This document shows positions 1 to 64,000 of a stretch of DNA of 64,000 nucleotides, piece after piece. Source of the DNA: Alphaproteobacteria bacterium. GTDB lineage: Bacteria > Pseudomonadota > Alphaproteobacteria > Micropepsales > Micropepsaceae. The position numbers and the translations under genes were made by a program. The first letter of the stretch is position 1; each line of letters begins with the position of its first letter. The DNA is taken from contig PLJH01000141.1 in assembly GCA_003139615.1 (NCBI GenBank), positions 1 through 64,000 of the forward strand, in the 5' to 3' direction. The notes beneath the pieces were generated by a model. It saw only the letters and a list, made by a program, of their open reading frames with translations, did not search any database and had not been told where the DNA came from.

Positions 1-2
1 AA

Positions 3-710
3 ACTACGCAGGTTGGTATAAGTGGGTCACTTCCGATCTCACAAGAGCCACACACCGCGGAACAAACCCAAAGCTCCAAAGAAATCAGGCCAGAGAGCGT
101 CCAAGATGTCGCTGCGGAAACTGTCGCTTACTACACGAAGATGTTGGCTTGGTTCACCGCGGTTCTCGCGGCCGCGTCCTTGATGCAAGGCCTCTTTTTT
201 ATCCGGGCTGATGTTTTGACGAGACGTTCTATTGAACTTACGAGGCAAGAATTTATCTCGACGCATCGGCCAAAGATAGTCGTTCATTCCGTCACATTGC
301 CACTCGATCTTAAATCCGTCCAAACCGGCATGATTATAAGCGCCTTCGTTCTTTATTTTAATGTCGGATCGACTACGGCAAAGAGTATCGAAATTCGTGC
401 CAGAATCACCAGAACGAATTTCCCTATTCAATCCGGCATATTCGTTCACGATAAAGTACCGGCTCATTCCAACGGAGTTGCCGGTGGGATGAAAGACTAT
501 TTTCAGGTCAGGTCCGATTACCTCATTAGTAGCGAACGAATTGTCCAGGAAGCTGCTCAAAAGCCAGAAGCGGCGGTCATCTGCATGGGAACGATAGCTT
601 ATCGCGATGAACTAGGAACGCGACGAGAAACCGGGTTTTGTCATAGATTTGACGCCGTCACAGAGCGCTGGTGCACCGCACAAAGTCCAGAATATGAATA
701 CGCCTATTGA
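3..710 (+). CDS. Hypothetical membrane protein, 5' end outside the window
   Basis: The reading frame is open from the first bases of the window. The first in-frame ATG is at 141, but the frame upstream already codes a plausible helical stretch (ESVQDVAAETVAYYTK) that runs straight into a hydrophobic segment (WFTAVLAAASLMQGLFFI). The true start is therefore probably left of the window. One transmembrane helix is followed by a basic linker (RADVLTRRSIELTRQEF) and a soluble beta-rich domain starting HRPKIVVHSV. This layout, a membrane anchor then a coiled linker then a sandwich-like domain, is common among unnamed accessory proteins in proteobacteria. I do not recognise a function. Confidence 0.6.
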   Translation, partial: TTQVGISGSLPISQEPHTAEQTQSSKEIRPESVQDVAAETVAYYTKMLAWFTAVLAAASLMQGLFFIRADVLTRRSIELTRQEFISTHRPKIVVHSVTLPLDLKSVQTGMIISAFVLYFNVGSTTAKSIEIRARITRTNFPIQSGIFVHDKVPAHSNGVAGGMKDYFQVRSDYLISSERIVQEAAQKPEAAVICMGTIAYRDELGTRRETGFCHRFDAVTERWCTAQSPEYEYAY

Positions 711-899
711 AAGCGCAGCCCGTCGGGCCCCGCGAGATGGCCTTGCTTGGTCGGTCCCATATTTAGACGATTAAGCCTCGTCGTATGCGCCGCAGCGCGA
801 ACAGAATACTCAATATTGTTCACATCGGGTCTGACCAACGGCGCAATTTCGGACCACGCGCCGGGGGCGTGCCCATGTCAGGCAGAGTTGGGAACGGCG

Positions 900-1133
900 G
901 TGGCAGAACCGATCACAATTACGGAAGAAATGATCTACGCAGGCGCGAAAGTGATCCTTAACGAGCTGGACAGCGAATGTGGCATTGGCCTTTCGGCCTT
1001 AAAGGCGGAAATTGCAGCTCGGGAAGTGCTCAGATGTGCGCTGGAGGTTTGGAGCCGTGGCGTTGCGCCGGAAGCGCACAGCGCGCGTTCGCCCGGCCCC
1101 CTACCCGCAGAGCTCCAAAAGTGCCGGGACTAA
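900..1133 (+). CDS. Small hypothetical protein
   Basis: I prefer the in-frame GTG at 900, which gives about 77 residues starting VAEPITITEEMIYAG; translation upstream of it is low-complexity and unconvincing. The segment ITITEEMIYAGAKVILNE has a normal amphipathic helical composition. The tail (about the last 25 residues) is rich in Arg, Pro and Ser and overlaps the end of the convergent MucR-type gene by four bases. No ribosome site is obvious. Function unknown; it may not be expressed. Confidence 0.35.
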   Translation: MAEPITITEEMIYAGAKVILNELDSECGIGLSALKAEIAAREVLRCALEVWSRGVAPEAHSARSPGPLPAELQKCRD

Positions 1134-1576
1134 CCCCGCTTGCGCTTCTTCGGTGTGCGCTGCTTGCGGCCAAGTCCGAATTTCTTCGCGAACTCGGAGC
1201 GCCTGGCGGCATAGTTCGGGGCGACCATCGGATAGTCGGCCGGAAGCCCCCATTTGGTCCGGTATTCGTCGGTGGTGAGACCATAACGGGTGCGCAGATA
1301 GCGCTTGAGCATTTTGAGCTTCTTGCCGTCTTCAAGGCAGATCACGTAATCCGGCGTGATCGATTTCTTCACGGGCACGGCTGGCTTCTGGCTCGTCACC
1401 GCGGGCTCGCCGCCTAGTCCCGTGAGACCGGCAAGCGTTGCATGCACGTCTTTGATCAAAGCGGTCACATCTCCAGCAGAAGCGCGGTTATTGCCGACAT
1501 AGGCTTGAACAATGGTTGCTGCGTGTTCGATCAGATTTGGATTCGGGAGAACTACGTCTTGTGATTTGAGCGACAT
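1130..1576 (-). CDS. MucR/Ros-family transcriptional regulator lacking the zinc ligands
   Basis: The protein has 148 residues. Its C-terminal half carries the MucR/Ros signature: CLEDGKKLKMLKRYLRTRYG, then YRTKWGLPADYPMVAPNYA and a basic tail. Family members are small AT-rich-DNA-binding regulators with one prokaryotic zinc finger. Only the first Cys of the CxxC pair is kept here; the second Cys and both His positions are Asp, Tyr and Arg. This resembles the zinc-less paralogues known in rhizobia. I chose the ATG at 1576 because GGAG lies about 8 bases upstream and the family motif (NPNLIEHAATIVQAYVG) starts just after it; a longer frame to 1666 exists but looks non-coding. Confidence 0.85.
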   Translation of the reverse strand: MSLKSQDVVLPNPNLIEHAATIVQAYVGNNRASAGDVTALIKDVHATLAGLTGLGGEPAVTSQKPAVPVKKSITPDYVICLEDGKKLKMLKRYLRTRYGLTTDEYRTKWGLPADYPMVAPNYAARRSEFAKKFGLGRKQRTPKKRKRG

Positions 1577-2115
1577 GCCGATACTCCGGGGAAAAGAGCC
1601 ATTTGGGAATAACTTTGCATTATTTGCAATACGTCGAGGCTTTCCGACAGCACGGACAACAATCATGGGTTGCGCGCGGTGCGGCCAACGACTCGCCTAG
1701 GCACGTTCCCCGGGGCCTCGTCCCTATCGGCGCCGGATATATTAAGGCATGCGATTGTCGAATTCCCCCTAGCCGCAACGCTTCGCGCACGAGAAAGGCT
1801 CCCACCAAAGTGGGAGCCAATGTTCACTCGCCTAGGTGCGCTCCGACCGCAGCCGCTGATCGGCTCTCTTGTCGGGTTGGTGCGCTTAGAGCTGATGCCC
1901 GTTTGACTTGGGCGATGTGGCATTCATCCCATGCAAGTACGCGGCGTTAGCTGTTATCACACGAAGTGCGCCGAGTGCCGGCAAACACGGTTTTGCAACC
2001 GTGCAATCACCAATGAGTCGTCGCTTCTCATACGGACAAACGAACAACCGCTCAGTGACATTCCGCGCCGGAACAGAAATCTCAGTGGCGAAGAAAGATC
2101 AGATGCATAGGCGGT
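1577..2115. other. Intergenic stretch without a convincing gene
   Basis: Frames here are short, mutually overlapping and of odd composition. The only structure I see is the perfect hairpin at 1797-1818. The sequence is GC-rich and contains two CCTAGG sites. Confidence 0.5.
1797..1818 (-). terminator. Hairpin, possible terminator for the ardC operon
   Basis: A perfect 9-bp stem (GGCTCCCAC / GTGGGAGCC) encloses a CAAA loop. Read on the minus strand it is followed by TTTCTC, a weak T-tract. It lies about 300 bases beyond the ardC stop, so it could end that transcript. Confidence 0.4.
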
Positions 2116-3063
2116 CTACGCCAGAGGCTCTCGAAGCTCCATGGCGGGAGCCGCTTCGACTCGGTCGAGTTTCTCGGCTGCGAGATTCCCGAGATACTCA
2201 ATTGCCTCCTGCGCGCGACTAGCGGCTCTGAAAATCGCGCGCGAGTCGTTGTCGAGGACCTCGAGCCACGTCGCGACATAAGCGGCGTGATCCTGCCTCG
2301 GCTCGTTGGCCAGTCCGAACGTGGCACACATAAAGGCGGCACCAAGCTCAGCAATGAGTTCCTCGAACGCATAGGCCTGCGCGCCGTGCCGCTTGCCGAT
2401 TTCGCGTCCAATGCGATGAGCGGCTCCGGTCCAGTGTGTGAGTTCGTGCAGGAGCGTGGCGTGATAGGCTTCCGATGCAGACTGCGTCTCGGTGCCGACA
2501 AACCATGCCGGACTCGGCATCTCGATGCGGTCGAGATCGCCACGGTATTGAGCCATAGGAAACCCATAGTCGATATGCGCGCCTGTCGCCTGCACAAATG
2601 CTTCGACGCTCTTATCGATTTCAACCGCGGAGCGATGCGTTGGCTCCGGCGGTGTCCAGTTTTCGACTTGCGCGGCATTGAAGACCCATGAGGCGCGGGC
2701 CATCGAGCGCGGATGGGCACCAGCCTCTTTCTCTTCATCGGACAAATCAAACTGACGATAGAACACGATGATCGAGCCGTGCTCTTTGTAGCGGACTTGC
2801 ACACCGAGCGATTGCCATTGCTTGTAGGTGGCCCAATAACCAGTGGGGAACCTTTTCGCCACCCCGTCAATCCAAAGAGAAAGAACATTGACGCCGCGAT
2901 ACACATGTTTCGTGGCAGCGTTTGTCGGCAAGTCGTTCGCGACGACTGGTGAATGCCAGGGCATCTTGTAGGTGCCTTTGGCATCTTTCATGGCGTGCAT
3001 GATCTTCGCCGTCAGCGCGCCATACACATTGAGTTTCGATTCAGAAGGAACAGTGCTGTCCAT
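2116..3063 (-). CDS. ardC: ArdC-like antirestriction protein (ssDNA-binding domain plus zincin metallopeptidase)
   Basis: The protein has 315 residues. The N-terminal ~120 residues match the ArdC-N (DUF1738) ssDNA-binding domain: MPWHSPVVANDLPTNAAT, the YRGVNVLSLW motif, then YWATYKQWQSLG. The C-terminal half is a zincin-like domain with HELTHWTGAAHRIGR near residue 204 and the downstream glutamate in EELIAELGAAF near 236. ArdC proteins protect incoming mobile DNA from host restriction. The ATG at 3063 has a GGGAGG ribosome site 7 bases upstream, and that site lies inside an inverted repeat. Upstream on the same strand are a RuvC-like protein and a small HTH protein, which are likely co-transcribed. 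Confidence 0.85.
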   Translation of the reverse strand: MDSTVPSESKLNVYGALTAKIMHAMKDAKGTYKMPWHSPVVANDLPTNAATKHVYRGVNVLSLWIDGVAKRFPTGYWATYKQWQSLGVQVRYKEHGSIIVFYRQFDLSDEEKEAGAHPRSMARASWVFNAAQVENWTPPEPTHRSAVEIDKSVEAFVQATGAHIDYGFPMAQYRGDLDRIEMPSPAWFVGTETQSASEAYHATLLHELTHWTGAAHRIGREIGKRHGAQAYAFEELIAELGAAFMCATFGLANEPRQDHAAYVATWLEVLDNDSRAIFRAASRAQEAIEYLGNLAAEKLDRVEAAPAMELREPLA

Positions 3064-3069
3064 GGATAC

Positions 3070-3126
3070 CTCCCGTACACAGCGGGAGCAGCGGAACCAT
3101 TTCCGATGCTCCCGAATGCACGGGAG
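3070..3126 (-). promoter_or_regulatory. Two tandem inverted repeats over the ardC ribosome-binding site
   Basis: Two copies of CTCCCG...CGGGAG occur at 3070-3088 (7-base spacer) and 3109-3126 (6-base spacer). The proximal arm of the first copy is the ardC Shine-Dalgarno itself. The arrangement could form an mRNA hairpin that hides the ribosome site, or act as a tandem operator. Confidence 0.55.
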
Positions 3127-3144
3127 AGCGCGCGACGCGATGTG

Positions 3145-3654
3145 TCAGAGGTCGCGACGTGTCACGCGATAGTGCGCAATGCCTAGGGCCGCCGCGTCGA
3201 ACAGGCAACGACGCCCATCCTCAGACTGCCAAGGCCTCCGCGGTGACGGGAGGCGGTCGCGCAAGATCGGTAGAAGATCGGCCACGGCCTCGACAACGTC
3301 ACCGCGACTGGCATTTTCGTTTGAAAGAAGGGCAGTTGCGATTTCTGCACGAGAATAAACGTGAACATCAATATCGCGGTTGGCAGCAAAGCCGCGCATA
3401 TCCTGCGTCAGAAGAGCAACGCGACTGCGCGGAGCCGCCTCCGTCGAATCGTTGACTTCAAGAAGAATTGCCTTTGGCCGATATAGATCGATGAGCTTGC
3501 CGAAACGCGTCATGCACCACGCACTGCGATTGGTCTTCACGCTCGCAATGCCCCAGTTGACGGGAGCCAATGGCCCTTCAAAGAGAACCCATCCAAATCC
3601 ACGCGAGGTAGGAAAGACTGCGAGAACCATTCCTGATTTTTGCGATGGGCTCAT
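3145..3654 (-). CDS. Hypothetical protein with a RuvC/RNase H-like fold
   Basis: The protein has 169 residues. It starts with a beta-hairpin-like stretch (VLAVFPTSRGFGWVLFEG), followed by AILLEVND near residue 65, an acidic helix (RGDVVEAVADLLP) and a C-terminal DAAALGIAHY. This order resembles a RuvC/RNase H fold, but the first catalytic Asp is missing (AVFPTS where RuvC has a DPG-like start). It may be a non-catalytic or highly diverged member; the fold is my inference. Its ATG overlaps the stop of the upstream HTH gene (ATGA at 3651-3654), which shows translational coupling. It lies upstream of ardC on the same strand. Confidence 0.6.
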   Translation of the reverse strand: MSPSQKSGMVLAVFPTSRGFGWVLFEGPLAPVNWGIASVKTNRSAWCMTRFGKLIDLYRPKAILLEVNDSTEAAPRSRVALLTQDMRGFAANRDIDVHVYSRAEIATALLSNENASRGDVVEAVADLLPILRDRLPSPRRPWQSEDGRRCLFDAAALGIAHYRVTRRDL

Positions 3655-3998
3655 ATGCCAAGGGTTGTCTGACCTGCCCGTGCGATAATCTCGTCCAGGG
3701 CGCGGACCTTGCCGCCCTTCGCTGTCTTGGTTCGCGTGTTGTATCGGTTGCGCTGCCGACGAGCCCTTTGCACGATAGCCCGCTCGGTCTCAGCGTAGAG
3801 GGCGGGGAACACCTCCTTCATGGGATGGCCGAATATCAGCTCGGCTCCAATCGCGAGTTCTATTGACGGACGGCGAGAGAGGCTTTCGAACTTGCAAAGC
3901 ATGCTCCCATCGATGCCCAGGAGCATTGCCACTTCGGATTGGGAAAGACCAGAACGCTTGCGTAGCGAGAGCAGATAGCTAGGTAGGGGGCGTGACAT
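3651..3998 (-). CDS. Small helix-turn-helix (XRE-like) regulator
   Basis: The protein has 115 residues. Residues 1-60 form an XRE-type HTH: LLSLRKRSGLSQSEVAMLLG then a recognition-helix region with SMLCKFE. The C-terminal half is basic (RARRQRNRYNTRTKTAKGGK). It is the first gene of the xre-(RuvC-like)-ardC cluster. Its start lacks a clear Shine-Dalgarno; the leader instead holds a bulged hairpin (4005-4029) and, further up, a TCTTGACA palindrome (4070-4088). It is the best local candidate to bind that palindrome family, though this is inference. Confidence 0.75.
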   Translation of the reverse strand: MSRPLPSYLLSLRKRSGLSQSEVAMLLGIDGSMLCKFESLSRRPSIELAIGAELIFGHPMKEVFPALYAETERAIVQRARRQRNRYNTRTKTAKGGKVRALDEIIARAGQTTLGI

Positions 3999-4004
3999 AA
4001 AATT

Positions 4005-4029
4005 GGATTAAAGCCCAGAGGGCTAATCC
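4005..4029 (-). promoter_or_regulatory. Leader hairpin of the HTH gene
   Basis: The arms GGATT-AA-AGCCC and GGGCT-AATCC make a 10-bp stem with a 2-base bulge and an AGA loop. It ends 6 bases before the ATG on the minus strand, where a ribosome site would normally be. Confidence 0.4.
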
Positions 4030-4069
4030 CGATACTCTCAAACGCAATCACTTTTGCATAGGGGGGATT

Positions 4070-4088
4070 TCTTGACATGGTGTCAAGA
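4070..4088. promoter_or_regulatory. TCTTGACA palindrome, copy A
   Basis: Perfect 8-base arms TCTTGACA/TGTCAAGA around a TGG spacer, preceded by GGGGAT. It lies upstream of the HTH-RuvC-ardC cluster. Each arm contains the hexamer TTGACA, a consensus -35 on both strands. Confidence 0.65.
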
Positions 4089-4141
4089 TTTCTTGGACTA
4101 TTTGTGGAACCGATAAAGGGTCCAAGAAGAGCCCAAAAGAT

Positions 4142-5440
4142 CTAAACAGGTTCCAGGTAGCGGACGGCCAACGCATCGATCTTCTGTTTTTCCGATTCCG
4201 GCACCACATACACACCGTTTGATTTCTCGGTCGACAGATGCAGACCCATTCGCACGGCATGTCCAATCGCCCTATGCGAAACAGGACCGCTATAGTCCAA
4301 GCCGTGAGCAGCATTGAAGCGATCGGTGACGATCCCAATACTGATCGGCAAACCACTTGGGGTGTGACTTGCTTCCTTCAGAATGGCCAACACGCGAGCG
4401 TCCATGGTGTTCCGCCACACGACACGCCGATCCGCTTGTTCGCCTGCCAGCCGCGCACCGATTTCTGAACGAAGTGTTGGATCGTCGATCAAGCTCAGCA
4501 GCGGCAACGCGATCTGGTTGACGCGCGGCTCGACCGATTCGAGCAACGGTCCCTTGCCGGGTTTGATATTGAAGAATTCGCAAAATCGATAGTGCAAGAG
4601 CCGATTGCGCAGGGTGCGCGCTTCCTGTTGGAACTCGGGCGGCAAGGTGACGGGGATATCAGGCCGCATTTGGCGCAAGCTGGTGTTCTCCGTGATGAAC
4701 CGGCTTTCCAGAGCCGGATCGTCAAATTCTCCTCGCATTGCGATAATCTTTGGGCCGAACACATGAAATGCCTGAGGATTGAATTCCTTATCGCGGTTCT
4801 GCATGGTCCGCAGGACCGGCATGCCCTTCATGTGGCCGTTGTTCAATATTTTGACGATTTCGCTGGTCGCATCGCTCAGGCGAAAATCTGCTTCGTCGAG
4901 AATGAGCGTGCCGCCGAAGCGGTCCAGCGTGTGGAACAGAGGCGAGACGGTAGAAGCTCCGCCGGCAAAAATGGGCCGGTAACAGATGGACCCGATAGCT
5001 AGTAACGCGCGCGTCTTGCCCGTTCCGTAATCACCGCGCAGGCGAAGATAGGGCACCTCATTGAACGCATCGTGGACCCAAGACAGAAGGACATAGTGAG
5101 CGGCAATTCGTTCATAAACAGGCGTCAAATCCACGTAGCGGTGCAGAAATGCCTCGATGTCTTGCAGAAGCGTCGCTTTCTCCCCATGGGGCTCGGGACC
5201 CGACGGAAGAAGTACGCAGCCATGGGCGATCAGATTGTTGGTCGGAGAGTATGGGATCAGCGTCTCGCCCGTGTTAATGCGAACCTCCTTCTCGATGTTC
5301 CACAGACCTTCGAACCTAGACACGGCAAGTGCCGTCTCACTTTTGTCGCTGTCGTAAACGAGCTCGATCAAGGTATCGCGTGCGACCGCGGCCACGGTCG
5401 GTACGCCCGCACGCGCGTTGGCTTCTTTGGTTGTGAGCAT
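4142..5440 (-). CDS. P-loop ATPase, mobile-element primase/helicase-like
   Basis: The protein has 432 residues. Walker A is GDYGTGKTR near residue 134 and Walker B is GTLILDEAD near 178. The preceding stretch (AAHYVLLSWVHDAFNEVPYLRLRG) and the following STVSPLFHTLD and NGHMKGMPVLR resemble the central ATPase of DNA primase/helicase-like proteins found on phages and islands. The C-terminal ~120 residues look like a winged-helix tail. No primase catalytic domain is visible. It is divergent from the recombinase operon; palindrome B lies between them. The exact function is uncertain. Confidence 0.65.
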   Translation of the reverse strand: MLTTKEANARAGVPTVAAVARDTLIELVYDSDKSETALAVSRFEGLWNIEKEVRINTGETLIPYSPTNNLIAHGCVLLPSGPEPHGEKATLLQDIEAFLHRYVDLTPVYERIAAHYVLLSWVHDAFNEVPYLRLRGDYGTGKTRALLAIGSICYRPIFAGGASTVSPLFHTLDRFGGTLILDEADFRLSDATSEIVKILNNGHMKGMPVLRTMQNRDKEFNPQAFHVFGPKIIAMRGEFDDPALESRFITENTSLRQMRPDIPVTLPPEFQQEARTLRNRLLHYRFCEFFNIKPGKGPLLESVEPRVNQIALPLLSLIDDPTLRSEIGARLAGEQADRRVVWRNTMDARVLAILKEASHTPSGLPISIGIVTDRFNAAHGLDYSGPVSHRAIGHAVRMGLHLSTEKSNGVYVVPESEKQKIDALAVRYLEPV

Positions 5441-5484
5441 TCACAGATGATGCACGACGAGCGCACGGTTGAACAGACGGGAGT

Positions 5485-5503
5485 TCTTGACACGGGAGCA
5501 AGA
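5485..5503. promoter_or_regulatory. TCTTGACA palindrome, copy B (imperfect)
   Basis: The left arm TCTTGACA is intact; the right arm is GAGCAAGA (5 of 8 positions). The outer flanks GGGAGT and TGTCCCG extend the symmetry. It sits between the divergent ATPase and recombinase operons. Confidence 0.55.
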
Positions 5504-5547
5504 TGTCCCGTCTGGTCAGTTTCTCCAGAACGCGAGACACTGACGCC

Positions 5548-5772
5548 ATGGAGACTCCACCCAACGAGTCTGCGGCGCACCGCATCGTCAATCGCTACAT
5601 GCCGAACGTGTCGACCGAGGAGCGCGAGCAAGCGCTGGACAGTCTCACACGACTGGCGCGCATCCTGATGCGCATCGAGGATCGGCTCGCGCGACAATGG
5701 TACGAGCAACAGATTCGCGATTCGGACGCGACCGCGGTAGAGTCGGAATTGCAGACTCCCCCATCATTATGA
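5548..5772 (+). CDS. Small conserved-looking protein upstream of the recombinase
   Basis: A 74-residue helical protein: METPPNESAAHRIVNRYMPN then a Glu/Arg-rich helix (TEEREQALDSLTRLARILMR). Its stop overlaps the recombinase start (ATGA at 5769-5772), so the two are coupled. From memory, similar short proteins often precede serine recombinases in alphaproteobacteria, which would suggest an accessory role; I cannot verify this. An in-frame ATG at 5503 with GGGAG just upstream is an alternative start, but it would lie on the edge of palindrome B. Confidence 0.6.
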   Translation: METPPNESAAHRIVNRYMPNVSTEEREQALDSLTRLARILMRIEDRLARQWYEQQIRDSDATAVESELQTPPSL

Positions 5773-7424
5773 AATCCTATTTCGGATACATCCGCGTCTC
5801 GACCCCAAAGCAAGGTCGCGGCGTATCGCTGGACGAGCAGCGGACGGCGATTTCGGCTTATGCGGATCGGCAGAGCTTCAAAATCGCAAGCTGGTTTGTC
5901 GAAACCGAGACAGCCGCGAAACTGGGCCGTACAGAATACACGAAAATGTTCAAGGCGCTGGAGCGTGGGCAGGCGCAAGGCGTCATCATCCACAAAATCG
6001 ACCGGGGTGCTCGCAATCTCAAGGATTGGGCCAATCTGGGCGAGCTCATCGACCGGGGCGTCGAGGTTAAGTTCGTCCACGAAAGCTTGGATATGCAGTC
6101 GCGCGGCGGGCGGCTGGCCGCGGATATCCAAGCCGTTGTTGCGGCGGACTATGTCCGCAACCTTCGCGACGAAGTTCTGAAGGGCTTTTACGGCCGACTT
6201 AAGCAGGGCGTGTACCCACTACCTGCCCCCGTTGGCTATGTTGATATGGGCGCCGGAATACCGAAGGAAATCGATCCGGTTGCCGGGCCGCTTGTGCGCT
6301 ACGCGTTCGAGCGTTACGCCGTGGGCGATATCAGCCTGCACGAACTTCAGGAAGACCTCGCGACGAAGGGCCTCAAGACGCGCCGGGGCGGTCCGATATC
6401 GTTCAACGGCTTGGCGCACATGCTGCACAGTCCCTTCTATATCGGCATCATCCGCATCGACCGACGCAACGAGAGCTTTCAGGGCGCACACGCGCCTCTA
6501 GTCTCAAAGGCTTTGTACGATCGCGTTCAAGCGGTCATGAATGGCAAACGTGTCCGGGTCGTGAGATCACATTCGTTCCTCTATCGCGGGATGGTGAGCC
6601 ATCTTGGTTGCACTCGCCGACTCACCGGCGAACGCGTCAAACAACGCTTCGTCTACTATCGTTGCCACGGCCCAGGCTGTCGGGAGATTGCCGTGCCGGA
6701 GCGGGTGCTGGAGAGTCGTATAAAATGCACCGCGCTCGCAATTGCATATGATCCGCAGGACTTTGGGGACTTCAGGGACTTGGTGGCGAAGGAGAGGGGG
6801 GAGATATCGAGGGACCTCAGCCGCGACAGAGAGAAGATTCGACTGCGTCTCGTCAACAGTGACGAACGTCTTGCTCGTCTGACAGACGCCCTTCTAGACG
6901 GCGCGATCTCAAAGGAGACATACAGCGAGCGGCATGAGCGACTGCTGAGCGAACAACGGGGACTGAAAGATCGTCTGGATGCTCTGGCGAGCGAACCGAC
7001 ATGGTTGAGACTGTACAGAGAGTTTGAACTCAAAAATGCGCAGATTTTACGCTACGAAATGCTGGACGACGACGAAAAGCGCGATTTGGTCAAGGAGCTA
7101 TGTTTGAACTTGGCGGTCGATGGAAAAAAGCCAGTAATTACGCTGCGTTCTCCGTACAAAGAGATCGCCGAACTGCAAGGCTTTCACTACGGTGGACCGT
7201 ATTGCGACAGAGTTCGAACTTTAGGGGGTGTTCTTGACACTGTGTCAAGAAATCCCGTTGCCCCAAGCGATTCTAAGACCCGCGCAATGCAGATACTGAA
7301 TATATTGAAATCGGTAGCAGAGAAAATTGAAGACGGTCTCATCCCTGATCTACCAGCTAACGACAATACCCCCTACCCCGCCACGAAGTCCCTAAAGTCC
7401 CCAAAGTCCAGATCGGCAGCCTGA
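5769..7424 (+). CDS. Large serine recombinase (site-specific integrase)
   Basis: The protein has 551 residues. The N-terminal resolvase domain starts YFGYIRVSTPKQG with the nucleophile at Ser11, then IHKIDRGARN and SRGGRLAADIQAVVAADY. The Recombinase domain follows (PLVRYAFERYAVGD, then PISFNGLAHMLHSPFYIG). A degenerate zinc ribbon is seen (HLGC, then CHGPGC; one Cys of the first pair is missing), and a Glu/Arg-rich coiled coil lies near residues 360-430. These enzymes integrate and excise phages and conjugative elements. I chose the ATG at 5769 for its coupling to the preceding gene. Palindrome C lies inside the 3' end of this gene, and the last residues are basic and low in complexity. Confidence 0.9.
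   Translation: MKSYFGYIRVSTPKQGRGVSLDEQRTAISAYADRQSFKIASWFVETETAAKLGRTEYTKMFKALERGQAQGVIIHKIDRGARNLKDWANLGELIDRGVEVKFVHESLDMQSRGGRLAADIQAVVAADYVRNLRDEVLKGFYGRLKQGVYPLPAPVGYVDMGAGIPKEIDPVAGPLVRYAFERYAVGDISLHELQEDLATKGLKTRRGGPISFNGLAHMLHSPFYIGIIRIDRRNESFQGAHAPLVSKALYDRVQAVMNGKRVRVVRSHSFLYRGMVSHLGCTRRLTGERVKQRFVYYRCHGPGCREIAVPERVLESRIKCTALAIAYDPQDFGDFRDLVAKERGEISRDLSRDREKIRLRLVNSDERLARLTDALLDGAISKETYSERHERLLSEQRGLKDRLDALASEPTWLRLYREFELKNAQILRYEMLDDDEKRDLVKELCLNLAVDGKKPVITLRSPYKEIAELQGFHYGGPYCDRVRTLGGVLDTVSRNPVAPSDSKTRAMQILNILKSVAEKIEDGLIPDLPANDNTPYPATKSLKSPKSRSAA
7232..7250. promoter_or_regulatory. TCTTGACA palindrome, copy C
   Basis: Perfect arms TCTTGACA/TGTCAAGA with a CTG spacer, flanked by GGGGTGT and AATCCCG. 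It lies within the recombinase coding sequence, which is unusual for an operator; it is about 310 bases upstream of the TraD-like gene. Confidence 0.6.
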
Positions 7425-7495
7425 GCTTGCGAACACGGGCGACATTCAACAAGCCCGGGTGAGCGCACGCCAGGCTGCCGAGCGCTGGGGGTATT

Positions 7496-7514
7496 TCTTG
7501 CTTCGGCGTCAAGA
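7496..7514. promoter_or_regulatory. TCTTGACA palindrome, copy D (imperfect)
   Basis: TCTTGCTT and CGTCAAGA with a CGG spacer, flanked by GGGGTAT and ACTCCCG. It lies 45 bases before the TraD-like ATPase start. Confidence 0.5.
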
Positions 7515-7558
7515 ACTCCCGTCTGCCCAAGTCGCCGATCTTCTGTAATCATTGCGGC

Positions 7559-8782
7559 ATGCAAAATTTCCGCGACAGCGGCGTTTCCTATTTCGGAAGG
7601 ACCAATCATCGTAACAGCAATATCCGTTTCGGCATCAAGCAGCCGGACCGGCTGTCTCATATGTATCTCATCGGTAAGACGGGCGTCGGCAAGTCCACTC
7701 TCCTCGAAACGCTCGCACGCCAGGACTTTGAAGCCGGACGCGGCTTTGCACTGGTCGATCCCCATGGCGATCTCGTGGAGCCGCTGGCGCGACGACTGCA
7801 AGCCGTCAACCCGGGGCGCGTCCTCTATCTCAACGCGGCCGATCCGCGACAACCCTATGGCTATAATCCTCTGAGACGGGTCCGGGCCGACAAGATTCCG
7901 CTTGCCGTCTCGGGTATGCTCGAAACCCTCAAGAAGATTTGGCCGGACGCGTGGGGCGTGCGCATGGAACATGTGCTGCGTAATTCGCTATACGCGTTGC
8001 TGGAACGGGACGGGTCCTCGTTGCCAGACATTCTCGCGCTCTACACGGATGAGGAGTATCGCAAGAGCGTCGTGCGTGGAATTCGCAATGACGTGGTGAA
8101 GCGATTCTGGCAGGACGAATTCGAGCATTACCCCGCCAGACTGCGGGCCGAAGCCTGCGCGCCGATCCAGAACAAGCTCGGCGCGCTGCTGTCGTACCCG
8201 ACGCTCCGCCGCATCCTTGTCGAGCCGCAAATCGACTTGCGCTTCCGCAAGCTGATGGACGATGGAATGATCCTGCTTGTGAATGTCTCCAAGGGTCGGC
8301 TTGGCGAGGAGAGTTCGCTCATCCTCGGAAGCTTGATCGTCTCCACACTCGGCCTTGCCGCATTCAGTCGCGCCGAAGCCGAACCGGACCAGCGCCGGCC
8401 GTTTTTCGTGTATCTCGACGAATTCCACAACTTCACGACGCTCATGCTCGCCAACATGATGAGCGAACTGCGCAAATATGGCGTCGGCCTCGTGCTGGCG
8501 CATCAATATCTGAATCAGCTCGACCCGCCAATCCGCCATGCAGTGTTGGGCAACGCGGGCACGATTGTGTCGTTCCGTGTGGGCCCGGGCGACGCGAGCC
8601 TGTTGGCGAGCGAGTTTCAGCCAAAATTCGAGGCGCTCGATCTGTTGAACCTGCCCAACCGATCGATCTATTTGAAGCTTATGATCGAAGGCTCGCCGAG
8701 CAAGCCGTTCAGCGCCTTCACACTGCCCGCGACGAACGCCGATCCACCACAGCTGGGTTCGCAAGAGACGCGGATTTCTTGA
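7559..8782 (+). CDS. TraD/VirD4-like DNA-translocating ATPase
   Basis: The protein has 407 residues. Walker A is GKTGVGKSTLLETLA near residue 39 and Walker B is FFVYLDEFHNF near 282, followed by SELRKYGVGLVLAHQYLNQL, typical of type IV coupling proteins and HerA-like ATPases. VDPHGDLVEPLA after Walker A is also characteristic. No N-terminal membrane helices are present, so it is a soluble version, common on mobilisable alphaproteobacterial islands. It probably handles DNA for transfer of the element. A second, different member lies at 31426-33546. Confidence 0.8.
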   Translation: MQNFRDSGVSYFGRTNHRNSNIRFGIKQPDRLSHMYLIGKTGVGKSTLLETLARQDFEAGRGFALVDPHGDLVEPLARRLQAVNPGRVLYLNAADPRQPYGYNPLRRVRADKIPLAVSGMLETLKKIWPDAWGVRMEHVLRNSLYALLERDGSSLPDILALYTDEEYRKSVVRGIRNDVVKRFWQDEFEHYPARLRAEACAPIQNKLGALLSYPTLRRILVEPQIDLRFRKLMDDGMILLVNVSKGRLGEESSLILGSLIVSTLGLAAFSRAEAEPDQRRPFFVYLDEFHNFTTLMLANMMSELRKYGVGLVLAHQYLNQLDPPIRHAVLGNAGTIVSFRVGPGDASLLASEFQPKFEALDLLNLPNRSIYLKLMIEGSPSKPFSAFTLPATNADPPQLGSQETRIS

Positions 8783-8788
8783 AGCGGA

Positions 8789-9049
8789 TTACAGCATCAT
8801 CAAATGGCCCTTGGCGTCCCGGCCAAGCACCATCGGCGGTTCGCCCGCCGCGTCGCCCTGCAAAAGAAACAGGTCGCCCACATAGCCGGGTCCGCCCGAA
8901 ACGAAATTGAACTTTACGCCGTAGATCAATTCGGCAACTTCTTCCGGGCCCACGTCCGCGCTGAGCCCCCAATCCTGTTGCACTTGCTCGAAAGCGGCGA
9001 CTTCGGCCCATTCGGCCGGGGTCAGTCTGATCGGGTGATTGTTTTTCAT
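8789..9049 (-). CDS. Small acidic hypothetical protein
   Basis: An 86-residue protein starting MKNNHPIRLTPAEWAEVAAF. It is acidic, with a helical N-terminal half and a beta-rich C-terminal half (KFNFVSGGPGYVGDLFLLQG). It is convergent with the TraD-like gene (6-base gap). No ribosome site is evident. I do not recognise a family. Confidence 0.55.
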   Translation of the reverse strand: MKNNHPIRLTPAEWAEVAAFEQVQQDWGLSADVGPEEVAELIYGVKFNFVSGGPGYVGDLFLLQGDAAGEPPMVLGRDAKGHLMML

Positions 9050-9185
9050 GGTTGGTGGTTAGAACCAAATTCTACCACAGACCGGCTTTTCACGCACGCA
9101 ATTGCGCGCGGTTGCGAAACGGCAACGCGGACTATAAATTCGCATAGAGCGGGTCATCAGGGGTGTCGATCCTTGTCGTAGCCGT

Positions 9186-9362
9186 TCAGCCCTCCTGCAA
9201 TCTGTCATCAAAAATCGCGGGCGCAGTCAGCTTGCGCTCCCACGACCAGCGCGCGATCTCGGAAAGCTTCCCCCATGGTGGGCGCGATGAGTTGTCGTGG
9301 TAGCGCGGCGTCATAGCAACGTCGGCCTCGTAAGCAATCTGACCGGGTGATTTCGTCATCAT
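9186..9362 (-). CDS. Small protein (58 aa), conserved-looking
   Basis: Found by reading the minus strand: ATG at 9362 (a second ATG follows at once), 58 residues, TGA at 9186. An excellent Shine-Dalgarno (AAGGAGG) lies 4 bases upstream. The protein reads MMTKSPGQIAYEADV, then RPPWGKLSEIARWSWER and an acidic end. The tryptophan-rich middle suggests a small folded or DNA-associated domain. It lies just after the parB terminator, on the same strand. Function unknown. Confidence 0.65.
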   Translation of the reverse strand: MMTKSPGQIAYEADVAMTPRYHDNSSRPPWGKLSEIARWSWERKLTAPAIFDDRLQEG

Positions 9363-9410
9363 CAAGCCTCCTTAATAGATATTCGGATAGTCATGCAGCA
9401 AAGCGCAAAA

Positions 9411-9437
9411 AGAGAGGCCGCCGAAGGCGGCCTCTCT
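9411..9437 (-). terminator. Strong terminator after parB
   Basis: A 12-bp perfect stem (AGAGAGGCCGCC / GGCGGCCTCTCT) with a GAA loop, followed on the minus strand by TTTT. It is 14 bases beyond the parB stop and could also stop plus-strand transcription. Confidence 0.85.
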
Positions 9438-9450
9438 CATTTTCTGCTTC

Positions 9451-11391
9451 TCACTCCGCTGCTTGCTGCATCTCGCTCGTCACCGGCGCCCTGCATTGAC
9501 GAAGCTGTTTGGGAAGCCACCCCTTGTCCCGCAACAACGCCTCCGCTGCGCTTGCCATGTCGGCTTTCTTGAGCCCCGCAATACGCTCGGCCGCTTCCGA
9601 TGAGACGGCCTCGGTCACCGCCTCCCGAATGAGAGCCTTGTGCACGCGCCCGAGATAGTTTGCTGCGGTCGGCTGCCACGACGCGCGCATGTCGAGTGCC
9701 ACGCTCTCGGCAAGCAGGCCCGCATGGGTGAGCGCGTCCGCGGATCGCGCGCCATTGTCGACGGCGTCGACGGCTCCCGATACGCAATGGGCGAGCAATG
9801 ACAGACACTCCGCAGTCGAAAGGCCGAGAATGAAGGCCCATAGATCGCGCGGATCGCCCGGCGTGCGCGCCGCCCATGCTTCCTGCTTTGCTTCGATATC
9901 CTTCGCAGGTTGGGTTTCGCCGATGTTGCGGGCGCTGATTTCGAGGGGGGTACGATGAATGCTGATCCTGAGACAAGAGCGCGACTGCGCTCCGAGATAG
10001 AAGCAATCCAGCGCAAGTGCATGGACGACGGCGGCAAGGGCGATATCGGGACGACGCGAGATCGCCTCCCGAAGTGCCATCGTGCGGTGCGCCGAAAGGT
10101 CGGCGATGAGCGCGCCGGATAGGCCTGACTGTTCTTCCTCCGCCTGTGCGGCGACTTTCCCACCAGCATCTACGGCCGCGGCGGCTGGCTCCGACGCAGC
10201 TGCGACCTCCGGTTTCTCCGTGGGTATGTCCTCGGGACGAACGAAGCCGCGGGCGACCTCGGCGGTGCCGTCCGGGCCGATGCAGACCAACGCGCCCGCG
10301 CGTGCGAGCCCATCGGGGTCAAAAACCCGCTTCCTCTCATCGATGGCGTCGTACTCGGCACTAAGCGAAGCGATTTGGCGCTCGATCTCAGGATCGGGTT
10401 CTTCCGTTTCCTCCAGCGCCGCATAGAGCGGATCGAGTTCGGCCTCGATTTCTTCCAGGCGGGCGATCTCGGCCTCCGGCAGTTCCACATCGCGAGGATA
10501 TATGCGCGCAAGGCCGTAGTGGTGTGGGAAGTCGATTGTCCCTTCGACCCATTTCCAGCCTTCGCCGCGCAAAGCTTCGGCTGCTTCTTCAATCTTCTGT
10601 CGCGCCAGCCGGTCCAGTAGCGCGGCGTCGGCGAGATATCCGCCGCCATCTTCCGAAAACAGGTCGCGGACAATCACCCCGCCCGCTGCTTCATAGGCCG
10701 CAAGGGTCACAAACCGTGCGCGCCCGTCGCGCGCGGAAACATGTGTTTCTAGTAATGCGCGGCGTATGCGCTCCGGAGAGCGATTGTGAATGAGGTTGTC
10801 CCATATGTACATCTGGCGGACGTGATCGTCAGTGACGGTGAACGCCATCAGTTGCTCCAACGTCATACCGCCTTCGCGGTAATATTGGATCAGATCGGGG
10901 CTCACCGAACCGAGCTTGAGCCGTTCCTTCACATGACGCGCGGTTGTACCGAAGCGGGCAGCAATGCTGTCCGCACCGAGACCTTGGCTGTGCTGCAAAT
11001 CCCAGAAGGCCTCGAACTCGTCGGCCGGGTGCAACGCCTCGCGCGAGACGTTCTCGGCAAGGGACAGTTCCTTTCCGTTGCCGTCCTCGCGCACATTGCA
11101 AGGAATGAGCGCGTTCTTGCCGATCTTCTTGCGAGAGGCAAGCAGTTTCAGCGCCGCAAAGCGCGTGCGCCCCGCCGTCACTTCATATTTGCCGGTCTCG
11201 CGGCCTTCGTCGTTCAACTGCGGCTTGACGAGCAGATTTTGCAAGAGCCCGTGTGCCTCGATGCTAGCCGCTCTCTCGGCCACCGCGCCTTCACTCGGTG
11301 TCTTGCGGACGTTCTCAGGCGACAGGACAAGCTTGTTCAGAGGGATTTCTTGAAAAACGGACTTGGTGATCGATGGATAGTTCGTAGTCAT
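9451..11391 (-). CDS. parB: ParB-family partition/regulatory protein, long plasmid type
   Basis: The protein has 646 residues. The N-terminal ParB/Srx domain is clear: IPLNKLVLSPENVRKTP, then VTAGRTRFAALKLLA and ELSLAENVSREALHPADEF. An HTH follows (IAARFGTTARHVKERLKLG near residue 165). The long C-terminal half is acidic and helical (ELPEAEIARLEEIEAELDPL) and matches the extended ParB-like proteins of plasmids and islands. It probably stabilises or regulates the element. AAGAGG lies 8 bases before the ATG. An inverted repeat lies 19 bases upstream of the start. No ParA gene is in the window. Confidence 0.85.
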   Translation of the reverse strand: MTTNYPSITKSVFQEIPLNKLVLSPENVRKTPSEGAVAERAASIEAHGLLQNLLVKPQLNDEGRETGKYEVTAGRTRFAALKLLASRKKIGKNALIPCNVREDGNGKELSLAENVSREALHPADEFEAFWDLQHSQGLGADSIAARFGTTARHVKERLKLGSVSPDLIQYYREGGMTLEQLMAFTVTDDHVRQMYIWDNLIHNRSPERIRRALLETHVSARDGRARFVTLAAYEAAGGVIVRDLFSEDGGGYLADAALLDRLARQKIEEAAEALRGEGWKWVEGTIDFPHHYGLARIYPRDVELPEAEIARLEEIEAELDPLYAALEETEEPDPEIERQIASLSAEYDAIDERKRVFDPDGLARAGALVCIGPDGTAEVARGFVRPEDIPTEKPEVAAASEPAAAAVDAGGKVAAQAEEEQSGLSGALIADLSAHRTMALREAISRRPDIALAAVVHALALDCFYLGAQSRSCLRISIHRTPLEISARNIGETQPAKDIEAKQEAWAARTPGDPRDLWAFILGLSTAECLSLLAHCVSGAVDAVDNGARSADALTHAGLLAESVALDMRASWQPTAANYLGRVHKALIREAVTEAVSSEAAERIAGLKKADMASAAEALLRDKGWLPKQLRQCRAPVTSEMQQAAE

Positions 11392-11689
11392 ATCTAACCT
11401 CTTAGGGCTGGGTTTACGCGCGAAGCCCGCGCGTCAAACCCTGCCCGTCGGCGAGACCGGGGTGGGCGAGGTCAAGGGCGAACGGGGCGGAGGGGGATCA
11501 CCCGGTCTGCACAAGGCCGGAGCGAAGCGGAGGCCGCGGAAGACCGGGGATACCGCCCCGTTCGAGCGCAGCGATCCCTTTACCGAGCGAGGGGCGGCGC
11601 CCCTGAACCGATCAAACAATCGGCGCGGCGCATGCCGCGCACCATAGATCTCGCTTGCGAATTACCTTCAAAACGATAGGAGCGTGAAT
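11392..11689. other. GC-rich intergenic region upstream of parB
   Basis: About 300 bases with no credible gene. It holds the inverted repeat at 11410-11441 and several short GC-rich self-complementary stretches (for example AGGGGCG/GCGCCCCT near 11590). The parB promoter must lie here. Confidence 0.5.
11410..11441. promoter_or_regulatory. Inverted repeat in front of parB
   Basis: GGGTTTACGCGCG pairs with CGCGCGTCAAACCC, with one bulged base and a 5-base loop. The position suggests an operator, leader hairpin or parS-like site for ParB self-regulation. Confidence 0.45.
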
Positions 11690-12883
11690 TCAATGCCGAG
11701 ACAAAAAGTTGAGCGTTCCAGTCAGATACGAGTAAAAGGACGCCGGTATGCTTGTGACGTCAGAACTTTCGTCCGCGCCATGGAGGTTTTCATAGCTGAC
11801 CCCCAATCCACAGATGGTCGGTATTCCAAATGTGGAAAGCAAGTTCCCAATATTTGAGGGACCACAAATTTCCGGCAAGATCGGTTTGTTGAAAGCGTCT
11901 TGCCCTGCGTCGAGAAAACTTCTGACGAGGTCCGAATTCTTGTCGACCGCGTAAGCCGGCCAGGACTGGTCGAACTCGATGGTAGTTTTCGTGGGAGAAG
12001 GCACCTTGGCGTCCAGGCGCACGACCAATTCATCTAGCCACCTGCGGGCTGTGGATGCGTCAAACGTCGGTGTAATTCGAATGTCGATATTGCAGGTCGC
12101 CTTGTCAGGAATTTGGCTAAAGCCACGGCCACCGTGAATCTCGGTTATGGACGCGACGGGACCAAGGGGAAACTCGTCGCTCGCGTCGGGTAGCGGTGCG
12201 TCTCTTAACATCGAGATCAGGGCCGCGAGCTTGTCGATCGCGTTGATCCCTCTTCGGGTTGTCGCTCCTGAATGAGCCGCTGTACCAAAGACGCTAATTC
12301 GTGCCCTGAAGAACCCTCGCGCGCCAACGACAAGTTTTTCATTGCCGGGATAAGCAAGGACGACCGCTTGTGGCGCGGGCGATATGTGTTCAATGAACGA
12401 GCGAACGCCGCCGAATTGACCGGTGTGTTCGTCGGCGTCAAATAACAGGTGGATTACGCCGGCCTCAAGCAATCGACCCTGCGTGATAAAATCAGCGACA
12501 TGAGCAATAATCGAAGCGCCGACCTTCGAATCTGCAGATCCCCTGCCCCGTAGCCTATTGGCCACGATGCTCCCGTCAGTCGGTGAAAAGGACCACGAAT
12601 TGGCATCTCCAAACGGAGCGGTGTCTAAACAGGCGTTGAGACAGATTGATGGACCTCTGGTTCGCCCTTCGCATTTTGCAACGAGCGCGACCTTGTTACG
12701 CTCATGATCGGTGAGAAAAGTCGGGTGTAGAGCGCGGGCTTCCAGCCACGCCGCCATTCGATAGAGCACGGGTTCAGCGCTGTCGATCCCTGCCTGGGAC
12801 GGGTCAGACACGAGTTCTGACGCGAGCTTCTCGATGCTTGCGGTCGGAACCGATTCCGTTAGGCGACTAGCGCCCGAACTCAT
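11690..12883 (-). CDS. M20-family metallopeptidase (ArgE/DapE-like) with altered metal site
   Basis: The protein has 397 residues and M20 architecture: ICLNACLDTAPFGD near residue 84 (family LLxGHxDxVP), GRGSADSKVG, then LFDADEHTGQFGG, a dimerisation lid (GFFRARISVFGTAAHSGATT) and a C-terminal VSYENLHGADES. Members cleave amide bonds of small peptides or N-acyl amino acids. The usual first metal-binding His is Cys here, and the EP-type ligand motif is replaced by AYPG, so the metal site is unusual or inactive. Its ATG overlaps the stop of the upstream HTH gene (ATGA at 12880-12883), showing an operon. Confidence 0.8.
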   Translation of the reverse strand: MSSGASRLTESVPTASIEKLASELVSDPSQAGIDSAEPVLYRMAAWLEARALHPTFLTDHERNKVALVAKCEGRTRGPSICLNACLDTAPFGDANSWSFSPTDGSIVANRLRGRGSADSKVGASIIAHVADFITQGRLLEAGVIHLLFDADEHTGQFGGVRSFIEHISPAPQAVVLAYPGNEKLVVGARGFFRARISVFGTAAHSGATTRRGINAIDKLAALISMLRDAPLPDASDEFPLGPVASITEIHGGRGFSQIPDKATCNIDIRITPTFDASTARRWLDELVVRLDAKVPSPTKTTIEFDQSWPAYAVDKNSDLVRSFLDAGQDAFNKPILPEICGPSNIGNLLSTFGIPTICGLGVSYENLHGADESSDVTSIPASFYSYLTGTLNFLSRH

Positions 12884-13638
12884 CTATATTCCCTTTCCAG
12901 TTTTGTGATTTCGGCAGTGGAGCTGATCGGCTTACCCGCTCTATACATTTCCTCGATCCACCGGTGCCATCCCTCGATAACCGCCGGCTCTTCAAATACG
13001 ACTGCGGTATCATATCTCCAAGCTCCATGGATCGACGGAAGCACAAATAGCGCCATGCGTTCATTCAGGCAAATCGTTGCCTCCAACGGATATGTCCTGA
13101 CACTCGCATAAACTCCAATCGATATCGTCTGGCGCGGCTCCTCGTTGCCATCTCGAATGTCGATTATTCGCCTCAAATGCTGCACCATCTGAGGCGTCAA
13201 GGGCGTACCAAAAAGTATTCGAAAATATGCGAGCGATGGGTTTTCGGTGACGCGTTGCTCGATAGCATCTAGGTATTCGCCGTCTCGTGACCGTGAGCCG
13301 GTTGCGCAAAGAAATTTACTCGCCGCCCCAACTATCTCCAGATTCGTTTTAAGTATTTCCTCTGACGTTGTCAGCAATCGCGGCGCCGAAAATTCCAAAG
13401 TCAGATCTCGAGGCTTAATGCCGAGCGCAGAGGCGATCGTGAACAATGTCCGCGGCTGAATTCGCTTGTGAGGATTTGATTCGGCATCCTTGATGACCTT
13501 GCGAGAGAGACCAAATTCCTCGCAAAACGATTCTTGGCTATATCCCTGCTTTTTTCTCTCGGCTGCTAGGAAATTGCCGTCGATCAGCACTCCGGAAGGT
13601 CGTCCAGCGGATCGCTCGGGACCTGACGCGGATTCCAT
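12880..13638 (-). CDS. XRE-family regulator with a C-terminal sensor-like domain
   Basis: The protein has 252 residues from the ATG at 13638, chosen for the GGGGGAG 6 bases upstream (an ATG at 13653 is possible). An XRE HTH lies near residues 20-75: LAAERKKQGYSQESFCEEFG, then SRKVIKDAE and SALGIKPRDL. The C-terminal ~150 residues (AYFRILFGTPLTPQMVQHLR, then ICLNERMALFVLPSI) resemble a PLD-like but catalytically empty domain found behind HTHs; this is tentative. It is coupled to the M20 gene and probably controls it. Confidence 0.75.
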   Translation of the reverse strand: MESASGPERSAGRPSGVLIDGNFLAAERKKQGYSQESFCEEFGLSRKVIKDAESNPHKRIQPRTLFTIASALGIKPRDLTLEFSAPRLLTTSEEILKTNLEIVGAASKFLCATGSRSRDGEYLDAIEQRVTENPSLAYFRILFGTPLTPQMVQHLRRIIDIRDGNEEPRQTISIGVYASVRTYPLEATICLNERMALFVLPSIHGAWRYDTAVVFEEPAVIEGWHRWIEEMYRAGKPISSTAEITKLEREYR

Positions 13639-13689
13639 ATGTGTCTCCCCCATGATAAGATATTACCATAAGGCGATGCGCGCGAGCCG

Positions 13690-14127
13690 CAGACGCCGGC
13701 GATGTCGACAAGTGCTCAGCAATGCATGAAAACTCGCTTTGCGAACGGCATATGTCCCTTTGCAGCATCTGAAACCCGAGCCAAAGACCGATGCGCAGTT
13801 TGTCAAGCCAGTCCAACAGCCGGTAGGCGTTCGATATGGTGGTCGACTTTCCTTCCTGAATCGCAAGCACGACTTTGCGCGCCTGGACTTCCAAGCCTTT
13901 TCCGTACCGTTGATCGCACCGTCGCGAGCGGGAAATTTGAACGTCGACGCGGGACGAACCCATTCTTTAGCGGTCAGAAGGTCAGCTCCAATCCTGATAT
14001 TCCGATTGGGGTCCCCCGTGGCTTCAAGCAGCCACATGGGAAGCACATGTTCCTTCGTCCGCCCAGAGCTGGTGAGCGGCCTGTCGCAGAATATGCAGTT
14101 CGCCGTGGTCAATCGCCCCTGGCGCAT
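13690..14127 (-). pseudogene. Frameshifted HNH-like gene remnant
   Basis: Frame 1 from 14127 encodes an HNH-type start: CIFCDRPLTSSGRTKEHVLP then MWLLEATG. Near 13950 the conserved continuation moves to another frame (RYGKGLEVQARKVVLAIQEG, then YRLLDWLDKLRIGLWLGF). A single frameshift joins the two halves. The C-terminus also appears cut short before the next promoter. Proteins with CxxC...EHV starts are HNH-endonuclease-related; this copy is inactive unless the shift is programmed. Confidence 0.7.
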
Positions 14128-14229
14128 TTTCCCCGGACAATTTCCAACTGAGACGTCGGCATGTGCGGATTGAACCTAAAGCGACTTCGAGCCAACCCGG
14201 CGTTTCGACTGACTGCATCAAAGCTGAAT

Positions 14230-16005
14230 TTAGTCGTTCTCGGCTTTGTCGAGATCGCGAGCTGCTGCAAGCCGTTCGCGAAATGCCTTCGCGATCCCCG
14301 ATGCCTGGACGTGGATTCCAATTTCCGCGCGCAGGTAATCCGTGGATGGGTCGGCCGAAAGCCAGTTCAAGCTTGTCACCACGATATTGTCATCGTCCCA
14401 GCATAAGACTTTTGCGTGAATCCGAGGTTTGAGTACGGGAGCCAGTTTGACGCCCTCAGAGCGAAGTAACTCGGTCTCGCGCAGCGCATCGGCCGGCGTC
14501 ACGGGCCGGCTCACGCGACCGTAATAAACGGTAGGTGCGACATTGCGCGCCCGCGACGCTGCCGTTAGCGCCTTGAGAACCGGCTTCGCTGCGGCACCGA
14601 GACGATGACTCAGAAGCAGGATCTCACGCGTACTCTCGTCCCGTGCAAGATGCAGCGGCTGCGCGTGCTCGGCGCCGAGAACCAGCTGTACGCGGGCGCG
14701 CGCACGAGGCGACGGAGGAAGCTGCTCCAAGATTTGTCCCAGCCGCGCTAACTCAGACGCGAGATCGGGAATTTGGCCGTCACGCGGACGAGCCAGTTCT
14801 GCGAGTTCAAAGGCGATGTCGGCGACAATGGCCGGGTCGCGTAACCGCACGGTCGCCTCGAAACTATAGAACCCGCTACTGAGCCAATTGCAGGATCCGA
14901 TGAGTGCCGCGTAGCGGTCGGGATCGCCGAGGTCGTACAGTACTAGCTTGGCATGCGATCGAGTCGAGGTCTGATGCACGCGGATGCGATCATCGATGCC
15001 CTCGTGCGCGAGAATCTCACGCAAGGCTAGGGCAGCTTTTCGTGTCTGGTTGACTTCGTCCTTGTTGTCGGACTGACCCCACAGAATGTCGATGCGAGTA
15101 CCGCGTTCGGCGCACGCGCGCATGAGTGGTAACGCGGCCTTGGCGTGTGCCAGGTTCACAAAGGTTGAATGGAGAATGACCCGGTGTGTCGCTTTGGCAA
15201 ACACCGCCTCAAAAACGTCGCGATGCTGCTGTCCGTCCAGGATCAAGTCGTCGGAATGAAATTCGACCTGTCGCTGCTGATGGAGGCGCTTCTCAGCAAC
15301 CGCGGGCGCGTCGACTGTGACGGCCGCTGAGCTGCTCTGCGCTTGCGTGCTGGTATCCCTTGCGACGTCGAGAATGATCTTCCGGAGCGCGATCGGGACA
15401 TCTGTGCCAAGTCCCGCGATTTCGTCTCCGCGCACGGCCACCAACGCGATGCGTCGCCGTGGGCGCACATCGGTAACATCCACGCGGGTGAGAACCTCAT
15501 CCGGTTCAAGCAGCGTATCAGCCAAGCGTCGAATCTCCGGCGGGTTGGAGTCAGACGCGTTCTGGGTTGGGCTGATCAGCACGGCAGCGCGACCCTGCGT
15601 GCGCGCGCGCCACTGGTTTTCCGGTGTCGTCGTCAGATCGCGGCCGCGAAAAATCGTACCAGTAAGTTGGTCTACCGCAAAGCTCAGGAAGCGGGCTGCA
15701 GATTTGGTAACCGGCGGCAGTTCGTCGCGCGTCGCATTGAGGCGTCCAAGCGGCGTCGATCTGAACACGACCGTCCCTCCGGTTGTGAGCAGTTCGACCC
15801 AGCCTACGCGCATGAGGCGGATCAGAATCTCGATCAAGACGCGCCGGGGCAGGTCGGAGGCGGTCTGCAAGGCCGCGATGGTCCAATCGTCCTTGGCGAG
15901 CGCTTCAAGGACGAAGTGCTCGAATACGGTCCAACGACGGCCCTTCTCGAAGTGGAAGCGGCGGATGTCCTTGAGGACCGGGATGCCAACAATGAGTGTC
16001 TTCAT
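14230..16005 (-). CDS. Phospholipase D-superfamily protein with two HxK motifs (putative nuclease effector)
   Basis: The protein has 591 residues. The ATG at 16005 overlaps the helicase stop (ATGA at 16002-16005). Two PLD motifs are clear: SHAKLVLYD near residue 350, followed by ALIGSCNWLSSGF, and IHAKVLCWDDD near 528, followed by VVTSLNWLS. The His and Lys of both are intact, so it should be catalytic, cutting nucleic acid or phospholipid. The N-terminal ~120 residues look like a winged helix (LEALAKDDWTIAALQTASDL). PLD proteins paired with large helicases occur in several defence systems (for example DrmC of DISARM). It is the last gene of the conjugation operon. Confidence 0.8.
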   Translation of the reverse strand: MKTLIVGIPVLKDIRRFHFEKGRRWTVFEHFVLEALAKDDWTIAALQTASDLPRRVLIEILIRLMRVGWVELLTTGGTVVFRSTPLGRLNATRDELPPVTKSAARFLSFAVDQLTGTIFRGRDLTTTPENQWRARTQGRAAVLISPTQNASDSNPPEIRRLADTLLEPDEVLTRVDVTDVRPRRRIALVAVRGDEIAGLGTDVPIALRKIILDVARDTSTQAQSSSAAVTVDAPAVAEKRLHQQRQVEFHSDDLILDGQQHRDVFEAVFAKATHRVILHSTFVNLAHAKAALPLMRACAERGTRIDILWGQSDNKDEVNQTRKAALALREILAHEGIDDRIRVHQTSTRSHAKLVLYDLGDPDRYAALIGSCNWLSSGFYSFEATVRLRDPAIVADIAFELAELARPRDGQIPDLASELARLGQILEQLPPSPRARARVQLVLGAEHAQPLHLARDESTREILLLSHRLGAAAKPVLKALTAASRARNVAPTVYYGRVSRPVTPADALRETELLRSEGVKLAPVLKPRIHAKVLCWDDDNIVVTSLNWLSADPSTDYLRAEIGIHVQASGIAKAFRERLAAARDLDKAEND

Positions 16006-19000
16006 GGCATCGGCCCCGCCAGCTGACTGGGCAGAATGCGAGCCGCTGTCCCCTGCGCGAAGCAATCGTCGAGACCGGCCAGAAGATCACGCAGAAATGC
16101 GGCTTCCGGTTCTTTCTCCAATCCGAGAGGTATCGCGACAGTACGCAAGAACTCCAGGCTGGTGACGAAGTACAGGCGCCAGCGCGCCCTGCTGAGCAGG
16201 ACGTTCATGCGCCGTGGGTCGCTGATGAAGCCCAAGGCGCGCCGCAACGTGGCATGGTGATTGTTGCGCACGAGTGAGACCACGATCGCATCGGCCTCGT
16301 TGCCCTGAAACGCATCAACCGTGCTGCACCAGGCGTTACCCCGTGCCACCGCCGTCAGCCGCGATAGCGCGGCCCGGCAATTGTCATCCTCAGCCAACTC
16401 CGTCCGCAAGCGAGTCACCTGCCTGGCATAGGGCGAAAGCACGGCGAGCGACGGTCGGCTGTCGGCGCTTGACGGTTTGAGGAGCTGCACGATGTCGCGA
16501 ACGGCCTGGACCTCGCCGGCGTTTGTAAAGCGGGGATGACGTTCGACGTTGCGGCTGCCGACCGTCGACTGCTGGTAGGGCATATCGACCACGACGATCG
16601 GCGTATCGGGTAGGCGCTTCGGATCCGCGCTGACGATCGGGCTCGGCGTGGAAGCGAATTTCGCTACCGCTTGCCGCCCCGTGCCGATGGCGCCGCCATA
16701 GAAACAGCTTGAAACAAGGCCAGCGATAGCGGGGTGCATGCGATGCTGAATCGTCAGGACGCGCGCGATGTTCGGCGGCCGGGCACCCGGCCTCTGCTGC
16801 CGCGCGGCTTCATCTTCGATCAGCGTTTGGAACAGAAACAGCATACGCTTGGCGTCGGCGCAGAGCTGACCGAATTCCGTGCCGGCGTCGTCGTCATCGA
16901 TCAACTCAGAGAGTTCATCGTCCACGACATCCCGGAGTGAGCGCTCCGTAAGTTCGAGCCCGAGACGTAGCGCGTTACGTAGACGCTCGGGGTCGTTCAG
17001 CAGATCGTCTGCCTTTTCGGCGCCGAACGGTGGCAACTGCTTATGATCGCCGATCATCAAGCGACGATGCGAGAGGAGCAGTGGCATCAGGAGTTCAATC
17101 CCAGTGGCCTTACCGGCTTCTTCAACGATGGCCCAATCAAACTGCCCCTTCTCGTCCACCAGCCGTTCCAGGTCGGCAGAGTTGGTTGTCGCGAAAACGA
17201 CGTTCGCCGCGCGCATCACGAGCCCTTCGAGCGCACGGACTTCTGCCCGGGTCGCACCCGGGTGGGCCGCTGTCCCGCCGACGGCGGAGCGCAGCGCCTC
17301 GACCAAGCGAGGCGTGGCGCTGCGCGCCAGATCGCTGGCGGCGAGGCGGCTGGCAAGCCTGCGCGTCTGGCTTGCTAGGTCCAACGCGGTAGTGGCGTCA
17401 TTGCCCTCAGGACCTGAGCAACGGACCGCGAGCGGGTGCCCTGCCGACTGCGTCTGCCAGTCTTGCTGCAGCTCCGAGACAAGATGGTCGACGGAGTGAT
17501 GGCTCTGGGCGGTCAGCAAGATGCGCGCCGCCGGTTCGTCGGCGAACCGCCGGCGGACGACCTCCCGAACGAGGAAGGTCTTTCCGACGCCGGGTGGGCC
17601 TTGCAGCAGATAGAGCGGAAGGATGCCGATCAATTCCTTCAAGGCGCCTTGTTTGGCGTCGTCCAGGCGGGCGAGGAAGGCATCGTCTTGTACCGTTTCA
17701 TGGGTCTCGATGAGACCGCCGCGGGGGTCGGCCAGCATGCGCAGGAGTTCGCTATGTTCGCGCAGCCCACGCAGGGCGCGCGCGCGGCGCTGGAACTGCG
17801 CAATACGACCACGGAATTCGCCCGGGATAAGCAATCCTTCCGCAGGAGGAATGCTTACGGTTTGCGAGGGGATTCTGAAGATGAAGGTCGGGGCGCTGTC
17901 CTGGTCGGTGGTAGACTCGTACTGCAGCTCGACATCGCCGCGCGTGCGATTGCCAAGCGCGCGCGCCTCGGTAAACAGCCATCCCTCGTCATCAGAGATC
18001 GCGTCGCGCTCGAGTAGGTCTTGCAACCGGTTTTGCATCGAACGAAGCCCCAGCGCTTCCGTCAACTGGTTGCGCTCGGCATCTTCCAGGAGCTGAAAGC
18101 GCATCCGCGGCTCGGCATCCTCGCCAGCGACGGTCTCCGGAATGGCGGTAACTGGAAAGACCTCGGCCGACGCAAATACCAAATCCAGCGCGTGGAGCAG
18201 CGTGAAAGCGCGTCGCGTTCGGTCCTCACGGCTTGGCCGTCGTTGTTCGCCTTCCAGCTGGCGGATGATCCGATCCCAGTTGAGCGTGCGGCCTCGCAAG
18301 CGAGGAACGCGGTCGCGCGCCTCGCCCCCCAGCGTCATCAAGCTCAGAGCGGACGACGGAATGGCGCAGTTCTCGTCTACCGTCCCACGCCAAGAGTCCG
18401 CTTGGTCGGCGTCGCCGCAGAAGGCAAACTCCCACGTCGGCGTCTGAGCCTGTCCGACTCGGTACTGCCGCAGCGGGTAGACGAGATCGTTACCGCGCAG
18501 GAAAAGACGCAATGTGTCAGCGGCGCGTGTGGCGATGATGCGTGGTTCCGCGCTGAGATCAGCGCTCACGAACTCCCGCTGTAGATCAATGTCGTCGGTT
18601 TCGATGGTCGAACCGCTAGCTTCGCGGATGGCACGCGAGAGATCGCTGTCGCGACCCAGTGCAAGGATCACAAAATACTTCGCCTCGTCGGCAGCGGCCG
18701 CCGTCTCCAACAGCGAGACGATACGGTCCAGGCGCTGGACGACAAAATCGCCGTCGAGTTGCGTCAGGGTTGCCGGATAGAGGAGTTCGCGGAGCAAGGC
18801 TATCTCGTCGGCGGATGTATGATCGGCGACGGCATGGGAGGGTATCTTCAGGTCGAGCACACGATCGACGCGGACATTGAGGAGGCGAGCACAGAGTTTC
18901 GCGAAAGCGGCCCAGTCGTCGAGAAAAGATACCGCTACGACGTTAGTATGACGGGTACGATTGCTGGCGGAGCCGAGCAAGCGCATCGACCATTCAAAGC

Positions 19001-19589
19001 CAGTCAACTGGAAGTCGAGATCGGAGCCGCCAGCGGTCAACACGGACCAGGCATCGAGATTGCAATGCAAGAGCCCTTGGCTGTGAAGGATTTCGAGGGC
19101 GAGCGCAACACGACGCAGGTTTTCCCAGAGCTGACGACGTCTGTTGGGCGCCGACATGGAACGCAGCCACTCGGTCCCGCGCCGGTTGGGATCGAGCAAG
19201 ATCTCCGCCGGTTGGCGTAGACCGGCGCCGATGACGATGTAGAAGCCGCGTTCGTCCTGGCCGGCATCCACTAAGCGTCCGATGTATTCGTCCGCGCCAG
19301 GGCTGCCACCGAGACGGTGCAGGACGCGCAATTCGTTTCTCCAAATGTCGACGAGATCGCCGTCGTCAACATGAGCGCCGCGCGGCCAGACGCGGACGAG
19401 TACCGGATTGCCGTCGGCCGAGACGCCTTCGATGATTCCGGGGACACCGGTGGCGCGTCCGGGTTTGAGCAGATAGGTCTCTCCCGGCCGATATTTAGCG
19501 AGAAATTCGCCGCGGCGGCTTCGGCGCGGCCTGGCGGCGCTGGTCTTCTTCGTCTTCTTCGTCTTCTTCTTCGTCTTGCTAGCTGTCAT
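16002..19589 (-). CDS. Kinase-like domain fused to a UPF1-type SF1 helicase
   Basis: About 1,195 residues. After a Lys-rich start (ASKTKKKTKKTKKTS), an N-terminal protein-kinase-like domain carries LEILHSQGLLHCNLDAWSVL where kinases have HRDLKPEN, and LTGFEW for DFG, so it is probably a pseudokinase. The C-terminal half is an SF1 helicase: LLQGPPGVGKTFLVREVV near residue 660, WAIVEEAGKATG near 820, MIGDHKQLPPF, then LTIQHRMHP, VLSPYARQ and TVDAFQGNEADAIVVSLVRN. I use the ATG at 19589; a TTG at 19643 in the same frame is possible and neither start has a good ribosome site. It follows the MBL gene closely and is coupled to the PLD gene. Confidence 0.85.
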   Translation of the reverse strand: MTASKTKKKTKKTKKTSAARPRRSRRGEFLAKYRPGETYLLKPGRATGVPGIIEGVSADGNPVLVRVWPRGAHVDDGDLVDIWRNELRVLHRLGGSPGADEYIGRLVDAGQDERGFYIVIGAGLRQPAEILLDPNRRGTEWLRSMSAPNRRRQLWENLRRVALALEILHSQGLLHCNLDAWSVLTAGGSDLDFQLTGFEWSMRLLGSASNRTRHTNVVAVSFLDDWAAFAKLCARLLNVRVDRVLDLKIPSHAVADHTSADEIALLRELLYPATLTQLDGDFVVQRLDRIVSLLETAAAADEAKYFVILALGRDSDLSRAIREASGSTIETDDIDLQREFVSADLSAEPRIIATRAADTLRLFLRGNDLVYPLRQYRVGQAQTPTWEFAFCGDADQADSWRGTVDENCAIPSSALSLMTLGGEARDRVPRLRGRTLNWDRIIRQLEGEQRRPSREDRTRRAFTLLHALDLVFASAEVFPVTAIPETVAGEDAEPRMRFQLLEDAERNQLTEALGLRSMQNRLQDLLERDAISDDEGWLFTEARALGNRTRGDVELQYESTTDQDSAPTFIFRIPSQTVSIPPAEGLLIPGEFRGRIAQFQRRARALRGLREHSELLRMLADPRGGLIETHETVQDDAFLARLDDAKQGALKELIGILPLYLLQGPPGVGKTFLVREVVRRRFADEPAARILLTAQSHHSVDHLVSELQQDWQTQSAGHPLAVRCSGPEGNDATTALDLASQTRRLASRLAASDLARSATPRLVEALRSAVGGTAAHPGATRAEVRALEGLVMRAANVVFATTNSADLERLVDEKGQFDWAIVEEAGKATGIELLMPLLLSHRRLMIGDHKQLPPFGAEKADDLLNDPERLRNALRLGLELTERSLRDVVDDELSELIDDDDAGTEFGQLCADAKRMLFLFQTLIEDEAARQQRPGARPPNIARVLTIQHRMHPAIAGLVSSCFYGGAIGTGRQAVAKFASTPSPIVSADPKRLPDTPIVVVDMPYQQSTVGSRNVERHPRFTNAGEVQAVRDIVQLLKPSSADSRPSLAVLSPYARQVTRLRTELAEDDNCRAALSRLTAVARGNAWCSTVDAFQGNEADAIVVSLVRNNHHATLRRALGFISDPRRMNVLLSRARWRLYFVTSLEFLRTVAIPLGLEKEPEAAFLRDLLAGLDDCFAQGTAARILPSQLAGPMP

Positions 19590-19651
19590 GGAACTGCTTT
19601 GGGTTTTAGCCGGTGTGGAGCGGACGAATAGTCGTCCTCTCAAAAAATACG

Positions 19652-20509
19652 CTACGCCGCCGCGACGGCGGCGTGTTGGAATGTGAGGGTCTCAAAATTC
19701 GATCCCTTACGGCGCGTCAGCAGATTCTTGCCCACGCCGCCCGCATTGGTCGCCCAAACATGTTCGGCCACCGCCTGGTACGCCTGGATCGAAGCACCGT
19801 GGGGGTGATCGTACTGGCTATCGACACCCGCGCTAACCAGCACCGTGTTGGGACTGATATTGAGCAAAGCCTTGGGATAGACGCCGGAGATCGATCCGTG
19901 GTGCGACGCCGCCATTACGTCAGCGACGAGCTTGTCGCCGAACAAACGGCTGATCGTTTCCCAACGGTCGATTTCGGTGTCGCCGGTGGCGAGATAGCGA
20001 AACCCTTCTGCGCCATTGCCCACGATCTTCGCTACAATGCTGCAATTGTTGGAGGAGTCCATGTCCTCGAAATGCGGCGAGAACAGCTCGACGGTGAAGG
20101 TCTTCCCGAGGCCTTCAATGGTGCGGGTGTCCATCTTGTCAAGGCGAATAGAGTGCCGCACGAGCGGCCGCGATGTTGAGGCCCGCCGGCGCTCATGCTT
20201 GTTGATCGAATTGAAAACTGCGGTGGCGCAGTCCGTGTCCTTGTAATATTTGGGATACATGATCCACGCAGGCTGAAAATTCGACAGGATCCATTCGACG
20301 CCCAGATCGTGTGCATGATCGGAATCGAAGCCCGTCAGGATGAGCCCCCGGACATCGATCCCCTTGAAGTAAGTCGATAAGGTTTGCTGGATTTCCTCGG
20401 GACTGACCTTTTCGCATTGGGGCATGTGGGCATCGACAATGACGCCTTCGCCTCCGACCCGAATCCCGGCAAGCGCGCCTTGATCGACAAACAGCGTTAG
20501 AACATCCAT
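19652..20509 (-). CDS. Metallo-beta-lactamase-fold hydrolase (ComEC-like)
   Basis: The protein has 285 residues and no signal peptide. ComEC-type MBL motifs are seen: TGFDSDHAHDL near residue 59 (family THxDxDH; the first His is Gly here), ATGDTE near 175 and ASHHGS near 202. Most metal ligands are kept, so activity on nucleic acids or phosphoesters is possible. The start overlaps the JAB gene end by 13 bases. As I recall, MBL proteins have been noted beside bacterial E1-E2-JAB gene sets in comparative genomics; the role is unknown. Confidence 0.8.
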   Translation of the reverse strand: MDVLTLFVDQGALAGIRVGGEGVIVDAHMPQCEKVSPEEIQQTLSTYFKGIDVRGLILTGFDSDHAHDLGVEWILSNFQPAWIMYPKYYKDTDCATAVFNSINKHERRRASTSRPLVRHSIRLDKMDTRTIEGLGKTFTVELFSPHFEDMDSSNNCSIVAKIVGNGAEGFRYLATGDTEIDRWETISRLFGDKLVADVMAASHHGSISGVYPKALLNISPNTVLVSAGVDSQYDHPHGASIQAYQAVAEHVWATNAGGVGKNLLTRRKGSNFETLTFQHAAVAAA

Positions 20510-21432
20510 AGCCGCCCCCGCTTCTTCTTGTGAGATAGTTCCGCGACCAGTTGCGCGTTGCAGGCGCGTTCAGTTGCGATCAGTGCGGCGCGCGCGCTGG
20601 GAAACGAATTTTTGCCGAGCGCCTTTGTTACCGGTTCAAGATTTGCGTGCGGATTGCGCAGCGTGACGCTGCAGACCGACGTGTCGGCGTCGCGCAGAAC
20701 CACAACCTCTTGGTCCGAGCCATCGGCCAATGTGATATCGCCCCGCCAATAGATGCCGAGTTCCTTCGATTGTAGCGTTTTCACCTTCGTGAAGAACTGC
20801 GAGATCGCGTCATGATCCTGGACGAGGTCTGCGTTGGCGACGACGGTGTCGCGCGGCGGCGTGTGTCTGCGTGCGGGCATGGTCTCCTTCGCGATGGGCC
20901 AGACCAACGGCGCGTCGACCAAGCTCACGTCATTCGCTGCAATTTCGTAGACGGTCTCATCACCACGCCGCATCAGGTAGTTCTTGAAGAGGTAGCGTTG
21001 CAGGCCCGTCTTGCCGGGCACTTTCTCGGTGACCAGAAGGGCATAGAAGAAATCGATGTTGTGTTTGCTGTGTCCGACGATCCGGCGATAAGTCTGAATG
21101 TCGCCGCTGCTCAGGTGGTGCAACCCGTTTACGTGATGGGTGTGCCAATTGCCCAAATGCTCGATCGACGGCAAGTGATCTTCGATCTGGCGGAAAACCT
21201 TTTCCTGATATTCGCCGTCCTGCTTGAAATAGGTCTGGGTGCGCTGGGCATTGGGGCCGGGCTCGATCACCCCGTTGACCGTCAGGCTGAGCCTGTTCCC
21301 CGCGGCATTGTAGGTGCCCAGGATACGGCCGCCGGTCTCATCGACGTTATACCGGTCGCATTCGTCGAAGACGGCCTCGATCGCGGCACGTGGGATTTCG
21401 AGCTTGATGTTGTCGGCGCGGGTGAACATCAC
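20497..21432 (-). CDS. JAB/JAMM metallopeptidase (deubiquitinase-like)
   Basis: The protein has 311 residues. The N-terminal Mov34/MPN domain has Glu32 in VDETGGRILGTY, and GNWHTHHVNGLHHLSSGD gives His97, His99, Ser108 and Asp111, the JAMM zinc site (spacing one residue longer than usual). Such enzymes cleave isopeptide bonds or trim ubiquitin-like precursors. The C-terminal ~130 residues (LGIYWRGDITLADGSDQEVV...) form a separate domain I do not recognise. The ATG overlaps the E1 stop (ATGA at 21429-21432). Confidence 0.88.
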   Translation of the reverse strand: MMFTRADNIKLEIPRAAIEAVFDECDRYNVDETGGRILGTYNAAGNRLSLTVNGVIEPGPNAQRTQTYFKQDGEYQEKVFRQIEDHLPSIEHLGNWHTHHVNGLHHLSSGDIQTYRRIVGHSKHNIDFFYALLVTEKVPGKTGLQRYLFKNYLMRRGDETVYEIAANDVSLVDAPLVWPIAKETMPARRHTPPRDTVVANADLVQDHDAISQFFTKVKTLQSKELGIYWRGDITLADGSDQEVVVLRDADTSVCSVTLRNPHANLEPVTKALGKNSFPSARAALIATERACNAQLVAELSHKKKRGRLWMF

Positions 21433-22277
21433 GATGTGTGCTCCTCACAGACGCGGCACCCATTGATGGGGGGCAGCGCAAACCGCTGCACCTGGAAGTG
21501 CTTGTCGAACGGATGCACCGGCCGGTTTCCCCAGGCGAGATAATTCTGCTCGATCGGCTCCATGTTCTTCGGCCGTTCGGGCAAGCCCCTCGCGATCGCG
21601 TCCAGCGCGTAGCGGGTGTGGAAGTTGGTGATGAAGGCGATATCGACGTTAAGACCCGGCGAATCCTTGATCTCGGCGACCGGTAGGCCGTACATGGCAT
21701 CCCGCTCTTCCTGACTGACGAGATCGATCTCGCGGATGCGCTCGCGCTGTGGCTTGCGCTCAAGAAACATCTCAAGGCAGCCCAGGCAGCCGGTCTCTTT
21801 CGGACGATAGGCGTAGACTTCGCCACCGATGCCGCGGGTGAACACTCGCCCCACGACGAACGGCGTGCCGGTCCGCACGCAGGCCTCATTCAGACGATAG
21901 CGTGACGGTTCATTGTCGGTGGCCAGGATCACAACGCCGGCGCCGCGCACCCGATCATCCAGATCCGGCAACGCCATCAGATCCTGGTTATGGAGTTCGG
22001 CATGGACGTCGGGATTGCGGTCCTTGAGAAGATCGGCGACCGCGTCCGTCTTGTTCCAGCCGATATAGCGAAGACCGCAGGCGTGACGGATGACGTTTTC
22101 CTCGCCCAGCGTCTGATTGTCATAAAGTGCGAAATTGCGGACGCCCGACATCGCGAGCTGAAGCGCAACCTGGCTTCCGCCAGATCCGCAGCCGGCAACG
22201 ACCACCTTTGCCTGACCGAGCAGACCCACGTCGTATAGGCGCTCGATGCGCTCAAACAGTCTGCTTTTGCCGTCCAT
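21429..22277 (-). CDS. ThiF/E1-like adenylyltransferase
   Basis: The protein has 282 residues. The nucleotide loop is VVVAGCGSGGSQ at residues 26-36. Typical ThiF/E1 features follow: LYDNQTLGEENVIRH, then ATDNEPSRYRLNEA near 120. Two CxxC pairs (164/167 and 274/277) probably bind zinc. No obvious separate catalytic-cysteine domain is seen, so it may pass the activated modifier directly to an E2. It overlaps the upstream fused E2 gene by 26 bases. Confidence 0.88.
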   Translation of the reverse strand: MDGKSRLFERIERLYDVGLLGQAKVVVAGCGSGGSQVALQLAMSGVRNFALYDNQTLGEENVIRHACGLRYIGWNKTDAVADLLKDRNPDVHAELHNQDLMALPDLDDRVRGAGVVILATDNEPSRYRLNEACVRTGTPFVVGRVFTRGIGGEVYAYRPKETGCLGCLEMFLERKPQRERIREIDLVSQEERDAMYGLPVAEIKDSPGLNVDIAFITNFHTRYALDAIARGLPERPKNMEPIEQNYLAWGNRPVHPFDKHFQVQRFALPPINGCRVCEEHTS

Positions 22278-22803
22278 CCCCTACTCCCAAAAGCGGCCAC
22301 TCGCCGGTGTGTCGCCACGTTTCGTAGCGGCCGATCCAACGGCGCGCGTTGTCCAGCGCATCGCGCGCCGTGTTCTTGCCCGGATTCCAGGAACTCATAA
22401 CGCCGAAAATGCAGAGCGCGCCATCGGCGAAGCGGTGCGGCGCGTCTTCGTCGACAGAGTCGACATAAACCCGCGGGCATGCGTTGGGATAGTTGTGGGG
22501 CAGCGTGATCGCGATCACGTATGTTTTGTCGCCATGCTCATGCTTGATGCGAATGGCGACCTCTTTGTTGTCGGTGATGGTCGTGTTCGCGACTTCGCCT
22601 GCCTGTTGCAGCGCGTCGAGTTCTTGCGCGATGCGGGCGGGCGAGACATCCGGCAGGAAAACCGAAATCGGCACCAAGCACGCCTGACGCCGACCATTGC
22701 GTTCAATCACAAAGGCCTCGCCATGATCGACGACGCGATCGAGAATCTCGCCGGGCCGCGATCGCAGCTCCGTCATCGGGAGCGGTGTGAAATCGAGTCT
22801 CAT
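22252..22803 (-). CDS. Phd/YefM antitoxin-like domain fused to an E2-like conjugating enzyme
   Basis: The protein has 183 residues from the ATG at 22803, which overlaps the upstream stop (ATGA). Residues 1-60 match the Phd/YefM fold: MTELRSRPGEILDRVVDHGE, then AFVIERNGRRQACLVPISVF. Residues ~70-170 are UBC/E2-like: KTYVIAITLPHNYPNACPRV, then DGALCIFG with candidate catalytic Cys131 and SWNPGKNTARDALDNARRW. The fusion is unusual. The Phd part could bind DNA and autoregulate the operon, or bind a partner; this is inference. Confidence 0.8.
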   Translation of the reverse strand: MRLDFTPLPMTELRSRPGEILDRVVDHGEAFVIERNGRRQACLVPISVFLPDVSPARIAQELDALQQAGEVANTTITDNKEVAIRIKHEHGDKTYVIAITLPHNYPNACPRVYVDSVDEDAPHRFADGALCIFGVMSSWNPGKNTARDALDNARRWIGRYETWRHTGEWPLLGVGDGRQKQTV

Positions 22804-23180
22804 CCTGTGTGCGCCAGCGACGGCCCGGGCCAGCGATTGGTGGCGAGATACACCTGGTGCTTGTTGAGCCAGACCGCTGCCTGCCCCAACGCGTATTTGA
22901 GGTCGTGACGCGCGGGGTTCCAGACGCTCGGGTGCATGTAGCAAATGTGCCCGTCCTGATACATGTGCATGCCGTGCTTCACTGCCGGCGTGATCACCGT
23001 CACCCTCGGCATCACCGAGGGATATCCGGCGAAGGTGACCATGATGATGTACACCTGACCGACCGAGGTCTGCAGCGCGGCCTTGATGTAGAGCCCGCCG
23101 TCAGTGGTCGTGTAGGTCTCGATGTTCGGGAAGTGCTCCGCCGCCACCCGGATGTCGATCTGCAAACGCTGCAAGTCCAT
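22800..23180 (-). CDS. E2-like ubiquitin-conjugating enzyme
   Basis: The protein has 126 residues with a UBC-type core: YIIMVTFAGYPSVMPRVTVI, then MHMYQDGHICYMHPSVWNP with candidate catalytic Cys80 and the WNP motif at 87-89. The Cys-to-WNP layout is shared with the next E2 gene. E2 enzymes carry a thioester-linked modifier to a target. The start shares one base with the preceding stop (TAATG at 23178-23182), so it is coupled to the 60-aa protein. Confidence 0.83.
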   Translation of the reverse strand: MDLQRLQIDIRVAAEHFPNIETYTTTDGGLYIKAALQTSVGQVYIIMVTFAGYPSVMPRVTVITPAVKHGMHMYQDGHICYMHPSVWNPARHDLKYALGQAAVWLNKHQVYLATNRWPGPSLAHTG

Positions 23181-23362
23181 TACACCGGCTCCCCGTATTC
23201 GCCGCCCAGATCTTCGCGCATCGTCAGCGGCTTGCGGCCGCCGCGCTCGGTGGTGGTGGTTTGGTTCTTGGCGCGCACCTCGCCGTTGGGGAGAATCTCG
23301 ATCTCCACCTCGTCTTCGCGCTGCAGGATCGCCTCGAGTTCTGCGATAGACGGCCTGGCCAT
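23180..23362 (-). CDS. Small acidic protein with a near-C-terminal Gly-Gly, first gene of the conjugation operon
   Basis: The protein has 60 residues: MARPSIAELEAILQREDEVE, a short beta-like stretch (IEILPNGEVRA) and an end of EDLGGEYGEPV. It is strongly acidic at the N-terminus and too short for a full ubiquitin fold. The LGG followed by six residues resembles a modifier precursor that a JAB peptidase could trim to a terminal Gly-Gly. That role is inference; it could instead be a regulator or scaffold. AGGGAA lies ~8 bases before the ATG. Confidence 0.65.
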   Translation of the reverse strand: MARPSIAELEAILQREDEVEIEILPNGEVRAKNQTTTTERGGRKPLTMREDLGGEYGEPV

Positions 23363-23386
23363 TGATTTTGTTCCCTATTTGTATAA

Positions 23387-23406
23387 AATCGTGCGATCAC
23401 ACGATT
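23387..23406. promoter_or_regulatory. Inverted-repeat operator between the conjugation operon and patatin gene
   Basis: Arms AATCGTG and CACGATT around CGATCA form a perfect repeat. It overlaps the end of TATAAA (23382-23387), a possible -10 element, in the 143-bp divergent intergenic region. A regulator here could control both transcripts. Confidence 0.55.
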
Positions 23407-23505
23407 GCGCGGTTCACAGTCTCAGAGTTCCTGAAGCCTGTCAAGATTTCGTCGAGCGATGCCAGAGACACCGATATATGGGTTTCGAGCGGGGTGGTTG
23501 TCAGC

Positions 23506-24696
23506 ATGGATATCGAAAAGAGAGACCTCAGCGGCTCTCCCAACTTTGGTCTGGCGCTTTCGGGCGGTGGGGTTCGCGCGGCCGTTTTCCATCTGGGTGT
23601 TTTGCGCTGCCTTGCCGATCACGGGGCAATGGAACACGTGAGCCATCTTTCGACGGTCTCAGGCGGCAGTCTCATCACCGCCGCGGTGATGATGGCGAGC
23701 GCCATGCGGTGGCCGAGCTCGACCGAATATCGCGACAGCGTCTATCCGCGGCTGAGAGAACTGCTGACGACGCGCGATCTGTTCAGCCTCAAAGCGCTTG
23801 GGACCCGCGGCGTGTTGCGGCACAATTTGAAACTGCTGAGCCGACGCGCCGAGATCCTCGTCGACCTGCTTCAGCTTCAATGGAATATCAACGCGAGCCT
23901 CAGCGATCTGCCGGAGACGCCCGTCTGGTGGATCAACGCCACGAGCTTTGAGTCTGGAAAGAACTGGCGGTTCTCAAAACGTGAGATGGGAGATTGGCGG
24001 TTTGGACGCCACTACGCTCCGCCGTTCAGTCTCGCACAGGCTGTGGCTGCGTCGGCGGCCGTGCCTTACGCGATCGGTGCCTTACGATTCGCACTTCCGC
24101 GCAGCGGTTGGTATGCGACCGATCCGGCCACTCGCAAACCGTTGAACGCGATCGAACCACCCGCGGATGCCATCCACCTGTGGGACGGGGGCGCTTACGA
24201 AAATTTGGGTCTCGAACCGCTCTACAAACCGGCCCAAGGACTGTTGGGGTGTAACTTTCTGATTTGCAGCGACGCGTCGGGGCCACTTTCGACCACGCCG
24301 GCGCATCACTTGCGCACCTTGTTCAATGGCCGGCTCGCCAGTCCGCGCCTGTTCGACATTGCTAGCGACCAGATCCGCGCGTTGCGCAGCCGGATGTTCG
24401 TGGGCTCCATCGGGCGCGGCGAGATTCAAGGGGCGCTGCTGCGCATGGGAAACACCGCGCGCAGTCTCGATGTCAAATCGGGACGCACCGGAGTAGAGTC
24501 AAGATACGATGATTTCCTATCCGATGCCGACGTAGCGGTCGCCGCGAGCCATCCGACCGATCTCAACGCGTTGTCGATCGAGGCGTTCGATAGGCTTGCG
24601 CGACACGGTTACGAAGTCGCTGATCACACTCTCACCACCTATATTCCACAGCACTTCATAAGCTCAGCTCACGCCAGGTCGGCAGACTCGACGTGA
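23506..24696 (+). CDS. Patatin-like phospholipase
   Basis: The protein has 396 residues from the ATG at 23506, which starts just before the domain. The oxyanion loop is SGGGVRAA at residues 19-26, the nucleophile is Ser52 in STVSGGS, and the catalytic Asp is in WDGGAYENLGL near 227. All patatin elements are present, so lipid hydrolysis is likely. Patatin-like phospholipases serve as membrane-damaging effectors in CBASS (CapV), but no cyclic-nucleotide synthase is visible here. It is divergent from the E2-E1-JAB operon and its 3' end overlaps a convergent small gene by 28 bases. Confidence 0.85.
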   Translation: MDIEKRDLSGSPNFGLALSGGGVRAAVFHLGVLRCLADHGAMEHVSHLSTVSGGSLITAAVMMASAMRWPSSTEYRDSVYPRLRELLTTRDLFSLKALGTRGVLRHNLKLLSRRAEILVDLLQLQWNINASLSDLPETPVWWINATSFESGKNWRFSKREMGDWRFGRHYAPPFSLAQAVAASAAVPYAIGALRFALPRSGWYATDPATRKPLNAIEPPADAIHLWDGGAYENLGLEPLYKPAQGLLGCNFLICSDASGPLSTTPAHHLRTLFNGRLASPRLFDIASDQIRALRSRMFVGSIGRGEIQGALLRMGNTARSLDVKSGRTGVESRYDDFLSDADVAVAASHPTDLNALSIEAFDRLARHGYEVADHTLTTYIPQHFISSAHARSADST

Positions 24697-24875
24697 TCGA
24701 GATCGAGACCGGGATAGACGAACGCTGGTGCGATGCGCTCGCAATCGGCCTTTGACATGCCTTTGCGATGGGCCGTGGTGTACCAAGTCTCGGCGATTTG
24801 CGCGCGTATAAGGCCTCGGTAATTGCCGAAGCCTTTTTTCGTCGGCGTCCAAATCCGCTGACCTATCAGGACCAT
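24669..24875 (-). CDS. Small hypothetical protein
   Basis: A 68-residue basic protein: MVLIGQRIWTPTKKGFGNYR, then IAETWYTTAHRKGMSKADCE and an acidic end. Its composition is normal and its codon use fits the neighbours. It lies 27 bases after the VUT transporter gene on the same strand and is probably co-transcribed with it. I do not recognise a family. Confidence 0.5.
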   Translation of the reverse strand: MVLIGQRIWTPTKKGFGNYRGLIRAQIAETWYTTAHRKGMSKADCERIAPAFVYPGLDLDHVESADLA

Positions 24876-24902
24876 GTCGATTCAAGTGGAATTTGCTGCC
24901 GT

Positions 24903-25595
24903 TCAAGGGTCCGCAGGTTGTGGTTGGGAGTCGTAGTGCTCGATACCTTCGTAGCGCTTAACTGCCAACGCGAGCTGTTTGGTTATTGGAAGCACTAGAA
25001 ACTCGCAGACCATGACAGCGAACCAGCTGAAGGTCGCAGCAGATGCAATCGTGCTGATGGCAAGAACTCCTCCGAACGCGATTCCGTAGAATGTAATTCC
25101 ATTCACAATCTGGGCAATTCCAACCGCGGTCAACGCTCGTCCATAAAAGAATCGCGCACGCGTTCTAACCTTCAGGCGGGACATAACAAACGAGTTCATC
25201 AGCTCGGTAACGAAGTACGCAACGATACTCGCCGTCACTATCCGTGGAGTTTGAGAGAACAGTGCTTTGAATGCAGGATCGTTTGTATACCCATTCGCGG
25301 GCTGCAAGAGCACAGCCGCTTGAAGGAATAGTGCATACAGGACGAGGCACCCAAGTCCGACGTAGAGCAGGCGGCGGACCCGCCGGTAGCCGTAGACTTC
25401 CGCCATTATGTCCGCGATAATTAGCGAGAACACATAGCTGAGCTGTGACGCGATTACAGACATTCCGTAGATGTTAATGAATTTGAGGTTCAGAACGTTG
25501 GTAATGAGCATGAGCGCCATCATGACCATCGCAAAATAAATCAGCCCTTTTGGCTGCCAGGTGTCTCCCACCCTTACCGTAAGCTCCTTCGCCAT
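24903..25595 (-). CDS. VUT (YhhQ)-family transporter, queuosine-precursor type
   Basis: A 230-residue polytopic inner-membrane protein. The family pattern is visible: LIYFAMVMMALMLITNVLNL, FINIYGMSVIASQLSYVFSL, IIADIMAEVYGY and a late AYFVTELMNSFVMSRLK. YhhQ-type proteins import 7-deazapurine precursors of queuosine; some occur beside DNA 7-deazaguanine modification genes, but none of those is visible here. The start codon interlocks with the divergent FRG gene (CATG at 25593-25596). Confidence 0.8.
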   Translation of the reverse strand: MAKELTVRVGDTWQPKGLIYFAMVMMALMLITNVLNLKFINIYGMSVIASQLSYVFSLIIADIMAEVYGYRRVRRLLYVGLGCLVLYALFLQAAVLLQPANGYTNDPAFKALFSQTPRIVTASIVAYFVTELMNSFVMSRLKVRTRARFFYGRALTAVGIAQIVNGITFYGIAFGGVLAISTIASAATFSWFAVMVCEFLVLPITKQLALAVKRYEGIEHYDSQPQPADP

Positions 25596-26400
25596 GCGCT
25601 ATCTCCCACCGATCGAATGCGATGAAGTCCATTACGCCTCATGGCGGGACTTCAAAGCCGGGTTTGGCGACTACCTTAGCAAACACCACCACGGAATAGA
25701 ACACCACTTCGTCTTTCGCGGGCAACGAGAAGCGCGATGGCCGCTCCAAACAAAGTTCGATCGCGATTTGGGACAGTTGCCGGGGAAGGCCAGCGAGCAC
25801 CGAAAGAATCTTTTGACTGCTTTCAAGCGTCAACTCATGCTCGCCGGCGAAACGTTACCAGACCCTAAGTTACCCCACGCCGATGCACGGACCTTTGCGC
25901 TGGGGCAACACTACGAACTTCCTACGCCGTTATTAGATTGGTCAGTAAGTCCCTACGTTGCCGCGTTTTTTGCCTGCGATGGGGCAGTGCAGACGATCAG
26001 CGTAAATTCTGCGAGAGAGGTGAGAGTGCTCGAAGATCGCCTTGCAATCTTTGCGCTTCGCCGTTATGGCTGCGATGATGACTGGAAGAAAATGAAAGTC
26101 AAATTCATTGAAGATGATGCTCCGGCGAATAAGCGCATTAGGCCGCAGCTTGGGCTCTTCACGCTTACGCCGCACAAATACGCCTCGCTCGAAGCGTGCA
26201 TCGGCAGCTACTGTCGAATCGCAAAGGTTCCGATCGAGAAGTTCCTCACTAAGTTTACGTTGCCCTACAACGCTGCGTTTGGAGCGCTTGCGGATCTCGA
26301 ACTGATGGATATTACCGCCAGGCGAATTTACGCGGATATCGATGGTATTAGCCGATCAGCTGCATTGCGAGTGCGCTTAGCTGCGCTACACGAGTCTTAG
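25594..26400 (+). CDS. FRG-domain protein
   Basis: The protein has 268 residues. The FRG signature FVFRGQREARWPLQTKFDRD is near residue 40, and GQHYELPTPLLDWSVSPYVA near 105 is typical of the family. FRG proteins are named for the Phe-Arg-Gly motif and often occur in defence and mobile regions; their chemistry is not settled. The ATG at 25594 shares bases with the start codon of the divergent VUT gene; an in-frame start at 25561 would overlap that gene more. Confidence 0.8.
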   Translation: MRYLPPIECDEVHYASWRDFKAGFGDYLSKHHHGIEHHFVFRGQREARWPLQTKFDRDLGQLPGKASEHRKNLLTAFKRQLMLAGETLPDPKLPHADARTFALGQHYELPTPLLDWSVSPYVAAFFACDGAVQTISVNSAREVRVLEDRLAIFALRRYGCDDDWKKMKVKFIEDDAPANKRIRPQLGLFTLTPHKYASLEACIGSYCRIAKVPIEKFLTKFTLPYNAAFGALADLELMDITARRIYADIDGISRSAALRVRLAALHES

Positions 26401-26415
26401 GAGAGGTTCCAAAAT

Positions 26416-27783
26416 TCAGGGCGTTTCAAGTCGTGGCGGCGTGTATTTGACTTCCTTTCCTACCCCGTCGTCGTGATCTTTGATCAATTTCTGCAGCATC
26501 GGAAAATCATCGATGTACGAGCGATGCTTGTGTCCGTTCACTATGTCGACCAAATTCCAACGCAACTTGTCATCGAGATCGTTCGATGCGGCATCCCAGC
26601 CTCGTACGACAAGTTCATTCCACAGCGTTGTCATCGCCGATATTAAAGTAGCTGCTTCGTCTCGCCGATTGACTGCAACCCAAAATTTACAGTCTGCCTT
26701 AGAGTCTGGAGCGACTGCGAGGACATCTTTCATATTTAGGTAGCCAATGGTGCGTACGTAAAAGCTGGTTTTGTTGGGACCGTATTTCGGGAATTGCTTT
26801 TCAGCGTATCTGGCCTGTAGACCGCCTACGACACCAAATTCCAATTCGTCATCGACAACAGCTTGGAGGACTTCGTCCGCCGAGGATTTGAACACGACAT
26901 TTTTGGCACGGAGGCGTGGTTGCGTAACAAAGGCACTGTGGCTTCCCGGTCGTGGGTGCGTCTTTATTCGTATCGATCCGCGGATGGTATTTTCCCTAAC
27001 CACATCGGAAAAATCGGACTTCCAAGGAACCCCAATTTTCCCTGTCATTTCTACGTTTTTTGGCCTTCGCCAAATGACGGCGTATCCCTCATATCGGATA
27101 AGGGGATCGCTTGAATAGATGAGCTTGTGTTTGAAAAGTGTCTCTACCGATTTCAATTGTGTAAGTAGCGCGCTGTTATATAGAGCGACATCGATGCGGC
27201 CATTGTAAAGTGCCGCGCCAACATCCGACCAAGGAACGTCCTCGACAACAACAGAATATCCGAGCAGTTCTGAGTTACGAGATAACAGGGCGGGAAACAC
27301 GGATTCGGCAAAGGGGATATCATTGATGCGGATGACGTGGTGCGGTCGTTTCAATTCGTCTCGTGAGAGCGTTTTCTCCGCCCGAGCGGACCAATAGGCA
27401 CGCTTGATGTCCGAAATGGTGTCAAAAGTTATAATGCCGAATCCGGGTAGCTCGAAACCAAACTGACGTTGTATCACGGCGATTATCGTATCAGTCATGG
27501 TTTGGATGCGGCCAAGTGCTTTGATCTCGGACGCTTCCGTTCCTCTGACAAAAAAACTAATAATGCTCTGGAGCGCATGCAAATTCTCGTATCGTTCTTT
27601 GTTCAATGACTTTTGCTTCGTGTTTGTCTTGATGGCCGTGCCGATCACACTTTTCTGAAGCTGCTTCTTCAGTTGGTCTACCTCAAGCTTGCCGTCAAGA
27701 TAAGCTCTGCAGCTACGCAGGATTTCGTCGAAAACCGGATGGCTATTCGGCTTTACGTGTTCGAGCGTTGGCTTGTTGCTCAA
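26416..27783 (-). CDS. Cytoplasmic periplasmic-binding-protein-like protein
   Basis: About 455 residues from a TTG at 27783, which has GGAG 7 bases upstream and removes an unlikely Cys/Trp-rich start; an ATG at 27846 is the alternative. After a helical N-terminal ~130 residues comes a type-2 solute-binding fold: VIRINDIPFAESVFPALLSR, then SDVGAALYNGRIDVALYNSA, IRYEGYAVIWRRP, and EVLQAVVDDELEFGVVGGLQ. No signal peptide is seen, so ligand sensing would occur in the cytoplasm. It lies between the FRG protein and the YcaO locus. Confidence 0.6.
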   Translation of the reverse strand: MSNKPTLEHVKPNSHPVFDEILRSCRAYLDGKLEVDQLKKQLQKSVIGTAIKTNTKQKSLNKERYENLHALQSIISFFVRGTEASEIKALGRIQTMTDTIIAVIQRQFGFELPGFGIITFDTISDIKRAYWSARAEKTLSRDELKRPHHVIRINDIPFAESVFPALLSRNSELLGYSVVVEDVPWSDVGAALYNGRIDVALYNSALLTQLKSVETLFKHKLIYSSDPLIRYEGYAVIWRRPKNVEMTGKIGVPWKSDFSDVVRENTIRGSIRIKTHPRPGSHSAFVTQPRLRAKNVVFKSSADEVLQAVVDDELEFGVVGGLQARYAEKQFPKYGPNKTSFYVRTIGYLNMKDVLAVAPDSKADCKFWVAVNRRDEAATLISAMTTLWNELVVRGWDAASNDLDDKLRWNLVDIVNGHKHRSYIDDFPMLQKLIKDHDDGVGKEVKYTPPRLETP

Positions 27784-27992
27784 GGCGGAGCTCCGATCGA
27801 AAGTGGGCCGAGACCAGCACAAACGCTGACAACAGAGCAAAGGCACGATGCGTGCGACGCGGAAACGTTGACCGCTTCGAGCCTAGCCGCGTTGAGGCCG
27901 AGTGCTCAAGGGTTCGCCATTACCTGGCATTGAACCACGACGAATTGGCGCCATAGCCCCCAAAAAGCACAGATTGCGCCTGCTAAAAGTCG

Positions 27993-28022
27993 TTGCCTAG
28001 CAATGGATTATCTCAGTATACT
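27993..28022 (+). promoter_or_regulatory. Sigma70-type promoter for the peptide-YcaO locus
   Basis: TTGCCT (27993-27998) and TATACT (28017-28022) are separated by 18 bases. The first gene starts 46 bases downstream. Confidence 0.5.
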
Positions 28023-28068
28023 GGTCGGATTGATGCGATGGGCGACTGTGACTCGAAGTGAGGTTTCC

Positions 28069-28287
28069 ATGCCTGTCTTGGAGAACGACACGATTGTTTT
28101 GTCGGGTTCACGCTGGCGCTATTTTCCAGGGAAATATGAGGCGCATCAGCATGATGGCCTTTATGCGGCACAGGGGGAATCTTCTCGTCCACCGGCGCCC
28201 CAAAAAGAGCCTGCCCCAGGAGAAGCCGGCCATCGCCCGACCGATACGCCTCCAGCCCGAAAAATCAGTCGACCGAGCGAAAATTAG
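28069..28287 (+). CDS. Small peptide, possible precursor for the adjacent YcaO enzyme
   Basis: A 72-residue peptide from the ATG at 28069, chosen for GAGG 6 bases upstream. The first half, MPVLENDTIVLSGSRWRYFP, is ordered-looking; the second half is Pro/Glu/Ser/Thr-rich and disordered (SSRPPAPQKEPAPGEAGHRP). It lies 41 bases before the YcaO gene, the classic position of a RiPP precursor. It has no Cys, so thiazoles are excluded, but Ser and Thr could be modified. The precursor role is inference. Confidence 0.6.
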   Translation: MPVLENDTIVLSGSRWRYFPGKYEAHQHDGLYAAQGESSRPPAPQKEPAPGEAGHRPTDTPPARKISRPSEN

Positions 28288-28328
28288 CATATTGGACCTC
28301 CGCACAATAGTGTGGGCTCGTCGTCGCC

Positions 28329-29822
28329 ATGGCTGACGAGAAGGGATATCTCAGTTTACTTTCTAGTGTCGGGATTACGCTTCATCACCCCGACGGCCTC
28401 ACGACAATCCCCACGCCCATAGGGGTGTCACGGCGCGCTCTTCTTGCGGAGGCATCTGCACTCGCGCTCAGTCCACTTTCCCACAATTCGCTAGCAGGTC
28501 GCATCGCGCAGCAAATTCGTACCAGCCGCGAACCGGACCTGCCATCAGCTCCGGTCCCCGGCTCTATAACTCCACTGGATTTTTCACAAGCAGACGAATG
28601 TGACGGTCGGCTCTATTTCTCATCTGTCCGATTTTCGTCTGACCAGTTGATTGAGCGACTTGAGAAGCTCGGGTTGAAGCTGCAGGAGCAATTGGAAACA
28701 GACGAAGGCGATATTGACGAACAAATTAATCCTGCGCGGGTAGCGGCAATCGCTGAGGTCATCCGTCGAACTGATGGCCGTGTCATAGGCGGAGGTAAGG
28801 GCCTCACTCGTCAAGCCGCTCGGGTCGGAGCCATTGCTGAAGCTGCCGAACGCGTCGTTGGAGCGAATCCAAAGGTTCCTGTATTTGTAAACTCAGCGCG
28901 CCGTCTTCGCGAAGAGCACGGCTTATTGATTCCTAGATTCGACGTTGGACCACGCGATGCCTACTCGGACGATCTGGTTATTGATTGGGTCAAAGGTCAG
29001 ACGCTGGATGGCATCGTCGTCGGTCTGCCTGCTGAGCGCGCTCTTTATGACTACGCTCCTCGTTCTGGAGTTTCAGCATTTACGTGGCAACACACAGCAG
29101 GACTCGCGGCGGGAAGCTCGCGTGAGGAAGCGATATGGGCTGGATTATCCGAATTGATGGAGCGGGACGCGTATTGGCTTGCTATGCGATGTCGCGCTAG
29201 ATGTCCAACAATTGACAATTCCATTGTGTTCGACGCACGGCCGAAACTGGCGGCAGCGCTTGGGAGAGCCGGCCTCAGAATTATCATGAGGAATTTTTCC
29301 CTCGACTGGCCGCTGACTATTGTAAGCGCTGTCGCTGTTGATGTCACAGGTCGGATTCCCGCTTTTGCTCATGGCATGGGCTCTGGCACCAACTTGGCGG
29401 CAGCAGCACTAAAAGCGCTGCTGGAATGTCTACAACTGCACTTCGGGTTGTCTCGTCGTTGCAGCGAAGCAAGACAGGCTGTTTTGTTCGGCGAAGTTTG
29501 TCGGCGTCCTGATCTCGCCTGGAGCGATCCCGGCTCAGCACAAGAGCTGGATCATCTCCTCAGCGCTGACGTCGATGGGTTCGCCATTCCCGATCAATCT
29601 GCAAACCAGGACAGTCAGAATATACTTCGGCTTATTCGCGAAAAGTCAGGAGATATATTTTGGGTTGATCTCGGTGAACTCGAAGGTGTGCATGTGGTTA
29701 GAGTCTATTTGCCGGATGCTTTGCTCCCGGAGCCCAATCTTGAACATGTACCGGCTCGACTAGCAACCTGGCTGAGACGGGCCAACCTACGATATGCGTA
29801 TGCTATTCCGATCTTGACTTGA
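28329..29822 (+). CDS. YcaO-domain protein (ATP-dependent peptide-backbone modifier)
   Basis: The protein has 497 residues. The YcaO domain starts near residue 155: GKGLTRQAARVGAIAEAAER, a central AGLAAGSSREEAIWAGLSEL followed by MERDAYW near 275, then AHGMGSGTNLAAAALKALLE. These are the ATP-binding Glu/Arg motifs of YcaO, which makes azolines, thioamides or amidines in peptides, or aids RimO in the housekeeping form. The N-terminal ~150 residues are non-standard and could bind the peptide. No dehydrogenase, E1-like partner or exporter is adjacent, so the locus may be minimal or degraded. Confidence 0.8.
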   Translation: MADEKGYLSLLSSVGITLHHPDGLTTIPTPIGVSRRALLAEASALALSPLSHNSLAGRIAQQIRTSREPDLPSAPVPGSITPLDFSQADECDGRLYFSSVRFSSDQLIERLEKLGLKLQEQLETDEGDIDEQINPARVAAIAEVIRRTDGRVIGGGKGLTRQAARVGAIAEAAERVVGANPKVPVFVNSARRLREEHGLLIPRFDVGPRDAYSDDLVIDWVKGQTLDGIVVGLPAERALYDYAPRSGVSAFTWQHTAGLAAGSSREEAIWAGLSELMERDAYWLAMRCRARCPTIDNSIVFDARPKLAAALGRAGLRIIMRNFSLDWPLTIVSAVAVDVTGRIPAFAHGMGSGTNLAAAALKALLECLQLHFGLSRRCSEARQAVLFGEVCRRPDLAWSDPGSAQELDHLLSADVDGFAIPDQSANQDSQNILRLIREKSGDIFWVDLGELEGVHVVRVYLPDALLPEPNLEHVPARLATWLRRANLRYAYAIPILT

Positions 29823-29843
29823 GCAACCCTAATTCAATTTGAA

Positions 29844-29873
29844 AAGAGCGCCACCTTCCTGGGTGGCGCTCTT
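29844..29873. terminator. Bidirectional terminator after YcaO
   Basis: A 12-bp perfect stem (AAGAGCGCCACC / GGTGGCGCTCTT) with a TTCCTG loop lies between the convergent YcaO gene and the 29890 gene. The minus side ends in TTTT after a C, a better T-tract than the plus side. Confidence 0.8.
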
Positions 29874-29889
29874 AGGCAGTTCCAAAGCG

Positions 29890-30531
29890 CTAGTTGTACG
29901 AAAGAACAAACACGAACACCGCTTTCGGGTCATAGAAGTGCGAGGTATGTCCGGGGCTGCTGCCGAACTCAAGACGGCGATACACTGACTCGAATTTGAA
30001 GATCATTTCGCTACGGTCGAATGCAGTTATTGGTTGCATTGCAACATGTAGCTCTTTGAGGTCTGCTCGAACGTTGTTGCGCACCACCAATTCGCACCCG
30101 ACCTGCGCGGGACAGAGTATCAAACCAAGTTCTGACGCTCGTGTGCAGATTTGGTCGTACGTTGCTCCAGCTGTTAGGCACAGTTGGCCGACTGAGACTC
30201 TGGTGAGCGTCAGTGTTTTGTTGTCCAATGCATAGACGCGAGCAGTCCGCGCCAGGAGCATCATAGTGTAGTCACTGACGATGATTCCTGAGGATCTTAT
30301 TGACTTGATAGAGATCGGATTAGGAGCTCGATTTTTGATGACTTGCCAAACCAGAAACGGCACCGCCGGTCGGTTGGGGACAAGTGCTCTGTGTAATGTC
30401 CCGCTCAATGCATCGGAATTTTTGATCCAGCAGTTGATAGAGCGGGCGTCCATATCCCGAGGTAGGGCTGCGATTACTGCGGCGTGCCATGCGTGATGCC
30501 GACTCACCGCCCTTGATTGTACTTTTTGCAT
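29890..30531 (-). CDS. Hypothetical protein, unrecognised
   Basis: A 213-residue soluble basic protein. I start it at the ATG at 30531 because GGGGGAG lies just upstream (a longer frame reaches 30552). Segments include IIVSDYTMMLLARTARVYAL, TLTRVSVGQLCLTAGATYDQ and LELGLILCPAQVG-like helices. I see no catalytic motif. It is convergent with YcaO, and a 17-bp inverted repeat lies 45 bases upstream of its start. Confidence 0.55.
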   Translation of the reverse strand: MQKVQSRAVSRHHAWHAAVIAALPRDMDARSINCWIKNSDALSGTLHRALVPNRPAVPFLVWQVIKNRAPNPISIKSIRSSGIIVSDYTMMLLARTARVYALDNKTLTLTRVSVGQLCLTAGATYDQICTRASELGLILCPAQVGCELVVRNNVRADLKELHVAMQPITAFDRSEMIFKFESVYRRLEFGSSPGHTSHFYDPKAVFVFVLSYN

Positions 30532-30575
30532 GGGGGGCTCCCCCAGTGCCATTGGACTCCAAAGAAGATGCTTTG

Positions 30576-30628
30576 GCGGTCATAGCAGAGAGGTGCCGAT
30601 CGACGCCGCATCTCTCTGCTATGACCGC
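30576..30628. repeat. Long perfect inverted repeat (17-bp arms)
   Basis: GCGGTCATAGCAGAGAG (30576-30592) and CTCTCTGCTATGACCGC (30612-30628) are perfect complements around a 19-base loop. It could be an operator, an attenuator hairpin for the 29890 gene, or the end of a lost mobile element. Confidence 0.8.
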
Positions 30629-30830
30629 TAGCTACGTGTTTGGAGCGAATGCGCTCGGTGTGGACGTCGGATCATGGCTCGGTCGCGAATGTCCGGCGCA
30701 AAATACGACTATATTATCTTGCCAACACGCGGGCGAAGCCGGTTGTCGCGCTGACGGCCGGAGCGTCCGCTCAGCGAGCGACGACTGTACGCTCCCCCCC
30801 AAAAGAACCACCAACTGGATAGACCATAAC

Positions 30831-30850
30831 ATACTCCGTGTACGGAGTAT
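30831..30850. promoter_or_regulatory. Orphan palindromic operator-like site
   Basis: Arms ATACTCCG and CGGAGTAT around TGTA. TetR- and MerR-type regulators bind sites of this size, but no intact gene starts next to it; the closest is the broken alpA copy 133 bases to the right. Confidence 0.5.
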
Positions 30851-30982
30851 ATAGCTACAGTTGCTCCGCGACTTTACCCACACCCAGCGATAGTCTTGGA
30901 GAGCCCACCGGTGCGGCTTTCGCAACCGAGGCGTAGACGCTCCCTTTCAAGGGAGTAGTTCGATGTATCCCTAGCAAGTCGA

Positions 30983-31171
30983 TCGAAGAAGGGGCTGAGA
31001 ACTGTCTATGGCATTCCGTACAGCCCTCGGCATATCGTGCGTCTCGAAAAAGCCGGACAATTTCCGAAGAGGATTCGGCTTGGCCAGAGCCGGGTCGCGT
31101 GACTGCTCTCGGAGGTGGAGGAATGGCTCATTGTACGCATCGCGAAGCGCGAGGCGTCCATAGACCACTGA
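30983..31171 (+). pseudogene. alpA-family regulator remnant with an internal stop
   Basis: The plus-strand frame reads SKKGLRTVYGIPYSPRHIVR, then LEKAGQFPKRIRLGQSRVA, an in-frame TGA (31100-31102) and LLSEVEEWLIVRIAKRE. The stop falls where AlpA-type proteins have Trp (TGG to TGA). It has no clear start codon. It is the same family as the intact gene at 34575-34775. Confidence 0.75.
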
Positions 31172-31425
31172 CACTCTCTTCTGGGGTACTTGGGGGATCG
31201 GCTCGCTACCGGTCCCTCTTTTTTTGTCCGAAACAGGGGGCGATACGCTGGGGGATACACGGGGGGATACTGCATCCCCCTGCCCTCGATACCAGTTCGG
31301 CCGAATAGCCTCATGAATTCAACGCGTTCAACCGAGCAAACCAAATAATCCGTACCCCGACTTTAGAGCCCTCTTCTTCATATCCTCTATGTCCCCCACC
31401 ACCCACCCATCTAACGCCTCATCCG
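31172..31425. other. Gene-free stretch after the alpA remnant
   Basis: No credible coding sequence is seen. GGGGGATAC is repeated in tandem, and GGGGGAT/ATCCCCC forms a hairpin at 31262-31280. In related islands an integrase often follows alpA; nothing recognisable remains here. Confidence 0.45.
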
Positions 31426-33546
31426 CTACCACTCGTCCGATGGCGCTGTTGGGTCATTCTCTTGTTCGCCAATCGCCCTGAACTCATGACTTCGAAGGGG
31501 CGCCTCCGTCCGGTCCGATCCCGGATCGAATCTGGCCGTGAAGCCTTCGCCCCGGACTGTATCGTCGCGCGGCCCCCCGGCGTCGGAAATGCCGGTCCGC
31601 GCGCGATTGATCTCTCGGAGCCGCGAATAAGCGTCTTCCGCCATCCGCGACTGATCGTTCAGAAGGCCGAACTCGATCGGGATGCTGACGGCGCCCGGCG
31701 TGACGCCGCGGATGTGGCAGGCGAAGGAAAGGCTCGGCTGCGACAGAATAAAATCCGCGGTCGTGCGCATGTCGGGAGCGAGCGCGCGGGCGTCGCCGGT
31801 CGAGACGCCCGAGGCCATTTTGATCGCCGTGTTGGCGGCGAGAGACGCGCGCAGCGAGGGTGTTGCCTGGTCCAGGAACTGGTGGGCGAAGACGCAGCCC
31901 AGTTTGTACTTGCGGGCCTCCGTCAGAAGATCGTCGATATTGCTGTCGAAATAGGCGGCAGCCTCGTCAACGATGAGGAATGTGGGCCGCCGTTCGTCCT
32001 CCGGGATGGCCGCCCGCTCGAGGATCGCCTGGAGCACCAGCGAGATGAAGATACGGCCGAAATTGGCGCTGGCCCCTTTGAGGAAGTCCTTGGCCGTGTC
32101 GACAAATACGATGGCGCCGTCGTTCAGCGACGTGAAGAGGTCGATCTTGGTGCGGGGCGCGGTGAACAGGCGGGCCAGCGTCGGGTTTTCGAGAATGGCG
32201 TTGAGGCGATAGCGGATCTGTTCCTTGGTCTGAACGAAGGTCTTGGATTGGAAGTCCCGCTCGAAGAACTGACGCTGGATCGGCGGCAGGCTTGCGATGG
32301 CCACGCGGTATGGTGCGGCATCGTCCATTAGGGCGAGCATATCGAGGATGGTGGCACTTCGGCCTATGGTCTCAGGCAATGCGAGCATCAGGCGCGCCAC
32401 GAAACGGAAGAACACGCCCTGCTTGGCGGTCAGGTCCGCGCCGATGAGACCCGCAAACAGATAGTCGAATGTCTGGATGACCCCGGCGGTGACCTGTTCC
32501 CTGGTCTCTTCGTCGTATGCTCCGAGCCGATCGCGGTTCACATCGAAGATATTGAGCGCCGGCGGATGCTTGATGTCTCGAGGGGATATGAGCAGGAACC
32601 GTTCGGCGAGCGCCCCATATCCTGGCTCGAACAGTTCGAGGCGCGAAAGTTTGCGGATCAGGTCGCTTTGGCTGTCCACGATTACGAGTGCCGGCGGCTC
32701 GTCCGACATGAGGTCGGACAGGATTAGATTCTGGAGGAGCGTCGTCTTCCCTGCTCCGCTGCCGCCCACGACATGCATGTGGCTGAAGCGCTCGCGATAG
32801 GTGAACTGGAGGGGCACGGGCGCGAGGAAGAAATCATGAAAGGGCGTGCCTTTGAGGTATTGCTCCACAATGTCGTGCAGCGGCGCATCGTTTTGCGACG
32901 GCTTCCTGAACGGCTTCTTGGGCTCATGCGGATCGGCGATGCCCGAGACCTCGCAGATGTTAAAATATAGCCGCTGTGCGACATCGACGAACAGCCCGTT
33001 GTCCACATAGCTTTGCTGCCACAACTCGCCATAGAGATTGTCCATCAGGAGCTTAGGCTCGGGCAGCAGATAGACGAGCGGAATCGTGAAGGGTGACGGC
33101 TCGAAAGCGAGCGGGAGTTCGTCGGCGAGCCTGTCGCCGATCTGCGACAGGCAGTGGACCAAGAGCGAAATCACCCGTTCTTCATGGGCGTGGAAATATT
33201 CCTTGGCGCGCAGGAAATGTCGTAAATCGACCTGCTCCTTCAGCGACAAGTGCGTCCTGTCGAGGTCGATTGTCGGAAACTCGAAGATCGTCTTCTCGGA
33301 TCGGAGCATGCGATCGATCAACTGGGAGAAGTGAGGCAGGACGGGCTCTGAAAGCCGGTCCATGACGGCCCCGTAGATCTGGCCACCCAGTTCGATGTTG
33401 GCTTGTCTCTCGTCGGCATAGCGCGACCGCAGATGCATAGCTCGCACGCGCGCGTACAACTCCTTGGTGTCGGAAAGGTCGCGGGCGCGTTCGTCCGTAA
33501 ACCGGCGCGCGAAGGGCGTGAAGACCGACGGCTTGAAGTCGTCCAT
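31426..33546 (-). CDS. HerA/TraG-like DNA-translocating ATPase
   Basis: The protein has 706 residues from the ATG at 33546, which overlaps the previous stop (ATGA). The N-terminal ~270 residues are helical (DLSDTKELYARVRAMHLRSR). Walker A is VVGGSGAGKTTLLQNLIL near residue 265, followed by VIVDSQSDLIRKL. Walker B is TFLIVDEAAAYFDSN, followed by YKLGCVFAHQFLDQATPSLR. This is the layout of type IV secretion coupling ATPases. With the 33546 and 34299 membrane proteins and the relaxation protein it probably forms a transfer module. Confidence 0.8.
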   Translation of the reverse strand: MDDFKPSVFTPFARRFTDERARDLSDTKELYARVRAMHLRSRYADERQANIELGGQIYGAVMDRLSEPVLPHFSQLIDRMLRSEKTIFEFPTIDLDRTHLSLKEQVDLRHFLRAKEYFHAHEERVISLLVHCLSQIGDRLADELPLAFEPSPFTIPLVYLLPEPKLLMDNLYGELWQQSYVDNGLFVDVAQRLYFNICEVSGIADPHEPKKPFRKPSQNDAPLHDIVEQYLKGTPFHDFFLAPVPLQFTYRERFSHMHVVGGSGAGKTTLLQNLILSDLMSDEPPALVIVDSQSDLIRKLSRLELFEPGYGALAERFLLISPRDIKHPPALNIFDVNRDRLGAYDEETREQVTAGVIQTFDYLFAGLIGADLTAKQGVFFRFVARLMLALPETIGRSATILDMLALMDDAAPYRVAIASLPPIQRQFFERDFQSKTFVQTKEQIRYRLNAILENPTLARLFTAPRTKIDLFTSLNDGAIVFVDTAKDFLKGASANFGRIFISLVLQAILERAAIPEDERRPTFLIVDEAAAYFDSNIDDLLTEARKYKLGCVFAHQFLDQATPSLRASLAANTAIKMASGVSTGDARALAPDMRTTADFILSQPSLSFACHIRGVTPGAVSIPIEFGLLNDQSRMAEDAYSRLREINRARTGISDAGGPRDDTVRGEGFTARFDPGSDRTEAPLRSHEFRAIGEQENDPTAPSDEW

Positions 33547-34289
33547 CAGAGGATTTCGTAGAGGAGAACGAGGGCGAGAAGTCCCAGCACGCAGGCTGCG
33601 GCCCGGACCTGGATGCTGGTGAAAGGCCAGCCCCTTCCGGACGCGTATGCGAGGATTTTGACCTCCAGCACCATCCACCGGTTTTTCATCGCATCCTGAA
33701 AAACGGCGAAGTCCTTGTTGAACTCGAATTGTGGGCTCGGAACCGGTGCAAACTCGGCGTCGATGATCGCGGCATCGGCGCCCTTGGACTCGTATTCGAG
33801 CAGGGGTGGTGCGCTCTGCGCCACATGCACTTTCTCCTCGCCATTGACATATTCGACGACCACCTCGCTGCCATCGAAGGTGCTCGCCACTTCGAGATAG
33901 CGGGTGAGGTTCTTGCAAGCGGTCCGGATCGTGTCTTCGCTTTCGAGAAGCTCCTCAAGGTCCTTGCACTCGATGTGGTGGCCACGCCCGAGGCTTGCGA
34001 TCGAAATGTTGAGCTGCATCTTGGCGAGCGCCATCGACATCGCTCCGCGCGCGAGCCCGGCCACACGGTTGCCGACCGGGCCTTCCTGGGTGCGGTCGAG
34101 ATGGGTGCCGGCCGCCTCGAAGTGCTTCTGCGCCGCGCGGCTGTTGTAGATGCTCTGGCCGCCGATCTTGTAGCGGTTGATGTTGGATTTTTCCTCGGGC
34201 GTGTAGTCTGCGCGAACGTCGAGGCAGAACAGGATCGTGGAGGCAACGAGACCTCCCGTACGCTGCGTGCGCTGGAGCTTGAGTTGCAT
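33546..34289 (-). CDS. C-tail-anchored hypothetical protein of the transfer module
   Basis: The protein has 247 residues from the ATG at 34289 (an earlier ATG at 34298 is possible). A soluble mixed domain is followed by a C-terminal transmembrane helix (AAACVLGLLALVLLYEIL), with the body in the cytoplasm. The N-terminus includes STILFCLDVRADYTPEEKSN. No catalytic motif was seen. It is coupled to the ATPase gene and follows the 58-aa membrane protein by 9 bases. Confidence 0.65.
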   Translation of the reverse strand: MQLKLQRTQRTGGLVASTILFCLDVRADYTPEEKSNINRYKIGGQSIYNSRAAQKHFEAAGTHLDRTQEGPVGNRVAGLARGAMSMALAKMQLNISIASLGRGHHIECKDLEELLESEDTIRTACKNLTRYLEVASTFDGSEVVVEYVNGEEKVHVAQSAPPLLEYESKGADAAIIDAEFAPVPSPQFEFNKDFAVFQDAMKNRWMVLEVKILAYASGRGWPFTSIQVRAAACVLGLLALVLLYEIL

Positions 34290-34298
34290 GGCCGGCAC

Positions 34299-34475
34299 CT
34301 AGACGCGATCGCGTGCCGCACGCCAACGCGCGAACAGGTAAAAACCGCCGCCTATGACGAGCGCCGCCACGACAAGCACCGTTGGATGACCGAGCAGCCA
34401 GCCGATACTGCCGGCAAGCAGGACAAGCACCGCAATTCCCGCAAGTGCAGGAAGGAGGTGTTTCATATCTGGCAT
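34299..34475 (-). CDS. Small two-helix membrane protein (58 aa)
   Basis: Minus-strand reading gives ATG at 34475, TAG at 34299 and 58 residues. Two hydrophobic helices (LAGIAVLVLLAGSIGWLLG and TVLVVAALVIGGGFYLFA) are followed by a basic tail (RWRAARDRV). GGGGGA lies 5 bases upstream of the ATG. It is the first gene of the operon with the tail-anchored protein and HerA-like ATPase and resembles a small transfer-apparatus membrane component. Confidence 0.7.
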   Translation of the reverse strand: MPDMKHLLPALAGIAVLVLLAGSIGWLLGHPTVLVVAALVIGGGFYLFARWRAARDRV

Positions 34476-34490
34476 GGTATTCCCCCTTGA

Positions 34491-34505
34491 ACAACCAAGG
34501 GTTGT
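34491..34505. promoter_or_regulatory. Small inverted repeat upstream of the transfer operon
   Basis: ACAACC and GGTTGT around AAG, 15 bases before the start of the 58-aa membrane protein gene on the minus strand. Confidence 0.4.
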
Positions 34506-34536
34506 AAAGAAATGAGCTGGAAGTCAAGACCAAAAC

Positions 34537-34568
34537 GAAAAGGACGAAGCCAGGGCCTCGTCCTTTTC
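34537..34568 (-). terminator. Terminator after alpA
   Basis: An 11-bp stem (GAAAAGGACGA / TCGTCCTTTTC) with a 10-base loop, 6 bases beyond the alpA stop. On the minus strand it is followed by GTTTTGG. Confidence 0.7.
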
Positions 34569-34574
34569 ACTCCC

Positions 34575-34775
34575 TCATTGGGAGGTGTCAGGGGTATTTT
34601 CTCTGCGTTGGATGCGCTTCTGAAGCCAGTCCAAGACTTCCTGCTCGATCAAGCCCACCCTGCATTGCCCGAGTTTGACCCTTTTGGGGAATCTCCCGGC
34701 CGCTTCGAGACGGGCCACATGCTGAGGACTATAGAGAACTAACTCCTTGAGCTGACGCTTTGACAATAACCGCAT
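34575..34775 (-). CDS. AlpA-family transcriptional regulator
   Basis: The protein has 66 residues from the ATG at 34775 (GAGGAG 8 bases upstream). The MerR-like AlpA fold is clear: MRLLSKRQLKELVLYSPQHV, then ARLEAAGRFPKRVKLGQCRV and QEVLDWLQKR. AlpA proteins activate integrase or excision genes on prophages and islands. The Trp usually seen after RV is GL here. It has its own terminator and an RBS-masking hairpin, and is divergent from the relaxation protein. Confidence 0.8.
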   Translation of the reverse strand: MRLLSKRQLKELVLYSPQHVARLEAAGRFPKRVKLGQCRVGLIEQEVLDWLQKRIQRRENTPDTSQ

Positions 34776-34783
34776 CGCAAGCA

Positions 34784-34799
34784 CTCCTCGTGAGAGGAG
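34784..34799 (-). promoter_or_regulatory. Hairpin over the alpA ribosome-binding site
   Basis: CTCCTC and GAGGAG around four bases. The GAGGAG arm is the alpA Shine-Dalgarno on the minus strand, so the hairpin could hide it. Confidence 0.5.
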
Positions 34800-34879
34800 C
34801 ATCGCGATGCCCCATGGGTTGACGCCCAGTGGACGGCCAGAACTTAGCGTCACTCAACTTCCGGTTCAACATACCCCAC

Positions 34880-34893
34880 GCTGAATATTCAGC
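34880..34893. promoter_or_regulatory. Perfect palindrome between alpA and the relaxation protein
   Basis: GCTGAATATTCAGC, 14 bp, in the divergent region. Candidate operator or part of an origin of transfer. Confidence 0.45.
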
Positions 34894-35005
34894 TTGCGCG
34901 CGAAATAATTCCAGCTGAACTCTGCGCTCCCTACCCTCTCATAGATGAACATTGCAAGACATGCCGCGCGTGTCGCGCGACTGCTGCCGGTGCTATGGCG
35001 CGGTT

Positions 35006-35929
35006 ATGGACACGCAAACTCGCCGCTCCCGTATGCGCCGTACTCGCACCGGCAAACGCATCGAGCTTACCGACCGGGACCTCGATATCTTCCGCTTGCT
35101 GGCGCGCTACCGCTATCTCCCTTCAACCTATATCCATGCCTTCGTCGGCGGCGCCTCCAAGACCCGCTTCAAAGAGCGGTTGGGCGACCTTTTCCACGAA
35201 GGCTATCTCGACCGGCCTGCGCGCCAATGGGAACTGGCAAATTGCCGGCATCGTCCCGCGATACACGAACTTGATACTAGCGCGACGCGGATTCTGAACG
35301 AGCAGGGCCTGGTCGAAGAATCGCGCACATGGTTATCGCCTTTGCCACACCGCCAATTTTTGCATTCCCTTATGGTTTGCGAGCTCTTGGCATCGATTGA
35401 ACTTGGCATTCGCACTACGCCCGGCTTGCGGTTTATCCCCTGGTCGGAAATTCTGGCGAAAGCGCCTCAGGCGACGCGCGCGCTCCCGATGCCGATGAGC
35501 TTGCGGTCCACGGCTCAAGCAGGCGGAGTCACTCCCGACGGGTTATTCGGGATTGAATATACTGGCGGAGAGAAAAGGACGTACCGCTTCTTTGCATTAG
35601 AGGCGGATCGCGGCACCATGCCGGTCGCGCGGTCGAATCCGGATCAAACATCGTACCTTGGAAAGCTCGCGGCATATCAAGACATTGTTTCAACTCAGAC
35701 CTATAAGCCGCAATTAGGCATTCCAAATCTGCTCGTGCTGACGCTCACCACGAGCGAACGGCGTTTGGGGGAGATCATGCAACGCTTTGCAAAACCGGCC
35801 AGCGGCACAACTGCGTTTCTGTTCAAGGCGCATAGCGAGTCCGAGTTGATGTCGCCGGCGCGTCAACTCTCTTCTGAACCTTGGCATCGCTGTGATATGC
35901 CGCCGCTGCGCATTGATTGCCAGAGGTGA
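35006..35929 (+). CDS. Replication-relaxation family protein
   Basis: The protein has 307 residues. The family core is visible: IELTDRDLDIFRLLARYRYL, then STYIHAFVGGASKTRFKERL, LLPHRQ-like HSLMVCELLASIELG near residue 130, and a later acidic TPDGLFGIEYTGG with FFALEADRGTMPV. Replic_Relax proteins combine a winged helix with a nuclease-like core and act in mobilisation or replication of plasmids and islands. I use the ATG at 35006; a frame open from 34952 exists. It heads away from alpA. Confidence 0.8.
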   Translation: MDTQTRRSRMRRTRTGKRIELTDRDLDIFRLLARYRYLPSTYIHAFVGGASKTRFKERLGDLFHEGYLDRPARQWELANCRHRPAIHELDTSATRILNEQGLVEESRTWLSPLPHRQFLHSLMVCELLASIELGIRTTPGLRFIPWSEILAKAPQATRALPMPMSLRSTAQAGGVTPDGLFGIEYTGGEKRTYRFFALEADRGTMPVARSNPDQTSYLGKLAAYQDIVSTQTYKPQLGIPNLLVLTLTTSERRLGEIMQRFAKPASGTTAFLFKAHSESELMSPARQLSSEPWHRCDMPPLRIDCQR

Positions 35930-35934
35930 GCTTA

Positions 35935-36024
35935 ATGTCGGAATTTTTAAAAAAATCTCTCAAAATTTGGAGAAAGTTGGGAGTGCTCGCGCTGGGTTTG
36001 TTGGTGTCCATCGCGCTGATTTAA
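35935..36024 (+). CDS. 29-aa membrane peptide
   Basis: ATG at 35935, TAA at 36022-36024, with GAGGTGA 5 bases upstream, so it is well placed for translation right after the relaxation protein. The peptide has a basic amphipathic start ([15 protein letters not shown]) and a hydrophobic end ([14 protein letters not shown]), the layout of small membrane toxins and signalling peptides. No antitoxin RNA is visible. Its stop overlaps the end of a reductase fragment on the other strand. Confidence 0.5.
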
Positions 36025-36195
36025 GGCGCTAGCGCCTCCAGCGCTTCGAATTCGCCATCGGACAACGCAACCGCGGCGGCCGCGACATTTTCATCCAGAT
36101 GCGAGACTTTGGATGTTTCAGGTATCGGCAAGATCACGGGACTGCACTTGAGAAGCCAGGCAAGCGCTATCTGGCAGGGCGTCGTCTTGTGCGCG
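36021..36195 (-). pseudogene. C-terminal fragment of an aldo/keto reductase
   Basis: The minus strand reads [20 protein letters not shown], then [20 protein letters not shown] and a normal stop. This is the C-terminal ~55 residues of an aldo/keto reductase; the rest is missing. It ends where the transposase fragment begins. Confidence 0.75.
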
Positions 36196-36463
36196 CAAAC
36201 GATCTGTTGGAACCGTGTCTATGCGCGGCGCCGAGCACGCGTCGCAAGGTGTGGGCGTCGTGCCGGCAGAAAATGAGTTGCACGTGATTCGGCATGAGGC
36301 AGTAAACCCAGATTTCGACATTGGCGTCTCGCGTCTGCTCGGCGAGTATGTCGCAATAGATGTCATAGCTGCCGTCTTCGAAGAAGATTGGCTCGCAGCG
36401 ATTGCCCCGCGCGTTGGCAAGGTGCGGGCAGCCCAGAACAGCGATGCGAGGCAGTCTGGCCAT
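36167..36463 (-). pseudogene. Broken REP-associated tyrosine transposase (IS200-like Y1)
   Basis: The N-terminal part is typical of RAYT proteins: MARLPRIAVLGCPHLANARG, then EPIFFEDGSYDIYCDILAEQ and CLMPNHVQLIF. The HUH motif is damaged (HVQ instead of HVH) and the sequence breaks near residue 85, where the reductase fragment starts, so the catalytic Tyr region is gone. Confidence 0.75.
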
Positions 36464-36677
36464 GCACTCTCATAGCATGCCGCCCTTGAAGCAGTCCTCC
36501 TGCAGCTGTCGCAATCGCGCATACGATCGTACCGGCATTTGCTCTCAATGCGTCTTGGCACAGAAAAACAAGATTCTATTCGCCGAAACATAGTTTTTCG
36601 ATAGGGACACAGCAAACCTTGTGATAATATCGGGGCACTTTAGGGGTTCTGAGAAACGCTCAATTCAGTGGGGATGT

Positions 36678-36962
36678 ATGAAACGCTCGACGCTAATACT
36701 TTTGATTTTAGATCTTGCCGTGTGGGGCGGAATGGCTTGGCTAGGTAGTGTTCTTCTCGTACATGAGTGGCCGCGACCGGGGCGAAGCGATATCGGCCAA
36801 ATGGAAAGCTATCTTGCCTTACCTTTGATTATGGTCTCCGTTTCGACACTCCCCACCGCCATACTCGCTCGGACGCGTTGGGCTGCGTACGGAAACGCTT
36901 GGTCAATATTCACGTTGCTCCTGTTACTTCCGTACGGCTGCTTCTATACGGGTGGGATGTGA
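36678..36962 (+). CDS. Small membrane protein
   Basis: The protein has 94 residues from the ATG at 36678, with GGGG just upstream. Three hydrophobic helices are seen: LILLILDLAVWGGMAWLGSV, LALPLIMVSVSTLPTAILA and WSIFTLLLLLPYGCFY. No family is recognised; it is isolated. Confidence 0.5.
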   Translation: MKRSTLILLILDLAVWGGMAWLGSVLLVHEWPRPGRSDIGQMESYLALPLIMVSVSTLPTAILARTRWAAYGNAWSIFTLLLLLPYGCFYTGGM

Positions 36963-37199
36963 GCCATAATTGTGAACCTGCCGTCCATATCTTGGAGGCA
37001 GCAGAATCACGCATGGCTCTTGCAGTTATATTGTGAATGGGCATCTTTTAGATGCTTAAGATGAAGGCAAGTCGGACACCCAAATATACAAGCTCGCCAA
37101 AGCATTTTCCTGTAGTTGGATAAGAGTGCGCCATTGCATGTCAATCGTTTTCTCCATTAGGATGTTGGCCAGCATTGGTTTGTAAGGTAGGCATTCGAG

Positions 37200-37604
37200 A
37201 TGAGCTCACATCTGCAGTTCATATTTGGATTCGTGCTTCTTACGGCTGTGCCAGTTAGGGCCGCGGAACCACTGTCCTTCCAAGGGCTTTGGGATGCGGT
37301 CGCACGCATTCCAGATTGCAAGCAGTCGCGGTTTCCAGATTTCATCTTGGTTACGTGCGAGAAAGCACACACGCTTTGGTATTTTACAAAGCCCAATAAC
37401 CCTGCATATCCGGGCGTTATCAAGCGCTATCTAGCTGACAGGAATGGCGCTTGGTATGCGAAAGAGGACGGCCAGTCTTTCGGCCCAGATGCCGCACAAC
37501 CTGCCTTTAAGGCATGGATGGCTCAGATAACCGAATTAGATCGACAGGCAAGCGAGGCAAATGGAATGCAGCCTGACAAGAACTCTGTCGCTAGCCCAAA
37601 ATAA
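37200..37604 (+). CDS. Exported hypothetical protein
   Basis: A 134-residue protein with a signal peptide (MSSHLQFIFGFVLLTAVPVR then AAEPLSF). The mature part has two Cys (IPDCKQSRFPDFILVTCEK) that could form a disulfide, and a Gln/Asp-rich end. Function unknown. An insertion sequence lies 55 bases downstream. Confidence 0.55.
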   Translation: MSSHLQFIFGFVLLTAVPVRAAEPLSFQGLWDAVARIPDCKQSRFPDFILVTCEKAHTLWYFTKPNNPAYPGVIKRYLADRNGAWYAKEDGQSFGPDAAQPAFKAWMAQITELDRQASEANGMQPDKNSVASPK

Positions 37605-37676
37605 GTGTGTTCACCAAGTGACATCTTCTTTAGCCAAGGAAGGTTCTTCCACTGACCTTGACGTTGCCCCCAAGTC

Positions 37677-38603
37677 TCATCCAGTTGCGACTTGAATCTG
37701 GCGGTTGATTTTCTCCATCTGCACGGTCGTAGCAATGGGGTGGGCCGCGGAGCCTTCGAAGCGCAGCGGCCTGGCCCATTGCGGTCCGAACTGAGCGGCA
37801 TGTACGGCTGGCGTCAGCCAGCCGATGCGAGAATGCGGTCTGACGTTGTTGTAGTCGCGCCGCCATTCCTCGAGAGCCACGCGCACCTGCATCAGGGAGG
37901 TGAACAACGTCTCGTTCAGAAACTCGTCGCGCAGCCGCCCGTTGAAGCTTTCGACGAAGCCGTTCTGCATGGGCTTTCCCGGCGCGATGTAGTGCCATTC
38001 GACCTGGGTGTCTGCCGTCCAGGTCAGGATCGCGTTGCTCGTCAACTCCGTGCCGTTGTCGCTGACGATCATTTTGGGTTTGCCGCGCCAGGCGATGAGG
38101 AGATCGAGTTCGCGCGCCACTCTCTTGCCCGATAGCGATGTATCGGCGACCGTGGCAAGGCATTCACGCGTGCAGACATCGTAGACCGCCAGGATGCGGA
38201 AGCGGCGGCCGCAGACGAACTGATCCGAGACAAAGTCCAGCGCCCACAAATCGTTCGGGGCTGCCGGGATCGCCATCGGAGCCCTTGTTCCCAAGGCTCT
38301 TTTGCGTCCGCCTCGCTTACGCACCATGAGCCGTTCCTCACGATAGATGCGGAAAAGCCGCTTGTGATTCACAATGAACCCCTCGGGGCGCAGAAAGATC
38401 AGCAGGCGTCGATAGCCGAAGCGCCGACGCTCGCGGGCCAACGCCCGCAACCTTTCGCGCAGCTTCGGATCGTCCGGCCGCTGCGAGCGATACCGCACCG
38501 TCATCCGATCGCAGCCCGCCACCCGGCACGCCCGCCGCTCGCTCATCTCGTGGACTTTGCCGAGATGGGCGACAGCCTCTCGCTTTGCAGCGGGCGTCAC
38601 CAT
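37677..38603 (-). CDS. IS3-family OrfB (DDE transposase)
   Basis: The protein has 308 residues. An IS3-type start ([20 protein letters not shown]) and an HTH_21-like stretch ([17 protein letters not shown]) lead into the rve integrase core: [23 protein letters not shown] and [17 protein letters not shown] give D-D-E. It is probably made as an OrfAB fusion by -1 slippage at the A7 run on the minus strand (38603-38609). Confidence 0.9.
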
Positions 38604-38863
38604 TTTTTTGACAGCAGATCCTTCAGAGCCGCGTTATCCAGCATGGCGTCCGCCAACAGCTTCTTCAGCTTGCCGTTCTCGTCCTGGAGCTGCTTCAGCC
38701 GTTTGGCTTCAGACACGTCCATGCCGCCGAACTTGCTCTTCCAGTTGTAGAAGGTCTGCTGGCTGATCCCGTGCTTGCGGCACAAATCGGCCGTGTTCGC
38801 ACCAAGCTCGTGCTCCTTCAGAACCCCAATGATCTGCTCTTCCGTAAATCGTTTGCGCTTCAT
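38597..38863 (-). CDS. IS3-family OrfA
   Basis: The protein has 88 residues: an HTH ([20 protein letters not shown] then [17 protein letters not shown]) and a leucine-zipper-like tail ([20 protein letters not shown]). It overlaps OrfB and ends KKW just after the A7 slippery run. Confidence 0.9.
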
Positions 38864-38929
38864 CGTCTGGTCCTTCCCTAAAGGGCCAGATTCAAGTTCA
38901 ACCCGGATTAAACGGCGGGGGCAACGTCA

Positions 38930-39033
38930 TCGCTGATCCCGGCCTTGCGGCAGACCTCGGCGATCGACGTCCCCTCCTCAGCCTGCTTCAAAACAAACGC
39001 GATTTGGCTCTCCGTGAACTTCGACTTCTTCAT
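38930..39033 (-). pseudogene. N-terminal fragment of another IS3-type OrfA
   Basis: From the ATG at 39033 the minus strand reads KKSKFTESQIAFVLKQAEEG, then TSIAEVCRKAGIS, and stops abruptly at the end of the IS. It is the start of a second transposase truncated by the insertion. The rest is not found on the other side. Confidence 0.75.
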
Positions 39034-39126
39034 GGAAAATCCTCCGTCCGGCCAGGAACGGTAAATTAGAATTTTCCAGCTTCAAACGGTCCAAGATTCG
39101 GGAGGCAGATCAGCGTAATCCTACTA

Positions 39127-42100
39127 TTATTCTGCCCCCGGCGCTGAACCGGGGGGCATCAGTTGCATTTGTGCGCCCAAGGCTAGACCGTAGAATAACA
39201 CAGGACCTGCGTATTGATTAAAAGTCGAGTTATTCCCTAATTTCCCGTCGCCCACAATGTGGACGCTCACGATATTTAGCTTATCGTTCTTAACAATAGT
39301 CAGTGTCACGGTCCCGTGATCATTATTATATGGAGCCCCGTCAAACATGTGGCCTGCCTCGGTCTTATTCACAATTGTGAAATCCTTAGGATCCACCGTC
39401 TGAATAATTGGATTATCAAAGCTTAGCATAACTTGGTGGGTGCCATCAGCAGCATAGGCGTCTCCAGGTGCCGACCAATATCTTAGAGCATCGAAGGCCT
39501 CGCTCTTAGAACACCCGATACATAACGGTACGGAAAAATCGTAATGGTGCGGTCCTACGTCGGACAAATCGGGCATTTGCTCGCTCGGCCCCCCGTATCC
39601 CACCGCCACTGGGCTTGCATCCGCAACCTGCATTGCTCCCTTGGTTACACCGGCCGATTGAGGTGAAGACGCGGACGCACCTGAGAGCGATCCGATGTCT
39701 GGCGTGAGGACCATATTCGCCGTGCTGCCAACTCCACTATAGGTAACATTGAGACCTTCGATGTCGCCCACATCCCCATACTTACCGCAAGAGGAAACGG
39801 GACAATTGCCGCTTGGGTCGGTCTTATCCGTGGGATCATTTCCAACGTAGGTGTAGAGATCGATATCGTCCTTATAACCGATGGGATCGGTCTGCATGAA
39901 ACGCCCGAGAGCCGGCGAATAATACCTCGCTCGATCATAATAGAGTCCGGTCTCGGCGTCGTAATACATGCCCACGTATCGGTAGGGCACGCCGCCCGTC
40001 GTGTTCAGCGGGCTGCTGCCATAAGGATCGTAGGTAAAGGGTCCATCGGAACCGCCACTCGCGGGGTTGCCGCTCGATTCCGACATGGCGACCACACTGC
40101 CGTGGTGGTCGGTGTGGAAGTAGGACGTCGAGCTGATGGTCGTGCAGGTAGGATTGGATGAGCCGGGGCAAGTTTCGAATGCCACCGGATCGTTGACCCC
40201 AAATCCTGGCACGAAGCGGCGCAATACATCACCGTTGCCATCATACTCCGCGATCTCGTCTTCACCGTCGTTAAGGAAGTTCGTGACCGTCGAGCCAACT
40301 TTCTTCGTCTCGCGGCGTCCGAGCGGATCATAGGCATAGCTCGACACGGACGTTCCGCTGTTTGACACGCTCATCATGCGGTTCTTCGGGTCGTAGCCGT
40401 AGGTATTGACGCCGTCGAAAGTAAGGTTGCCGTCGGTGTCATAGGTCAGGGACTGAGCCGAGCCGCCCATCAGCGTCACACTCGGATATTGGTTGAGAGC
40501 GTTGACGGCCGCGTAGGATGCTGTCCCTACCCCGCTCGGCGGCCCGAAGTCGTAGGCACTGTTCGAGACCGCCTCGCTCGAGAGCTGGTGCGCGTTTGTG
40601 TATTGCAGCGTATAGGGCGCGTTGTTCGTCGTCGTAGCGAATCTGTTCGTCAATGTGAGCAGGTCGCTGCCGGGCGAGTACGTGTAGGCGATCGAGGCGC
40701 CGTTCGGATAAGCAAGGTTCGTCGGTCGCGAATAGGAATCGTAGGTATAGGTCGCAAGTGCAGTTCCAGCGGAGTTCTTCGCCCACACCATGCGGTTCAT
40801 CGAGTCGAAGCTGTAATTGACGAAATAGCCGTCCGGCCAAGTGAGCCGCGTGCGGTTGCTGTTGGCGTCGAGAGTGTATGTCGTAGTATAGGTGCCTGTG
40901 AGGCCCGGGATGGTGTTCGCCGTCTGCGTTTGGCGGCCCGCCGTGTCGTAACCCGGTGTCAGCACATTGCCGAACGTGTTGTCGGAAACACCAGTTACCC
41001 GCCCGCCCAAGTCATAGCCTGTCGTGATCGTGTTGGCCAAGGTTGCGCCATAGGCCGGATCGACCTCCTGCACCAGCCGATTGAGCGGATCAAATGTGTA
41101 GCCGAACACATATCCCGCCCGGTTGGTGCGGGTCAGGATGTTGCTGTTCGCGTCATAGCCCGAAACGAATGTGGCTCCAGATATGGTGCCGTTCATGTCG
41201 ACTGTCGAATCCGGGTAGCTCGTTTTTGAAAGCCGGTTGAATCCGTCATAGGCATAGTCTGTGATATGCGACGGGCCATCGGCATCGTAGACGGAAAGCT
41301 TTTCGCCATCGCCCCCATTGGCGCCGAAGCTAGGCCCGGTCGCATAGGCATAGGTCGCAAAGATCATCTGGTTCGGCGTGCCGAGCCCGTGGATCTCCTG
41401 CAGCACGTTGCCGGCTGCGTCGTAGATCCTCTGCGTCTGCCTGAGTACCGGATCGGTGACGATACTGGGTCGGTCTGCGCCATCGTAAGTTGTGCTAGTC
41501 ATGCGGTTGTCGCCGTCCGTCACCGTCGACACTTTCGAGGTGGGTGTGTAAGTGGTTTTCTTGCTCATAACCCAGGTCGAGACGGTCGTGCCGGAGAACA
41601 CGGTCCCCATGTCGTCTTCGATGTCTCGGCCGACGACGTCGTAAATCGTACGATTCGAGGCGACGAGGCTCGCCGTCAGCGCACCACCATGATGGTCTGT
41701 TTCGAACTTCCGACGATCCAAATCGTAATCGTAGGACACCACTTCTCCGTTGGCAGACGACGAGTTCTGCCGCGGATCCGCAGTCCAGGAGACATTGCCG
41801 AACGCGTCATATCCAAACGAGGTCGTGAGCGCGAGATTCGCTGGATCGACGATGGTGGAAGTTGGCTCCTCGCTCGCATCGTAGATATTCTGCGTCTTGA
41901 TTGAGGTCGAAGAGGTGATTGGGTCGATAGATGTGAGCACTTTGCCGGCGGAATCGTAGGTGAAAGCGTAAGTGGGCGAGCCGCCTGTCACCGACGGCCT
42001 CACCGCCGTCGCAATCTCCGACGTGCCGTTAGTCCCGACGGGCTCATAGGTGAAGGTGGTGGTGTTACCGTTCGCGTCCTTGATGGAAGCGAGCTTTTGC

Positions 42101-45100
42101 CAGATTGGGTCCCAAGTCGCGTAGATGTTGATGTTGGGCAGGCAACTCGTCCCACAGCCGGGTTTGGGAGTCTTGGTCAGATGCACTGTGTTGTTATTGT
42201 CGTCAAACGCGAACTGCTCCTCGTCGCCTTCCGGATAGGTCATCTGCATCACCCGTCCTCGTCCGTCAGCCGATGCGAGCGTGATGTCACCGTCTTCATC
42301 GGTGTAGGTCGCGGGGTGACCGTAGACATCGTAGACGACGCTCCACGCATCGCCCAACGGATCGTCGCGTTCGCCGCGGGTACCGTCTGCGATGTAGAAC
42401 TGGTAAGGCGCCCGGTCGCCCACCTGCAGCGCTTCGGCATCCATCACGTCCGTCACTCGACCGACGCCGTCCCAGTCGTATTCCGCGTTGGGTTGGTTCG
42501 GATTATCGGCCGTGTAGATTTGGAACATGTTGTTGAACGGAACCGGTCGCGTCGTGGGGCTGGTATATTGCAACGGCGTGAAGATAAACGAGGTTACTGC
42601 GCCCGTGGGGTCGGTAATCGAATCTCCGATCACGCCACCGCCAGGATAGCCCAACGAAACGCTGCGGCTGTTGGTGTCGGAAAAGCCCGTGATGTTGCCG
42701 TAGGTGTCGGTCGCAAAATTGATCGTACGCACGGGCGTGTTGCTAGTGCCGAAGGTGTTGTAAACCTGCGTCAATACGTTGAAGCCGTCACTGAAGGGGC
42801 TCCCGGTACCGGGCTGACCGTCAGGATCCCAGGGATTGCCGTAGACAAGATGGACCGTCACGCCTTGCGGGAAGGTCCAGGTGCTGAGTTCGTAGCCCGC
42901 CGCGTAGCCACCCTGGATCGTGTCGCTGGTCCAATAGATGTTCTGCCACGGGACGAACAGCTGCTTGTCGCCATGGGCGTTGGTAATCGTGAAGTTGACA
43001 GCGGTGCCACCGGGCGCAGTTCCCGTGAAATCCCAGCCACGCGACAGCTGGTAAGGCGCGTACATGCCCACTGACCTGTTTTCCCAGGCGACGGGTGCGG
43101 CGCTCATTGCCAAGGTGGCCGTTTCGCCCGAGCCCGGCGTGAACCAGGAGGCACTGTTCGAAGGCAAGGTCGCGCCTTGCGGCAATGACAGGAATTGCTG
43201 GGACTTCGAGCCGAGCGTCGTCGTGACAATATTGTGCACCATCTGCCGCGCCCACCAGGCCTGCGTTAGCACACCTGCCACGTCGCGCTGGACGCTGGGC
43301 GAAGCGCTGTAGATGTCCTGCGCCGCCATGAACGCCGCAATGGTACCCACAGCCGCGCGCGCATCGCTCTTGCCCATCGCTTCCATGCCGCTGCCGGACA
43401 TCTGGAGATTGTTGTTCCAGTTGGTGGTCCAGCCCGGCTCCGGCGCGATCGTGGAGGTGGGCGTCAGATGCGTGTTCTCCGGAAACGCGCCCCATTCGAA
43501 CTGAGCCGTCAGTTCGTACGGGAATCCGCCATTGCCGACATCGATCTTCGCGGGCGCGGTGTAGCCGATGGTACCGTTGGTGAGGTTGACGCCCAGCGCA
43601 TCCGACTTGTCAACGAAACGCGACTTCAGGATGTCCCCGGCATCGGCGGGATTGTAGGTCACATTCTGGAACGGCTCGTCGCCGCCGCCACCGCCTTTGA
43701 ACGCGAAAACCGAGCCGCCGAGAGCGGGATCGGCGAGCCCCACCAGATCATGCGCGATCGCGATCGGATCGCCGTTTGAATTATAATCCGTCGCGACGAG
43801 CGCTGGACCGCGCTGCTGCGACGGCGTGAAGGTATAACCTGGATTTCCCTGATAGTTCTGGATTACTCCGCCGCGCTGGCCGGGCCCCAGAAACGCCTCC
43901 GTGGAGGTCGTAACCGTATAACCGGCGCTGGCATAGGCGGAGATTTCGGTGCTGTACGCGTTTGTGAAAACGCTTCCATTCACGTTGCCTTGCTGTGGCT
44001 GCGTGTTGCCGGTCCAACTCGTATAGCCGCCATTGCTGAACGTGTAGGACGAGAGCGCATTACCCTCGACCACCACAAGGCTCGCGGCATTCGATGCGTT
44101 CGATGGTGAGTATTGAACGAAATTGCGCGGACCCGGCGTGTTCGGATCTTCATAGGCATTGGGCGAAGATGGGCTGGGGGCATCCCAATTGCCGGACGTT
44201 CCCGGCGGCGCATTGCCCCATTCGAACCGCGTCGCGGTCGAGGCGCTGTCAGGCAGCGAGGCTAGCTGCGAGCCGGCGCTGCCTTCAAGCGCGGCCGAAC
44301 TTGCCGCAAAGGCCTGGATCGTTGCGTCACGATTGGATTGGTTGGCGACGCGGCTCGAAAGGCTGATGCCTGAATCGACATCGATGCGGTTGAAATTGTC
44401 CGACACAGAATAGAGCGTGTTCTCTTCCTGCTGGTCCTGTGGATTGGGTTGGGTGCCCTGCAGGACCGTCGAGCCATAGACAAAGCCCAGCGCGTGATGA
44501 AGCTGCGGCACGGCGTTTGCGATCGCGGCGTGCAACTGGAATGCGCGCGTGTTCTGCACGAGCCACGACGCCGCCATCTTCTGGCGCTCGAAATCCCCGC
44601 TTCCTCCGGGAAAGAGCGAACCGCAAAGGTTTTCGTCCGGATCGCCCTGCGGCCCACAGGGATAGGTCGCCATCGGGTTCTCGGTATCGGCCGCCCGCTC
44701 GTCCGACCATTTGGCAAACAACCCGTTCGCATCGCCGAACCCGTCTACGATCGTCAGCGATGTGGTCAGCATTACCGGCTTGGTGAGAGTGTCCGCCATG
44801 TAGACGCCGTGATGCAGACAGCTGCCGCTCGATGCGAAATGCACCGTGCCGTCATAGCAGGCGCCATAGGGGTGGGCGACACTGAGCGTGATATAGGCCG
44901 GCGCGCTCCGCGAGGTGTTCATGATCGGGTAGCCGTACTCGTTCGTGCCGCCCTGATTGAAACCCGGATCGGTGTAGGTGGTGAGCATCACCCCATCCAG
45001 ATCGAGATTGACCGTGTTGGAATATTTACGCGGGTTGTTCGTGTTGATGCCGAAATTCCAATCCGTATCGACCGTAAAGCGGCGGCCGTAAATCTGGTCG

Positions 45101-46311
45101 ACAAACAGCTTGACGCTGGCGGTCGAGCCGACATTGAACATGCTGTCCCAGCCGCCCGCATTGTTCGACAGTGTGTAATCCCACATATAGCCCGACACGG
45201 TCAGGGCGGTGCGGTATTGGTCGGGAATACCGGTGGTGCCGGGCGTCCCGGCTGAGGTGGTCCAGGTATAGGTCGCGCTTGTCGTCTCGTTGGGCAGCGT
45301 CGTCTGCCGCCAGCCGCCGGCAGGCGGATTGTCCGGCGTGATGAAGGGAATGCCGACGATGTTCTCAATCCGCGCGGCCTGCAGATTGTGATTGTACATG
45401 TAGGTCAGCAGGCTTTGGGAATAGGTCCCCAGCAGGCTGTTCAGTCCGACGGAGTTGAGGCCATGCACATAGGGAACGCTGCCCGCCAGCGTTCCGGAAG
45501 TCATGCCGGAACCCGTCGCCGTACTGAGTGGCGTTCCGCTCACGAGCCCCGTCGCTGTAGCGAGGGGGATTTGCGTGATCGTGTAGGGCTTGTAGCTGGG
45601 ATCGAACAGATAGTTCGTCCCGTTAATGGTCACCTGCACCCAGATATGCGCCATCTTTACGGTCGAGATAGTCGAACCCGCGCCCGTGGCGCAAACGATA
45701 TTCGTCGAGCCATTCACGTAAGCCGGAAAGCCGCCATTGGCGAGCATCTGGCAGGCGCCGTTCGAATCCGAGATCCCCGTCCAAGAGGCGAACTCCGCAC
45801 CCGTCAGCGTCGTCGTGCCGGATATGTAGCTGGCACTATAGGGGGCGGCACCGCCCGGATTGGCCTGAAGGTAGTTGGTGTTGGCCGCATTGATCAGTTG
45901 CACCATCAAGTCGGCCTGATCGAACGGCGTGCCCGCCTTGTCGATCAGCGCGCCCAGCGCGCCTTTCTGAAGGCCATACATCCAGGTCACCTGGATGTTG
46001 TTGCGCACATACTCATAGATCAGGTCGACATTGTTCTTAAGGGCGCGCGCCTGAGCGATGATCTCGGGCGGCATCGGCGTGGCCGTGGACGTGATCGCGG
46101 CAAGCCCATCGGTTGCGGTAGTGCTGCTGCCGTAATAGGTGTTCGCGCCCGTCGTCGACAACAGCGCCGCCGTGCCGATCGACATCGCCGGCAAGGTCGG
46201 CGCATTGGGCGGCGATGACATGGAGGCTGCGGATGCGAGCTGCACTCCCAAAACGGCCATGAACGCCAGTGGGACAAGAACCGTTCGCAGACAAAGACCT
46301 ACAAACCGCAT
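39127..46311 (-). CDS. RHS/YD-repeat secreted protein with a transglutaminase-like N-terminus
   Basis: About 2,394 residues; the ATG at 46311 starts a signal peptide (LCLRTVLVPLAFMAVLGVQL then ASA). The N-terminal region has a transglutaminase-like stretch (YEYVRNNIQVTWMYG, FDQADLMVQL, HIWVQVTINGTNYLFDPSYK) in which the usual Cys is replaced by Phe. A DUF-like middle is followed by many YD repeats (AYDGFNRLSKTSYPD) and the RHS core (YYDARYYSPALGRFMQTDPI, cited in pieces). The last ~190 residues form a variable tip with Cys pairs. RHS proteins are shells for toxic tips. No obvious immunity gene follows; an IS sits downstream. Confidence 0.85.
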   Translation of the reverse strand: MRFVGLCLRTVLVPLAFMAVLGVQLASAASMSSPPNAPTLPAMSIGTAALLSTTGANTYYGSSTTATDGLAAITSTATPMPPEIIAQARALKNNVDLIYEYVRNNIQVTWMYGLQKGALGALIDKAGTPFDQADLMVQLINAANTNYLQANPGGAAPYSASYISGTTTLTGAEFASWTGISDSNGACQMLANGGFPAYVNGSTNIVCATGAGSTISTVKMAHIWVQVTINGTNYLFDPSYKPYTITQIPLATATGLVSGTPLSTATGSGMTSGTLAGSVPYVHGLNSVGLNSLLGTYSQSLLTYMYNHNLQAARIENIVGIPFITPDNPPAGGWRQTTLPNETTSATYTWTTSAGTPGTTGIPDQYRTALTVSGYMWDYTLSNNAGGWDSMFNVGSTASVKLFVDQIYGRRFTVDTDWNFGINTNNPRKYSNTVNLDLDGVMLTTYTDPGFNQGGTNEYGYPIMNTSRSAPAYITLSVAHPYGACYDGTVHFASSGSCLHHGVYMADTLTKPVMLTTSLTIVDGFGDANGLFAKWSDERAADTENPMATYPCGPQGDPDENLCGSLFPGGSGDFERQKMAASWLVQNTRAFQLHAAIANAVPQLHHALGFVYGSTVLQGTQPNPQDQQEENTLYSVSDNFNRIDVDSGISLSSRVANQSNRDATIQAFAASSAALEGSAGSQLASLPDSASTATRFEWGNAPPGTSGNWDAPSPSSPNAYEDPNTPGPRNFVQYSPSNASNAASLVVVEGNALSSYTFSNGGYTSWTGNTQPQQGNVNGSVFTNAYSTEISAYASAGYTVTTSTEAFLGPGQRGGVIQNYQGNPGYTFTPSQQRGPALVATDYNSNGDPIAIAHDLVGLADPALGGSVFAFKGGGGGDEPFQNVTYNPADAGDILKSRFVDKSDALGVNLTNGTIGYTAPAKIDVGNGGFPYELTAQFEWGAFPENTHLTPTSTIAPEPGWTTNWNNNLQMSGSGMEAMGKSDARAAVGTIAAFMAAQDIYSASPSVQRDVAGVLTQAWWARQMVHNIVTTTLGSKSQQFLSLPQGATLPSNSASWFTPGSGETATLAMSAAPVAWENRSVGMYAPYQLSRGWDFTGTAPGGTAVNFTITNAHGDKQLFVPWQNIYWTSDTIQGGYAAGYELSTWTFPQGVTVHLVYGNPWDPDGQPGTGSPFSDGFNVLTQVYNTFGTSNTPVRTINFATDTYGNITGFSDTNSRSVSLGYPGGGVIGDSITDPTGAVTSFIFTPLQYTSPTTRPVPFNNMFQIYTADNPNQPNAEYDWDGVGRVTDVMDAEALQVGDRAPYQFYIADGTRGERDDPLGDAWSVVYDVYGHPATYTDEDGDITLASADGRGRVMQMTYPEGDEEQFAFDDNNNTVHLTKTPKPGCGTSCLPNINIYATWDPIWQKLASIKDANGNTTTFTYEPVGTNGTSEIATAVRPSVTGGSPTYAFTYDSAGKVLTSIDPITSSTSIKTQNIYDASEEPTSTIVDPANLALTTSFGYDAFGNVSWTADPRQNSSSANGEVVSYDYDLDRRKFETDHHGGALTASLVASNRTIYDVVGRDIEDDMGTVFSGTTVSTWVMSKKTTYTPTSKVSTVTDGDNRMTSTTYDGADRPSIVTDPVLRQTQRIYDAAGNVLQEIHGLGTPNQMIFATYAYATGPSFGANGGDGEKLSVYDADGPSHITDYAYDGFNRLSKTSYPDSTVDMNGTISGATFVSGYDANSNILTRTNRAGYVFGYTFDPLNRLVQEVDPAYGATLANTITTGYDLGGRVTGVSDNTFGNVLTPGYDTAGRQTQTANTIPGLTGTYTTTYTLDANSNRTRLTWPDGYFVNYSFDSMNRMVWAKNSAGTALATYTYDSYSRPTNLAYPNGASIAYTYSPGSDLLTLTNRFATTTNNAPYTLQYTNAHQLSSEAVSNSAYDFGPPSGVGTASYAAVNALNQYPSVTLMGGSAQSLTYDTDGNLTFDGVNTYGYDPKNRMMSVSNSGTSVSSYAYDPLGRRETKKVGSTVTNFLNDGEDEIAEYDGNGDVLRRFVPGFGVNDPVAFETCPGSSNPTCTTISSTSYFHTDHHGSVVAMSESSGNPASGGSDGPFTYDPYGSSPLNTTGGVPYRYVGMYYDAETGLYYDRARYYSPALGRFMQTDPIGYKDDIDLYTYVGNDPTDKTDPSGNCPVSSCGKYGDVGDIEGLNVTYSGVGSTANMVLTPDIGSLSGASASSPQSAGVTKGAMQVADASPVAVGYGGPSEQMPDLSDVGPHHYDFSVPLCIGCSKSEAFDALRYWSAPGDAYAADGTHQVMLSFDNPIIQTVDPKDFTIVNKTEAGHMFDGAPYNNDHGTVTLTIVKNDKLNIVSVHIVGDGKLGNNSTFNQYAGPVLFYGLALGAQMQLMPPGSAPGAE

Positions 46312-46345
46312 TCTTGCCCCCCCGGCGAATAGGACTAGACGACTC

Positions 46346-46708
46346 TCATTGCGTTTGAATCGCACAAACGATGGACGACTGAGTTGGATCGGAACCCGTT
46401 GACGTGTTCAGTTGCACTGCACTGTGGTTCTGCAATTCGCCCTGGAACGTGGTGTAATCCGCCGGAGCGAGGAAGTAGGTGTTTCCATCGCAAGCCTGGA
46501 CGGCGACCGTCTGTTGGGTGGTCTGCGTCGGCGATGCGACGACATACACGGGCGCGGGATCTGTTGCGAAATTCCGCATAGAAATCCAATAGTTATAGGT
46601 AGTTTGCGCGGAAACGGAGAGCGGGACGAATACCAGCACAAGGCCCAGCAACAACCTGACCGCGTGAATCGCTGGCTTCACGATTATTCCCCGCCTGTGC
46701 AGATGCAC
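46346..46708 (-). CDS. Small exported protein upstream of the RHS gene
   Basis: The protein has 120 residues; a basic start and a signal peptide (LLLGLVLVFVPLSVSAQ) lead to a Thr/Gln-rich mature region with two Cys (VQACDGNTYF and SIVCAIQTQ). It lies 34 bases upstream of the RHS start on the same strand and is probably co-transcribed. Function unknown. Confidence 0.6.
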   Translation of the reverse strand: MHLHRRGIIVKPAIHAVRLLLGLVLVFVPLSVSAQTTYNYWISMRNFATDPAPVYVVASPTQTTQQTVAVQACDGNTYFLAPADYTTFQGELQNHSAVQLNTSTGSDPTQSSIVCAIQTQ

Positions 46709-47012
46709 AATGAAGGCAGCTGCAGCCCAGTCCCGCGCTGACGCTATGGTGAACTTGATTTCGCGTCAACTGCTTCGACGCTTGTCGCCTTGTTTTTTCT
46801 GACTAGTTCAAGTGAGCAAGTGGGGATTTCGGCGGCCGGCGTGTTTGGCGCACTGAATTTTCTCCTTGAGCCCGCCGGCTCGGCAAAGTTCTTCCGAATG
46901 CCCGCACAAAAAAATTGACTGGAATTTCTTCCATTCCATTTGTCAGTGGTAATTCTATGCCATAGGGTGTGCTGGCAAGGGGCCGGAGCGCAGCAGCGCA
47001 CTGGGAGGGGCA
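46709..47012. other. Divergent intergenic region, promoter candidates
   Basis: About 300 bases without a gene. TTGTCA (46940-46945) and TAGGGT (46963-46968) with a 17-base spacer could serve the plus-strand gspK operon. TGGAAT/ATTCCA (46920-46938) is a possible operator. Confidence 0.35.
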
Positions 47013-48389
47013 ATGCAGCCGAAATTATTCATCGGCACGGCCGTTTTGGCCGTCCTGTTGGCGACTTCGCTAAGTGCGACCCAATACTCATATGATAATC
47101 TCGGGCGGCTGTGGGTCGTAACTTACGACAACGGTATGCAAGTGACGTACAACTACGACAGTGCGGGCAACCGCACGAGTGTCGTCACGCAAACGGGCAC
47201 CAATCGCCCACCGCAAATCGTCAACGATAACGTCACCGTCAACGAGAACGGCACGATCACCTTCAATCCGCTCACATACGATACGGACCCTAACGGATAC
47301 ACACTCTCGATCACCGGCGTCGGCGCATCGAATTTGGCCGGTTCTTCGAACGCGCCCATCACCCTATCCAGCACTTCCAATTCCATCACCTACACGCCTG
47401 CTACCGGTTACATCGGTAAGGATTATTTTACCTACGCGGTGACGAACAGCCACGGCGGAACAGGAAGTGCCACGATCTACACGACTGTGGGTGGTCTCGG
47501 ACCGACGGCCAAACCCGACAACGTCACCACGGCAGAAAACACGCCGCTGACTTATAGTCCTCTGACCAACGATATCGAACCCAGCCCGCCGGGTTACACG
47601 CTGTCGATCGCATCCACCACCACACCCAGCCATGGTTCAGTCGTCATCAGCGGAACGTCGCTCATCTACACACCGGCCAGCAATTATGTCGGGACCGATT
47701 CATTCAATTATACGATTTCCGACGGCCATGGCCTGACGTCAACCGCTGTCGACACGATCACCATCGGTTCACCCCCGGTGGCAGTTGCGAACTACGTGAC
47801 GACGCCGGTCGGTACGGCCGTCACCTTTGATCCGCGTGTCAATGACAGCGACCCGAACAATCTCCCTCTGTCTGTTAGCGCGGCAACAACGCCGGCGCAT
47901 GGCACGAACACGATCGTCGCCAACAACACGCAGATGACCTACACGCCCGCAGGCGGGTATTCCGGCCTCGATACGTCCAACTATACGATTGCCGACACGG
48001 GCAGCCTGACCGCGACCGCGTCGTCGAATGTATGTGTCGGATATGCAGCGCCAGTGGCTCCGGCAGGCGGCGTAACAATTTCCAGAGTAATCGCCAATCC
48101 ATATGTGCCATCGACGACTTATGATCCCGCGACCAATGACACAATAGCCTGTGGACAAACCCCGACGATTACCGCCGTCACCCAAGGCGTAAACGGGGGC
48201 ACAGTAACGCTCAACTCCGGCAGTTCGGTTACATACACGTACTACGCCTCCGTGAACCAAGCGGACATTGCAAATGATGTCGACACGTTCACATACACCA
48301 TCACGGAACCCTTTGGCGGCACGGCGACAGCTACGGTGACAGTAAACTTGCACATCACCTGCCCTAGCTGCGGTCAAGGCAACCACTGA
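47013..48389 (+). CDS. Secreted YD-repeat plus Ig/cadherin-like repeat protein
   Basis: The protein has 458 residues with a signal peptide (FIGTAVLAVLLATSLSA). One YD-repeat pair (YSYDNLGRLWVVTYDNGM) is followed by at least four tandem Ig/cadherin-like repeats, each with a phrase like NDNVTVNENGTITFNPLTYD, PDNVTTAENTPLTYSPLTND or ATGYIGKDYFTYAVTN. It ends with a Cys pair (HITCPSCGQGNH). It is 4 bases upstream of gspK, so it is likely a substrate or surface partner of the T2SS. Confidence 0.75.
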   Translation: MQPKLFIGTAVLAVLLATSLSATQYSYDNLGRLWVVTYDNGMQVTYNYDSAGNRTSVVTQTGTNRPPQIVNDNVTVNENGTITFNPLTYDTDPNGYTLSITGVGASNLAGSSNAPITLSSTSNSITYTPATGYIGKDYFTYAVTNSHGGTGSATIYTTVGGLGPTAKPDNVTTAENTPLTYSPLTNDIEPSPPGYTLSIASTTTPSHGSVVISGTSLIYTPASNYVGTDSFNYTISDGHGLTSTAVDTITIGSPPVAVANYVTTPVGTAVTFDPRVNDSDPNNLPLSVSAATTPAHGTNTIVANNTQMTYTPAGGYSGLDTSNYTIADTGSLTATASSNVCVGYAAPVAPAGGVTISRVIANPYVPSTTYDPATNDTIACGQTPTITAVTQGVNGGTVTLNSGSSVTYTYYASVNQADIANDVDTFTYTITEPFGGTATATVTVNLHITCPSCGQGNH

Positions 48390-48393
48390 TTCG

Positions 48394-49272
48394 ATGAGAA
48401 TCGGCGATCGCGGATTTGCGCTTTTGATCGTGGTTATTGCGTTGGCCACACTCTCTCTCATTTTTGCGGCAGCCCTAAGTACCACGCATCAGCATCTCGA
48501 GGCGACGATGGCGCATCTCGCGCGCGTTCGCCTTGCCGCGGCGGTAGACGGCGCCGTGACGACCGCGGCCTATGATCTCGCGACGGCGCGCGAGATTGAA
48601 CCGACTGTGCTGACCGCTCCGCAAACCCTCGACATCGGCGGCATCGCGGTCACCGTGCGCGCCCGCCCCGAGGCGGCAAAGCTCGACCTCAATTCCGCCT
48701 CGCCCGACCTTCTCTATCGCTATTTGGTCGTGTCCGGCCTCGACCGCAATCTCGCACAACATCTCGTCGAGAGCATTCTCGCCCGCCGCAAGGACGCCGA
48801 TCTCGCAGTTGCCAAAGCGCATGACAGGGAACGCGGGCCGCCCTTCGAGGCCGTGTCTGAACTGTTCGCGGCGAAGGATGTCTCCGACGATGTGGCGCAA
48901 TGTATCGAGCCGGACCTGACCGTTTTTACTGGTCTCGTGTCGGTCGACACCGACGACGCATCGCCTCGCGTGCGCGAGGCTGCCGGATTGGACGGGAAGA
49001 CGCCCTCGGCGCAGCGCGGCGTATCGGCGGCCACCGCCGGCCGGGCCGTTGCCGCCGGCGAGATTTTCGAAATCACCGCCCGCGCGCATGACGACGAAAC
49101 CGACCAGACCCAATCGCGGCAGGTGGTGGTGCGGGTGACCGGCAGCGGCCGCACGCCCATCTGGACGCTCTCTACCCATGCGCCTGCCCCCGATGCGGAA
49201 AAAGCGCAGGCCGCCTGCGACCGGTTGAAGCCGCCCCTCAGAACGGCGGAGACCGGCGATGCGCCGCGCTAA
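48394..49272 (+). CDS. gspK: T2SS minor pseudopilin GspK
   Basis: The protein has 292 residues. A prepilin-like N-terminus (DRGFALLIVVIALATLSLIF) lacks the usual Glu5, as in other GspK proteins. AKLDLNSASPDLLYRYL and ILARRKDADLAVAK match the SAM-like repeats of the family. GspK caps the pseudopilus tip. It is shorter than many homologues and is followed by gspE. Confidence 0.85.
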   Translation: MRIGDRGFALLIVVIALATLSLIFAAALSTTHQHLEATMAHLARVRLAAAVDGAVTTAAYDLATAREIEPTVLTAPQTLDIGGIAVTVRARPEAAKLDLNSASPDLLYRYLVVSGLDRNLAQHLVESILARRKDADLAVAKAHDRERGPPFEAVSELFAAKDVSDDVAQCIEPDLTVFTGLVSVDTDDASPRVREAAGLDGKTPSAQRGVSAATAGRAVAAGEIFEITARAHDDETDQTQSRQVVVRVTGSGRTPIWTLSTHAPAPDAEKAQAACDRLKPPLRTAETGDAPR

Positions 49273-49290
49273 TTCGTGTATCGTCGGGCC

Positions 49291-50994
49291 ATGACGCAAC
49301 TGGAATCCCGGATCGCGGCCGAGACGAGTTTCGAGGAGACTTTGCTCCGCGAATTGATTGCTGGCGACTTGCTGTCGGAAGACGGTGCAGATCGCGCCCG
49401 CCGGGCCCATGCCCGTACCGACAACAGCATCGTCGACATTCTGGTGCGGCTTGGGCTTTGCGCCGAGCGCGATCTGGCGCCCGTCGTCGCCCGCGTCACG
49501 AATTGCACACTTATCAACACGTCGGAATTTCCGCAGAGCCCGATCGACGTGCGGATCTCCAATCCGCAATTCCTGCGTGATGCGAAGGTGCTGCCGCTGT
49601 CGTCGGGCGACACCGGTATCCTCGTCGCTGCAGCGGACCCAACGAATACCTTCACGGCGCATGCGCTGGAACTCGCGCTGGGACGGCCAGTGATTTTCGC
49701 CGTCGCCGCAGGCAGCGACATCGAAGACGCCGTTCTCAGGCTCTATGGCGACAGCGTCGCCGTGTCCGGTCCCGACAAGCGCAGTGCCGCAGCCGTCGAT
49801 ATTGCCAATGCGGATTTTTCGCGGTTGCAGGAGGCCGCAAGCGAAGCGCCCATTGTCCGCTTCGTCGAGCGTTTAATCGCACGTGCGGTGGAACGCGGTG
49901 CTTCCGATATCCATATCGAGCCTTTCGAGCGGACTTTGCGCGTCCGCATGAGGGTCGACGGCGTCTTGCGCGACGAGGAGCCCGCACCGCTCTCGACAGC
50001 ACCCGCCATCATCTCGCGCATCAAGATTCTCGCGCGCCTGGACATCGCGGAACGCCGCCTGCCCCAGGACGGCTCCATCAAGATGAATGTGCGCGGCCGC
50101 GAAATCGACATGCGCATCGCGACCGGGCCCATTGCTCACGGCGAAAGCGTCGTGATCCGCATCCTCGACCGTGCGGCCGTCGAGCTCGATCTCGCGAAGC
50201 TCGGCTTCGAGGCCGACAAGCTGGAGCAGATCACGAGGATATTCGCCCGACCCAGCGGCATCGTGCTCGTGACCGGGCCTACGGGCTCCGGCAAGTCGAC
50301 AACCCTTTATGCGGGTTTGAGCCGCCTCAATACCGCCGCGCGAAAGATCGTCACCATCGAAGACCCCGTCGAATACAAAATCGACGGACTCAACCAGTTC
50401 CAGGTCAAACCTGAGATCGGACTGGATTTTGCGCGTGCGCTGCGCTCGATCCTGCGCCACGACCCAGACGTGATCATGGTCGGAGAAATCCGGGACGGCG
50501 AGACCGCGCGCATTGCGATGCAATCGGCCCTCACCGGCCATCTCGTGCTCTCCACGCTTCACACCAACGATGCAGCGACGGCGATCACGAGGCTCCTGGA
50601 TATGGGCGTGGAGGACTATCTCGTCGCGTCGACGGTCACGGGCGTCCTTGCGCAGCGCCTCGTGCGCGTTCTCTGCAAAAGCTGCCGGCGTCCCGTGGCG
50701 GCACCGCTTGCAATCTCAAACCTGCCGGAAAACGAACGACCGCTTGTATTCGAGGCCGTGGGCTGCGCCGATTGCGGCGGTACGGGATATCGCGGCCGAA
50801 CCGTAATTTCCGAACTGTTGCCGTTTAACGACGAGCTGCGGCAGGCGATCTTGCGGCACGAGGAGGCCGTGCGCCTGCGCGCCATTGCCATTCGCGGCGG
50901 CATGGAACCTCTATACGACAACGGCGTGCGGCACGTGCTTGACGGCACGACAACCTTTGATGAAGTGATGCGCGTGGCGCAGGATGTGAGTTAG
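49291..50994 (+). CDS. gspE: T2SS ATPase GspE
   Basis: The protein has 567 residues. The N-terminal domain is followed by Walker A GIVLVTGPTGSGKSTTLYAG, the Asp box (VTIEDPVEYKIDG), Walker B (PDVIMVGEIRDGETARI) and His-box (TGHLVLSTLHTNDAATA). A tetracysteine motif is intact (CKSCRRP then CADCGGTGYRG). The ATG at 49291 is preferred to the one at 49276. Confidence 0.92.
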   Translation: MTQLESRIAAETSFEETLLRELIAGDLLSEDGADRARRAHARTDNSIVDILVRLGLCAERDLAPVVARVTNCTLINTSEFPQSPIDVRISNPQFLRDAKVLPLSSGDTGILVAAADPTNTFTAHALELALGRPVIFAVAAGSDIEDAVLRLYGDSVAVSGPDKRSAAAVDIANADFSRLQEAASEAPIVRFVERLIARAVERGASDIHIEPFERTLRVRMRVDGVLRDEEPAPLSTAPAIISRIKILARLDIAERRLPQDGSIKMNVRGREIDMRIATGPIAHGESVVIRILDRAAVELDLAKLGFEADKLEQITRIFARPSGIVLVTGPTGSGKSTTLYAGLSRLNTAARKIVTIEDPVEYKIDGLNQFQVKPEIGLDFARALRSILRHDPDVIMVGEIRDGETARIAMQSALTGHLVLSTLHTNDAATAITRLLDMGVEDYLVASTVTGVLAQRLVRVLCKSCRRPVAAPLAISNLPENERPLVFEAVGCADCGGTGYRGRTVISELLPFNDELRQAILRHEEAVRLRAIAIRGGMEPLYDNGVRHVLDGTTTFDEVMRVAQDVS

Positions 50995-50997
50995 GCG

Positions 50998-51441
50998 TTG
51001 GCGAACGTGTCCCCGGATAGAACCGAAAATAACAATGAGCAAGGTTACACGCTCATCGAGCTTCTCGTCGTGCTCGCCATTCTCAGCCTGATTGTCGCGT
51101 TCGCAGCGCCAAAGGTGATCGGCTATTTCGAGCGTTCGAAGACCCAGGCCGCGGCAATCGAGATTTCGACGCTGATGTCGTCGCTCGATCTCTATCGACT
51201 GGATACCGGCCACTATCCGACAGCAGACCAGGGCCTCAAGGCTCTCATCGTCAAGCCCGAACAAGTTCACAACTGGCACGGCCCCTATCTCGATCGCACC
51301 GACGGCATCATCGATCCCTGGGGACGAGTGTTTCTCTATACCCCGCCGCACGACGGCAAAGCGGCCGTGATCATGTCATACGGCGCCGATGGCAAACCCG
51401 GCGGCACGGACGAAGACCAGGACGTCACAAGCGTCCACTAA
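50998..51441 (+). CDS. gspG: T2SS major pseudopilin GspG
   Basis: The protein has 147 residues. The class III prepilin signature is NNNEQGYTLIELLVVLAILS with Glu5 present. MSSLDLYRLDTGHYPTADQG and SYGADGKPGGTDEDQD (calcium loop) are typical of GspG. The start is a TTG at 50998; a GTG at 51007 is possible. It is convergent with gspD. Confidence 0.9.
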   Translation: MANVSPDRTENNNEQGYTLIELLVVLAILSLIVAFAAPKVIGYFERSKTQAAAIEISTLMSSLDLYRLDTGHYPTADQGLKALIVKPEQVHNWHGPYLDRTDGIIDPWGRVFLYTPPHDGKAAVIMSYGADGKPGGTDEDQDVTSVH

Positions 51442-51487
51442 CTGGCGTTGCGCGTTTGCCGGCGATCAGACCTCGCGCAAAGAAGGG

Positions 51488-53644
51488 TCAGTGAACCTTG
51501 GCCCCGTCCTTTTTCATGTCGTCGATCGCTTTCTTGACGTCGGCCAATCCCGTCGCCAGATCGTCCGTCATGACCTGCGCGTCACCCGGATCGCGGATCA
51601 CCTTCGGCGTCAGAAACACCAGCAACTCCGTACGGTCGGTCGAGTCGCTGGCAGTCTTAGCAAGATAGCCGAGATAGGGGATGTCCTTCAGGAACGGAAT
51701 TCCCCCATCGGATTTCGTCACAGTTTGTTGGATCAGACCGCCCAGCGCGACCGTCTGGCCATCGTGAATGGCCACCGTCGCCTGCAGGCTCCTGTTCTCG
51801 ATCGTCGGCGACGAGATTTGCGAAGTCGTCGTCGGAATCGCATCGCTCACTTCCTGCGAGACATCGAGAAATACCATGCCGCTCTTACCAATTCTTGGCG
51901 TCACGGTCAGAATGACTCCGGTGTTCTGCATTTGGATGGTCGACACAAGAGGTGCGCTCCCGGTTTCCACACCAACTGCTGTCTGGCTGAGGATCGGCAC
52001 CTGGTCCCCCACCTGCAGGCTGGCCGGCTTGTTGTCCAGCGTGAGGATCCTGGGTGACGAAATGACATTGACGTGGGAGACGTTTGCGAGCGCGCTGACC
52101 GCCACCTGAACATTCGGAACGATGTAGCTGTAAGCAAAGCCCGGGAAGCTCGCGCTGACCGTGCCCGTCTGACTGAAGGTGGCGGCAGCTGGGCCGTTCT
52201 GGAAATACCATTCCACACCGTAATTCAGCGTGTCGTTGAGTGTCACTTCCGCGATGGTCATTTCGATAAGCACCTGGTCGGGCGCGACATCCATGGCCTT
52301 AATGATGCGTTCGATCGCGGCGTAATCGGCCTGGTCGGCGCGAATAATCAGCGAATTGTTCGGAATATCGGTCACAATGAGGGGGCCCATGCCGTCGCCG
52401 CCGGCTTTTGCCGGCGCCATGGATGGGGCCACCGCGGGAGAAAGCGGTGTCGGCGCGGGCATCGTCGGTGGCGCTGACATCGACGGCATGCCGCCGGGAA
52501 ATCCGGCCGTTGAAGTCGCTGCTACAACGGGCGCCGCGGCGGGCGTGGAAGCCGCGGCAGCAGGAGTCGCGAGCGCCGCGGCGCCGCCAAAGAGCTGAGA
52601 AAGCGTCTGTGCGATATCGCCTGCCCGCGCATTCTGCAGCCGGTAATAATAGAGACGCCGGCCCGGCTCGACGGGCACCACGTCCAGGCGGTTCACCCAC
52701 ACACTAACCTCGCGCAAATAGGACGCACGCGACGTGACGACGAGCAACGAATTGATACGCGGGACAGGTATCAGCTTAACGACACCGGAAATCGGGCTTC
52801 CGACGCTTTCGAAGACCTTGTCCAGTTCGCTGGCCAGGGTCTCCGCATCGATGTGAACCGGCTGGATGATCGCGAAAGACATGCTTTTCAAATAGTCCAC
52901 GTCGAACAGCGCAATTGTCTCGCGAATAGACGCGCGGTCGGGGTCCGTGCCGGCGAGGAAAATCAGGTTCCGGCCGGCGTCGATGCTCACAATGCTGCCC
53001 GGCGGCACCAACGGCCCCAGTACTTTCTGCATTTCGTCGGCGGCAACGTATTGCAGCGGGATGATCTCGATGCCGTAGCCGGGCTCGTTCTCCCGAACAC
53101 TACGCGCTATGATGCCGGCGCGCTTTTGGGCGTCGGCGTAGGGCACGACGTTGTACAAGCCGTTGTTCAGAACGATCGCCGCGCCACCGATCTTGAGCGC
53201 GGCTTCGAACGCAGGCAGGACATCGCCTTTGGCGATCGGCTCACCCGTTTTGAGCGTGACGTGTCCCGTCACTTGCGGATCGATCGCATAAGGCAGGTGC
53301 AGCATTTCGCCCAAAACAGAGCGAACGACGTCGCGAATGTCGGCGTCGGCAAAATCGAGAGAGATGTCGCCCGCGGCAGTGGTTCGGACCGCCGAATGCT
53401 GCGCATTTACGAATTGACTGGTCCCCTGAAAGACCTGAAGCGGCTTGGACGATGGGGAATCCGTCGCCTGGTCGAGAGGCATCGACGGATTGGGGACGAT
53501 GCCGGTTGGTGGAGACGATGCCGGCGCGCTTCCCGTGCCTTGTTGAGCAACTGCGTTGCACGCCGAAGCAAGCGGCACCACCGCCGCCATTATGGCTGCA
53601 GCGGAGCGCATCGCATTGAAAGGACTGTTCGATCTGACTGTCAC
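51488..53644 (-). CDS. gspD: T2SS secretin GspD
   Basis: The protein has 718 residues. I place the start at the GTG at 53644 because GGGGG lies 5 bases upstream and the signal peptide follows (AAAIMAAVVPLASA, then C in a lipobox-like ACNA). N-domains include PLQYVAADEMQKVLGPLVPP and LLVVTSRASYLREVSVWVN. The secretin core is SPTIENRSLQATVAIHDG then GGLIQQTVTKSDGGIPFLKD. A Pro/Ala/Met-rich linker lies near 380-440. It forms the outer-membrane pore. Confidence 0.92.
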   Translation of the reverse strand: MTVRSNSPFNAMRSAAAIMAAVVPLASACNAVAQQGTGSAPASSPPTGIVPNPSMPLDQATDSPSSKPLQVFQGTSQFVNAQHSAVRTTAAGDISLDFADADIRDVVRSVLGEMLHLPYAIDPQVTGHVTLKTGEPIAKGDVLPAFEAALKIGGAAIVLNNGLYNVVPYADAQKRAGIIARSVRENEPGYGIEIIPLQYVAADEMQKVLGPLVPPGSIVSIDAGRNLIFLAGTDPDRASIRETIALFDVDYLKSMSFAIIQPVHIDAETLASELDKVFESVGSPISGVVKLIPVPRINSLLVVTSRASYLREVSVWVNRLDVVPVEPGRRLYYYRLQNARAGDIAQTLSQLFGGAAALATPAAAASTPAAAPVVAATSTAGFPGGMPSMSAPPTMPAPTPLSPAVAPSMAPAKAGGDGMGPLIVTDIPNNSLIIRADQADYAAIERIIKAMDVAPDQVLIEMTIAEVTLNDTLNYGVEWYFQNGPAAATFSQTGTVSASFPGFAYSYIVPNVQVAVSALANVSHVNVISSPRILTLDNKPASLQVGDQVPILSQTAVGVETGSAPLVSTIQMQNTGVILTVTPRIGKSGMVFLDVSQEVSDAIPTTTSQISSPTIENRSLQATVAIHDGQTVALGGLIQQTVTKSDGGIPFLKDIPYLGYLAKTASDSTDRTELLVFLTPKVIRDPGDAQVMTDDLATGLADVKKAIDDMKKDGAKVH

Positions 53645-53687
53645 ATTTCCCCCAATTCGGCCGCGCGGCTCGCGCAGCCCATTGTTC

Positions 53688-54221
53688 TCATTCCGTTGAC
53701 GAATGAACCGCGGCAATGACGGCGCTTGTGCTTCCCGAGGGCGCGCGTTGCGCCGCATGCGGGATCGTTAGCTGTGTCGTCCCGCCCGGGCCGCTCAGTT
53801 GCACCCCGGACGCGTCGATGGCGTTCACGGTCCAGCCGTCCAGCATATCGCCGACATGCAAATGCGCCACCTGGCCATCTGCACGCCTTGCGACAAGCGC
53901 CATACGCAAATCCGACGACAGAATGATCCCCACAAGCTGGTAGTGTTCTGCCGACGGCGGCGGCGGCGGTTTGGGCGGGGCAGGCGGTGGGGGCGGCGGA
54001 TCGCGGCGCCGCCCATCGTTGAACAAAGGCCGCCAGACGATGGCCGCATAATTGCTCAAAGGCGGAACAACGACTCTCGAAGGTGCTGCAATCGCCGCAT
54101 CCGGCGGCGGCGAGTCATAGAAGACGAGTGACGGCAGGAACACGGCAACAAGCGCGAGGAGCCCGCTGGCCGCAAATGCAGCCGGTGCAAGCTCCAGGCC
54201 GCGTGCCACATGCGCGTTCAT
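53688..54221 (-). CDS. T2SS inner-membrane GspC/N-like protein
   Basis: The protein has 177 residues: one transmembrane helix (FAASGLLALVAVFLPSLVFY), a proline-rich linker (RRRDPPPPPPAPPKPPPPP) and a C-terminal HR domain (LVGIILSSDLRMALVARRAD). GspC links inner-membrane parts to the secretin. The position next to gspD fits. The stop of gspM overlaps the start. Confidence 0.8.
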   Translation of the reverse strand: MNAHVARGLELAPAAFAASGLLALVAVFLPSLVFYDSPPPDAAIAAPSRVVVPPLSNYAAIVWRPLFNDGRRRDPPPPPPAPPKPPPPPSAEHYQLVGIILSSDLRMALVARRADGQVAHLHVGDMLDGWTVNAIDASGVQLSGPGGTTQLTIPHAAQRAPSGSTSAVIAAVHSSTE

Positions 54222-54790
54222 GTCGAGGCCCGCATGTAGCCGGCGACCACCATGTCGACATTCAACTGATGCGGACCTACCAGCGGCGCGTCCTGGCCCG
54301 GATCTTCGATGGCCAGATGCTCGACAAACAGATCCGGCTTGGCGAGAGCCAGTTGATGGAGGATACGCGTCAGCGTCGCGATATCGCAGGTAAACATGAC
54401 GTGCTCGGAAACGCCCGTAAAAGCAGTGGACGGCTGCGATTCCGCGCTCACGCTTTCCTGCCTGGGCGACGTGCCGGCGGATTTCGCGGCTTGCGCGATC
54501 GCGGACTGGATTTTGGCTGCAATCGCCGAAATCTGCCCGGTTCGAAACAACGCATCTTCGGCGCCGGATGCTTTGATCGCCGCGATCTCCTGGACGTAAC
54601 GCGATTGATTGGCGACCAATTGCTCGTAGGTCGCGCGCTCGCGCCGCAAGACCGCCATGCGTGCGTGATGGGCAGCGAGATCGAGTATGGCGCCTGCAAC
54701 AATTGCGATGAGCGCAATGACGGGAAGCGCCGCCAGTGCCAGTGCAAAGAGACGTTTTTGAAGCGCGGTCGGGTTAAACTCGAAGCTCAT
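54218..54790 (-). CDS. gspM: T2SS protein GspM
   Basis: The protein has 190 residues: one transmembrane helix (LALAALPVIALIAIVAGAIL), an Arg-rich coiled coil (VLRRERATYEQLVANQSRYV) and a C-terminal ferredoxin-like domain (MFTCDIATLTRILHQLALAK). GspM partners GspL. It overlaps gspC and follows gspL by 2 bases. Confidence 0.8.
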   Translation of the reverse strand: MSFEFNPTALQKRLFALALAALPVIALIAIVAGAILDLAAHHARMAVLRRERATYEQLVANQSRYVQEIAAIKASGAEDALFRTGQISAIAAKIQSAIAQAAKSAGTSPRQESVSAESQPSTAFTGVSEHVMFTCDIATLTRILHQLALAKPDLFVEHLAIEDPGQDAPLVGPHQLNVDMVVAGYMRAST

Positions 54791-54792
54791 CG

Positions 54793-55878
54793 TTACAGCA
54801 GCATCCCCTCACTCCCGCCCGGGCGCAGCGTCAATTCGAGCGTGAAGCGTTTTCCGCCACCCGATATCGGCACGATGGGGCCATCCCAGCGCAGGTCCGA
54901 AAACCTGTTCGACTTCGTCAAGACGCGCAGCAGCAGGTTTGCGTCTCCCGTGATCCCGGCTGCCCGCACACGATCTCCGTCGATCGCGAGGCTTGTGAGA
55001 CGCGTGTTGTTCGGGATTCCTAATGTCAGGGCCTTCAGCGCATCGAGCGGCAAAGGCTGCTTTTCTTTCTGGGCCAGGAACGAGGCAGCACCCGCCAAGC
55101 CGTCAAGCGTGTCTTTCGCCTGTGCGGCATCGCCCGAAACGATCTGGAGGGCATTGACCTGTGCTCTCGTGTCGTCGAATTCGCTATCCCGCAGCGACGG
55201 TGCGAGCAAATAGGCTGCGGCCCAGCAAACTGCGCCGGCGCCCACAAGAGCCCAAACTTGCGTGTTCCGATTCCATCGCCAGTCGAGAGAGACCCCACCG
55301 AACCGGTGATCGCCGCCCTCTGCGCGAAATTCCGACACGCGAAGCCCGAGGCTTTTGAGCCAGTCGCCATAGCGCAAAAGAGTTGCGAGCGGCACGATCG
55401 CGATTTCGACGCCGACCTCGCCGTCCTTCGCTTCGCCCGGAGACACCGCGCAATCGAACGCAACATCCTCACCGCGGAACGGCGAAATGCGCTCCAGCTG
55501 CAGTTCGACCGCAGAGCGGAGCCGCGCCGTTGCTGCGACCGGCAATCTGATGCTCCGGCGCAAGACATCGCGACCGGGCAACTCAAATGTCAGCGCGCGG
55601 GCCAACCGCTCCCCGGCCTGCTCCGCCAGCGATGTGGCGATCGCGGCGTCGGGAAGCGACGCGTCGACGGAGACGCTTGCGATGTCCGAGCCGGGCCAGG
55701 ATATGATCCATTGGGACTGGGCTAAGCGCATATGCGGCCGGGCGATCCAAGAGCCGATTTCCGAGCGCCAGTCCACGGGCAACATCGATAGAATTTCCGA
55801 AACCCACCAGCGGCCGAACGCGCCGGCACCCCGCCGGAAATCCTCCCAGGTCACATTGGCGCGAAAATCGACCCTCAC
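54793..55878 (-). CDS. gspL: T2SS protein GspL (PilN-domain)
   Basis: The protein has 361 residues. I choose the GTG at 55878, which overlaps the gspJ stop (GTGA) and starts VRVDFRANVTWEDFRRG. An actin-like cytoplasmic part (RSIRLPVAATARLRSAVELQ) and a transmembrane helix (VWALVGAGAVCWAAAYLLAP) are followed by a PilN-like domain. A longer ATG version at 55968 would overlap gspJ by 94 bases. Confidence 0.82.
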   Translation of the reverse strand: MRVDFRANVTWEDFRRGAGAFGRWWVSEILSMLPVDWRSEIGSWIARPHMRLAQSQWIISWPGSDIASVSVDASLPDAAIATSLAEQAGERLARALTFELPGRDVLRRSIRLPVAATARLRSAVELQLERISPFRGEDVAFDCAVSPGEAKDGEVGVEIAIVPLATLLRYGDWLKSLGLRVSEFRAEGGDHRFGGVSLDWRWNRNTQVWALVGAGAVCWAAAYLLAPSLRDSEFDDTRAQVNALQIVSGDAAQAKDTLDGLAGAASFLAQKEKQPLPLDALKALTLGIPNNTRLTSLAIDGDRVRAAGITGDANLLLRVLTKSNRFSDLRWDGPIVPISGGGKRFTLELTLRPGGSEGMLL

Positions 55879-56507
55879 GATTGCGTTCTCCGGCAATCGA
55901 GCGAGACCGGATCGAAGGCGCAATCCGGGCGCTGCCCAATCGCGAATCTCGCCACGAAGTCCGGCCATGCCTGCCGCGAAGCATCATCGTCGCCCTGGAT
56001 GCGGATGGCGTCCGGCAGACGATTGCGGTCGTGCCACCTGTCGAGCCATGCCGGCACCGAGTCCGACGCATCGAGATAGGCAATCCGCAGTGTCGAAGCC
56101 CCTGTCGGCAGCGTGATTTCGCGATCGTCCGACGCTTTCGCCGCCTTGAACGCGATATGGAGCGCGCGGCCGGACTCGCTTTCGACGGTCGAGATTTCCA
56201 CACGGACGAGACCCGCGGTGCGCAGCGCCTGCGGCGCGGGCGCTTCAAACCTCACCTGGGATGGGTCGCCCTCGAAATCGACGTCTTCGCCTTTGGTGAC
56301 CGGAACGGCCGAGGTCAAAAGGCTGCGCAGCACTGTCTGTGCATTGTCCGCCCGATCCGCCATTTGAACACCGTCTTCTGTGCCTTCCCAGACCCTCGTC
56401 CCGAAATGCAGACCGCTGCCGATGGCAAGCGTGATAAAGGACAGCAGAGTGAGCGTGACGAGAAGCTCGATGAGCGTGTAACCGTCTTCGCGCGAAGTGC
56501 TCGTCAT
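55875..56507 (-). CDS. gspJ: T2SS minor pseudopilin GspJ
   Basis: The protein has 210 residues. The prepilin signature is SREDGYTLIELLVTLTLLSF with Glu5. The body (GLHFGTRVWEGTEDGVQMAD, then SLLTSAVPVTKGED) matches GspJ. The ATG overlaps the gspI stop (56504). Confidence 0.85.
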   Translation of the reverse strand: MTSTSREDGYTLIELLVTLTLLSFITLAIGSGLHFGTRVWEGTEDGVQMADRADNAQTVLRSLLTSAVPVTKGEDVDFEGDPSQVRFEAPAPQALRTAGLVRVEISTVESESGRALHIAFKAAKASDDREITLPTGASTLRIAYLDASDSVPAWLDRWHDRNRLPDAIRIQGDDDASRQAWPDFVARFAIGQRPDCAFDPVSLDCRRTQS

Positions 56508-56893
56508 TGTTTTTCGATCCCGATATGCCGCGCGGACACGACATATTCGCTGGTGCCCACAAGCGCGGGCCAGTTCAGCACAAGCCGCACGGTCTGCAGA
56601 TGGAGATCATGCGCGTCCCTGCCGGGGTTCGATATCTCGTGCGCCTCAAGCCGCCAGCGCACATCCGTTCCCCGGAATTCCCCGATCTGGAACGCCGGCA
56701 ACGGGCTCCTCAGTGTCGCGAATTCATCGAGCTTCGACTGGGCCAGCAGCGCAACGCGATCGACGTCGGCGCCGGCAGTGAGCATCCGCAACGCATTGCC
56801 GCCCGCGCCGTACAGCGCGACCAGCACGACCGCCAGAATCGCAAACGCACACAGCGCTTCGATGATCGTGTATCCGTCCTCGCCTGCCCTCAT
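56504..56893 (-). CDS. gspI: T2SS minor pseudopilin GspI
   Basis: The protein has 129 residues from the ATG at 56893, chosen because the prepilin motif follows at once (MRAGEDGYTIIEALCAFAIL) and it overlaps the gspH stop (56890). LAQSKLDEFATLRSPLPAF matches the family. Confidence 0.85.
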   Translation of the reverse strand: MRAGEDGYTIIEALCAFAILAVVLVALYGAGGNALRMLTAGADVDRVALLAQSKLDEFATLRSPLPAFQIGEFRGTDVRWRLEAHEISNPGRDAHDLHLQTVRLVLNWPALVGTSEYVVSARHIGIEKQ

Positions 56894-57309
56894 TGGCCGT
56901 CCACCAATTTGACCTCGCCGGAGAGCCACGCGACTTCGACCCTTAAAGAACTGCCGCCCTGAGACAGCGTGAGATCGCCGCCGGTCGTCGTTCCGTCCGG
57001 GAAGAAATCGATATGATCGGCACCGTCGGACAATTTCGCTTCACCGCCATCCGGCAGTTCTAAGCCACCTCCCGACGACACTTTCAGTTTGCCGTCGGCC
57101 GCCGATAACGAAATCGTCTGCTGTTGCGCGACCGCCGCCGCTTCCAGTCTTCGCATCGCCACGACGAGCGCGCGCGCATCCGTCTGCAGCATGACGCCTT
57201 CGACGGCGCGGCCGGCGACCGGCACCGCGAACGCTGCAATCAAACCGAGGATACCGAGCACGACCAGCAACTCGATCAATGTGTATCCGTGTTCGTGTCT
57301 CGCAAACAT
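56890..57309 (-). CDS. gspH: T2SS minor pseudopilin GspH
   Basis: The protein has 139 residues. The prepilin signature is RHEHGYTLIELLVVLGILGL. TDARALVVAMRRLEAAAVAQ follows the helix and the body is beta-rich. It follows gspF by 8 bases. Confidence 0.85.
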   Translation of the reverse strand: MFARHEHGYTLIELLVVLGILGLIAAFAVPVAGRAVEGVMLQTDARALVVAMRRLEAAAVAQQQTISLSAADGKLKVSSGGGLELPDGGEAKLSDGADHIDFFPDGTTTGGDLTLSQGGSSLRVEVAWLSGEVKLVDGQ

Positions 57310-57317
57310 CCGGGCCT

Positions 57318-58529
57318 CTAATAGGCGAGATCGTTGACGGCGAGCAGACCGCTCACGACACCGGCCATGACGCCGGCCACAAGCAGACCCATCGCGAGCG
57401 TCGCCACCGGCAGGATGAGCGCGGTCAAACGGTCGAGGCGAATCTCGACATCGCGTTCCAGCACTTCCGCGCCTTCACGCATCATCACCGCAAGCTGCCC
57501 GGTTTCTTCGCCGACGGCGGCAAACTCCACAACGATGTCTGGCAGCGCCTGCGACGCGGCAAACGCCGCCTTCAAACGTGCGCCTCCTTCGACCGCTTCC
57601 TGAACCTTTCCGATACGCTCGCGGAACCAACCGTTGCCGGCTGCCGACCGCGCTGCCGTCAATGCGCGGTCGAGCGACAGGCCTCCGCCCAGCAACGTCT
57701 CCAGATTGCGGCAGTAACGCGCCGCCTCGTATTCGAAAGGCACGCGCAAGAATAGCCATGACGAAAAGACAAAACGATCAAGCGCAAGTCTGACGGCCGG
57801 GCGGCGCAGAGCATAAATGGCGGCACCGACCGCTAGCGCCGATGCGCCCAGCAGCAGCCAGCCATAGGATTGCAGGAAATTCGAGATCGACAGAAGAACG
57901 CGCGTCGGGAACGGCAGGACAACTCGTGCATGGGAGAATAGCGGCACGAGCCGCGGCAGCACGGTCGTGAAGATGATCCACAGGACGCCGATCATCGTCA
58001 CGACCAGGAAGGCCGGATAGGTCAGTGCGGAGATCACGCGCTCCCGAAGCGTTTTGGCGCGTTCCAGATTGGCGGCAAGCCGTGCGATCACTGCCGCCAA
58101 ATGGCCGCTCGCCTCGCCGGCCGCAACAAGATGTTCGATGTGCTGGTCGTCCGCAGGAATGATGAGGCGCAAGGCGCGCGACAACGGTTCACCTGCCCGC
58201 ACGCGCTCCAGCATCTGGCCGACGCGAAGTGCCGTACGTCTGTTCGAGGTCAGGTTCTGCATGGCGCCGAGCGCACGCTCGACGGGAAGTCCAGCCTTCA
58301 GCAGACTCGAAAGCTCTCGAATGACGGGCAAGAGATCGCCACTTCCCGGCTGCAGAGATTTGAAAAACTCGACGGGCGACCGCCGCCCTTCGCCGGTTTC
58401 CCGCAAGAACAAGGGCGTCTGGCCGGCTGCCAGCAATTGCTCGATCGCAATCGGACGCGCCTGCGCCTCGATCTGACCGCGCACGACCGCGCCCGCGCTA
58501 TCGACAGCCTCAAAGGCAAATCGAGCCAA
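57318..58529 (-). CDS. gspF: T2SS platform protein GspF
   Basis: The protein has 403 residues. Two T2SSF domains: ELSSLLKAGLPVERALGAMQ, then a mid transmembrane (VVTMIGVLWIIFTTVLP) and RYCRNLETLLGGGLSLDRAL, followed by a C-terminal helix. It is the first gene of the minus operon. Confidence 0.9.
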   Translation of the reverse strand: MARFAFEAVDSAGAVVRGQIEAQARPIAIEQLLAAGQTPLFLRETGEGRRSPVEFFKSLQPGSGDLLPVIRELSSLLKAGLPVERALGAMQNLTSNRRTALRVGQMLERVRAGEPLSRALRLIIPADDQHIEHLVAAGEASGHLAAVIARLAANLERAKTLRERVISALTYPAFLVVTMIGVLWIIFTTVLPRLVPLFSHARVVLPFPTRVLLSISNFLQSYGWLLLGASALAVGAAIYALRRPAVRLALDRFVFSSWLFLRVPFEYEAARYCRNLETLLGGGLSLDRALTAARSAAGNGWFRERIGKVQEAVEGGARLKAAFAASQALPDIVVEFAAVGEETGQLAVMMREGAEVLERDVEIRLDRLTALILPVATLAMGLLVAGVMAGVVSGLLAVNDLAY

Positions 58530-58555
58530 GTCCCCAGCCTTTCCCCAATATTGGA

Positions 58556-58570
58556 ATGAGCCTAGCTCAT
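58556..58570. promoter_or_regulatory. Palindrome upstream of gspF
   Basis: ATGAGC and GCTCAT around CTA, 26 bases before the gspF start. Candidate operator for the T2SS minus operon. Confidence 0.45.
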
Positions 58571-58675
58571 ACCACCAAGGCCGTTAAGAGCATTTGTGTC
58601 GATTTTCCAAGGATTTATGTCGAGCAACCATGTACCTATGTTAGGCGATGCATAGCGGTACATGTAGTTCGAAAA

Positions 58676-59752
58676 TCACGGATCTGGCGCGGCCGAGTGA
58701 TCGAAATGCAGCGGATTGATATCGCGCCATTGGGCATAAAGACCGGCAGGCAGCCTGTAGGGCGCGCAGCTGTAGATAGCGTTTCGTAACGCGTCGGCGA
58801 CCGCACGGATTGCAGGGTCGTGAGGGGCTGCCGCGGCGGAATCCCCAACCATCCGAGGTGGCTTCGCAATCGAGCCGTCCGGGTTCAAAGAAATCTCCAC
58901 ATCGATGACGAACTGGGTCGGGCGTGCCGCAGTCACAGGCGGACTCCAGCAAGCTTCGATCTGACTGCGGAGCAGCGAGACCAGATTGGCGGTTGAAGCC
59001 GTGCCGGGACCGGCACCCGGGAGCAACCGGTCGGCGGGTTTCGAATTGAGCGAGGCGCTGGGAACTGGTGTCGTAACATCGGGCGGTTTTTGCACCGATT
59101 GGGCGGAGATCTCCGTCTGATTGGGGTCCTGCTTCGGCGCGAGCTGACCTGCGTTAATCGGCAAGGGATTCTGAGCCGTCGATGAATCCGGCAATTTCGC
59201 AGGCGGCGGTTCCGAATCGGCTTCAACCAGCGGGAGCGAAGGTATGCTCATATCCAAGTCCAGAGGCACGGGCGGTGCGATAATAGCCAGAGGCTGGATA
59301 CGAAATGCCGGTTTACTCGTCGGGGCAACATTTGTTTCGTCGGACACGGTAACGAGATTGACCGGCACATAGGCCGCAGGATGCTCATCGATCTTCTGTC
59401 GCGAATACCAGGTTAGGATCATAAGTAGGGCGATGATCGAATGCAGGGTGATTGATCCAACCCAACCCAGTGGGGCAAGCGTGCCGTCTCTCAGTGCAGT
59501 CTTCTCGATCCATTCGCCTGCAGCCCGGCGCCCTCCATCGATAGTCTGAAACGCCAGAATCAGCCTTTGCCCGGCGGAAGTCTTGCGAAAAGCAGCCGAA
59601 AAACGGGTTGCTGCTCGCAACGCGATCGACGCCCATGGCTTCACGGTTCGGCTCGTCATACCGCGCGCAAACCGATAGCGCGCTGTCAGCCGCCAGGGCA
59701 AGCGGCGTTGGCGCACAATCTTCACGTACAGGCAGGACTCGCGTTCAGGCAT
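58676..59752 (-). CDS. TonB/TolA-like C-terminal domain protein
   Basis: The protein has 358 residues (a start at 59662 is also plausible). A single transmembrane helix (LGWVGSITLHSIIALLMIL) and a proline/serine-rich periplasmic stretch are followed by a TonB/TolA-type C-terminal domain (LLRSQIEACWSPPVTAARPT, then VIDVEISLNPDGSI). It may carry energy or bridge to the outer membrane. It is upstream of gspF on the same strand. Confidence 0.65.
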   Translation of the reverse strand: MPERESCLYVKIVRQRRLPWRLTARYRFARGMTSRTVKPWASIALRAATRFSAAFRKTSAGQRLILAFQTIDGGRRAAGEWIEKTALRDGTLAPLGWVGSITLHSIIALLMILTWYSRQKIDEHPAAYVPVNLVTVSDETNVAPTSKPAFRIQPLAIIAPPVPLDLDMSIPSLPLVEADSEPPPAKLPDSSTAQNPLPINAGQLAPKQDPNQTEISAQSVQKPPDVTTPVPSASLNSKPADRLLPGAGPGTASTANLVSLLRSQIEACWSPPVTAARPTQFVIDVEISLNPDGSIAKPPRMVGDSAAAAPHDPAIRAVADALRNAIYSCAPYRLPAGLYAQWRDINPLHFDHSAAPDP

Positions 59753-59865
59753 TCAACCGAACATTCACTGCAGACCCCCTGGAAGCCACTCGCGAAAAGG
59801 AGTGTGCCAGATTTTGGTGCAACAGGAATCGAAATAATTGTGCTCTACATTCCCTCCCGGTTTGC

Positions 59866-60996
59866 CTAGTCGGAGGTTCCATCCGCGCGCACTGGTCCGC
59901 GAACGATTCGGTCAACCTCCTGCTCCCACAACTCCATTGCTGCGCGCATTTCTCTATCGTAACTATGACGCTGGTATACGCCGACAATCCCGGCGAACGA
60001 GCCGGAAACGTGATTGAGAAGTTTCTCCACGACCGGCAGCGAAACTCCCAGTGACGCAAGGCCCGTTGCGAACGTGCGCCGGAGGTCGTGAAGTGTCCAT
60101 TCGCCGACGCCGCTGGCTTTGTCGAGGCTCGCTTTGCCCTTCGAGAAGCCGTTAAATGGCGCTGTGGGCTTGCCGCGCGCGGGAAAGAGGAACACCCGGC
60201 CTAGACTTCGACGAAGTATTGACCGCGCCGTTTGCCCGACCGGGAACGCGTGCATACGACCGTTCTTCGTGGCCTCGGCCGGGAGCGTTACGGTATCCTC
60301 GCCGATCATGTCGGGCGTAAGCTTGGAAATTTCCCCGACACGCTGGCCCGTGAGGATCAAGAGTTTGACGATTGACCCGTAGTTCCCGTCGCCTGCCGCG
60401 TTCCAGACCCTGCGAAGTTCGTCGTTGGTCAGGACGCGCTCGCGAGGCCGGTAGCGATGTCCCGATTGCATCCGTTCCATGGGGTTAGCATTGAGATAAT
60501 GCTTTCGGTGTGCCCACCGAAGGAATGTGCGGACAACAACGAAAGCGTGATGCTGTTCGACCGGCGTTCCGGCAAGCCGGCTAACGCGGGTCTGGAGGTC
60601 GTCGGGAGCGACTTCAGAGACGGCCAGTTCGCCGAACCGAAAGTATTTTTCAAGAAAACGCTTGTAGTCAGCATGAGTTCGGGGCTTCAGGCGCCTGCGT
60701 ACTTCCTCGAGATAGATCGTCACTGCCATATTCCAGGCCACAGGGCGCGGCACAGTCTTGCCGAGCGTGTACTCAGCCAGTCGCCGCTTTGCCTCCGCAC
60801 GCGCGTCCTGGAGCGTCAGTACACCGACGCGCCCGATGGTCTCGCGTTTCCTCAGTTTGCCGTGCGTAAGGACAAAGCTTTTTGTGCCGCCCTCGCTAAT
60901 CCGAACGCCGAAACCCGTGAGGACCGAATCGGGATATACAATCGCGCCTTTCTCCGGCGCTTCGAGCGTCTTAATCGACAGGTCTGTCAGTCGCAT
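59866..60996 (-). CDS. Tyrosine-type site-specific integrase
   Basis: The protein has 376 residues from the ATG at 60996. The N-terminal DUF4102-like part (LTDLSIKTLEAPEKGAIVYP, then GVRISEGGTKSFVL) and a SAM-like core-binding domain are followed by catalytic residues: Arg in LTGQRVGEISKL, HDLRRTFATG, LLNHVSGSF and the nucleophile in VGVYQRHSY. It lies 141 bases from the tRNA fragment and is transcribed away from it, the usual layout for tRNA-targeting islands. Confidence 0.9.
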   Translation of the reverse strand: MRLTDLSIKTLEAPEKGAIVYPDSVLTGFGVRISEGGTKSFVLTHGKLRKRETIGRVGVLTLQDARAEAKRRLAEYTLGKTVPRPVAWNMAVTIYLEEVRRRLKPRTHADYKRFLEKYFRFGELAVSEVAPDDLQTRVSRLAGTPVEQHHAFVVVRTFLRWAHRKHYLNANPMERMQSGHRYRPRERVLTNDELRRVWNAAGDGNYGSIVKLLILTGQRVGEISKLTPDMIGEDTVTLPAEATKNGRMHAFPVGQTARSILRRSLGRVFLFPARGKPTAPFNGFSKGKASLDKASGVGEWTLHDLRRTFATGLASLGVSLPVVEKLLNHVSGSFAGIVGVYQRHSYDREMRAAMELWEQEVDRIVRGPVRADGTSD

Positions 60997-61044
60997 TTGT
61001 CTCTCCATTGTCTCGCGCAACATGCGCGAACGCTTGGTTGGCGA

Positions 61045-61060
61045 TGTGCATCGATGCACA
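61045..61060. promoter_or_regulatory. Perfect palindrome upstream of the integrase
   Basis: TGTGCATCGATGCACA, 49 bases before the start. Candidate operator or binding site of a recombination directionality factor. Confidence 0.5.
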
Positions 61061-61109
61061 CCGTGCCGATGGAAAAGGCAATGCGATCAATGACTTAGGT
61101 TTAGGTATG

Positions 61110-61124
61110 TTGCACTATGTGCAA
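61110..61124. promoter_or_regulatory. Second palindrome next to the attachment site
   Basis: TTGCAC and GTGCAA around TAT. It shares GTGCA with the 61045 palindrome. Confidence 0.45.
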
Positions 61125-61137
61125 ACATCAAATTAAA

Positions 61138-61182
61138 TTCCTAAACCGTAGGCCGCGTGTTCGAATCACGCCGGGGTCGCCA
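61138..61182 (+). other. tRNA 3'-half fragment, putative attachment site
   Basis: The sequence has the anticodon-loop end (CCTAAA; matching tRNA-Arg CCT type), a T-arm (GCGTG-TTCGAAT-CACGC), the acceptor strand CGGGGTC, a discriminator base and CCA. The 5' half of the tRNA is absent on either side. An 8-base inverted repeat (GGTTTAGG at 61098-61105 with CCTAAACC at 61140-61147) flanks it. It marks the crossover site left by integration. Confidence 0.75.
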
Positions 61183-61238
61183 TATCGACAAAATGTTGCC
61201 TTGTGCAATTTGCAAATCTCGATAACGGAGCCCCCACC

Positions 61239-62033
61239 GTGACGAACCTCGTGAACATCACCGATGTCGGTCACGTGCGGACCATCACGCTCAACCGGCC
61301 GGAGAAGAAGAATGCGCTGAGCGATGAACTCGCCTGGGGCGTGGTGACCGCCATCGACGATGCGGCGCGCGACGACAATGTGTGGGTGGTCGCGATCACG
61401 GGAACGGGCGATTCCTTTTGCGCGGGGATCGACCTTTCGGGCGCGGAACACTTCTCGCCGTGGTCGCCGCAAACGGCGCAACTCGACGACCTGCATTGGG
61501 TGGGACATTTCCTGCTCGCGATCCGCAAGCGTTGCGACAAGCCCGTCGTCGGCGGCATCAATGGCGTCGCAGTGGGCGCAGGGCTGGGCCTTGCGATGGC
61601 GACGGATGTCAGGCTCGTCGCCAGGAGCGCGAAACTGATGGCCGGCTATACGCGCATCGGCGGTTCGCCGGATGGCGGCCTCACCATCACCTTGCCGCAG
61701 ACGATGGGCTACGAAAACGCGATGCGCTTCATGATGGAGAACCGCACCGTGCAGGGCAACGAAGCGGTGCGCCTGGGCATGGCAGGCGAAGTCATCGACG
61801 ACGCCCAGTTCTCGGATCGCCTCGCCGCCTATTGCGAGGAATTATGCGCGTGGTCGCCGATCACCTTGCGGCTTCTCAAACGCGGCATGGCGAAATCGCT
61901 CGAAACATCGGACCTCGAGCAGCAGTTGCGCTACGAACTCTCCAACATCCGCATCGCATTCGGCAGCGAGGATGGGAAGGAAGCGCGCAAGGCCTTCTTC
62001 GAAAAGCGCAAGCCCGTGTTCAAGGGGAAGTGA
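61239..62033 (+). CDS. Enoyl-CoA hydratase/isomerase (crotonase family)
   Basis: The protein has 264 residues from the GTG at 61239 (GGAG upstream). Crotonase features: ITLNRPEKKNALSDEL, the oxyanion loops DSFCAGIDLSG and GVAVGAGLGLAMATDVRLVA, and a C-terminal FEKRKPVFKG. It acts on a fatty or aromatic acyl-CoA; the exact substrate is unclear. It is probably the first core-genome gene to the right of the island. Confidence 0.88.
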   Translation: MTNLVNITDVGHVRTITLNRPEKKNALSDELAWGVVTAIDDAARDDNVWVVAITGTGDSFCAGIDLSGAEHFSPWSPQTAQLDDLHWVGHFLLAIRKRCDKPVVGGINGVAVGAGLGLAMATDVRLVARSAKLMAGYTRIGGSPDGGLTITLPQTMGYENAMRFMMENRTVQGNEAVRLGMAGEVIDDAQFSDRLAAYCEELCAWSPITLRLLKRGMAKSLETSDLEQQLRYELSNIRIAFGSEDGKEARKAFFEKRKPVFKGK

Positions 62034-62059
62034 AAAGCGACCGCGATTCGCAAACAGTC

Positions 62060-62626
62060 CTATTCGGGCTGACGCGTTAGTGCCTCCACATTCGCATTTG
62101 TCGTTGCGATCAACGCGTCTGCGACGGCGCCTGCTTTCACTGTGTTGCGGCTCATCAGCCAGCTGGAGATGAGCGCGATCTGCGACTCCGCGATCTGTGT
62201 GGCGATCATCGGCAGGGGCAACACCGGCCGCGCGACGCGCGACGAACGCAGCAATGCCGCCAGTCGCGGCTCGATCAATTCGGCGAGGCAGCGGGCCCAG
62301 ATGGCGCGAGCAGGCTCCGCGAAGAACACGCGGTTGAGCTTCCGCTGGCTGTGGAAATGCTCGAGCTGCGCGATGACGGCAGCGAGCGAAACTTCCTGCT
62401 CCACCAGCGCCGCAAGAGCACCGGACGGCCGCGCGAGGCTTTGCTTCAGGATGTCGTCCTTGCTGCGGAAATGCAGATAGAAGGTCGACCGGCCCACATT
62501 CGCGCGCGCGACGATATCTTCCACCGACACATCGGGAAATCCGCGCGTGAGCATCAACTCGACGAAGGCGTTCATCAACGCGGTCCGCGTGCGCGCGGTG
62601 CGGCGGTCAGGCTTCTTCGGCGGCAT
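62060..62626 (-). CDS. TetR-family transcriptional regulator
   Basis: The protein has 188 residues from the ATG at 62626. A TetR HTH is clear (VSVEDIVARANVGRSTFYLH then FRSKDDIL). It is convergent with the crotonase gene and may control nearby metabolic genes. Confidence 0.88.
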   Translation of the reverse strand: MPPKKPDRRTARTRTALMNAFVELMLTRGFPDVSVEDIVARANVGRSTFYLHFRSKDDILKQSLARPSGALAALVEQEVSLAAVIAQLEHFHSQRKLNRVFFAEPARAIWARCLAELIEPRLAALLRSSRVARPVLPLPMIATQIAESQIALISSWLMSRNTVKAGAVADALIATTNANVEALTRQPE

Positions 62627-62775
62627 GAGATGGTCCGTTCTGCGTCGGCGCCACATTGACCCCTTTGCGAGGCCCGCGCCAATCCGCTTGCGAGACAAAT
62701 AACGGCCAATGTCCAGAAATGGACGGGAGTGCTCCGGCCGCCAACAACAAATTCTCCCAGCAAGATAAACGTCAA

Positions 62776-62844
62776 GGGACCGCGGGCATCCCGCCCGCAT
62801 TAAGCGTCGAAAATAGGAAAAGGCGGGCGGGATGCCCGAGGTCC
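62776..62844. repeat. REP-like inverted repeat
   Basis: Two arms of about 21 bases (sharing GCGGGCGGGATGCCCG) are complementary with one mismatch, around a ~24-base loop. It is a typical intergenic palindromic element and lies just before the next gene's ribosome site. Confidence 0.65.
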
Positions 62845-62864
62845 ATCGACAGGAATCAGATTTC

Positions 62865-63515
62865 ATGACCGACGACAAAAGCGAACGCACAGCGGGAATT
62901 CTACTGCTGCTCACCGCACTCGCATCGCTTGCGCTGCTGGCTGCACATCCGGGCGAGACGGCGACGACGTTTGCCGGCGTGCTGAAGGAAGAAGCCGCAA
63001 ATCGCAGCGTCGCGGGCCCGGTGCATGGCGGATACATTGCGGTGCTTGTGTTGCAGATTATCGGCTACGTAAAGCTGTCCGCGCGGCTCGATCTGCGCCG
63101 GCTCTTGCCTCTGGCCGGCATCGTGTTCTTTGCAGCGGGAACCGTCTTTCTGTCCGCATCGCTTCTGCTCGACGGACTCGTGATCCCAGCGCTCGCTGCA
63201 CGCTACGACGACGTGCCCGCGAAAATCGAGTCTGCGCGCGCCTTGTTCGTGTTCTGCGAGACGGCGATCGGATTTCTGATGCCTATCGGGCTTATGTTCC
63301 AGGGTGCGTCCATCGCGAGTTGGGGCGCCGCGTTGTGGCGCAGATCTCGCATCGCCGGCGGGATCGGGGTTCTGTTCGGGCTCCTCATGCTGGGCGCACT
63401 TACCGCAAACTTTGCACGGCCAAATCCCGTGTTCCTGATGGGATCTCTGATCGCCCCCATGCTTTGGGCTTTCGTCGCGGCGTGGCTGCTGATCCGGCGA
63501 AACACCGCGGAGTGA
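62865..63515 (+). CDS. Polytopic membrane protein
   Basis: The protein has 216 residues from the ATG at 62865, with AGGAAT 7 bases upstream. About six transmembrane helices are seen (GILLLLTALASLALLAAHPG, GYIAVLVLQIIGYVKLSA, LLPLAGIVFFAAGTVFLSAS). No family is recognised. Confidence 0.65.
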   Translation: MTDDKSERTAGILLLLTALASLALLAAHPGETATTFAGVLKEEAANRSVAGPVHGGYIAVLVLQIIGYVKLSARLDLRRLLPLAGIVFFAAGTVFLSASLLLDGLVIPALAARYDDVPAKIESARALFVFCETAIGFLMPIGLMFQGASIASWGAALWRRSRIAGGIGVLFGLLMLGALTANFARPNPVFLMGSLIAPMLWAFVAAWLLIRRNTAE

Positions 63516-63596
63516 CGCGAATTGCATAGAATTGCTTAAGAGCATGTAACCCGGCCGGCGCTGGAGTCGGGTCCGAAAATCGTACGCCACCGGACA

Positions 63597-63992
63597 ATGA
63601 AGAACGCGCTTCCGCTCGCACTCGCGATTGTCGCACGCGGCGTCGCGGGCATTGTCTGGGGCACGTTTCGCCCCGAGCGTGCCGAAGCGCTGGCCGCTGC
63701 CCGGCCCGGCACGATTGCCGCAGCTACCGCTGCGGATCATGTCGGCCAATCGGTTACCGTAGAAGGAATTGTCGCCCAGGTTCCTATCGCCGAGCGCGCC
63801 ACCTTCATCGATATCCGGACTTCCTATCCCGATGAGGATTTCGTGGGCGTGATATTTCCCGAAGATTTCGGCACCTTCCCGAATGCAACCGCATTGGAAG
63901 GCAAAACGGTCGACATCGGCGGCACGATTCAGCTTTATCGCGGGAAGCCCGAAATCGTTCTGCGATCTGCGAGCCAGATCCGAATCGAGTGA
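63597..63992 (+). CDS. Exported OB-fold protein
   Basis: The protein has 131 residues. An N-terminal signal or anchor (LPLALAIVARGVAGIVWG) is followed by an OB-fold of the bOB/tRNA-anti type: GQSVTVEGIVAQVPIAERAT, then TFIDIRTSYPDEDFVGVIFP and GGTIQLYRGKPEIVL. It probably binds a ligand in the periplasm. Confidence 0.65.
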   Translation: MKNALPLALAIVARGVAGIVWGTFRPERAEALAAARPGTIAAATAADHVGQSVTVEGIVAQVPIAERATFIDIRTSYPDEDFVGVIFPEDFGTFPNATALEGKTVDIGGTIQLYRGKPEIVLRSASQIRIE

Positions 63993-64000
63993 ACCCGCAA

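What the first reader, a model, noticed from the sequence alone, without database searches (positions are those of the whole stretch)
14230..23362. Eight-gene ubiquitin-like conjugation operon with helicase and nuclease arms
In transcription order: a 60-aa protein, E2, Phd-E2, E1, JAB, MBL, kinase-like/UPF1 helicase, PLD. Genes overlap or are spaced by no more than about 60 bases, so they form one unit. E1, E2 and JAB together are known from bacterial ubiquitin-like systems; two E2s plus an SF1 helicase and a two-motif PLD protein in one operon is a combination I cannot place in a named system. I infer anti-phage or anti-plasmid defence.
Basis: partly seen in the sequence, partly recalled or inferred. 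Interest (0 to 1): 0.92.

Follow-up and report, generated by a model that had tools for sequence, protein, structure and literature searches.

The report
Ubiquitin-like operon beside Mokosh defence
The stretch holds two neighbouring probable anti-virus systems: the known two-gene Mokosh system, and a rare, apparently undescribed ubiquitin-style tagging operon whose first gene makes a tiny, very conserved peptide that may be the tag itself.

Summary
The eight genes are real, but they are probably not one system. The helicase and PLD genes are a type I Mokosh pair (PADLOC MkoA 846 bits, MkoB 302 bits). Closer Mokosh relatives stand alone on plasmids (3 of 3 opened), a terminator-like hairpin precedes the pair here, and the only other relative locus with Mokosh (L009) carries a different one (32% identity, against 69-87% for its core proteins). 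The other six genes (60-aa peptide, E2, Phd-E2, E1, JAB, ComEC-like MBL) recur in the same order in 22 loci from many phyla, nearly all uncultured. I read the core as the conjugation/deconjugation module of a membrane-attacking defence system, a split relative of the 6A-MBL system. I found no beta-grasp modifier in it. The best candidate tag is the peptide: predicted mostly unstructured, ending in an invariant LGGEY plus a variable tail, and the slowest-evolving gene of the operon. Lone copies occur in uncultivated phages. No experiment was done; defence and tagging are inferred.

The parts
23180..23362 (-). 60-aa peptide (PEP), first gene of the core; candidate modifier: ILPNGE(I/V)R and KP(I/L)T(M/L)xE(D/N/Q)LGGEY, variable tail
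   Evidence: Found in 21 of 22 loci, one of them (L017) only as a 5'-truncated match; no match in PADLOC, Pfam, NCBIfam or PHROGs at E 0.1 or in PDB at E 1; predicted helix 6-13 and short strands 21-23 and 29-31, rest unstructured, pTM 0.32; dN 0.07, dS 0.97 against L009
22800..23180 (-). E2 with complete catalytic site (H72, C80, W87, P89)
   Evidence: Those residues invariant in 22 of 22 sequences; its profile finds eukaryotic UBC enzymes in PDB, best E 2e-4
22252..22803 (-). Phd/YefM-like N-terminus fused to a second E2; start ATG at 22803
   Evidence: PF02604 and PADLOC E2; homologous to the first E2, hhalign 99.4%; catalytic Cys kept in 16 of 21, Ser in 4 and Ala in 1
21429..22277 (-). 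Stand-alone E1 (ThiF-type adenylation domain) with two conserved CxxC pairs
   Evidence: PF00899 8.7e-29; D53, H65, K76, D121 in 21 of 21 and seven Cys columns in 20-21 of 21; PDB relatives ThiF 3.4e-12 and MccB 9.5e-12
20497..21432 (-). JAB/JAMM isopeptidase (about 1-175) with an extra C-terminal alpha-beta domain (about 199-309)
   Evidence: E32, H97, H99, S108, D111 invariant in 21 of 21; model matches archaeal Rpn11 (Z 17.6) and Cap3 (Z 16.4) over the JAB part
19652..20509 (-). ComEC-like metallo-beta-lactamase-fold protein
   Evidence: TIGR00361 1.8e-17, 6A-MBL enzyme 2.6e-5; ComEC in PDB 3.4e-8; D64, H65 in 22 of 22 and D177, H203, H204, H235 in 21 of 22, the gap being the truncated L024
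19654..19674 (-). Terminator-like hairpin across the MBL stop codon, followed by T6
   Evidence: fold z -2.81; number of such hairpins in the region not above chance
23506..24696 (+). Patatin-like phospholipase, divergent; probable effector of the core
   Evidence: PF01734 1.9e-18; GGGxR, VSGGS and DGG motifs; divergent in L009 too, next gene after MBL in 8 other loci
16002..19589 (-). MkoA of Mokosh type I (separate neighbouring system)
   Evidence: PADLOC MkoA 1.2e-254; 44% to a stand-alone plasmid MkoA, 32% to the one in L009
14230..16005 (-). MkoB (PLD) of Mokosh type I (separate neighbouring system)
   Evidence: PADLOC MkoB 4e-90; HxK motifs at 371 and 550 of the long ORF

Best explanation
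Two adjacent defence systems. (1) A six-gene ubiquitin-type module plus a patatin. Shown by sequence: an E2 with its full catalytic site, a second E2 on a Phd-like domain, an adenylating E1, a JAMM isopeptidase and a ComEC-like MBL are co-inherited with a tiny peptide and are followed or flanked by one of two kinds of membrane-directed protein. Inferred: on infection or plasmid entry the E1 adenylates a small modifier, the E2 conjugates it to a target (effector, MBL or invader protein), the JAB trims the precursor and reverses the conjugation, and the patatin (or, elsewhere, the membrane protein) breaks the membrane; the Phd domain represses the operon or docks the second E2. The 60-aa peptide is the likeliest modifier, processed at or after LGGEY. 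(2) Mokosh type I, an ordinary helicase/PLD system that has landed downstream.
For: Same six-gene order and strand in 22 loci, apart from one undetected PEP (L016) and one undetected Phd-E2 (L028); pairwise distances of the six families correlate, r 0.57-0.90 over 18-20 loci, 0 of 999 permutations as high in each of 15 pairs. Catalytic residues kept. Patatin or membrane protein in 21 of 21 loci with a view: 8 patatin as next gene after MBL, 2 divergent, 4 further off beside or fused to 6A-MBL genes, 7 membrane protein. 6A-MBL genes above NCBIfam's cut-off in 5 of the 6 loci whose neighbours were scanned for them. Mokosh in 2 of 22 loci and of different descent; the three plasmid Mokosh pairs opened have no ubiquitin-type genes. 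No beta-grasp match for any operon protein, none in the peptide's model.
Against: No experiment. Defence is inferred from the exchanged effectors, the neighbours and the patchy spread. The peptide as modifier is not shown: EY is as invariant as GG and it is unclear why, and lone relatives occur in phages without E1 or E2 nearby. The window and its nearest relative L009 both carry a Mokosh downstream although the MkoA model rang in only 2 of the 288 other genomes of a class sample, so a functional tie is not excluded. That model also rang in 4 of 14 control genomes, so it picks up other helicases and 2 of 288 is an upper bound for Mokosh. The four patatins near 6A-MBL genes may belong to those systems. 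The window's E1 has no Cys between its CxxC pairs, where ThiF has its C184 (position recalled). The MBL lacks the usual first histidines (motif recalled).
Confidence: 0.6

Rival explanations
1. The conjugation module works like CBASS Cap2/Cap3 or 6A-MBL: the thing conjugated is another operon protein (MBL or effector) or a cell protein, and the peptide is a regulator, chaperone or sensor, not the tag.
For: The 6A-MBL Cap2_3 model is among the matches of E1 (2.2e-15) and the best of JAB (8.8e-11), and the 6A-MBL enzyme among those of the MBL (2.6e-5); CBASS Cap2 uses a non-Ubl substrate (review PMC12355090, passages seen). Lone phage copies of the peptide suggest a use outside the enzymes.
Against: MBL C-termini are variable, and 1 of 21 complete ones (L016) ends in glycine, whereas the peptide's C-terminal motif is invariant with a variable tail after it. 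In three phylum samples the peptide was found only in genomes known to hold the operon (capped numbers of candidates scored).
Confidence: 0.28
2. One reading: all eight genes are one defence system with helicase and nuclease arms.
For: Same strand, gap of 62 bases or less; in L009 too a Mokosh pair follows MBL.
Against: 20 of the 21 other loci show no Mokosh within the stretches held; the two Mokosh pairs are of different descent; spacer of about 760 bases in L009; terminator-like hairpin here; the plasmid Mokosh pairs opened stand alone.
Confidence: 0.07
3. Not defence: a peptide-modifying pathway in which the E1 adenylates the small peptide as MccB does in microcin C7, making a peptide product.
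For: MccB is among the closest solved relatives of the E1 by sequence; a YcaO gene lies 5 kb away.
Against: Two E2s and a JAMM protease are not expected in such a pathway (recalled); the C-terminal half of the peptide is invariant across phyla, unlike product peptides; the YcaO lies outside the conserved block.
Confidence: 0.08

Closest known systems
Mokosh type I (MkoA/MkoB)
   Same: Genes 16002-19589 and 14230-16005: UPF1-type helicase and PLD protein in tandem, strong PADLOC matches
   Different: Only its neighbour differs: it follows a ubiquitin-type operon
6A-MBL system (NCBIfam NF058523/NF058524; make-up of class 6a of Iyer et al. 2006, PMC1779556)
   Same: E2, E1, JAB and a special MBL; its genes lie beside the new operon in 5 loci, with patatin near
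   Different: 6A-MBL has one triple-fusion protein; here separate E2, Phd-E2, E1 and JAB polypeptides plus the peptide; scores against the 6A-MBL models (23-56 bits) are far below their cut-offs (220 and 320)
CBASS type II (Cap2/Cap3)
   Same: E1/E2/JAB logic; JAB model close to Cap3; patatin or membrane effectors (CBASS effectors recalled)
   Different: No nucleotidyltransferase in the operon; E1 and E2 not fused; extra E2, MBL and peptide
Bil (bacterial ISG15-like) operons
   Same: Separate E2, E1 and JAB genes
   Different: No beta-grasp Ubl found; two E2s, one on a Phd domain; MBL present (Bil make-up recalled)
Pup (prokaryotic ubiquitin-like protein) tagging
   Same: Small, mostly unstructured peptide with a conserved GG-E near its end (Pup features recalled)
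   Different: No Pup ligase in the operon; E1/E2/JAB enzymes instead; no sequence match

Membership tests
Mokosh type I | MkoA-type helicase gene | tested here: met
   PADLOC MkoA 846 bits, 1.2e-254, over residues 57-1173
Mokosh type I | MkoB PLD gene next to it | tested here: met
   PADLOC MkoB 302 bits; its ATG overlaps the MkoA stop
Mokosh type I | Anti-phage activity | not testable with these tools
   No bench test
6A-MBL | E2-E1-JAB triple fusion (cap2_3) above curated cut-off | tested here: not met
   Separate genes; E1 56 and JAB 41 bits against cut-off 320
6A-MBL | 6A-MBL enzyme above curated cut-off | tested here: not met
   23.5 bits against 220
CBASS type II | CD-NTase gene in the operon | tested here: not met
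   None of the eight genes or the patatin matches a nucleotidyltransferase in Pfam or NCBIfam at E 0.1; in PADLOC (eight genes) both E2s hit a cyclase model only over its E2-like end, positions 426-542
Bil | Beta-grasp ubiquitin-like protein gene | tested here: not met
   No Ubl match (for E1 25 of 32 PADLOC families were shown); peptide model has one helix and one hairpin, low confidence
Bil | E2, E1 and JAB as separate genes | tested here: met
Classes 6a-6e of Iyer et al. 2006 | Gene make-up of one of the five classes | tested here: not met
   Passages and Table 1 rows 6a-6e seen: none lists a Phd-E2, or separate E2, E1 and JAB with an MBL
Ubiquitin-type conjugation system (general) | E1 adenylation site, E2 catalytic Cys, JAMM motif | tested here: met
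   E1 21 of 21, E2 22 of 22, JAB 21 of 21
Ubiquitin-type conjugation system (general) | Covalent conjugates | not testable with these tools
   Needs protein chemistry
Pup system | Pup ligase and Pup sequence match in the operon | tested here: not met
   No Pup or ligase match for the eight genes

The most novel reading that the evidence does not exclude
The 60-aa peptide is a new, non-beta-grasp protein tag that an ordinary E1-E2-JAB machine activates, conjugates and removes, which would separate ubiquitin chemistry from the ubiquitin fold. Uncultivated phages carry stand-alone copies of the tag, in at least one case among their head genes, either as decoys that jam the machine or as the very thing it senses.
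Probability: 0.33. Interest if true: 0.9.

Novelty: new variant of a known kind. Interest (0 to 1): 0.64.

Why it matters
Every E1-E2 tagging system I can name (recalled) uses either a beta-grasp modifier or, in CBASS, a whole enzyme. An operon spread thinly over many phyla, with a full E1-E2-E2-JAB set, no beta-grasp gene that I could find and one ultra-conserved peptide of about 60 residues, makes it directly testable whether ubiquitin chemistry can run on an unstructured tag. The exchange of patatin for a membrane protein and the 6A-MBL neighbours give a clear path to a phage-plating test. Taking Mokosh out of the picture prevents a wrong 'eight-gene system' from entering the record.

Tried and rejected
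Eight genes as one system: set aside on synteny, descent of the Mokosh genes and spacing. JAB C-terminal domain as a third E2: the predicted order of elements (helix, four strands, two helices) suggested it, but profile comparison with the two E2 families gave 0.1% and 6% probability; left open, since the domain was not modelled alone and the structure list is filled by the JAB part. Peptide as a plain ThiS/MoaD-type Ubl: set aside on the model and lack of matches. E1 family in viral contigs: 35 stretches matched a pattern, none confirmed. Peptide in annotated phages: no match at E 1. Peptide tail motif on unrelated phage proteins: a pattern scan of viral contigs gave 13 stretches, all on contigs already found with the peptide.

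Literature: no paper held the four terms PLuB, ubiquitin, helicase and bacteria together; none held '6A-MBL'. Whether the six-gene core is in print: the listings (25 of 42; 20 of 20; 5 of 5; 15 of 51; 20 of 172, mostly off topic; 3 of 3) showed no title describing it; the library holds no bioRxiv collection and lacks most subscription papers, so this is weak. Papers: PMC1779556, PMC10952713 and PMC12355090 seen as passages; all others as search listings only.

Rows dropped: L006 and L007 are other ubiquitin-type systems and L008 is the same locus as L017, so they are not among the 22. L028 was left out of the E1 and Phd-E2 alignments (E1 in two pieces, no Phd-E2 found). L016 and L024 were left out of the distance test. 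L025 and some phage or partial copies are missing from A9; five rows of A5 begin inside the peptide (L012, L015, L018, L024, L025, by my choice of coordinates). Only proteins of L010, L016, L021, L022, L023 and L026 were scanned for 6A-MBL.
Full report
Observation. The eight ORFs lie on the minus strand as described, and their domains are as named. Six of them (60-aa peptide, E2, Phd-E2, E1, JAB, MBL) overlap end to start. Between MBL and the helicase's likely ATG there are 62 bases (8 if the upstream TTG is the start), with a 9-pair hairpin and T6 across the MBL stop; the scan expects about as many hairpins as it found, so this alone proves nothing. A patatin gene on the other strand, 143 bases from the peptide gene, was missed.

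Helicase and PLD. PADLOC models call them MkoA (846 bits) and MkoB (302 bits), the two genes of Mokosh type I. On plasmids 45 records match MkoA, 15 of them over at least 80% of its length; in the three best, which I opened, the pair stands without ubiquitin-type genes. The window's MkoA is 44% identical to that of an Ancylobacter plasmid and 32% to that of L009, the nearest relative of the core, whose six core proteins are 69-87% identical to the window's. In L009 about 760 bases separate MBL from MkoA. So the two Mokosh pairs seem to have arrived separately. The MkoA model rang in 3 of 289 genomes of the class, the window's own included, but also in 4 of 14 control genomes, so it catches other helicases. 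Two arrivals of a rare pair at the same spot may mean a hot spot or, less likely, cooperation.

The six-gene core. A scan of the genome collection with the E1 profile gave 20 loci; with a Mesorhizobium plasmid and the window this makes 22. By record titles the 20 are all MAGs, from Proteobacteria, Acidobacteria, Armatimonadetes, Omnitrophota, Binatia, Gemmatimonadetes, a planctomycete and one unnamed bacterium. By ORF search the order peptide, E2, Phd-E2, E1, JAB, MBL holds throughout; exceptions are L016 (no peptide found, E2 cut short), L017 (peptide only as a partial match), L028 (no Phd-E2 found, E1 in two pieces) and L024 (MBL cut by the contig end). Distances co-vary in all 15 family pairs (r 0.57-0.90; 0 of 999 permutations as high). 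The E1 is rare: 2 of 289 genomes of the class, the window's own included. The scan used two short patterns, so 22 is a lower bound.

Chemistry. The first E2 has its His, Cys, Trp and Pro in 22 of 22; the second keeps the Cys in 16 of 21 and has Ser or Ala in 5, so it is probably a helper in some lineages. The E1 keeps its nucleotide-site residues and two CxxC pairs. The JAB has the full JAMM set in 21 of 21 and models as an Rpn11/Cap3-like domain plus an unassigned second domain. The MBL is closest to ComEC and keeps D64, H65, D177, H203, H204 and H235, but not the usual first histidines (the usual motif is recalled).

The peptide. It is about 57-70 aa from its likeliest start, with ILPNGE, R30 and LGGEY invariant across 20 bacterial copies and a tail of 0-14 residues after LGGEY (none in five). 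In protein terms it is the slowest gene of the operon between window and L009 (dN 0.07, dS 0.97). Its model has a helix and a hairpin, the rest unstructured, mean pLDDT 70, pTM 0.32, so no ubiquitin fold is seen, with the caution due to such a model. In whole genomes it turned up only where the operon is: 18 of 19 operon genomes, with one extra strong match that is a second operon copy (L024) and one weak 25-residue match that I did not examine; 1 of 398 genomes of the window's phylum, 2 of 247 in a second phylum and 1 of 200 in a third, all known operon carriers. At most 15, 25 and about 31 candidates a genome were scored in those three, so lone copies could have been missed. In viral contigs 16 loci carry it or a part of it (L036/L037 and L042/L043 look like the same phages, and L047 lacks the LGGEY end) with no E1, E2 or JAB found in the stretch held; in L044 it sits between portal and major head genes. 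In L046 its tail ends a Phd-like protein, which is also why that one matched the Phd-E2 profile.

Effectors. Of 22 loci, 8 have a patatin as next gene after MBL, 2 (window, L009) a divergent patatin, 4 a patatin further on, beside or fused to 6A-MBL genes, 7 a protein with about four hydrophobic segments (in L014 after one other ORF), and 1 (L024) ends first. All 13 stand-alone patatins match PF01734, as does the fused one. The membrane proteins have no Pfam family above cut-off. Exchange of membrane effectors on a fixed core is the mark of signalling defence systems such as CBASS (recalled).

Reading. I take the core as a split relative of 6A-MBL that acts through conjugation and a membrane effector, with the peptide as the likeliest tag; the first part I hold at about 0.8, defence at 0.7, the peptide as tag at a third to a half. 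Nothing here was tested at the bench.

Comparison. The make-up fits none of classes 6a-6e in the passages seen of PMC1779556, fails the 6A-MBL cut-offs, lacks a CD-NTase and lacks a detectable beta-grasp Ubl. It is a new variant of bacterial ubiquitin-type systems; the Mokosh half is already known.

Noticed in passing
L032-L047 (uncultivated viral contigs): Stand-alone relatives of the 60-aa peptide in phage genomes, in L044 between portal and major head genes; in L046 the LGGEY tail ends a Phd-like protein.
   Followed up: partly
L016 12617-17258, L021 12610-16003, L022 13906-16221, L023 12713-16053, L026 12473-13591: 6A-MBL genes downstream of the new core, after the patatin in L026; in L016 the triple-fusion protein is further fused to a patatin.
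   Followed up: partly
L010 17369-20692: A second ubiquitin-type locus (676-aa protein with an E1 domain, JAB) next to a membrane protein that aligns with the core's membrane effectors.
   Followed up: no
L009 13009: A stretch in the MBL-MkoA spacer looks to me like the 3' end of a tRNA, a possible integration scar; ARAGORN finds no whole tRNA.
   Followed up: no
window 5697-7424, 7559-8782, 9451-11391, 59866-61059: Serine recombinase, coupling-protein-like ATPase, ParB-like protein and a tyrosine integrase: the window looks like a mobile island.
   Followed up: no
window 25561-26400 and 28329-29822: An FRG-domain protein and a YcaO-domain protein 2-5 kb beyond the peptide gene.
   Followed up: no
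window 11690-13653: Helix-turn-helix regulator next to an M20-family peptidase, downstream of Mokosh.
   Followed up: no
G655:C154 (L059): Weak 25-residue match to the peptide's C-terminal half inside a 384-aa frame (E 0.004).
   Followed up: no

Follow-up and report, generated by a model that had tools for sequence, protein, structure and literature searches.

A conserved peptide–YcaO gene pair in a putative mobile four-gene module with a possible defence role in an alphaproteobacterial genome

The window analysed here is a stretch of 64,000 nucleotides from an alphaproteobacterium of the Micropepsaceae (assembly GCA_003139615.1, contig PLJH01000141.1, positions 1 to 64,000 of the forward strand), and its relevant features are collected in Table 1. 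A short open reading frame (ORF) encoding a Cys-free peptide is preceded by a ribosome-binding-like GAGG, 5 nt ahead of its ATG, and followed after a gap of 41 bp by a gene encoding a YcaO-domain protein. The gene of a PBP2-like (substrate-binding-protein-like) protein diverges from this pair and converges with the gene of an FRG-domain protein, the two 3' ends being 15 bp apart, which results in the order FRG→ ←PBP peptide→ YcaO→. A sigma-70-like promoter candidate lies upstream of the peptide gene, promoter-like sites being only slightly in excess in the region (3 versus 1.4 expected from shuffles); no inverted-repeat operator was found in the divergent promoter region between the PBP2-like and peptide genes, and no structured RNA within 24.5–31.5 kb. 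The 12-bp inverted repeat that follows the YcaO gene is likely a bidirectional terminator. Across this terminator-like repeat, a convergent gene (29890–30552, - strand) encodes a 220-aa protein with no family match, for which no counterpart was seen among the genes of the second locus described below.

Table 1. Features of the peptide–YcaO locus and of its surroundings, with positions in the window
Feature	Position	Strand	Details
MkoA-like and MkoB-like genes	14230-19643	-	PADLOC 1e-254 (MkoA); PLD domain, 4e-90 (MkoB)
Consecutive genes for JAB, ThiF/E1 and two distinct E2-like proteins	20497-23180	-	ThiF-like gene (21429-22277) matches E1-E2 defence models
Patatin-like phospholipase gene	23362-24696	+	adjoins both the E1/E2 genes and the FRG/YcaO module
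Vut_1/YhhQ-family transporter	24903-25595	-	Pfam Vut_1 4e-32; uncertain member
FRG-domain protein	25594-26400	+	ORF opens at 25561; Pfam FRG 6e-22; PADLOC PDC-S15 4e-49
PBP2-like (substrate-binding-protein-like) protein	26416-27783	-	about 455 aa from likely TTG start; 476 aa from GTG at 27846
Sigma-70-like promoter candidate	27993-28022	+	46 nt 5' of the peptide ATG; TTGCCT-18-TATACT, 9/12 matches
Peptide ORF	28069-28287	+	72 aa, no Cys; ATG at 28069; MPVLENDTIVLSGSRWRYFPGKYEAHQHDGLYAAQGESSRPPAPQKEPAPGEAGHRPTDTPPARKISRPSEN
YcaO-domain protein	28329-29822	+	497 aa; Pfam YcaO E = 6e-44, residues 156-463
Perfect 12-bp inverted repeat	29844-29873		AAGAGCGCCACC..GGTGGCGCTCTT, directly after the YcaO stop

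A sequence-only reading of this stretch had described a 72-residue peptide lacking Cys ahead of a YcaO protein with a non-standard N-terminus. Both ORFs were confirmed in the sequence, and residues 1–154 of the YcaO protein match no Pfam family, the isolated fragment being also negative at E values up to 10. When this N-terminal region was compared by hhalign with 15 PqqD sequences, using a query profile of two sequences, a PqqD-like leader-binding domain was returned at background-level probability, with nothing above the control segments. By its motifs and its Pfam match the protein belongs to the YcaO superfamily; alignment with E. coli YcaO and MJ1094 identified the ATP/Mg motif residues E171, E174, E267, E275, E278, R279 and E366, which we take, from the general YcaO literature, to bind Mg-ATP. 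By NCBIfam scores the protein falls between subfamilies: SagD is the best of them (108 bits, E 4e-31; cut-off 219), while methan_mark_1 (90 bits; cut-off 365), the generic YcaO kinase domain (73 bits; cut-off 75.65) and the E. coli-type model NF040716 (20.5 bits; cut-off 700) likewise stay below their cut-offs. A profile search of the PDB gave the archaeal YcaO MJ1094 as the best match, and an AlphaFold model built from a two-sequence alignment had a pLDDT of 32.

The genes adjoining the peptide–YcaO pair include no E1-like/ocin-ThiF protein, TfuA, dehydrogenase, protease or exporter, in agreement with the earlier remark that a cyclodehydratase partner, a dehydrogenase and an exporter are missing next to it. 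TfuA (PF07812) had no match anywhere in the window genome, which is 96.7% complete, and the one match to TIGR03882 in this genome is sub-threshold, lies away from the locus and contains in-frame stops. A ThiF-like gene 7 kb upstream (21429–22277) was ruled out as a partner, as it matches E1-E2 defence models and is part of an E1/E2/JAB set. The window YcaO shows neither the SagD score, the E1-like/ocin-ThiF-like partner and the PxPxP C-terminus of an azoline cyclodehydratase, nor the TfuA partner of a TfuA-dependent thioamidating YcaO, nor the above-cut-off NF040716 score of the E. coli-type (uL16) enzyme.

Homologues were searched for in genus, order, class and phylum samples, with single sequences and profiles, and by two pattern scans of GTDB contigs. 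One full-length YcaO homologue (37% identity) was found on contig JANQMY010000336.1 of the metagenome-assembled genome (MAG) Alphaproteobacteria bacterium PL25b_bin.64, an unrelated alphaproteobacterium, and a 62-aa Cys-free ORF (MLKVHESEGRVRLATLVSIGQRELSEEDRIFAWQGKEVYVPKPPKETTDTPKPGSDEGDGTA) lies upstream of it on the same strand. The glutamates and the arginine of the Mg-ATP site are kept in both YcaO proteins; the GKG motif is replaced in the MAG protein and the position of E. coli YcaO Asn187 in both, and the C-termini (...AIPILT and ...RTSILT) carry no PxPxP tail. The window and MAG peptides matched in BLASTP with E = 2e-4, and each was the other's best match when every ORF of both regions was compared (241 in the homologous contig, 476 in the other). 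Their score was reached by 1 of 20,000 shuffles, the match being weaker once the proline-rich tail is left out (107 of 20,000). Both loci keep the core G-x-x-E-x4-D-x-[LI]-[YF]-A-x-Q-G-[EK] followed by a Pro/Lys/Glu-rich tail, and 8 of the 13 identical residues are encoded by different codons, while the alternative reading frames of the peptide genes show no similarity between the loci. The reciprocal best match, the shuffle result and the silent alternative frames indicate that the peptide ORF did not arise merely by chance. Its proline-rich-tailed product is likely a substrate or a partner of YcaO. An ORF in the +1 frame also spans the peptide gene at both loci and ends over the YcaO start codon (window 28058–28336, + strand; region L038 of the MAG, 6307–6513, - strand); it was discarded as a conserved gene, its products being without similarity, and probably occurs at both loci by chance.

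Altogether, tblastn of plasmids and phages, viral contigs, about 780 class and phylum genomes and the two GTDB pattern scans yielded this one extra locus. A YcaO from a Sinorhizobium plasmid, with a TfuA-like neighbour (judged by eye), and another from an L. brevis plasmid, with arginase-family and MFS genes nearby, were rejected as lying outside this subfamily. The genome mining that the sequence-only reading had suggested did return the same pair once more, and its worry that the peptide might not be conserved beside YcaO homologues was not borne out, since the sole full-length homologue has a related peptide upstream; a small precursor-like gene is conserved beside the putative modifying enzyme, as expected of a RiPP, at two loci, and co-conservation rests on these two known members (n = 2). 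We consider it very probable that the peptide and YcaO form a conserved pair within a mobile module.

The pair is accompanied in both genomes by the PBP2-like and FRG genes. The PBP2-like protein, 32% identical to its MAG homologue, has no evident signal peptide and no Pfam match; only weak similarities were found, to the LysR substrate-binding region, the ABC substrate-binding protein 3un6 and a phosphonate-binding family, and its AlphaFold model from a two-sequence alignment reached a pLDDT of 37. Among 385 class genomes this protein occurs in the two module genomes only, and among 398 phylum genomes nowhere else, bar one marginal match. The sequence-only reading had envisaged a minimal, unusual RiPP or a regulatory peptide modification; a peptide kept beside a YcaO homologue agrees with it and modification may be inferred, but "minimal" has to be dropped, as the PBP2-like and FRG genes belong to the locus.

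FRG has been assigned to the ART superfamily and suggested to be an NADase effector (PMC9503650). The window and MAG FRG proteins are 35% identical, both match PADLOC PDLC04937 (PDC-S15; 4e-49 and 3e-50, respectively), and a strong FRG match was restricted to the two module genomes among 80 class genomes. FRG relatives also occur on plasmids, with no YcaO or PBP2-like relative nearby, and the FRG link is therefore weaker than that between peptide, YcaO and PBP2-like protein. Its association could reflect hitch-hiking in the island, because FRG genes are frequent in the cargo of defence islands and the window protein resembles the FRG of Rhizobium jaguaris (34%) about as closely as that of the MAG. 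Membership of the transporter next to FRG is uncertain, since the families at the two loci are unrelated: Vut_1 in the window, whose genome holds one more, weak, Vut_1 match, and NCS1 in the MAG. The latter, a permease of the cytosine/purine/thiamine family (region L038, 6718–8055, - strand; Transp_cyt_pur 1e-11), is inserted in the peptide–YcaO operon. Both transporters possibly take up related small molecules.

The MAG locus has the order FRG→ ←YcaO ←peptide ←NCS1 permease PBP→, so that the PBP/peptide/YcaO block is inverted relative to FRG while its internal divergent layout is the same, and an integrase adjoins FRG. No YcaO homologue was found in the other searched species of the MAG's genus, and no full-length one elsewhere in the order to which the window belongs, of which 96 genomes were searched. 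On these absences and the integrase of the MAG, the four-gene module looks mobile. The third-position GC of the peptide and YcaO genes is 0.48–0.49, versus at least 0.7 for much of the surrounding element. Coupling-protein and Replic_Relax genes lie downstream of the module in the window; further on, beyond the element, are the gene of a 2412-aa RHS-repeat protein (39127–46365, - strand) and type II secretion genes (GspE, secretin, GspF; 49276–58529). On the other side, by its profile matches, the module adjoins a defence island with MkoA/MkoB-like genes that correspond to a Mokosh-type system, the E1/E2/JAB set and the patatin-like gene. The JAB/E1/E2 set resembles bacterial ubiquitin-like pathways, and a 60-aa ORF after it (23180–23362, - strand) could encode the conjugated protein.

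In YcaO catalysis a nucleophile attacks the carbonyl of a backbone amide, and ATP-dependent phosphorylation follows (PMC13063428). The aligned region of the two peptides holds no conserved Ser, Thr or Cys; this, together with the missing azoline-class and TfuA-class partners and the missing PxPxP end, makes an azoline product less plausible. The options left are amidine or thioamide chemistry, or a peptide that is not a substrate at all. We tentatively propose that FRG, the PBP2-like protein, the peptide and YcaO constitute a mobile module: YcaO would modify the backbone of the peptide, and the resulting product would act within the cell, together with FRG, in a conflict switch. The observations from which this proposal starts are the ORFs, the conservation of the peptide, the co-occurrence of the four genes, the intact YcaO motifs and the defence-island location; the peptide as substrate, the chemistry, the roles as effector and sensor and a function in defence are what we infer. 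YcaO would phosphorylate, and thereby activate, an amide in the backbone of the apparently co-transcribed peptide with no need for an E1-like or TfuA partner, and that the peptide is its substrate seems reasonably probable. The modified peptide would stay in the cell as part of the switch, most likely an anti-phage one, and would set it; FRG, as an ADP-ribosyltransferase-superfamily domain and predicted NADase, would be the toxic effector, and the PBP2-like protein a cytosolic small-molecule sensor. An intracellular switch is the most likely setting because exporter and protease are missing and a defence island adjoins. A conflict or defence role exerted together with FRG is conceivable and is put forward with caution. 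More doubtful is the full version, a previously undescribed bacterial defence system where a small protein with a YcaO-modified backbone and a PBP2-like sensor control an ART-fold FRG effector, which would be the first YcaO chemistry in intracellular immunity.

Several other explanations were weighed against this proposal. The four genes might be chance neighbours, independent cargo of an island, with a peptide ORF that may be non-coding; unrelated genes do gather in mobile islands, and FRG is found alone elsewhere. This is very unlikely, as all four homologues stand together in two unrelated genomes at 32–37% identity with the PBP/peptide/YcaO layout kept, both genome samples are otherwise nearly free of the PBP2-like protein, and the peptides are reciprocal best matches despite their codon differences. 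A conventional secreted RiPP, antibacterial or signalling, would have its peptide modified by YcaO and its protease, exporter or other enzymes encoded elsewhere. The peptide does lie directly 5' of YcaO in two genomes, stand-alone YcaO proteins make RiPPs such as bottromycin (PMC4603692), and streptamidine is made by a cluster in which the sole E1-like partner of YcaO is a remote one (PMC8442711). However, neither locus has an exporter, protease or immunity gene, the peptide lacks Cys as well as a core that is repeated or rich in Ser/Thr, PBP2-like and FRG genes do not belong to RiPP pathways, and the surroundings are those of a defence island. We therefore find a secreted product quite unlikely, and the conserved set with the PBP2-like and FRG genes, in its island setting, favours an intracellular conflict role over it.

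YcaO could instead modify a folded protein, be it the PBP2-like protein, FRG or a host or phage protein, the peptide being a small regulatory subunit or antitoxin-like partner. E. coli YcaO thioamidates the ribosomal protein uL16 with neither TfuA nor a small ORF close by (PMC13063428), MJ1094, the best PDB profile match, is an archaeal YcaO, and no residue kept in the conserved part of the peptide is heterocyclizable. On the other hand, the peptide gene sits immediately upstream and is apparently co-transcribed, which is the usual position of a YcaO substrate gene; this explanation is unlikely, and the intracellular switch with the peptide as YcaO substrate remains our preferred reading. So far YcaO enzymes have been known from RiPP biosynthesis and a few protein modifications (McrA, uL16), and a search of open-access papers found none that connects YcaO to FRG domains, to defence islands or to defence against phages. 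If the preferred reading is true, a mobile YcaO–peptide pair linked with an effector that is predicted to target NAD would carry the chemistry of YcaO into conflicts within the cell, and the four genes make a small testable set.

Among known systems, the bottromycin and E1-remote streptamidine loci also have a YcaO gene beside a small peptide gene and no recognisable canonical E1-like or ocin-ThiF partner; in contrast to them, the present locus has no hydrolase, oxidoreductase, methyltransferase or exporter, its peptide is unrelated as far as seen, and PBP2-like and FRG genes accompany it in the surroundings of a defence island. TOMM/SagD-type azoline cyclodehydratases share the YcaO domain, and SagD is the best NCBIfam subfamily here, but the window protein stays below the SagD cut-off, has no C/F protein and no PxPxP end, and its peptide is free of Cys and of a Ser/Thr-rich core. 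As regards the thioamide-forming YcaO proteins (McrA, uL16, thioamitides), the sequence profile has its best structural match in MJ1094 and TfuA, missing here, is dispensable in E. coli YcaO (PMC13063428), whereas the methan_mark_1 and E. coli-type scores are below their cut-offs (90/365 and 20.5/700). Finally, both module FRG proteins match PDC-S15, a PADLOC candidate defence system with an FRG domain that is listed as a single gene, whereas FRG is here accompanied by the PBP2-like protein, the peptide and YcaO. The joint occurrence of a small protein, its probable modifying enzyme and two further genes, one of them for a likely anti-virus effector, on mobile DNA of two unrelated bacteria points to a hitherto undescribed module of four genes that may act in defence.
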